Shown here piece by piece: positions 1-29,251 of a stretch of DNA of 29,251 nucleotides. The stretch is taken from the IMG/VR virus record IMGVR_UViG_3300010354_000425, positions 1 through 29,251 of that record. One strand, 5' to 3'. Position 1 is the first letter of the stretch. Every line of letters begins with the position of its first letter. Source of the stretch: a virus. The notes beneath the pieces are model-generated. The model searched no databases. It had not been told where the DNA came from and was given only the letters and a program-made list of their open reading frames with translations. Position numbers and translations under genes: made by a program.

Positions 1-636
1 ACGATCATGGATTCTATCCCATAACCCCTTTTGTTTTTTCTCATCAAGAACATCTTCTGGTCTAATTAAGTCAATAAATTCTACAAATTTATTACCAAAC
101 ATATCCTCAATACTTACACTTTCCGAAGTTGTTTTTTTCTCAACTTTTTTAAGTTTAGTGTAATAATCTGGAACTTCATCCAAGTGCTGTAATGCAGTAA
201 TTCTTGCTGCAGTTTTGTTTGAAGTGTGTTCTCCTTCTACTTTAATTCCCATTTCAAGTTGTTTTTTAATTGACTCAAGTGAAACACCATGTTTGTCTGC
301 AATTTCTTTTGGTGACTTATATTTTTTAACTGGACCTTTTGGATCTTTTTCTTCTTTAACAGAGCAATCTTTCATGCCGTGCATTGGGCATTTTTTTCCA
401 GATGGTGTATTATTGCACTTAGGATCATCACATCCACAACCTTCTTCGTCAAGTATTTTTTGAACCAATGATGGTTCATATTCATTTTTCAAAGGCAAAG
501 ACACTGCTGCTGAAGGTCTTAATTTTTTTGCAGCAACCTTTGCTTCATTTTCATTAGGAGATTTTGTCATGCTCCTAATTTTTTCTTGCTTTTGTGCATC
601 TTTATGGGTTGCTTTATTAATATTAAAACTCGTCAT
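1..636 (-). CDS. Partial conserved phage protein: Cys/His cluster plus DUF5661-like domain (3' end outside window)
   Basis: An open frame of 212 codons runs from ATG at 636 to the left edge without a stop, so the gene is cut by the window. It starts 21 nt after the gp16 stop. Residues 67-91 hold a possible metal site with C67, C69, C74, C83, H86 and C91 (CGCD, DPKC, KCPMHG, KDC). Residues about 106-168 read KSPKEIADKHGVS, then MGIKVEGEHTS, then HLDEVPDYYTKL. This E-x-EH ... A-L-x-HL-x-E-x-PDYY pattern is what I know from DUF5661, a phage and bacterial family without an assigned function. The last visible residues (KKQKGLWDRIHDR) resemble a KGLW-x-x-IH motif seen in other marine phage ORFs; this is from memory. 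It is not gp17, although gp17 follows gp16 in T4. No function is assigned; real gene with high confidence, domain call moderate. Confidence 0.8.
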   Translation of the reverse strand, partial: MTSFNINKATHKDAQKQEKIRSMTKSPNENEAKVAAKKLRPSAAVSLPLKNEYEPSLVQKILDEEGCGCDDPKCNNTPSGKKCPMHGMKDCSVKEEKDPKGPVKKYKSPKEIADKHGVSLESIKKQLEMGIKVEGEHTSNKTAARITALQHLDEVPDYYTKLKKVEKKTTSESVSIEDMFGNKFVEFIDLIRPEDVLDEKKQKGLWDRIHDR

Positions 637-657
637 CTTTTTGGACAAACCTTTTTT

Positions 658-1089
658 CTATTTATCTGGAAGATCATTTCCCTTTTGTTTTTTTAAAAAT
701 TTAGATAATTCATCTGTAGATCCAAAAAAGACAGCGTTATTTGTAACATTAGTTGTACTTCCTCTTTTAGAGTTAGTATCATCAAGATCTTTTAATTTTT
801 TTTGAAGATCTAGTAATTTATCTGTTGCATCAGCAACATTTTTAATTAATTGTCCGACAACTTCATATGCTCTTGGTTGACCACCATCAATTGCTAGCTC
901 TAGAGCACTATCCAATGCTTCTTGCCCTTTTTCTATAATTGAATACAAATTACCTCTTGTATACTCGTAGTCTTTAGTTACATCAAAATCATCACTTTTA
1001 ATATCTTTAGATACCTCAGAATTTTCTTTTTTTACTATTGATGATTCAACATCAAATGCATTACTTAAATCCTCAAATTTATCTTTCAT
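658..1089 (-). CDS. 16: Terminase small subunit (gp16)
   Basis: The small terminase recognises or regulates viral DNA and stimulates the large subunit during packaging. The chosen product is 143 aa (T4 gp16 is 164 aa). Family-like features are an acidic N-terminus (MKDKFEDLSNAFDVES), a central helical region with DYEYTRGNLYSIIEKGQEAL and GQPRAYEVVGQLIKNVAD, and a coiled-coil-like DATDKLLDLQKKLKDLDD. The C-terminal tail is basic (FLKKQKG). The frame stays open upstream to a TTG at 1125 (12 more codons), but that would overlap gp15 by 32 nt. The ATG at 1089 lies 4 nt after the gp15 stop and gives the usual cyanophage-type N-terminus, so I choose it; ATG at 1116 is a second alternative. No clear Shine-Dalgarno is seen, so translation is probably coupled to gp15. 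Confidence 0.88.
   Translation of the reverse strand: MKDKFEDLSNAFDVESSIVKKENSEVSKDIKSDDFDVTKDYEYTRGNLYSIIEKGQEALDSALELAIDGGQPRAYEVVGQLIKNVADATDKLLDLQKKLKDLDDTNSKRGSTTNVTNNAVFFGSTDELSKFLKKQKGNDLPDK
659..666 (-). promoter_or_regulatory. Weak candidate late promoter (GATAAATA) before the DUF5661-like gene
   Basis: The minus strand reads GATAAATA at the end of the gp16 gene, 7 of 8 matches to the T4 late element TATAAATA. It lies 22 nt before the ATG at 636, the same spacing as the perfect element before gp25. The sequence overlaps the last codons and stop of gp16 (Asp-Lys-TAG), so part of the match is coding and may be chance in such AT-rich DNA. Confidence 0.25.
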
Positions 1090-1093
1090 AGGT

Positions 1094-2083
1094 TTAACCA
1101 CTAAATCCAAAATCATCTCCAGCAATAATTAGATTATTATCCGCTGAGGATATTAAGTAAACACCACTTCCACCAACATGCTCAACATTATCTGTTTTGT
1201 AAGCACCTCTAGTCACAGTTAAAGTATTTCCATCCTTTGATTTTACATAGATTGTTTCATCATCAATTGTAATATATGATTTTTCTGGAATATTATTGGC
1301 ATCATTAACTTCTAATATTGACAATGAATCATTAAGGTCAACTGCTAAGTTAGTAACTAAATTGCCAGCATAACTCTTAGTGGCAACAGGTTCTTTGTAA
1401 ATTAGTCCTCTAGATGCTGCAGTACTGTATTCGCCACCAGCAAGACCAATAGAAACCTTTTTGATAATATCTTTTGAAGAATCTGGAACTGGTCCAAACA
1501 AGTAAGTTTTGGCTACAAATTTTAAAGTATAAAGTAAAACTCTTCTTGAATTATAATCGCCATCATAATTATCTTGAAATGATACATTTTCTAGAGTTAT
1601 GGGGATATCTCTCTTTTCCCCTATGGACTCTACAAGGTCAATTGATAATGTATAATTTGGTTGAAAATATGGAAGGATTTGTTCAATAATTTGAAGAGCA
1701 TCATCATTTAGAAGAGTCATTATGGATAATTCAAAATCCATATTGTAAGGAACTGGAAAATACATTTTACGTATTTCCTTTCCATCAGATTTTAAACTAG
1801 TTGTAAATGCTTGAGTTGCTGCTAACTTTCTGGTATTATCATAAGAAATTCCAGTAAACTCAAATGACATTCGTGGCAAACTAATTTGAACAGGTTTATT
1901 TAAATCTGGTTCTTGTTCAATTCTTGCTAAGAATTTTTGTGTTGGACCATATGCTAAAGGAACTTGTATAGATTCTGATGGATCATTTCCAGATCCATCT
2001 CTTTTTATTGTAATTCCATTAAATAAAGTTCCAAATGCAATAACAGTCTTTCTAAAGACTTGGTGATAAAAATGATCAAACAT
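1094..2083 (-). CDS. 15: Tail sheath stabiliser / tail terminator gp15, with C-terminal extension
   Basis: gp15 caps the finished tail tube and sheath and joins the tail to the neck. The 329-aa product (T4 gp15 is 272 aa) has the family N-terminus FDHFYHQVFRKTVIAFGTLF and a KMYFPVPYNMDFELSI segment. Further conserved-looking segments are QIIEQILPYFQPNYTL and the RRVLLYTLKFVAKTYLFGP block, followed by IIKKVSIGL. Residues about 242-312 go beyond the T4 architecture: they form a small beta module (ITIDDETIYVKS, then TLTVTRGAY) that recurs in the 3906-aa and 2550-aa proteins. The ATG at 2083 is preceded by AAAGGAG 10 nt upstream, which overlaps the gp14 stop, so gp14 and gp15 are closely coupled. 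Order gp13-gp14-gp15-gp16 supports the call. Confidence 0.92.
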   Translation of the reverse strand: MFDHFYHQVFRKTVIAFGTLFNGITIKRDGSGNDPSESIQVPLAYGPTQKFLARIEQEPDLNKPVQISLPRMSFEFTGISYDNTRKLAATQAFTTSLKSDGKEIRKMYFPVPYNMDFELSIMTLLNDDALQIIEQILPYFQPNYTLSIDLVESIGEKRDIPITLENVSFQDNYDGDYNSRRVLLYTLKFVAKTYLFGPVPDSSKDIIKKVSIGLAGGEYSTAASRGLIYKEPVATKSYAGNLVTNLAVDLNDSLSILEVNDANNIPEKSYITIDDETIYVKSKDGNTLTVTRGAYKTDNVEHVGGSGVYLISSADNNLIIAGDDFGFSG

Positions 2084-2093
2084 TTTTTTAATT

Positions 2094-2100
2094 CTCCTTT
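2094..2100 (-). promoter_or_regulatory. Ribosome binding site of gp15
   Basis: AAAGGAG lies 10 nt before the gp15 ATG and shares bases with the gp14 stop codon (TAAAGGAG). It is one of only two strong Shine-Dalgarno sequences in the window and fixes the gp15 start. Confidence 0.75.
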
Positions 2101-3499
2101 ATGGAATTCCAAATGGATTTGTTTCACTGAAGTCTATAATCTGATCTGCTTCGATTTCAATAGTTTGATTCTGAGCAAATTTATCTTCAGGAATATTATT
2201 CTTATTTAGAATTGTAATTGCATAAGCTGCTCCACTAACTTGACCAATTATTGCCTCACCTTCAATAAAGTCACCTAAAATATTGCCAAGTTTTAGTATT
2301 TTATTTACACCATCCCAAGATTTTACTTTTGCTCTAGAACTACTTGCCGCACCAATTACATTTTCATTATATAAGTATGTTCCATATCCAACTGTTTGTT
2401 GTGGACTTGCAATAATAATTGTTGGAATCCCCTCATAGAATCCACCAGCATCTTCGAGAATAATACCAGTTATAGATCCAGCAGTTGATACAATTGCTTT
2501 ACCAACAGCATCAATTGTAGTACTTCCAATGCCAGGTTTTACAAATGTAACCGTAGGAATGCCAATGTATCCACTTCCACCACTAGTTATTGTAATAATT
2601 CCAACTGCTTTATCAGATATTGATGCAGTGGCGTATGCACCCTTACCACCACCACCAACAAAAGTAACTCTTGGTGGAGTTGTATAACCATATCCAGGAT
2701 TGGTAATATTGACTGCTTGAACTCTTGAGGTATCTGGACTTGTATCACAGAAGTCAACAATTCCCTTAATCATTGATGCTATTCCAACAGCAGTTAATCC
2801 ACCAGAAGGTGCAGATGTAATTGCAACTCTTGGAACCGAGGTATATCCAGATCCTCGTCTAGATACTGCAATTCTTCTTACAGATCCATCTCTAAGACTT
2901 GTAATTGCAGTGGCAGTTGAACCCAATCCAACCATATTAAATGTTTGAATATAACCTTCATTCTCAATATTATTGTCAATTTCAAGAATTCCAGTATCAA
3001 TTTCTTCATCATTATATGCATAAAGTTCACATCTTAATTCATAAACATAATTTTTTTGTAATTGATAAAATGGTTTTTCATGTTCTATGTACTTAATTTC
3101 AAATAGACGATCACCTAAAGGAAAATATATCAAATCTCCTTCTTTTGGTCTACTTGTTAATTTTGTCTTATCTCTTACTTCTATAAATGGTCTAACAGCT
3201 GTTTCATATCTTTCTTGAGATATGATTAAATTTAAGTCATCAACTTCTTGAACTCCAAATTTAGAAAGCAATGTTCCAGCACCACTATATCCATCGTAAG
3301 TATCCACATATGCTTCTATAGGAATAGCATCTCTAAATTCTGATCTAGAAACTTCTTCCATAATAGTTTTTTCATTTATAAAAATTCTTGGGATATAATA
3401 TATCTCTACCCCAAACATTTTTAAATGTTCATTAACTAGATCTTGAATTAAATTCTGTTCTCCAGAAGACCCATGTAAGAAGAATGGATTTAACACCAT
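2099..3499 (-). CDS. 14: Neck protein gp14, enlarged by repeat modules
   Basis: gp14 joins gp13 in the neck that closes the filled head and receives the tail. The product is 466 aa, against 256 aa in T4. Residues 1-175 match the family: NPFFLHGSSGEQNLIQDLVNE, MFGVEIYYIPR, a middle with SRSEFRDAIPIEAYV and FGVQEVDDLNLIISQERYE, then PKEGDLIYFPL and YQLQKNYVYELRCELY. Residues about 195-365 are an insert of four G-x-x-Y repeats (RGSGYTSVP, NPGYGYTTPP, GGSGYIGIP, AGGFYEGIP). Residues 385-432 form an SRAKVKSWDG ... FIEGEAIIGQVSGAA module also found in the DUF4815 protein. The C-terminus (FSETNPFGIP) looks like a family end. The gene starts 4 nt after the gp13 stop, with AGG in a weak SD context. 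The insert makes up most of the extra length compared with T4. Confidence 0.92.
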   Translation of the reverse strand: MVLNPFFLHGSSGEQNLIQDLVNEHLKMFGVEIYYIPRIFINEKTIMEEVSRSEFRDAIPIEAYVDTYDGYSGAGTLLSKFGVQEVDDLNLIISQERYETAVRPFIEVRDKTKLTSRPKEGDLIYFPLGDRLFEIKYIEHEKPFYQLQKNYVYELRCELYAYNDEEIDTGILEIDNNIENEGYIQTFNMVGLGSTATAITSLRDGSVRRIAVSRRGSGYTSVPRVAITSAPSGGLTAVGIASMIKGIVDFCDTSPDTSRVQAVNITNPGYGYTTPPRVTFVGGGGKGAYATASISDKAVGIITITSGGSGYIGIPTVTFVKPGIGSTTIDAVGKAIVSTAGSITGIILEDAGGFYEGIPTIIIASPQQTVGYGTYLYNENVIGAASSSRAKVKSWDGVNKILKLGNILGDFIEGEAIIGQVSGAAYAITILNKNNIPEDKFAQNQTIEIEADQIIDFSETNPFGIP

Positions 3500-3503
3500 G
3501 GTA

Positions 3504-4343
3504 CTAACCTATCATATCTAGAGGTGGTAATTCATAAGTAGATGACATCTTACCAATAATTTCATTTAATTCTTTTTCACCATCATCATAAATTTGTCTT
3601 CCATTTAATTCCACTCCACCTGGTAATTTTACTCCTTGGAATTTAATTAAATTTTGACCCCATTGTTTTTTAATTAAAGCTGTTAAATATGGCTTTAAAA
3701 ATGAATCATTCCAAATTCGTGGAGACTCTGCTGGATCTAAAAGTCTATAACAATCTATAACAATATACTGACCAACACTTAATGATGACCAATCAATATC
3801 TAAGTATAATCTATCTTGTCTTTGATTAAATCTAATTTGTTTTTGGGTTGTTAATAAAAAATCAATATCTTCCAAATATCTTTTAACCATTGAATATGTT
3901 AAAAGTTCTACTGATCCCCAATAATAAATATCATTTAAAAATAGTTGATATTTAATACTAAACATTCCACTAGATATAGAGTTAGATCCTTCAAAAGTAA
4001 GAACCTTATTTACACCTATAATATGTGATGGTATTTGAATATAATTGCTAGATTCAAAATATGTAAATGTTGTTGCTGTCCCGACAATATTTGCTGTTGC
4101 TGAAGTTGTAGCAACGCCCACACCACCAGGCTTCGCTCTTCCTCTATCAATATCCGCTTGAGTTACTTGATATTTTAAATAAGTTTGTGTAACACCATCA
4201 AAATGACGCTCATTAAAAAGTTGTAATGCATCATCAACAAGATCTTCAATTTGTTCATCAGCAACATTTATTTCAAGAACTGGATAACCAAGTTTTCTTT
4301 TACAATAATCTATTAATTGTTGTCTGGATGCTGGTTGCGCCAT
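3504..4343 (-). CDS. 13: Neck protein gp13
   Basis: gp13 is the head-completion protein that binds the portal after packaging and then gp14. The 279-aa product (T4 gp13 is 309 aa) has the hallmark N-terminus RQQLIDYCKRKLGYPVLEINV, then IEDLVDDALQLFNERHFDG with TYLKYQVT. Later segments are YIQIPSHIIGVNKVL, a YLEDIDFLLTTQKQIRFN stretch, LYLDIDW and a final IYDDGEKELNEI. Residues 70-95 (KPGGVGVATTSATANIVGTA) are a glycine/threonine-rich insertion in the same style as the loop sequences of the giant tail proteins nearby. It lies 13 nt downstream of the 84-aa ORF and 4 nt upstream of gp14, as expected in a late neck operon. Confidence 0.93.
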   Translation of the reverse strand: MAQPASRQQLIDYCKRKLGYPVLEINVADEQIEDLVDDALQLFNERHFDGVTQTYLKYQVTQADIDRGRAKPGGVGVATTSATANIVGTATTFTYFESSNYIQIPSHIIGVNKVLTFEGSNSISSGMFSIKYQLFLNDIYYWGSVELLTYSMVKRYLEDIDFLLTTQKQIRFNQRQDRLYLDIDWSSLSVGQYIVIDCYRLLDPAESPRIWNDSFLKPYLTALIKKQWGQNLIKFQGVKLPGGVELNGRQIYDDGEKELNEIIGKMSSTYELPPLDMIG

Positions 4344-4356
4344 TTTTTAGTTACCC

Positions 4357-4596
4357 TTAAAAATTATTATTTTTTAGTAAATCTTGTAATAAAGTTTTAA
4401 TATCACTTATGTCATTTTTTAAAGAGGATAGATCAGATTCAATTTGATCTATCCTTATTTTGTCAAAAGATTTTACTTTTTTTAAAGTTTTATAGGTTTG
4501 ATATCCCCTTTTATCTGTGTTAATAATCGCATTGCTGCGAATATCTCTTACTAAATTGTTGTGACCTTCAACTTTGACGTAAAAATCTTGTTCCAT
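4357..4596 (-). CDS. Small coiled-coil protein, function unknown
   Basis: The 79-aa product starts MEQDFYVKVEGHNNLVRDI. The ATG at 4596 follows the stop of the 2550-aa gene by a single base (TAAAATG), a classic coupling junction. The frame stays open for five more codons (to 4611), but that start would overlap the upstream gene, so I prefer 4596. The N-terminal half has RSNAIINTDKRGYQTYK; residues about 48-77 form a predicted coiled coil with heptad-like I/L spacing (IDQIESDLSSLKNDISDIKT, then LLQDLLKN). I recall similar short ORFs before gp13 in marine T4-like phages, annotated as hypothetical. An oligomerising or chaperone-like role is possible but is only inference. Confidence 0.8.
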   Translation of the reverse strand: MEQDFYVKVEGHNNLVRDIRSNAIINTDKRGYQTYKTLKKVKSFDKIRIDQIESDLSSLKNDISDIKTLLQDLLKNNNF

Positions 4597-4597
4597 T

Positions 4598-7500
4598 TTA
4601 TGCAAGAGCAATAACTCTCAGATCTTTAATTCTTGGAGGATATGCTTGATTAGTTGATGTTCCAATAATTTTAATACTAAAGTATCTAAATTCTGGTAAA
4701 GAATCGATACTAAATTCATAGTCTCTATAAACTAATTTTGTAGAGTCTGACGATAGTACATCAGTTGGTGGAACATTCTTATCTGGTCTTCCATTATTAT
4801 TACTAATATCGATAATATTCCCATTAATATCAAGATTATCATATCCAGGGAATGGATAATATATTGGATCAATATTAGGACTGTTGTCAATTGAGTAAAA
4901 TACTCTAATATCATTATATGTATTTACATATCCAGAAAATAATACTTTAATAGAAGTAGCTGCATTTTCCAATTCAATTGGTTGATTTGCATAGATAAAT
5001 GAAGTTGGATCTTCATTTAAACTTGCTACTCTAGGATCATTTACGTAATCAGAAATCGGACTGTCTACTCTATTGGTAATGAGTACCATTCCAACTCTAT
5101 CAAGATCAATTACTGGTGAAAGTTTTGAATTTGATGTTGATAATGTAAAACTCAATTCCATTGATTTATTTGCAGGGAAATTAGTTGTTTGCGCTAATTC
5201 ATTAACTCTTGATGCAACTATTCTTGGTTCAGGTAAGTATGTATCAGAATCCAAATTAATTGGTGTTGCTTCTGTTTCTGCAAAAGAAATTTCATTTCCA
5301 TCTACACTTGTACCTGTTATTCCTTTTAAAGATGCTTTAATTGAAGTTCCAGGTAATGCCATAGTTTGAACGATGGGATTTACTGCTTCATATTGTATAT
5401 TTTGAGTTGCTTGGATAGCATCTCCACCAGTAGATTTTGATGAATTTATGTATAATTTAGGGAATCCAGCACCAGAATTTCTATCAACACCATTTTCAGA
5501 AGTATTAATTCTAATGTAATAACTATCTAAAGTTATTGGTCTCGTAACAAGAGCATCTTGTAGGTAGTGAGTTGTATTAATTCTTCTCAGAGAGATACCA
5601 TTATTCTCATATTTTTGAACACTAGTTCTACTTGGATAACTATATGATCCACTTCCATCAATTGACCTTGTAATTCCAGTCAATTGTCCATTAGAAACCC
5701 CAGTGTATGAAATAATTTCATTATCTAATAAAGCATATCCAGGATTTGTAGATCCAACTGAAACATTTTCAAAAATCTCAAATCCAGAAGTATTAGCAAT
5801 GCTAATTGGATTTGTATCAGCATTATTATACTCTGCAGTTAAAGTTGTTGGTTTTGTATCACCCTTTACTCTACTAATCTTCACAACATTAGTTAATGAA
5901 TGCATACCATGGTTTTTATGATTAACCTTAATATGCAGTCCATCTTCTGATAAAGATGCTAATTCAAAATCATTTATAACTGAATTTGAACCACTTGAAT
6001 TTAATATTGTAGTTATTCCTGTAGATGGACTTATATACTGTAATGGTTTTGATGCATTTATTTCAAAATCTCCTTGTACATTATCTAATATTAATTGGTT
6101 AGCACCGACAACATTAGATAAAGATAGTTTTAAATTTCTACCTAAAGCATCATTTCCAATTGAGGTTACTGTCAATACATCACCAACTTGATATCCATAT
6201 CCGCCAGATCTAATAGTTGCAGCAAGTGCAACACCATTTACACCATTTGATGGACCAATTGTAATATCAGCAGTAGCATTTTTTCCAGTTCCGCTAAAAG
6301 TATTAAGTGTGACATTATTGAAGGTAAAGGATGATCCATTTGATGGAGTATAACCAATACCAGCATTAACAATTGTCAATGATCCACTTGCAGAACCTCC
6401 AACTCCAACATAATCACCTCTGGCATCAGTATTTTGTTGAATAATAGTATTTCCAAGAACTAACGATGATGTATCAATAATGTTATTGGTAGTAATAATA
6501 ATTTTCTTAGCATCAAATTCCAAAGGATCTTTTACTAATGTTGCTATTTGATTATTACCAACATTTAACTCTGGGTTATAGAAGGAAATTGTCCCAGTAT
6601 CTTCAGTAAACACTGCCGTATATAAATTAAATTTCAAATCTTCATATTGGCTTGGAGTCCAGTTTGAACCATTTTGTGATTTAAACAAAGAACCCAAATA
6701 TGGTTGTGCCGAAACAATAACTTGCCTGGATTCTGGTTGTAATAATGTAGATATATCTGTCTCACCCATTCTAGAAATCCAAACAGTATATTCATTTGAA
6801 TTTGATAAAAGAACCACAGCATGTTCAGTATTTGAATGTAAGTAAACTGGTGACGGGAAAGTAATTTTAGTTGGTTGACTTGCGTCAGAACTTTCAATAA
6901 TATCAGCAGATTCTACAACAGCTTCTCCAAATGGATAGATTTGTTCTGATGGTATACCTTTCTCCATTGGACGAAGTTGAACAGTCACTGGAAGTAAAGG
7001 ATCTTTAGTTCTAAAGAATACTTCTATTGAGGTAATAAATGCTCCACCATCATCCGTAATTGAGAATGACTGTGCCAATGGATCCTTTCCACCCCTCCTT
7101 GGTGGTGGTGGGCTGGGAACTGGCGGCGGCGGCGGTGGTGGTGGTGGTGGCGGCGGTGGCGGTGGAGGAGGAGGAGGTGTTGGTGTTCTTATCCCTGGGA
7201 ATGATGGTGTTGGTGGTGGTGGAGAAGGTGGTGGTGGTGGTGGTGGTGGAGGAGGTGGTGGTAATGGTTGGATAGATTGAGTGGTTGAATTTGTAACAAC
7301 AGTTGTAGATTGAACATCTACAGCAGCTCTAGATTCTGAAGTTGCAACAACATCAAATCTTGGTTTTCTGGTAGATCTAATAGTCTCTTGCATATTATTG
7401 ATCGTACCAGAGGCAAAGTAAGGTTCTTCACCAGAACTAGAAGTTAGTCCTCCTATTAAACTATTTGAAATATTTGAAGTTAATCTAAAAACTTTAGTTC

Positions 7501-10500
7501 CTACTTCAAAAGTTGGATTTGATGGTAAGTTTGGATCTGGTATAAAAAATGTTCCAATTGCGGTTCCAACACTATCCGTAAATAATCTAACATCAACTAC
7601 TTCTGCTTCTGCTGAAGAACTTCTCAACCTCATTCCAGTTCTAATGAAACCACTGTATAATGACTGACTGTTTTCTGCTAAAGATCTTGTATCAACATTT
7701 AATAAAATACTAGAACTAGAATAATTTGCAGGTATTGTATAGTTTTCATCATAAGGACTTTTTACAAATATATCAGTTGGATCTGTTATTGGACCATATT
7801 TATGATTTGAATTTGCTACCCTAAACCTTATTGATGGAGTTGATCCAGTAGTAACTGTAGTTGAACCAGTTGTCATTGTTCCAGTAACTAGTTGTCCAAC
7901 TGTAAATGAACCACTAATCATTCTAATTTCAACTAATTTTGGAACAATAAATGGATTTACATTTTCACCATCAAAGAATCCGTATAATCTTGTATAAGGT
8001 CTAAACTTTCTACCAGTAAATTCAATATTTCTGGATCTCATAAATGGAATGACTGAAGTACTTACAACTTTGTCTCCTTCATTCCTGGTATCAATTTGTT
8101 CGGAAACTCTAAGTTGAGATCCACTTCTATTTTCTGTTCCAGTTCTTGTTGTTGTAGTTACTGTAGTAGTTTGTAACTGATTTGTAGTGACCAAAGCACT
8201 ACCTGTATTTTGTGTACTTGACGATGTTACAACAGTATTTGAGTTGGATGATGTACTGGATCCAGTCCAAGTTGCTGCCCATGCCCCCCAACGAACAGGA
8301 CCTAATCCTGTTTGTTGATCATAACCACCATATTCTAATTGCAATCTTGTCTGAGTATAATCATCAACTTCTATTCTGAGTGGTTGCAATCTAACTTGAT
8401 CTACCCAAATATCAGAAGATGGGAATAAAATAATATTACCAGTGTAAGTAGTAATTAAATATGGAGTGACATTTTCAACTCTTGTCGCAAAAGGTTGCGA
8501 GAATTGTAAAAACTCTCCATAGTTTAAAGTTACAAGTTGACCAGTTCTTCTTATATTTGAACCAATAATATCAGTTACAAAAGCAGAATCAGCTGTAGGA
8601 TTTGCAGTTGTTCCAATTCCAAGTAAAGATTTTGAACCAAGTAATAAATCAATTGAAGTTGTAAAATGAGATGGTCTTAGTTCTAAATTATTTGGATCAA
8701 TACTGTTAGTAATTTTACCAATTTTTAATTGCGACTTTGTATTGCTAAAATTGTCAACATAAATTCCAGATTTAAATCTAGTCAATCCATTTTCATCAGG
8801 AATAAATAAGGATTCTGTTTTTGATTCTAGTAATGATAGTGCAGTATAGTACTCTAAACTTTTAATTCTATCTTCAAGCAAAGAAATATCTTGCATTCGA
8901 TATCTCTTATAAGAATTTAAACTAACCTGAACACTTTCTGCATTACAAATATAAGGAGGTAGTGTTATAGAAGCAACTTCTAAAGAATCTTCTAAAGAAA
9001 TTGGTGGTAATGGATTTTCTGAGGGAACTCCCTTTATTAATTGAAATCCACCATCTATCTTTAAGAATAATTTATCAATTCTTGGAAGATAATGGGAATA
9101 TGTTAAAATAATCGATTCATCTGATGCTAAAATATTCTTTGCAGAATTTGTGCCGTCAGAAAAAGAACGGGATGAAAATTCAAAGGGTGAATATGATGTT
9201 GAGTTTGGATCAAATGTACGAACTCTTGGTCTAATATCAAGAGTATCTGTAATCCTATCATTATTTTTTATGAGAGGTAGATCACAATATTTAAATTGAT
9301 TATATGAAGCGACAGTTGTGATATCACCTTCAGTAGAATCACTATATTTTGCTGATTCATATATAATTCTTAACTTTTTCTTTGGTTCTTTCCCATTAGG
9401 TTTTCTAATCAGTCTAGAATAATCGCAAATAGTTTCTCTTTGACCAGAATCTAACGTAAATCTAGAAATTATATTTTCATCACCAGGATCAAAGTCATTT
9501 ATAGTACCAGTAATTCCACTTACATCACTTTTTACAGTCTCACCAATTTCAAAACGAAGATCATTAAGATACACCAAAGCAATATTAGATGTTGATACCT
9601 TCTCAACATAAAGTGCTGCTGCACCGCTAGTTGATCCAATTATTTCCTCACCAATTACAAAATCATCAACCTTTCCAGTAGGTCCATCTAGATTAAATAA
9701 ACCTATAGATGGTAAAGTTGGATTATTTGTATCATTTGATTCATAAACAGCATATACTTTTATAACATCTGGTTCTAATAAACAGATTTCTTTGTCTTGA
9801 ACCCTTAATCCATAACCGTAACTTCCATATGTCAATCCATCATCTAAAGTTGTTGATCCAATTCCAGATGAAGATAATTTTGATTTATTGACTATTAATG
9901 AACCAGTTTTGTTTAAAGATTTTACCTTATTTGTAATATTAATTTTTGTTAGTGTAGCTATTAATCTTGCTGGTCCTGAAATATTCAAACCAAAAATTCT
10001 TAACTCTTTTCCACCATTACTAAATCTAAACTTATCTTCCGTTAATTCTTCAAATCCACCAGTAGAATTTATAAGAACATACCTTTCTTCATCAAAAGGT
10101 AAAAATGTCTCATTCGTATCTGCTTGAATAGTGTTTGTTGCATTAGCAGTGATAATTACATTAAATTCTTTTTTAATTGATAGTGTTGATTTTGTTAAAT
10201 CTACATTAGAAATAAATTTTTTAGGAAGTGGTGTGTACAGAGTATTATCTGTTGATGATTTTAAAGATGCTCCTATAATTTCAAAATCTGAGGGAGAAAT
10301 ACTAGATGTTGGAAGACCACCGTCATTAATATTTGGAACTGTAGTGATTCCAACAATAACTATACTGCTGGCATTTGTAATACTAGAAACTTTTGCATAA
10401 GTTTTGACATTTGTATTACCCAATAAAGAATTACTAAATTTAACTAAATCTCCAACTTGAACTACAGATCTAAAATCAACACTTGCTGATGTTACTGTTG

Positions 10501-12250
10501 AGACTCCTGGCGCAGATCCTGACTTTGGAGAAATTGATACTTGTCCAACACCATAGTTTGCAAATAATTTTGTATCTGCGTTAAAAGTTTGCCCTGTACC
10601 TACAGAACTATAAAGAGATTTTACATCAGAAATTTTATATTCTCTTGGAGTTGTAATTATTCGATTACTGTCTATACCATTAAAAATTAACTTTTCCCCA
10701 GATATAAAAGAACCATTAGTTCCATATGCAGTGACAATTCCTGTGGTTGTATTAAATCTAAGATGTCCAGTGGCACCACTAGATTTTCCTTCAATGTACG
10801 TTGGAACTGTTAAATTTATCGCTTGATTTAAAGTTAATTCTGTATAATTTTGAATATCATATAATGAAATATCCCATTCATTAATATCACCAACAACTGA
10901 GGAATATGAACCAGATTCTAGAGCATAATCATATACTCTAGCAAGTCCAATTTCTTTTCCAGAAGGTGATGTTGAGGTCACACCTATTCTAGAATCTCTC
11001 AAACTTATAACAGATGAAGTACTAAATCCAATTCTTGGAGCACCAACAACTCGGTTTAGACTTAATGTTGGTCCAGTGTAGTAGTTAACTGCTTGATTTT
11101 CTAAGGTTTTTGTTGTTCTAGTTTTTTCAAAATCCAAATATTGTACAGTTCTTGAATCTACTTCAAAACCACGAATAAATGCCTGTCCTGGAGAAATTTT
11201 ATAAGTGCCAAGATCATCACTAGGAACATTATTATTATAAGTTAGTTGACCTTTTGAAAATATTCCATTATTACCTTTACGATCATTTAAAGATTCTCTA
11301 GCAACAATTGAAAATGGTTTTACATAAAAATTGCCAGATTGGCTAAATGTTCTTCTTGCTAATTCTTCAGATAATTCATTATATTTTGATTTATCTTCAA
11401 TATGCTGTATGTTGCCCTGACGTAAAACTAATAATTCAACAAAATTTTCGTTCTTTTCAGATTCTAATGGTTTCTTAGTTAGAATTGCAGTTATTTTTAA
11501 TCTATCAGCTCCAGGAGCTGCATAATTGTTAAAACCTTTTGCATTATCATTTAGTGAAGGATCAAATCCAGAAGTAATAATTTCTTCAAAAATTTCTAGT
11601 CCAACTCTATATGTTGGAAATCTATCATGAGCATCAAGAATTACAGTTTGTGCATCTACCTTAACAAAAGTTCCTCTAATATAATAAATTCCTTCTGATA
11701 AAAATACTGCAGATCCAATAGATGATGCATTTACAGCGGCTGTTGTAGCAAATCCTTGTCCTGCTTGAAAGTTTACAACAGAAGTTGATACATTAGATTC
11801 TAAAGTTAATACTTCATTATCATCAAATACCTCTTTTCCTGAATTTCCAGTTGATATATAACTAACAAATAAAGTGTAATACCCTCTAGTAGAATACTCT
11901 GGTCCAACACTAGCAACAATTTTTGCCTTTACATTTGATGATTGTCCTCTAATATAAACATTAGTCAAATCTATGGCATAACTAGAAATTGGTATACCAA
12001 GATATTCTTGCTCAACTTCTATTGCAAATAATGTGTTATTATAATTGATTTGTCCAGGAATTACTACAGAACCCTCTTTAAATAAATGAGTTCCTAATTG
12101 CTCAATTTGATTTTGGAGAATCGATTGTAAAGATGTTAATTCTCTAGACTGAACTGGTAGTCCTGGTTTAAATAAAACTTTATAATATCCATTATTTGGA
12201 TCAAAGTCGTCAAAATATGGAGATACATTTAAATTAGTTTCTTGTGGCAT
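4598..12250 (-). CDS. 2550-aa DUF4815 virion structural protein with polyproline linker
   Basis: The N-terminus (SPYFDDFDPNNGYYKVLFKP, then GLPVQSRELTSLQSILQNQI and EQLGTHLFKEGSVVIPG) is typical of DUF4815 proteins of marine T4-like phages. Residues about 863-906 hold SGA/GE modules (FVIGEEIIGSTSGAA, IGETVKSDVSG). Residues about 1300-1420 are Thr/Ser-rich. Residues 1661-1717 are almost pure proline, with runs of 12 and 19. DPLAQSF follows at 1723 and opens a beta-rich half. This half contains two G-x-x-Y repeats (about 1943-2028) and an IDDE-like module (LLDNEIISYTG, about 2137-2215), and ends REFSIDSL-type as YRDYEFSIDSLPEFRYFSIK. It lies between gp8 and gp13, where T4 keeps genes 9-12 and wac. 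A role at the baseplate rim or in fibre attachment is inferred from position. ATG at 12250 has AGAGAG upstream and follows the gp8 stop by 9 nt. Confidence 0.87.
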   Translation of the reverse strand: MPQETNLNVSPYFDDFDPNNGYYKVLFKPGLPVQSRELTSLQSILQNQIEQLGTHLFKEGSVVIPGQINYNNTLFAIEVEQEYLGIPISSYAIDLTNVYIRGQSSNVKAKIVASVGPEYSTRGYYTLFVSYISTGNSGKEVFDDNEVLTLESNVSTSVVNFQAGQGFATTAAVNASSIGSAVFLSEGIYYIRGTFVKVDAQTVILDAHDRFPTYRVGLEIFEEIITSGFDPSLNDNAKGFNNYAAPGADRLKITAILTKKPLESEKNENFVELLVLRQGNIQHIEDKSKYNELSEELARRTFSQSGNFYVKPFSIVARESLNDRKGNNGIFSKGQLTYNNNVPSDDLGTYKISPGQAFIRGFEVDSRTVQYLDFEKTRTTKTLENQAVNYYTGPTLSLNRVVGAPRIGFSTSSVISLRDSRIGVTSTSPSGKEIGLARVYDYALESGSYSSVVGDINEWDISLYDIQNYTELTLNQAINLTVPTYIEGKSSGATGHLRFNTTTGIVTAYGTNGSFISGEKLIFNGIDSNRIITTPREYKISDVKSLYSSVGTGQTFNADTKLFANYGVGQVSISPKSGSAPGVSTVTSASVDFRSVVQVGDLVKFSNSLLGNTNVKTYAKVSSITNASSIVIVGITTVPNINDGGLPTSSISPSDFEIIGASLKSSTDNTLYTPLPKKFISNVDLTKSTLSIKKEFNVIITANATNTIQADTNETFLPFDEERYVLINSTGGFEELTEDKFRFSNGGKELRIFGLNISGPARLIATLTKINITNKVKSLNKTGSLIVNKSKLSSSGIGSTTLDDGLTYGSYGYGLRVQDKEICLLEPDVIKVYAVYESNDTNNPTLPSIGLFNLDGPTGKVDDFVIGEEIIGSTSGAAALYVEKVSTSNIALVYLNDLRFEIGETVKSDVSGITGTINDFDPGDENIISRFTLDSGQRETICDYSRLIRKPNGKEPKKKLRIIYESAKYSDSTEGDITTVASYNQFKYCDLPLIKNNDRITDTLDIRPRVRTFDPNSTSYSPFEFSSRSFSDGTNSAKNILASDESIILTYSHYLPRIDKLFLKIDGGFQLIKGVPSENPLPPISLEDSLEVASITLPPYICNAESVQVSLNSYKRYRMQDISLLEDRIKSLEYYTALSLLESKTESLFIPDENGLTRFKSGIYVDNFSNTKSQLKIGKITNSIDPNNLELRPSHFTTSIDLLLGSKSLLGIGTTANPTADSAFVTDIIGSNIRRTGQLVTLNYGEFLQFSQPFATRVENVTPYLITTYTGNIILFPSSDIWVDQVRLQPLRIEVDDYTQTRLQLEYGGYDQQTGLGPVRWGAWAATWTGSSTSSNSNTVVTSSSTQNTGSALVTTNQLQTTTVTTTTRTGTENRSGSQLRVSEQIDTRNEGDKVVSTSVIPFMRSRNIEFTGRKFRPYTRLYGFFDGENVNPFIVPKLVEIRMISGSFTVGQLVTGTMTTGSTTVTTGSTPSIRFRVANSNHKYGPITDPTDIFVKSPYDENYTIPANYSSSSILLNVDTRSLAENSQSLYSGFIRTGMRLRSSSAEAEVVDVRLFTDSVGTAIGTFFIPDPNLPSNPTFEVGTKVFRLTSNISNSLIGGLTSSSGEEPYFASGTINNMQETIRSTRKPRFDVVATSESRAAVDVQSTTVVTNSTTQSIQPLPPPPPPPPPPPPSPPPPTPSFPGIRTPTPPPPPPPPPPPPPPPPPPPVPSPPPPRRGGKDPLAQSFSITDDGGAFITSIEVFFRTKDPLLPVTVQLRPMEKGIPSEQIYPFGEAVVESADIIESSDASQPTKITFPSPVYLHSNTEHAVVLLSNSNEYTVWISRMGETDISTLLQPESRQVIVSAQPYLGSLFKSQNGSNWTPSQYEDLKFNLYTAVFTEDTGTISFYNPELNVGNNQIATLVKDPLEFDAKKIIITTNNIIDTSSLVLGNTIIQQNTDARGDYVGVGGSASGSLTIVNAGIGYTPSNGSSFTFNNVTLNTFSGTGKNATADITIGPSNGVNGVALAATIRSGGYGYQVGDVLTVTSIGNDALGRNLKLSLSNVVGANQLILDNVQGDFEINASKPLQYISPSTGITTILNSSGSNSVINDFELASLSEDGLHIKVNHKNHGMHSLTNVVKISRVKGDTKPTTLTAEYNNADTNPISIANTSGFEIFENVSVGSTNPGYALLDNEIISYTGVSNGQLTGITRSIDGSGSYSYPSRTSVQKYENNGISLRRINTTHYLQDALVTRPITLDSYYIRINTSENGVDRNSGAGFPKLYINSSKSTGGDAIQATQNIQYEAVNPIVQTMALPGTSIKASLKGITGTSVDGNEISFAETEATPINLDSDTYLPEPRIVASRVNELAQTTNFPANKSMELSFTLSTSNSKLSPVIDLDRVGMVLITNRVDSPISDYVNDPRVASLNEDPTSFIYANQPIELENAATSIKVLFSGYVNTYNDIRVFYSIDNSPNIDPIYYPFPGYDNLDINGNIIDISNNNGRPDKNVPPTDVLSSDSTKLVYRDYEFSIDSLPEFRYFSIKIIGTSTNQAYPPRIKDLRVIALA
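7100..7270 (-). repeat. Polyproline-coding low-complexity tract (12 + 19 consecutive Pro codons)
   Basis: Within the 2550-aa gene, codons 1664-1675 (7226-7261) and 1692-1710 (7121-7177) are unbroken CCN runs, joined and flanked by shorter Pro/Ser/Thr stretches. The tract is an island of GC-rich sequence in an AT-rich genome, with long G-rich triplet arrays on the plus strand. Codons are mixed (CCA, CCT, CCG), which argues for selection on the protein and not simple triplet expansion. Confidence 0.95.
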
Positions 12251-12259
12251 GACTCTCTA

Positions 12260-13843
12260 TCAGAATTGCAAAATAACTTTGATATCTTCTCTTTGATTTA
12301 CTGACCTAGTAATAGATGGTCTATTATCAACATATAACACGGTTCCAGAATATTTTTGTACCTCTGGATTTGCTACACCCTTAATAAATGTTTGACCTAG
12401 GTAGTATGTCTTATTATTTATGACAGTACTAATACCAGGTGTATTATCGGATCCAAATCCATCATCAATATATAAATCTTTAGATCCACCAACTATTCTT
12501 AAAGTTCCACCAGCAGATGGAGTTGCTGAGAATTTATTTAATTTGTATCCATAAATTGGATTAGTTTTTTGTGTGCCATCAGTATTAAATCCTACTAAAG
12601 ATCTATCTTGCCAGTATTTTAAGATACCTGTTTGGGCATCATAAGAAACTACTCTACCAACAGCAGTAATCCCTGCACCAACTGTTTGCCTTATAAATGC
12701 ATTTTGTTCAAAAAAAGTAGATTTGTAATCATCTACGTTTGGAGATAAACCTTTTAATTTTAATGCATATACTGAGCTTACTCTATCTTCTGATATGATC
12801 GTTGATGATTCATATGCCTGAGGATTTTCAATGATACCAATTCTAGATATTGAAGTTCCAGTAACAAAGTCTGGATTTTGATCATTGTTTTCTATTCTAG
12901 AATATATTAAAACATTAGTGGATCCAAGTTCTTTATATACATCATACCCATGACCACCAGGAGGGGGTATAATAACATCAAATACTGGAGAAAGAGATCC
13001 AGTTGGAACATTACCACCAACTAAATCTATACTTGCATAAGTATAGTTACTACCACCATTTGAAATAGTTACAGACTCTACTTTTGAGTCGTTATTGATA
13101 ACTATAGTACATTCAGCACCTTCACCATCACCTTTAATAGGGACTCTTGTATATGTTGTATTTGGTGGTCCAACCAAATACCCTCTATTTGTTATAATTA
13201 CTGTTTTTAATTGTCCACTAGTTTCAGCATTATTTCTGATAGTAACATAATCGTTATTTGTTTCCCAATCAACTGGTAATGGAATAAAATTTAAAGAATC
13301 AAATTTAATAACGTCACTTGGACTAATAGTGTAAAGATATTTCCATACGTATCCATCTCCACTAGTTCCTGCAGATCTTGGTTCTAAATCTGTAAATTTT
13401 GGTTCATCTAGGGATGGTTTTCCATTAGGATTTTCTGGATCAATCCCATTATTTAAACAAATATATACCCTAAACTCACTATTAATAACAAAATAGTTTG
13501 AAGAATATAAACTTGTTTTATTTGATGGTTTAGATAAATTATTTCTATTAATATCATGCCTATACATATCATAAATCGTAGCTGAAGCCCATTGCAATTT
13601 TCTAACAACAGGTCTTATATCATCGGCAGCAATTTTTTTCAAAGCAACCATAGTGTCCCAATAAAAATTGGTATCATCAAAACAATCTCTTGGTGCTGGC
13701 GGACTAGTGTTCCAACTATCTACTACTTCTGTAGAATTTGGTAGTCCAATAAAAGTATAATATGAATTAGATGGATCTCTAATTTTGTCAATAAAACTTT
13801 TTGCGTTTTTAACTCTCAATAAATCAGTTATAATTGCTGCCAT
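12260..13843 (-). CDS. 8: Baseplate wedge subunit gp8
   Basis: gp8 is a wedge component that binds gp7 and the baseplate periphery. The product is 527 aa, against 334 aa in T4. The N-terminal region carries segments I associate with cyanophage gp8: YTFIGLPNSTEVVDSWNTSP, then FYWDTMVALKKI, DIRPVVRKLQWASATIYDMY and SGDGYVWKYLYTISPSDVIK. The C-terminus has GTVLYVDNRPSITRS and QREDIKVILQF. Residues about 209-285 contain two copies of the G-x-x-Y repeat (NRGYLVGPP, NGGSNYTYA) that is also in gp14 and the giant proteins, which accounts for part of the extra length. A candidate late promoter lies just upstream; the gene is 34 nt after the 3906-aa gene. No clear SD precedes the ATG (AT-rich leader). 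Placement directly after the gp7-position gene supports the call. Confidence 0.87.
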   Translation of the reverse strand: MAAIITDLLRVKNAKSFIDKIRDPSNSYYTFIGLPNSTEVVDSWNTSPPAPRDCFDDTNFYWDTMVALKKIAADDIRPVVRKLQWASATIYDMYRHDINRNNLSKPSNKTSLYSSNYFVINSEFRVYICLNNGIDPENPNGKPSLDEPKFTDLEPRSAGTSGDGYVWKYLYTISPSDVIKFDSLNFIPLPVDWETNNDYVTIRNNAETSGQLKTVIITNRGYLVGPPNTTYTRVPIKGDGEGAECTIVINNDSKVESVTISNGGSNYTYASIDLVGGNVPTGSLSPVFDVIIPPPGGHGYDVYKELGSTNVLIYSRIENNDQNPDFVTGTSISRIGIIENPQAYESSTIISEDRVSSVYALKLKGLSPNVDDYKSTFFEQNAFIRQTVGAGITAVGRVVSYDAQTGILKYWQDRSLVGFNTDGTQKTNPIYGYKLNKFSATPSAGGTLRIVGGSKDLYIDDGFGSDNTPGISTVINNKTYYLGQTFIKGVANPEVQKYSGTVLYVDNRPSITRSVNQREDIKVILQF

Positions 13844-13871
13844 TTTTAAAAAATTAAACTTTTATATCTTT

Positions 13872-13879
13872 TATTTATT
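13872..13879 (-). promoter_or_regulatory. Probable late promoter (AATAAATA) upstream of gp8
   Basis: The minus strand reads AATAAATA, 7 of 8 matches to the T4 late element TATAAATA, overlapping the stop codon of the 3906-aa gene and 28 nt before the gp8 ATG. The spacing leaves an initiation point in the AT-rich gap, giving a leader of roughly 20 nt. It sits in one of the few gaps over 30 nt in the window, which supports it; background matches in AT-rich DNA limit certainty. Confidence 0.5.
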
Positions 13880-16800
13880 AACCAAGGTAACCAAGATATT
13901 TCAAAGAATTTTTTCTTCTTACAATTGGGTTAGATGATATTCCAGATTGACTTGTACCATTTTGTGCGGAAAAAGCAGCAGGAGAAACTCTAACTGGCAT
14001 ATTTATTTTACCCCAACTATACTTACCATAGAATGCAGTTGTTGCAAGTCCAACAATATTGCTTGCAGGACTATCAAGTATTTTAACAACAACTGTTGTT
14101 ACTGTTGTTGCAATACCAACAGTTGAAGCAGATCCAGTAATCCCTGGAGGTATTACTGCTTGTTTAGTAGACCAAGAAACACATTCAACTGTCATATCCA
14201 TAAATTGAGTAGATATCCCAAGTATTGAACCATTAGATCTTAATGATGTTTGTGGAGATGTTCCAAAATTAGACTCTAGTATATTAAAAAGATACCCAGT
14301 AGTAATTCCAGTTTGTATAATATTTAAACTGGATCTAATTTTAGAATTAAATGGAATGAATAGATCGAGTTTTAAACTTAAACATGTTGTAACTCCAGAA
14401 CAAGACGTTGTAGCAACACCAACTATGATCCCGTAATCACCCTCATAGTTTACGCGAATTACTTCCTCCATTCTTCTTTTTGGAGGTGCAATTAACACTG
14501 GAGGTGCTAACACTGAACTTACTGTAAACTTCATTGGTGATTGTAAAGCCCATTTTCTAGAAGTAGTTGCCAAACCTACATTATCAAAAGTATCAACATA
14601 TAAAATATCACCAACCTTATAATTTGCACCGCCATTTATAACTGATACTGAAGCAATATTATTATTCAAAATACTTATTTGAATATCTGCAGATGCTCCC
14701 CTACCAGACCCAGTTTGAGATTTTAATCTTGCATTATAGAAGGTGTTATTTGTGGCAGATAATGCTGGGAATCCACTTCCTTGCTGATTAATTGTAATTG
14801 AATCAATAGGACCATAGAAATAATTAGTTCCTGCAACACCCACAGATATTAGTGTCACAGTTCCACCAGCACCAATAGTAGCAGAGGCAGTTGCCTGTGT
14901 TCCATTTTGAAAAGGTTTTTGTATTGTTATATCTGGAGCAACTGTATAACCATATCCAGGATTTGTAATCAATATCGATGTAATTGATCCTCCAGATCCA
15001 ACAATTGCTTGTGCTGATGCTGGGCGCAAATCCTCTTGTCCAATAATTTGAATTATAGATCTTTCTTCAAGAGGTATTCCTTCAAAAGAATCATCAAACA
15101 ACGGTCTAATACTAGAGACAAATACATAAGTAGATCCAATACCAACAGATTCTATAATATTTGTAGTTGGATAAATTGATGGTTCATAATATACTCTATC
15201 TTTAGCAACAAATTCGTTATCGATAATTTTATCTACTGTTTGTTTAAACCAACTAATTGGCCTTGAATATAATTCATCGAGAGTTACTCCTTGTCCACCA
15301 TAGTTATTAGTAATAATTTTATCTGCAGATACAATATCAACTACCAATCTTCTGTCTTCAGTAGATGTAGAATCAATATCACTGTACAATTGAACATCAT
15401 CTCCAACTTTTACTGTTGGTAAAACATCAACAGTTTTAACGTCAATTGATTGTGTTCCTGTATACATTAAAAGTTTGGATTTATCTCCAGTAGTACTAAA
15501 TCCAGAAACATATCCTTTTGGTGCTTCGGTAAATCTAATTGTGCTACCACCAGTAAATTGATATCCTTGCCCTGGAGTTTGTAAAATATCATTTATGAAG
15601 ACGAGTAAATTTGATTGTAAATCAATTCCTGAGTTTGCTTTAGCAAAGAATGATATATTTTGTCCATTTGTAGTTAAAGGGAATAACCTTCTTCTTCCAT
15701 TAAAATACGGTGATATGTCATCTAGAACAATAAATTCTCCAACGTTCCAACCAGAAAATTTACTCTGATAAGTTTTATCAATTATAAGTTGAAATTCTCT
15801 AAATGATGTAATTCCTGTAATTGTAGGAATTCCAACAGTTCCTCCTATTGCAACAGTTAAAATTTGTTGAGATCCATACCCATACCCTAAATTAGTCAGT
15901 TCAAAATTAATAACACTAGATCCTTGTCCAACAACAATATCTACTCTTGCTCCAGTTCCAACTCCAGGAGTAGAAGAAGAACTATAAATCAATGGAATAT
16001 TTGAATAAGATTGAGGATTATCAAATATTACAATAGGAGGATTTGATGATGTAAATCCAAGTCCAGGATTTGTAATTGCTACCCCAGTAACATAACCATT
16101 AGATACTGATGCAATTCCAACATAAGTTATATTTGGATTTCCAGTGCTAGAAGTTTGAATTCCAACCTTAACAGTTTGTAATCCTGATCTATATCCAGAT
16201 CCAGAATTACCTATAGATATAGATGTTATGGAACCAGCAATAGAAACAATAGCTGTTCCTCCTGCTGCAACGAGAGGTTGATATCCAAATCCTTCCGTTG
16301 ACCCAACACTAACAATTATTCCTCCTCGTGGTGCATTATTAACATTAATATCATAAGTTAGATTTGGATCAACTATTGGACCACTAAATCCAACTTGAAG
16401 TTGTCCAACTCCAGGAATTAACCTATAATCTCCTGGAATATTCGTAAGAACATTACCAAGTCTTTGTGGTCCTTGGAATATATCATCTATTAATATAATT
16501 GTGTTATTTGAAATAATATTATCAATATCATTTCCTTGATATTTTAAAGTAAATGTAGTTGTAAGACCATTAAATTGATTTGATATATCATCAAAAATAT
16601 AATTATTATCATATGCTTTTACAAAACTAGTGGTTATTGATTGATTCAATGCGGATCTTAAAAATACTCTTCCACTAAATTTAGAACTTGTTGTTAATCC
16701 AGTATAATCAATATCATTTGCAGATGTTGCAGTTGTTCCAAATCCAACTGGAATTTTTCCCCATGGGGCTTCTGAGAAATGAATTTTATTATTCAAAATA

Positions 16801-19800
16801 TTAAAACTACCAACAAATTTTTTAATTAAAACATTTGTTGAATGAGTTGATGCTGAAGTACCCATCCAAGCACGCTTAACATTTATAATATTAGAATCTG
16901 AATCAACCGCAGAAACCAACATTAATTCATCATCAATTTGTATTAAATCTCCACTAAAGATAGATGTAACTCCAACTACAGATATATTTGTTGATCCTAT
17001 TCCAATACTACTTGATGTTGCAGTTGTATATGATGTTCCAACTATTGGTGACTGAATCATACCATTGACAGTCACTAGCATTCTATTAGTTGGTGATATT
17101 GATCTAAAAATATGAGTACTACCAATACCAACTCCAGTAATAGCGACACCAATTGGATTGAATAAAAGAGAATTTGTTGCTGAAGTAGCAACTCTTACTC
17201 TTTGATTATCTTGTTTAATTACTGTGAATTTTGATGGTAAAATACTTGTAGTTCCGATTCCAGGACCAAAATCAGTTGGTTCAATTTTTATAGCATTCAC
17301 AAAATTATTATTTGGTGGAACATATTCAATTTCTTCTCCACTGACAAAGAAATGATTGTTTAAATTAATGCTACCATCTACAAAAGATATAATATTTACA
17401 TTATCTGTAGCATCAAAAATTACTTCAAAAATACTACTATTATTAGATTTTAATTCAAAATCCCTTTTTACTCCATTAAACTCTTCACTAAAATCATCTA
17501 CTGTTAAAACTCTATTTCCTATAAATTCTTGATACTGTGCTAAAAATGGTAAATTAAATAATATCTCATTTGAGATTAAAGTATTGTCCACTTGAATACT
17601 TTTTTCTCTTGCAATATCAAAATCTTTTATTGAATTTAAATCAACAATTTCTGTTAAGTCTGAAATTGCTATTAAAACATTTAGATTTTGATCTGTCGAT
17701 ATACCACTCACTGATGGGTCATATGAATCAATTGTAAGTTCACTAAATTTTTTAAACCCAGCAGTGTGAGTTAAATTACTAACCAAAGGATTCCAAACTT
17801 GATATTCTATAGGTGACCTTACAGCATATGAAAAATACTGATAATAATCATTGTCATGAAGTCTTTGGAAAGATTGGTTCAGTTTACCAGTTTCTCTTAA
17901 CCATCCTTTTTTTGTAATACTGTTTGATTCTATTAAATATTTTCCAGTAATCCCATCAACTGAAGATATTAATCCTTTATTTTGTGAAGATGCTCCAATA
18001 ATTAAATCATCAACTTTAAATATTCTCTTTGATCTAATTTTTAAAAATTCATTTCTTCTATCATATGTTTGTACATATCCATAATTTCCATCCTGAGCAA
18101 CTATTAATTCACCATCTCTAAAACTATCTTTTTCTAATTCAACATCAAAAATTGGGAAGTATGTCTCTGGAGTAGCAGTGCCAAATGATTCAAAGGTATC
18201 AAAAATACCAGGTTCCTCTCCTGGATTTAAAAATTCTGACATATTGAATGTTATGGTTGGAGTATCTCCACCAACATCTGGATCTGCCGCAATAATTCTG
18301 AATAATCTATATTCATATGCCGCAGAATTATATCCTCTTCCACCAAAATTTGCATCAACATTTGTATTTTCTATAATAACTTTTTCGCCAACAAGAAATG
18401 GATAGTCTTGAAAAGATGCAAAAGTAACTGCAAATGAAACAGTAACATTTGCAGTTCCTGGATCAAATACAATGTTATCTATTCTTACTCCATTAGGGTT
18501 ATTAATTGGTATAATTTTTGGAGTAACGTTATATAAACCAGTGGTGTTCCTAATAATTTTTACTTCAGTATCACCAATCTCATATTCCAAAGAAACTTCA
18601 GTATTAACTCTACCAGTAAATCCATCAACAACAGCTAATTGAGGAACAACAAAATAATTTACACCAGGGTTAAGAATTTGTATTTTTTTAAATTTTGATA
18701 GCGGTTCAATCTTATATGTAAATGGAAAATTAGCAAGAGGTCTTAAAGTTTTATCTGATGGATAATCAAATCCAATATCAGTTAAAACTACACTATTAAC
18801 TTTTCCAATTGTTTTACTTCTTGGTAAAAACAGAGCAGCTGTTCCTAATCCACTGGATACCTGAGCAACATTAGGAAGTCTATTGTAATTTCTTCCTCCA
18901 GAATCAATAGTAACCTTTGCTACTGGACCAATCGCAGTTCTAGATTCTGTAGTATACTCGATGATTGCTTGATTTTTATTATATCCAGATTTTTCTGGTG
19001 TTAATTCTAAAGAATAACTAAATGTATTTGATCCAATTCCAGAAACTGGTGTAGTTTTATTAAATTTACTATCAATAATTGATATTTTATTTGAGTTTTT
19101 AATGTTAAATGAATCTCTTATAATTTCAAGTTTTGTTGCAGTAGCTCCAGCATATTTAATTGGGGTTAAATTGTAGTATAAAGTTGTGGGAACATAATTA
19201 TCAATAATAAATTCCAACTTTGCACCAGAAGTTCCAACTTCTCCTTCCTTTCTTACGTTAAATGCCCCTTTATTTTGTGTAGTAGTGTAAAATTCTTTTT
19301 GGAATAAATTATCAAAATAGATACTAAAATCAAAAGCAGGAAGAGAGTTTGAAGATAAAGTTGGATCTGAAAGATCAAAGATTATGGTACTATTTTTAGT
19401 TACAAACAATTCTGGATTAACTGGTGATAACGTTCCAGGTGATTGAGTTCCTATTTGTATTATTTCTACTCCCTGATTAGAAGAAATGTTGTCATAATAA
19501 TAGTTAGAAAGTAAAATAGTATTATCATCAGAAACTATAATATAGTACATTTTAGAATTTACTAATCCAGAAGAAGGACTTCCAGAATTATAAATTACTT
19601 TTTGACCATTTAAGAATCCATGATTTGGTATTGTTATCGAATTTCTTTGCAGGTTAATATTAAAATCACTAAATGATTTTGGATTTACCAACATTCTTCT
19701 GTTGATATCGTCATAAACTATTTTTAAACTAGTTGTAATTCCTGAAGTTACTTTAATATCAACTACATCTCCACTAGTTAATCCATGCTCTCTTTCAGTT

Positions 19801-22800
19801 ATGACTGTTGCTGATTTTTTATAGACATCGCCTCTAATAGTTAATTCAAAATTAGTTTTAACACTATGATTATCTCCAGTTCCGTAATCTGATATTCTAT
19901 ACAATTCTAAAACTTCAGATCCAATTCCGACAAATCCACCAGTGCTTCCAATACCAATTCTTTGAGTTGAAACCCCAATAAAATTATTATCATAAGCAGC
20001 AATGTATAGTGATTGTGAATTTAAAAGTGGTTTTGTGGTTGAACCATACGACACACTAACGCCAGTATATCCATGCCCAACATTGTATTGAATTCTATCG
20101 CCAGTCTTAAACCCATGTTCTGGTAGATAGAAAGTATTTGGTATTGTCTGTATTCCTTTCTTTTCAGTTATTCCTGGATTGCTTATGTATAATAATCCAG
20201 ATTTTTTTGAATTTCTAGTTAATGCCGCTCCAGAAGTAGCATAATATGTACTCATTAAGTTACCAAGTTCAACTTGAGCTCCCCAAACGTAAAATGTTGG
20301 AGATTCATTTAATGTTAGTCCTTGAGATCCAAAAGTACCTACTCTTATTCTATGAACACCAGCACCAGTTAATGCGGTAAGACTATATCTCCTCCATTCT
20401 TTAGTTAATGTAACTAGTTGTGAATAGTAAATAGTACCATCATCTAAAATAAAATATATTTTTTCATTTCCGATAGATCCTTTTAAGAATATAGAAAATG
20501 TATTATAATCTGAAGAAAGAGATACAGTTTCATATTTAATACCAAAAGCATCACTAGATCCAGTAGTTGACCCAAAAGAAACTCTAGCAGCATTATTTGA
20601 CCCATCTGGAGAAGATTCTGCAAAATATTCTATAAATCCTGTGCCAATTCCAGAAGTATAATAATCCCAAGCGGTTGGAACTAAATTTGGGGGAACTGGA
20701 TTTGAATATAATATTAAATTTTCCGATGGAATAATAGCAGTTTCTCTAGGATCAAAATGAATTTCTTTATTTAACCTATATTCAGTTGATGTTGTAAATC
20801 CACTATTGAATGTGAATTTTCTAGACAACTCTTTTAAATCATCTCCAGCAGAGTGAGCAATACCTGGAGTACTGTCAAAAGATCTATATACTCTTATTCT
20901 TGCATCTTTTTGAGATACGTTTAAAATTTTAACTTTTTCTGTTCCTATCTTGTAAACATCATTTGGTGATAAAATGGGAAATCCTAAATTTCCAGAAACA
21001 TTAAAATAAGTTATAATGCCTGTTTGGGATGTATTACCAATTCCAGTAGATAAAGTTAATGTATTTGTTGATACTCCAATGACATATGACGAAGCAAATT
21101 CTGTAGAAAGAATATTAAGATTCTGAACTGAAACTGTATCGCCATTAATAAATGAGTGCGAAGTACTTCCAAAACCAACATATTTGCCAGTTTCTCCGAA
21201 TGGGGTAAATTCAACATCAGATAGTTTACTAAAAGAATATGATATATTGTTTATTTCTCTTCCTTTAATTTGAGAAATTCTAGCATAAGCACCAGATCCA
21301 CCAGTTCCTTTACTATTAAAAAATATGTTATCTAGAACAGAATAATTATCTCCAGGAGAAATAATTTGTAATTCATTTAGTTGTCCAGAACTAATATTAT
21401 TAACTTCAGTAAATCCTTTTGTAAAAGTATCGGGTCTTGGAAATCCTTGGTAAATTGTATTATCTAATAGCAAACCCAGAGGAGAAGTATAACGAATCCA
21501 TCCAGATTTGTTTAGATTTACAAAATTTAAACTAGAGTATTGATTGAAATTATAATCTATAACTTTTGATTTAAAGGTATTTCCTATAATGTAAGGGAAT
21601 ACTGGTTTTAAATATCCATTAAAAGGTCCAGAGGCACTCTTTACATTATTTACTGTGGTAAAATATGCATAAACTCCATTTGGAAATTCTGGGGTTTTAC
21701 AGTACCTACCATTATTATAATCTAAATCACCATTATTGGTAAATTCATAATCCTCAACAAAATATCCAGGAGGAAATGATGCTGTAGATGGTCTATAACC
21801 CTTTAATTTTAATTCATATCCACTATTCAACCTTACAATAGCACCACCCTCTTTGTCAGCATAACCGTATGGTCCATAGATTGGGTTTCCATCATATGCC
21901 CATCCTATAATTGGAGAGTGGTATTTTGTAACAATATTATCATTTTCAATGTCTGCTCTATAGATTGTATTTCCAGATAAATCTAAAGAAGTTGCAAGAA
22001 GTTTCCTTCTTAATTCTCTTGCAGCATATGCATGAGTAAATTGTAATCCTTTTTCTGATTCTAATGGAGTTGTAATAATACCATCATCAGAATTTAATTG
22101 ATCAGATTGAAATATTCTTTCAACAAGATTAATCGTCCAAGATTTAATTTTACATTCAAATTTAGCATTGCTTCCAGTTGAAATGACATTAACTACTGTA
22201 TCAACTTGTTTATATCCAAATCCACTCTCTATTATTTTTACATCGACAATTTTATTATTTTCAATTTGAGGAACTAAAATGCATCCAGATCCAGATCCTA
22301 TAACTTGCAGTAAAGGTGGTGAATTGTAGTCTGATCCAGGGTTATTAACAATAGCACCAATTACTCTACCTTGCGATGATACAATTACACTAATTTGTGC
22401 ATTTTTACCATTTAATAATTCTATATTTGGTTGCCTATTGTAGTTTACAATATTGGCATCACCATAATTATCACCTTTTGATTTTAATGATACTGATGTT
22501 ATTTCTCCAGTAAAAACTGGTCTAACTTTAACTGTAAAGTCTTGTCCAGTAAAAGTTGTTACTCCAATTGGAGATTCAACTTTTATATTAATTGGTTGAT
22601 ATTTTATTGAATGTTGTCCAAATCCACCATTAGAAAAGTCTACAAATCTTCTATTGACGTAATTATAATCATTAGTAACAGTGCTGCCAATTCCCACTGA
22701 TTCAATTGGAGCAACTCTAAATCTATTTTTATCAACTACGTTTACATAACATTCTGTTGTTGTAGATAAACCAGATGGTAATCCGCCATCAGTGGAAAAT

Positions 22801-25598
22801 ATTATAACTTCTTTATCGGAATAACCATGATTATTGATATTAATAGTATTTTCAAAAGTATTTACTGAATAAGTATCAAAAAATAAAACTTTATTCGTAT
22901 AATTTGAACCTGGATTAGTTACTTCGATTGAAGAAATTACATTTTTTTTCTCAGCACAAGTAAATTTTTGTAATCCTTCACCATAAGATCCGAGAGTTAT
23001 TGTATTAATTCCAGAAATAGCATCATCAGCATTATTGTGAAGTTTAATTTTTGTTGGGGTGATTATTTTTACATAATAAATTGAATCATCTACTAAATTA
23101 CCTATTTTTGTTTGATTTTGTGAATTATAAATTACCTTTTCAAAATCTCTAAATTTATGATATGTTGTAAATCCTATTGTATTATCTGTTAAATTAACTT
23201 GATCATATAAACTTCCAGCATTAAATGATATTGAATATGTTATTTTTGATAAATTTGCTTTTGCTTGAGCTCCAGTTCCATTTCCACCCGAAATAGTAAT
23301 TTTTGGTTCTTGGGTATAATCAAATCCTTTGTCTAATATATTAATTCTGGATAATTTTCCAACAACATTACAAATTCCCTCTGCACCTGTGCCATAAATT
23401 GTATTTCCTATTCCAATATTATCTGTTATGACCATTACTGGTGGATCAATTACATCATAATTCGCATCACCCACTGAAGAAACAACTATTTCCTCAATCG
23501 GACCATAATAAATTGAATCTGAGGATTTGTAATTTAATAATTCAACACCATTTAAAAATAGTCCTGTAGTTCCTGGTTTAGTAATTCTATTTTCAACAAT
23601 ATCATCATCAATACTAGGAGAAAATTTTCTAATTATATCTTGAGATTGTAATCTTCTATTTTGATATTTTAGCAAAGATAGTTTATTATTAAATACTGTG
23701 CCAAAAACATAAACAAATTGACCACTTCTAATATTAGCTCTACTTGTAGCTAATTTTACTGTACTTGAGTTTACTTTATAGATAAAATAAGGACCATCTG
23801 AAATGTTTAATCCAGAATTATTATTTCTAGAATAATATACTGCTTCTCCACTAATAAAAGAATTAGAACCAATATTTAATTCATATCCATCATATTGGCC
23901 CGTAAATAATACTGAAAGATCTTCAACTATAATTGGAGTATTATAATAATTTGGAAGCGAAGATGAAACTACATAAGTATCTTTCCCATCAGCGTATACA
24001 TTCTGAACATCAGCAGAAATAATATTAATTTCTGGTTGATTATTGCTATTTGTTTTTGATATTCCTTTTCTTATTGTATATTTTACATTAGTAGTATTAA
24101 TTTGAGTAGTTAAATTTACATCAAATTCACGTTTGTTTGACACAGCAATTACAAAAATATTATACTGCCTTCCATCACTACCTTTAATAGTTCCAATATC
24201 TCCTAAAGTAAAAATATTTGGGTCTACTGTTTTAATTCTATATTGTGCGGCTCCATTTAGTTTTAGTGCAACTTGTACAATAGTTTCAATTTCATACTCT
24301 GGTGTTACATTAGTAATCCATGTGCTTAATACATTTTCTTGGGAATCTGCACCTAAAGAAACAATTTCAACTTGATCTTCAAGTTCATAATAATAAGAAT
24401 CTTCTCTATTAAATTCTAAGTCTCCAAGAACACCACTAATTTTTACTTTAATTTCATCACCATTTTCATCAATAGCATATGCATAATCTGGAGTTGTTAT
24501 TTCTTTGTTTAATTCAATTGCAATAGGTGCGGTTAACCCAAAAAATTGAGTACTACTTTTTCCAGTGTATTCAAAATTATACTCAACACCATTATCAAAT
24601 ACTATTAAATTACCACTGGTATTAAAACTTAAAGTTGAATCTACATCAAGGTAGGTTTGTCCTAAACCAACTGGATTTGTAATTCTTGTTTTTGGGTGAA
24701 CTGTAAAATTAAAAGTTTCTAATTCTGGATTATAATCTAAACTTAAACGAAAATATTCTTCATTATCTTTAAATACTTGCTCTACATTTGTAATTGAACC
24801 AGAAGCTTTAGATATTACATTAGTTTCATCTTGATATAGTGTTCTATTGATTAAATTTTCTGGATTTCCTTCTAATCTCCGTACAACAAGATCTCTTGTT
24901 ATTCTATAATCAGCATCAGATGGTTGAATTAAAAAATCTCTAGGTTTAATAATTGTTACTGGAGATCCCCATACCGATTTAAACAATAAATCAAACGAGG
25001 TGTCAGCACCTTTTGATGAATAAAAATCTTTTAATTTAGATACTAAAACCTTTTCATTAAGATCTTTATAAAATTCAATGTCTTCAAAACCAGGAGCATA
25101 TTGATACTTAAATTTTTTATATATTTCAGCTAAAAATAAAGCATGTAAATTATATACAGTTGTTCCAGATTCGTGAGTATTTGATAAAGTAGTAGTAAAC
25201 GTTAGAGGATTTGATTCTAAGGAAGTATAAGATGTAATTCCACTGAATCCACGTCTACAATTAATGAATGAAGTTTGATTTTTAGATTCATAAAGGATTA
25301 CCTCATCATTTATTTGTAAAAGACCATTATTTTGTGGAAAACCATTGGTATCATCTACAAAAATTTGTTGAGTATTGTAATCAACATCTGATGTTAATTC
25401 GGTATAATAAGTTAATTCTGAAATATTGTCTAATTTTGTATATTCATCAATATTGTTGAGTATATCTGAAGGACCACCAGGTACTTCTAAAGATTCATAG
25501 TAACTTTTAATAAAACTAACAAATTCTGGATAACCTTCCCGCACAAAATTTGGAAGTTGATCGCTGACTAGATTTTTAATATTAACTCTATTCTTCAT
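13878..25598 (-). CDS. 3906-aa giant baseplate/tail protein in the gp7 position
   Basis: This single ORF fills 40% of the window. Position between gp6 and gp8 corresponds to T4 gp7 (1032 aa), but I see only the marine-phage N-terminus to support that: IKNLVSDQLPNFVREGYPEF with VSFIKSYYESLE (residues 7-37). Next come an IDDE module (68-150), FEDIEFYKDLNEKVLVSKLK (171-190) and DTSFDLLFKSVWGSP. The rest is mosaic and beta-rich. It holds at least 15 G-x-x-Y repeats, several H-G-F/G-x-x-V repeats (about 580-2750), a YHYH domain (about 1225-1315: HSPIIGWAYDGNPIYGPYGY ... NGRYCKTPEFPNGVYAYFTT), a carbohydrate-binding-like beta-sandwich (about 1630-1795) and a second IDDE module (about 2853-2932). 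The C-terminus ends YSWGKINMPVRVSP ... NSLKYLGYLG. It starts 4 nt after the gp6 stop (TAAAAAAATG). Function as wedge component with surface-exposed domains is inferred. Confidence 0.85.
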   Translation of the reverse strand: MKNRVNIKNLVSDQLPNFVREGYPEFVSFIKSYYESLEVPGGPSDILNNIDEYTKLDNISELTYYTELTSDVDYNTQQIFVDDTNGFPQNNGLLQINDEVILYESKNQTSFINCRRGFSGITSYTSLESNPLTFTTTLSNTHESGTTVYNLHALFLAEIYKKFKYQYAPGFEDIEFYKDLNEKVLVSKLKDFYSSKGADTSFDLLFKSVWGSPVTIIKPRDFLIQPSDADYRITRDLVVRRLEGNPENLINRTLYQDETNVISKASGSITNVEQVFKDNEEYFRLSLDYNPELETFNFTVHPKTRITNPVGLGQTYLDVDSTLSFNTSGNLIVFDNGVEYNFEYTGKSSTQFFGLTAPIAIELNKEITTPDYAYAIDENGDEIKVKISGVLGDLEFNREDSYYYELEDQVEIVSLGADSQENVLSTWITNVTPEYEIETIVQVALKLNGAAQYRIKTVDPNIFTLGDIGTIKGSDGRQYNIFVIAVSNKREFDVNLTTQINTTNVKYTIRKGISKTNSNNQPEINIISADVQNVYADGKDTYVVSSSLPNYYNTPIIVEDLSVLFTGQYDGYELNIGSNSFISGEAVYYSRNNNSGLNISDGPYFIYKVNSSTVKLATSRANIRSGQFVYVFGTVFNNKLSLLKYQNRRLQSQDIIRKFSPSIDDDIVENRITKPGTTGLFLNGVELLNYKSSDSIYYGPIEEIVVSSVGDANYDVIDPPVMVITDNIGIGNTIYGTGAEGICNVVGKLSRINILDKGFDYTQEPKITISGGNGTGAQAKANLSKITYSISFNAGSLYDQVNLTDNTIGFTTYHKFRDFEKVIYNSQNQTKIGNLVDDSIYYVKIITPTKIKLHNNADDAISGINTITLGSYGEGLQKFTCAEKKNVISSIEVTNPGSNYTNKVLFFDTYSVNTFENTININNHGYSDKEVIIFSTDGGLPSGLSTTTECYVNVVDKNRFRVAPIESVGIGSTVTNDYNYVNRRFVDFSNGGFGQHSIKYQPINIKVESPIGVTTFTGQDFTVKVRPVFTGEITSVSLKSKGDNYGDANIVNYNRQPNIELLNGKNAQISVIVSSQGRVIGAIVNNPGSDYNSPPLLQVIGSGSGCILVPQIENNKIVDVKIIESGFGYKQVDTVVNVISTGSNAKFECKIKSWTINLVERIFQSDQLNSDDGIITTPLESEKGLQFTHAYAARELRRKLLATSLDLSGNTIYRADIENDNIVTKYHSPIIGWAYDGNPIYGPYGYADKEGGAIVRLNSGYELKLKGYRPSTASFPPGYFVEDYEFTNNGDLDYNNGRYCKTPEFPNGVYAYFTTVNNVKSASGPFNGYLKPVFPYIIGNTFKSKVIDYNFNQYSSLNFVNLNKSGWIRYTSPLGLLLDNTIYQGFPRPDTFTKGFTEVNNISSGQLNELQIISPGDNYSVLDNIFFNSKGTGGSGAYARISQIKGREINNISYSFSKLSDVEFTPFGETGKYVGFGSTSHSFINGDTVSVQNLNILSTEFASSYVIGVSTNTLTLSTGIGNTSQTGIITYFNVSGNLGFPILSPNDVYKIGTEKVKILNVSQKDARIRVYRSFDSTPGIAHSAGDDLKELSRKFTFNSGFTTSTEYRLNKEIHFDPRETAIIPSENLILYSNPVPPNLVPTAWDYYTSGIGTGFIEYFAESSPDGSNNAARVSFGSTTGSSDAFGIKYETVSLSSDYNTFSIFLKGSIGNEKIYFILDDGTIYYSQLVTLTKEWRRYSLTALTGAGVHRIRVGTFGSQGLTLNESPTFYVWGAQVELGNLMSTYYATSGAALTRNSKKSGLLYISNPGITEKKGIQTIPNTFYLPEHGFKTGDRIQYNVGHGYTGVSVSYGSTTKPLLNSQSLYIAAYDNNFIGVSTQRIGIGSTGGFVGIGSEVLELYRISDYGTGDNHSVKTNFELTIRGDVYKKSATVITEREHGLTSGDVVDIKVTSGITTSLKIVYDDINRRMLVNPKSFSDFNINLQRNSITIPNHGFLNGQKVIYNSGSPSSGLVNSKMYYIIVSDDNTILLSNYYYDNISSNQGVEIIQIGTQSPGTLSPVNPELFVTKNSTIIFDLSDPTLSSNSLPAFDFSIYFDNLFQKEFYTTTQNKGAFNVRKEGEVGTSGAKLEFIIDNYVPTTLYYNLTPIKYAGATATKLEIIRDSFNIKNSNKISIIDSKFNKTTPVSGIGSNTFSYSLELTPEKSGYNKNQAIIEYTTESRTAIGPVAKVTIDSGGRNYNRLPNVAQVSSGLGTAALFLPRSKTIGKVNSVVLTDIGFDYPSDKTLRPLANFPFTYKIEPLSKFKKIQILNPGVNYFVVPQLAVVDGFTGRVNTEVSLEYEIGDTEVKIIRNTTGLYNVTPKIIPINNPNGVRIDNIVFDPGTANVTVSFAVTFASFQDYPFLVGEKVIIENTNVDANFGGRGYNSAAYEYRLFRIIAADPDVGGDTPTITFNMSEFLNPGEEPGIFDTFESFGTATPETYFPIFDVELEKDSFRDGELIVAQDGNYGYVQTYDRRNEFLKIRSKRIFKVDDLIIGASSQNKGLISSVDGITGKYLIESNSITKKGWLRETGKLNQSFQRLHDNDYYQYFSYAVRSPIEYQVWNPLVSNLTHTAGFKKFSELTIDSYDPSVSGISTDQNLNVLIAISDLTEIVDLNSIKDFDIAREKSIQVDNTLISNEILFNLPFLAQYQEFIGNRVLTVDDFSEEFNGVKRDFELKSNNSSIFEVIFDATDNVNIISFVDGSINLNNHFFVSGEEIEYVPPNNNFVNAIKIEPTDFGPGIGTTSILPSKFTVIKQDNQRVRVATSATNSLLFNPIGVAITGVGIGSTHIFRSISPTNRMLVTVNGMIQSPIVGTSYTTATSSSIGIGSTNISVVGVTSIFSGDLIQIDDELMLVSAVDSDSNIINVKRAWMGTSASTHSTNVLIKKFVGSFNILNNKIHFSEAPWGKIPVGFGTTATSANDIDYTGLTTSSKFSGRVFLRSALNQSITTSFVKAYDNNYIFDDISNQFNGLTTTFTLKYQGNDIDNIISNNTIILIDDIFQGPQRLGNVLTNIPGDYRLIPGVGQLQVGFSGPIVDPNLTYDINVNNAPRGGIIVSVGSTEGFGYQPLVAAGGTAIVSIAGSITSISIGNSGSGYRSGLQTVKVGIQTSSTGNPNITYVGIASVSNGYVTGVAITNPGLGFTSSNPPIVIFDNPQSYSNIPLIYSSSSTPGVGTGARVDIVVGQGSSVINFELTNLGYGYGSQQILTVAIGGTVGIPTITGITSFREFQLIIDKTYQSKFSGWNVGEFIVLDDISPYFNGRRRLFPLTTNGQNISFFAKANSGIDLQSNLLVFINDILQTPGQGYQFTGGSTIRFTEAPKGYVSGFSTTGDKSKLLMYTGTQSIDVKTVDVLPTVKVGDDVQLYSDIDSTSTEDRRLVVDIVSADKIITNNYGGQGVTLDELYSRPISWFKQTVDKIIDNEFVAKDRVYYEPSIYPTTNIIESVGIGSTYVFVSSIRPLFDDSFEGIPLEERSIIQIIGQEDLRPASAQAIVGSGGSITSILITNPGYGYTVAPDITIQKPFQNGTQATASATIGAGGTVTLISVGVAGTNYFYGPIDSITINQQGSGFPALSATNNTFYNARLKSQTGSGRGASADIQISILNNNIASVSVINGGANYKVGDILYVDTFDNVGLATTSRKWALQSPMKFTVSSVLAPPVLIAPPKRRMEEVIRVNYEGDYGIIVGVATTSCSGVTTCLSLKLDLFIPFNSKIRSSLNIIQTGITTGYLFNILESNFGTSPQTSLRSNGSILGISTQFMDMTVECVSWSTKQAVIPPGITGSASTVGIATTVTTVVVKILDSPASNIVGLATTAFYGKYSWGKINMPVRVSPAAFSAQNGTSQSGISSNPIVRRKNSLKYLGYLG

Positions 25599-25602
25599 TT
25601 TT

Positions 25603-27507
25603 TTACAGTCTTACGTAATCTTCGGTAAAGTAACTAGATGATATTATGTATTGGGATCCAGAAATGTCAATTCCAGATGATATTACATCATTAATCATAT
25701 TTACACTAGATTTTGTAGTGTCCAATTGTAAATATAAATCTTGTTTACCAATAATATCATTTGATTTTGGTATTACTGAAAATTCAATAATTTCATCTCC
25801 AAAAGATTTTTTAGAAGTAGCCAAAATATTCAAAGCATTTATTTTAATTTCACCTTTTTTATAATCAATTGATCCAACATTTCTTCTAACAATAACAGGT
25901 TGATTTGATGCGTCCAATTTAAAAAGAAATACTGATCCAAATCCTTCATTATTAGGTAAATCCGAGAGATAAACAGTTCCAGTAATTCCCTCTACAGAAA
26001 ATCCACTTGTTTTAAAATTGTAACCATTAAAATCTTTTATGTAAAATTCATTTCCAAAACAAATTTCATATTCAGTATACTGTTTTAATCTAACTTTTAA
26101 ATCTCTTCTTATTTGTATTGATGTAATATTTGATGTTATTGCTACTGATGAATCATCAATTAATTTTAAGAATTTACTATACTTAAATCTAGAACCATAT
26201 CTATTTAACTCATCAGATTTGGCAAATTTTTCAAGAGTTTGATTTACCTGATTTTTTAAGAACACTGATGTTCCCTGATTACTGTTAAAATAAACTTTTG
26301 AATCATATTCAATATACAAATATTTTAAATCAATAAATTCTGGTATTATTCCAGCAACAGCATATTTTCTCAGGGTTAATTTTAAATTATCTTTAATAGC
26401 ATTTGGTAAGTATGATCCATTTTTTGGTTTCACCGTAATATAAACCTTACCATATTTTGGTGGATCTAACTCTTCACCACCAAAAACAGATACAGATTCT
26501 GTCTCTGGGTAAATTACTGGTATAAGAGATTCATAATCAGATGCAGTAACTGCTCTATTTTGTGAGGCATACACCCTTGGTGCTAATTTTTTAATAGAAG
26601 CAATCGATTCTATATCTGCACCATATCCAGAAGCTTCAATTGTAGTTATCAATGGTTCATCAACTACAATAGGACTACCATTATTATCTACTATTCTACC
26701 AGCAAAAGAAAGTGCATTAATTCCATTAGCATTTGATCCATTAGTTGATACGTAATTTACGATAATAAAGTTATCATTTTTTAATTTACTTCCAAATGTA
26801 TTATCACCAAATATTAATTCGTATCTTTGATCTTCAATTTCATTTAAAAAGAATACATCATCTGTAGGTTTAACATTGGTTAGATTATCTGCAAACTTGT
26901 AAACCCTAGTAATATTACTATTTTTATTTTCCCTAACAACAACTCTAATTAAACTCGTATCAATATTTTGATTATTTAAAATATATCTTTGATTCTTATT
27001 TAAACTATCTACTGTAAAATTTTCTTCAATGAATGATCCTTCATATACATCTATATTATTGAAGTAAGCAATACCATTAGAAACTGGAACAGTTATATCA
27101 TCTGGAATTGAATAGATGTAATTTAGATTTGAATATGATATATTTGATGTTGCAACTATTCCTTTTTTTAAAGTAACCGAAACTGGATTTTTAATAAATT
27201 CTGATAAGTTTAAGAAAAATGCAATTTTTGCTCTAGATGCTCTTGCAGATCTTGGAAGATAACCCAAATTTCTGGCAAGAGATACTACATTTTCTCTTAA
27301 TGTAGCACCATCTAAAAAAACCTCATTGGTCAGCATATTTGCATTATATGAGGTAATATATGTGTTATACGCTAATGTATCTAATAAAATAGTAAAATTT
27401 GATCCTTCAAAATCATAATCAGTAAATCTACCATCAGCTCTTAAAAAACTTTTGATAGACTCCCTTATATCATTAAAATCTAGTGCTGATACGTTAACTA
27501 AAGTCAT
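25603..27507 (-). CDS. 6: Baseplate wedge subunit gp6
   Basis: gp6 forms the iris-like dimer ring that holds neighbouring wedges together and pairs with gp7. The 634-aa product is close to T4 gp6 (660 aa). The N-terminus shows ALDFNDIRESIKSFLRADGR with FTDYDFEGSNFTILLDTLAY, then YITSYNANMLTNEVFLDGAT and LRENVVSLARNLGYLPRSAR, the family signature. A baseplate-J-like middle contains ELIFGDNTFGSKL and a later RAVTASDYESLIPVIYPETE with GKVYITVKPKNGSYLP. The last ~70 residues include KKGEIKINALNI and IIEFSVIPKSNDIIGKQD. The ATG directly follows the gp25 stop (TAAATG), so the two are translationally coupled. No large inserted repeats are seen, unlike its neighbours. Confidence 0.94.
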   Translation of the reverse strand: MTLVNVSALDFNDIRESIKSFLRADGRFTDYDFEGSNFTILLDTLAYNTYITSYNANMLTNEVFLDGATLRENVVSLARNLGYLPRSARASRAKIAFFLNLSEFIKNPVSVTLKKGIVATSNISYSNLNYIYSIPDDITVPVSNGIAYFNNIDVYEGSFIEENFTVDSLNKNQRYILNNQNIDTSLIRVVVRENKNSNITRVYKFADNLTNVKPTDDVFFLNEIEDQRYELIFGDNTFGSKLKNDNFIIVNYVSTNGSNANGINALSFAGRIVDNNGSPIVVDEPLITTIEASGYGADIESIASIKKLAPRVYASQNRAVTASDYESLIPVIYPETESVSVFGGEELDPPKYGKVYITVKPKNGSYLPNAIKDNLKLTLRKYAVAGIIPEFIDLKYLYIEYDSKVYFNSNQGTSVFLKNQVNQTLEKFAKSDELNRYGSRFKYSKFLKLIDDSSVAITSNITSIQIRRDLKVRLKQYTEYEICFGNEFYIKDFNGYNFKTSGFSVEGITGTVYLSDLPNNEGFGSVFLFKLDASNQPVIVRRNVGSIDYKKGEIKINALNILATSKKSFGDEIIEFSVIPKSNDIIGKQDLYLQLDTTKSSVNMINDVISSGIDISGSQYIISSSYFTEDYVRL

Positions 27508-27909
27508 TTATCTAGTTGGTAGTAATACGAATTCTAATTGTTGTGGTAGGGCATCAATTCCAACTATTAAATATACGACTTTGATATCCATTGCCCCTTC
27601 ATCATAATTTGGAGTAACAACGGTTTCAATCAATTCAACTCTTGGCTCATTAATTTTTATAACTTCAATTATCTCAGTTTCTAATCTTCTTGCAGTAAAA
27701 ATATCAATTGTCTCAAACAATAAAGTATTTAAAGAAGTTCCTATACTAGGTTCAAAAAACTTCTCTCCACGAATTGTTAATACTAAATTTTGAATTGATC
27801 GAGCGATAGCGTTTTCATTCTTTAAAATATTCAAGTCTTTCGTTAAAGGATTTGCCGTTAACGAAAGACTAATATCTCTAAATCCAACACTAATACGCTC
27901 TAGTGGCAT
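27508..27909 (-). CDS. 25: Baseplate wedge / sheath initiator gp25
   Basis: gp25 has a lysozyme-like fold without catalysis and nucleates the contractile sheath on the wedge. The 133-aa product matches T4 gp25 (132 aa) in length. RGEKFFEPSIGTSLNTLLFE (residues 47-66) and the invariant INEPRV with EPR at 88-90 are the family's marks; the ending VYLIVGIDALPQQLEFVLLP is also typical. It is the first gene after the perfect late promoter at 27932-27939 and is coupled to gp6. The start ATG at 27909 has only a weak upstream SD, consistent with a short, AT-rich late leader. Confidence 0.95.
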   Translation of the reverse strand: MPLERISVGFRDISLSLTANPLTKDLNILKNENAIARSIQNLVLTIRGEKFFEPSIGTSLNTLLFETIDIFTARRLETEIIEVIKINEPRVELIETVVTPNYDEGAMDIKVVYLIVGIDALPQQLEFVLLPTR

Positions 27910-27931
27910 TATTTTGAGTATTATTATGATT

Positions 27932-27939
27932 TATTTATA
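27932..27939 (-). promoter_or_regulatory. Late promoter, exact TATAAATA
   Basis: The minus strand carries TATAAATA, identical to the T4 late consensus read by sigma gp55 with the gp45 clamp. It lies in the gap between the 83-aa ORF and gp25, 22 nt before the gp25 ATG. It should drive the gp25-gp6-giant transcription unit. Confidence 0.75.
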
Positions 27940-27954
27940 GTGGTTTTTACCACT
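27939..27954 (-). other. Short perfect hairpin at the end of the 83-aa ORF, abutting the late promoter
   Basis: On the minus strand AGTGGT-AAAA-ACCACT forms a 6-bp stem with a 4-nt loop. It spans the final Trp codon and stop of the 83-aa gene and ends on the first base of the late promoter. It is not followed by a U-run, so it is not a normal intrinsic terminator; an RNA 3'-end stabiliser or processing site is possible. Confidence 0.4.
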
Positions 27955-28198
27955 TATGACCCCAACTTGGTTCAGTGCCATAAGACCAATCATCATAATC
28001 TTCATCATTACGAATTTTTTCATGAAGTTCATTTTGAACTTCAAAATCGTGTTTTTTAGGTGTCTTATCGTCATTAGCAATTTCCCTAAGCATTTTTGGT
28101 GCCTTTGGAGTTGACCAATAATCAGTAACTAAACTAGTTGTGCCCCAAGCAGATCTCATATAATTTGTATCTCTGTCTGGATTTGGATGAATTGCCAT
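27947..28198 (-). CDS. Conserved small acidic protein, function unknown
   Basis: The 83-aa product begins MAIHPNPDRDTNYMRSAWGT and ends DDWSYGTEPSWGHKW. It is hydrophilic and charged, rich in Asp, Glu, Lys and Trp, with no signal peptide or membrane segment. The middle (KMLREIANDDKTPKKHDFEV) may be helical. The start is firm: AAGGAG lies 6 nt upstream, the best Shine-Dalgarno in the window. It lies just before the late promoter of gp25. I do not recognise a family with a known role; its strong SD suggests high expression. Confidence 0.8.
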   Translation of the reverse strand: MAIHPNPDRDTNYMRSAWGTTSLVTDYWSTPKAPKMLREIANDDKTPKKHDFEVQNELHEKIRNDEDYDDWSYGTEPSWGHKW

Positions 28199-28204
28199 CT
28201 GTTG

Positions 28205-28210
28205 CTCCTT
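28205..28210 (-). promoter_or_regulatory. Strong ribosome binding site of the 83-aa ORF
   Basis: AAGGAG at 6 nt spacing before the ATG at 28198, in the 51-nt gap after the 199-aa gene. Confidence 0.8.
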
Positions 28211-28232
28211 TTAAGGGTTAACAGAACTTTTT

Positions 28233-28250
28233 ACGGGGTTGCTATCCCGT
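28233..28250 (-). other. Small intergenic hairpin
   Basis: The minus strand ACGGG-ATAGCAAC-CCCGT can form a 5-bp GC-rich stem that begins in the stop codon of the 199-aa gene. It is followed by AAAAAG and not by a U-run, so termination is unlikely. Confidence 0.3.
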
Positions 28251-28849
28251 TAGTCAATATAAAAACCAGATCTTAAGTAACTTTCATCCTCAATATAGTT
28301 ATAATCTTCACTGTTTACTACTTCATCTCCCTTCCAAATTGGAATTGCAACAGTGTTGCCGTACCTAAAGTTAGGATTTATTCTAAAATGAACCTCAATT
28401 AGGTGATTTCCTATAAATTCACAGTTAATCCATTCATAATTACCAACTAAATTATTTAAAATTTCTGGAAATGGTACTTCTTGTTCAATTTTTTCCCATT
28501 TTTCCCATTTATAAAGAGGATCAGTCGGGTCTTTTGTACCCAAAACGACTAATTCCGACTTTTTATCTCTAAAATCAACACTTATATGGTGTCCATGAAA
28601 GATTTCTGACCAAAATTCTGCTGGATGATAATGATCTGTATACTTATAGATGAATTCTTTACGAGCATATCGACTCATACCAAGTAAATTCATCATTGGG
28701 CGGATAATATAAAAGTCGGGTTTAGGAACAAATGAACCAGTTGGCCCACATTTGTATCCTAATTCCCGACTTAACATCAATTTATTATAGATCCACAAAT
28801 CAGAAGGATGAATAGATTCCCATTCTTGATGTGTATCTGGAAAATCCAT
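28250..28849 (-). CDS. Conserved marine T4-like phage protein (199 aa), function unknown
   Basis: Family-like segments I recall from many cyanomyovirus hypothetical proteins are SDLWIYNKLMLSRELGYKCG, then PKPDFYIIRPMMNLLGMSRY, HYHPAEFWSEIFHGHHISVD, and WEKWEKIEQ. They are followed by NYEWINCEFIGNHLIEVHFR, then NPNFRYGN and AIPIWKGDE. The pattern RP-x-x-N-x-x-GM and the F-x-G-H-H-x-S-V-D strip look like conserved functional sites, but I cannot tie them to a defined enzyme. No signal peptide or membrane helix is visible. It starts 20 nt after the 47-aa basic ORF and ends 51 nt before the 83-aa ORF. The gene is certain from length and conservation; the role is unknown. Confidence 0.85.
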   Translation of the reverse strand: MDFPDTHQEWESIHPSDLWIYNKLMLSRELGYKCGPTGSFVPKPDFYIIRPMMNLLGMSRYARKEFIYKYTDHYHPAEFWSEIFHGHHISVDFRDKKSELVVLGTKDPTDPLYKWEKWEKIEQEVPFPEILNNLVGNYEWINCEFIGNHLIEVHFRINPNFRYGNTVAIPIWKGDEVVNSEDYNYIEDESYLRSGFYID

Positions 28850-28869
28850 GGAGTAAATTAATAACTATA

Positions 28870-29013
28870 TTATTTACCCTGTCCGCGATATCTTTTACCC
28901 GCTCCATTACGAGACGTTGCGGCGTACTTTGTATGTTTACCCATTCCTTGCCGAGTTTTTTTGGGTTTTGATTCAATAACAACTTTACTAGTCAGTGAAG
29001 GTCTTTTTGCCAT
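28870..29013 (-). CDS. Small basic conserved phage protein (47 aa)
   Basis: ATG at 29013 opens a 47-codon frame ending TAA at 28870. The product starts MAKRPSLTSKVVIESKPKKT and continues RQGMGKHTKYAATSRNGAGK to RYRGQGK. It is highly basic (Lys/Arg about a third of residues) with no acidic patch. I recall nearly the same sequence type as a short hypothetical ORF of marine T4-like phages, which is the main support. It starts 2 nt after the stop of the 56-aa ORF (TAACTATG), as in an operon. Its charge suggests nucleic-acid or ribosome binding, which is only inference. A 60-aa frame overlapping it at 28800-28982 is a shadow. Confidence 0.8.
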   Translation of the reverse strand: MAKRPSLTSKVVIESKPKKTRQGMGKHTKYAATSRNGAGKRYRGQGK

Positions 29014-29015
29014 AG

Positions 29016-29186
29016 TTAATTTTCAAATAATGGTTCAAGTGAAATCAAATTGGGGTCTATATCTTCCCCCGAGAAAAAGCGTTCAGATAACTCTTGAAGA
29101 ATCTCAGTACAGTCTTCAAGAGTCATATTCTGATATAACGCTCTACCATTATAACACACGTTATAAAGTTTCTCAGAGGTACTCAT
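29016..29186 (-). CDS. Small conserved phage protein (56 aa)
   Basis: ATG at 29186 to TAA at 29016. The product reads MSTSEKLYNVCYNGRALYQN, then MTLEDCTEILQELSERFFSG and EDIDPNLISLEPLFEN. The pattern Y-N-V ... G-x-x-L-Y-x-N-M-TLEDC-x-E-I-L-QELSE-x-F ... D-I-D-P matches a recurring short ORF in cyanomyoviruses as I remember it. It is acidic and probably a small alpha/beta fold. It starts one base after the TGA of the gene to its right (TGATATG), and the next gene follows 2 nt after its stop, so it is part of a tight operon. Confidence 0.78.
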   Translation of the reverse strand: MSTSEKLYNVCYNGRALYQNMTLEDCTEILQELSERFFSGEDIDPNLISLEPLFEN

Positions 29187-29187
29187 A

Positions 29188-29251
29188 TCAGATTACGCGA
29201 GTCTTCTCATGTCCAACGCGAATCCGTGGGTCACACCACGTTTCAATGCCT
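29188..29251 (-). CDS. C-terminal fragment of an unidentified gene entering from the right edge
   Basis: The frame open to the right edge encodes GIETWCDPRIRVGHEKTRVI followed by TGA at 29188-29190. The 1-nt spacing to the next ATG fits the tight packing of this operon. Twenty residues are too few to name a family. Confidence 0.5.
   Translation of the reverse strand, partial: GIETWCDPRIRVGHEKTRVI

Follow-up and report, generated by a model that had tools for sequence, protein, structure and literature searches.

The window, a stretch of 29,251 nucleotides covering positions 1 to 29,251 of IMG/VR record IMGVR_UViG_3300010354_000425, comes from a cyanophage-type T4-like virus and contains a cluster of baseplate genes. 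Within it, a single uninterrupted open reading frame (ORF) of 3906 codons plus a stop occupies positions 13878-25598 on the minus strand (read from 25598 to 13878) and encodes a protein with a calculated mass of 427.9 kDa. The genes for gp25 and gp6 lie upstream of this ORF and the gene for gp8 lies downstream, in the order gp25, gp6, giant ORF, gp8. The giant ORF thus fills the gp7 slot between gp6 and gp8, and the uninterrupted reading frame described there by an initial annotation of this DNA is confirmed, on the minus strand.

12260-13843, minus strand: gp8 baseplate wedge protein
13878-25598, minus strand: giant protein in the gp7 slot (3906 aa, PHROG 2885)
25603-27507, minus strand: gp6 baseplate wedge protein, presumed partner of the giant protein
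27508-27909, minus strand: gp25-like baseplate wedge protein

Further downstream, beyond gp8, lie a gene for a VrlC-type protein (2550 aa, containing DUF4815) and then neck, sheath-stabiliser and small-terminase genes. Residues 1664-1717 of the VrlC-type protein (window 7100-7261) form a 54-residue segment of almost pure proline, with runs of 12 and 19 prolines. Within our sample of isolates, the closest relative of the window's gp6 was gp6 of Prochlorococcus phage P-TIM68 (55%). A megablast search of phage records with the first 8.1 kb of the plus-strand interval gave no match.

The length of the giant ORF is unusual beside T4 gp7 (1032 aa), as might be expected if two or more genes had been fused during assembly. 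However, complete and uninterrupted relatives of 4287-4390 aa, each with its C-terminal end located on the same contig, were found on eight other viral contigs, some of which are near-identical and so represent fewer than eight distinct viruses. Isolates encode proteins of similar length (S-B05, 4024 aa; S-SM2, 4156; P-TIM68, 4307; P-HM1, 4446), and that of S-SM1 reaches 6180 aa. Furthermore, all 45 environmental contigs that we read from the start codon stayed open to the end of the available stretch, most of them for 3572-3581 codons. The eight complete relatives demonstrate that the 3906-aa length is no assembly artefact. Fusion, which the initial annotation had named as a possible source of error, is excluded by these contigs and by the isolates of 4024-4446 aa, and we assign it a negligible probability.

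The protein cannot be called unprecedented, as it belongs to a known, named family represented in about 470-490 phage records. PHROG 2885 ("baseplate wedge subunit") matched it with 2805.7 bits in four stretches that cover most of the family length. Its N-terminal 240 residues matched 466 phage records at 1e-5, nearly all from cyanophages and many annotated as "baseplate wedge initiator" or gp7. Among the family members examined, lengths ranged from 1937 to 6180 aa. The counterparts in S-SM2, S-B05, P-TIM68 and S-SSM7 occupy the same slot, are 3007-4307 aa long and are homologous to the window protein over most of the chain at ~27-41% identity; P-TIM68, S-B05 and S-SSM7 have an ORF between gp7 and gp8, whereas the window has none.

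GenBank calls these cyanophage proteins gp7, whereas a published analysis states that these phages lack gp7 and have VrlC in its place (PMC7029224). Alignment of the window N-terminus with T4 gp7 by hhalign gave an E value of 3.7e-10 (window residues 185-288 to T4 residues 727-814), and a reversed T4 gp7 profile, used as a control, yielded nothing. Two short core-segment HMMs, both built without T4 sequences and compared with 3000 shuffles, matched T4 gp7 as well: core segment 1 at T4 residues 729-758 (37.0 bits versus 7.3 for the best shuffle), and core segment 2 at residues 866-891 (14.5 bits versus 6.0), a match that is statistically modest alone. In hhalign, segment 2 reached 43% probability against T4 (P 2.4e-4) with a profile to which compact relatives had been added only after a weak first comparison was seen (2.6% probability). 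The two segments are collinear with T4 gp7, in which segment 2 directly follows. The protein in the same slot of phiM12 (1007 aa) bridges the two ends of the comparison, with a match to T4 gp7 residues 640-758 (E 7e-6) and matches to the window protein at both cores. The alignment of the Marzo counterpart with T4 gp7 begins at residue 644.

AlphaFold models of window residues 1-480 and of a compact 896-aa relative were of low confidence (pLDDT 68 and 59; pTM 0.37 and 0.42), and with both models a Foldseek search of solved structures ranked T4-type gp7 chains first and second through local matches (TM about 0.1). Chain 9f4a_A0 was identified as gp7 from its length and its entry. Given such low model confidence and such local matches, this comparison supports gp7 homology but does not decide it. 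Searches of PDB sequences with phmmer returned no match for the whole giant protein and a single, chance match for its N-terminus, and we found no solved cyanomyovirus baseplate. We recognised no counterpart of T4 gp7 residues 1-640 in the giant protein. The Pfam domains Gp7_helical, Gp7_5th and Gp7_6th, present in T4 gp7, were likewise not found in it. Since these domain models fail to detect the core-bearing compact relatives too, we regard them as peculiar to the T4 branch. Together, the strong match of segment 1 and the modest but collinear match of segment 2 support homology between the giant protein and T4 gp7 at the level of sequence, and argue against the view that gp7 is absent.

The segments divide the giant protein as follows.

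25419-25586, minus strand: N-terminal helical segment, residues 5-60, conserved in the alignment and helical in the model
25119-25379, minus strand: module D, residues 74-160, inserted after the helical segment and ahead of core segment 1
24903-25061, minus strand: gp7 core segment 1, residues 180-232 (T4 gp7 729-758)
17853-24902, minus strand: spacer between the core segments, residues 233-2582 (107 residues in T4)
17733-17852, minus strand: gp7 core segment 2, residues 2583-2622 (T4 gp7 866-891)
13881-17732, minus strand: C-terminal tail, residues 2623-3906, with modules C, D and A

Residues 5-60 may be, as an analogy to T4 and XM1 suggests, the counterpart of the gp7 core-bundle helices. 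T4 gp7 (5IV5, 5HX2) shares the slot between gp6 and gp8 and the order of the two segments, and ranks as the nearest structural neighbour of the low-confidence models. Its core, however, is preceded by ~640 residues and its segments stand 107 residues apart, whereas in the window protein the core starts at the N-terminus, with 2350 residues between the segments and 1284 after them. The conserved core is therefore not confined to the N-terminal ~240 residues, to which the initial annotation had limited the assembly domain.

Spacer length is graded across relatives, from 107 residues in T4 through 266 in Marzo, 397 in Melnitz-3, 530 in HTVC008M and 810 in phiM12 to 1593 in S-PM2, 1645 in S-CREM2, 2194-2354 in cyanophages (2350 in the window) and 2721 in S-SM1. 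The compact relatives in Marzo (503 aa), Melnitz-3 (896 aa), phiM12 (1007 aa) and HTVC008M (1016 aa) carry both core segments in the same gp6-gp8 slot, but both their spacers (266-810 residues) and their tails (21-225 residues) are shorter than those of the window protein. The stretch after core segment 2 measures ~20 residues in phiM12 and S-CREM2, 538 in S-SSM7, and 1284-1797 in the window (1284) and most other cyanophages; in S-SSM7, the region equivalent to the window's C-terminus is largely a separate ORF. The S-SM1 protein (T4-GC969) follows gp6 and carries both core segments, like the window protein, but is larger, with 684 residues ahead of core segment 1, a spacer of 2721 and a tail of 2683. 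The simplest history, in which the direction of change is inferred, would be that a compact gp7 acquired modules both within a single loop and at the end of the chain. What is new here is a putative gp7 core split by a 2350-residue insertion, with a spacer graded across relatives.

Repeats and further domains are found along the chain. Self-BLASTP of the giant protein at 1e-3 showed no off-diagonal repeat, so HMMs were needed to detect them. Four degenerate module families were found, namely A (GxGY, seven copies), B (NHGF, six), C (three) and D (two). The seeds of the repeat HMMs were picked by eye; as an independent check, a model made from gp14 alone gave best copies in the giant protein that exceeded everything in 50 shuffles. 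Module A is also present in gp14 (three copies) and gp8, and module D in gp15 and VrlC (window 2099-3499 for gp14, 1094-2083 for gp15, 12260-13843 for gp8 and 4598-12250 for VrlC). Together, families A-D make up about one quarter of the chain (~950 residues). The remainder of the protein had been described in the initial annotation as a chain of repeated beta modules with two surface-recognition domains; the repeats detected bear this out only in part, and of the two domains one is clear while the other is lectin-like on weak evidence. These domains, and a site at which relatives differ, lie as follows.

21648-21929, minus strand: YHYH domain, residues 1224-1317 (Pfam 2e-21)
20190-20714, minus strand: possibly lectin-like domain, residues ~1629-1803, in the window's clade only
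16044-16070, minus strand: extra-block site, residues 3177-3185, where relatives carry an extra repeat block

The YHYH match covers only positions 89-183 of the profile, which is the C-terminal half of the model. YHYH is a predicted metal-dependent hydrolase with a zinc site and a triad of conserved histidines plus an aspartate (PMC7824862). Residues 1101-1340 of the giant protein hold just two histidines, H1189 and H1227, the former not conserved. We rejected a hydrolase role because most of the expected histidines, and with them the zinc site of PMC7824862, are missing. The domain at ~1629-1803 is present in the window's clade and absent from the isolates compared (S-SM2, S-B05, P-TIM68 and S-SSM7 lack it), and resembles baseplate and spike proteins of phages only weakly (E 0.015-0.04); it is possibly lectin-like. 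A relative of this domain occurs in a hypothetical protein of the T7-like uncultured phage AP013544 (L210:7185-9014), which suggests domain exchange between unrelated phages. At the third site, close relatives (L213, L214, L217 and L221) carry an extra short-repeat block of 380-490 residues between flanks that are 76-79% identical, and the window lacks the block; this pattern indicates a clean gain or loss of a module.

Homologues of the giant protein are found in virions. Published virion mass spectrometry recovered 91 unique peptides of S-CREM2 ORF122 (1937 aa), a coverage of 27%, and T4-GC969 is listed among the proteins detected by mass spectrometry in purified S-SM1 virions (Sullivan et al., PMC3037559). 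Both ORF122 and T4-GC969, the 6180-aa gp7-slot protein of S-SM1, carry the two gp7 core segments. The initial proposal of a wedge component in the gp7 slot is thus largely supported by slices that match T4 gp7 in hhalign and Foldseek and by homologues in purified virions, although not its ~240-residue limit.

We weighed this reading against three others. The modest match of segment 2 to T4, including the low probability first obtained, and the surface-type domains that the outer part does hold would also be expected if gp7 were the first ~340 residues only, residues 2583-2622 resembled T4 866-891 by chance, and the rest were a fused tail-fibre-like adhesin. Segment 2, however, occurs a single time per record in 491 phage records (492 places), stands at the very end of the S-CREM2 and phiM12 proteins, is present in relatives of only 460-503 aa, and agrees with T4 gp7 in order and adjacency, which makes a truncated gp7 unlikely. 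Cleavage of the chain after synthesis, whereby the wedge would keep a small gp7 and the other pieces become separate virion proteins, draws on the separate C-terminal ORF of S-SSM7, which means that the parts need not be one chain, and on the 27% peptide coverage in S-CREM2. We found no evidence of processing, and in every relative read the gene remains one open frame; we consider cleavage quite unlikely. Finally, VrlC could act in place of a missing gp7, with the giant protein as an accessory adhesin. The published statement of replacement (PMC7029224) and the conservation of VrlC beside gp8 speak for this reading. In family scans, however, VrlC gave no gp7 match, and it is the giant protein that fills the gp7 slot and has the gp7 core. 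We regard substitution by VrlC as very improbable.

We therefore favour the reading that the giant protein is the gp7 of a T4-like cyanophage, whose split core would build the wedge and whose insert and tail would form an outer, host-contacting part of the baseplate, and we place its probability at roughly 80%. In T4 and in type VI secretion, wedges contain a 2:1 heterotrimer, (gp6)2-gp7 (PMC6300606). In the XM1 baseplate, gp17 (242 aa), the gp7 orthologue, holds tail spikes through internal and C-terminal flexible regions (PMC10457771); XM1 gp17 is tiny, and we liken it to the window protein by mechanism only, as a single gp7 chain per wedge by which receptor-binding spikes are held. In the window protein, the N-terminal stretch up to residue 232 is inferred to meet residues 2583-2622, and the united core would pair with two gp6 chains to make one baseplate wedge, as T4 gp7 does. 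The 2350-residue insert and the 1284-residue tail, with their beta modules, YHYH domain and lectin-like domain, would project outward, and the projecting modules may form the outer baseplate, hold fibres and touch the host surface. Baseplates have six wedges. By analogy, the virion would hold six copies, positioned outward and in contact with the host, and may bear the large external structure envisaged in the initial annotation; their calculated mass of 2.57 MDa agrees with the earlier estimate of over 2.5 MDa, which shares the same presumed copy number. More tentatively, one loop of the gp7 core may have been an evolutionary docking site that, in cyanophages, took in most of an outer baseplate, such that a single chain replaced several separate outer baseplate proteins of T4, and module swaps inside it and at its end could retune host contact; we hold this to be possible, at somewhat less than even odds.

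T4-like cyanophages abound in the ocean (PMC3037559). Annotations of the very large gene in their baseplate cluster differ, with gp7, structural protein, large exoprotein and hypothetical all in use. A recognisable gp7 core split by some 2,200-2,700 residues offers one consistent annotation for it, and shows structural biologists which parts of the chain to examine for that core. It also points to a single loop and the C-terminus as sites of gain and loss of surface modules. The S-SM1 protein (L006:1322-19864), the largest gp7-slot protein found, is annotated merely as a virion structural protein. In S-SSM7 (L009:2562-21656), two ORFs of 3007 and 3001 aa are annotated as gp7 and flank a 340-aa ORF; the core segments are in the first only, and the second matches the C-terminal region of the window protein.
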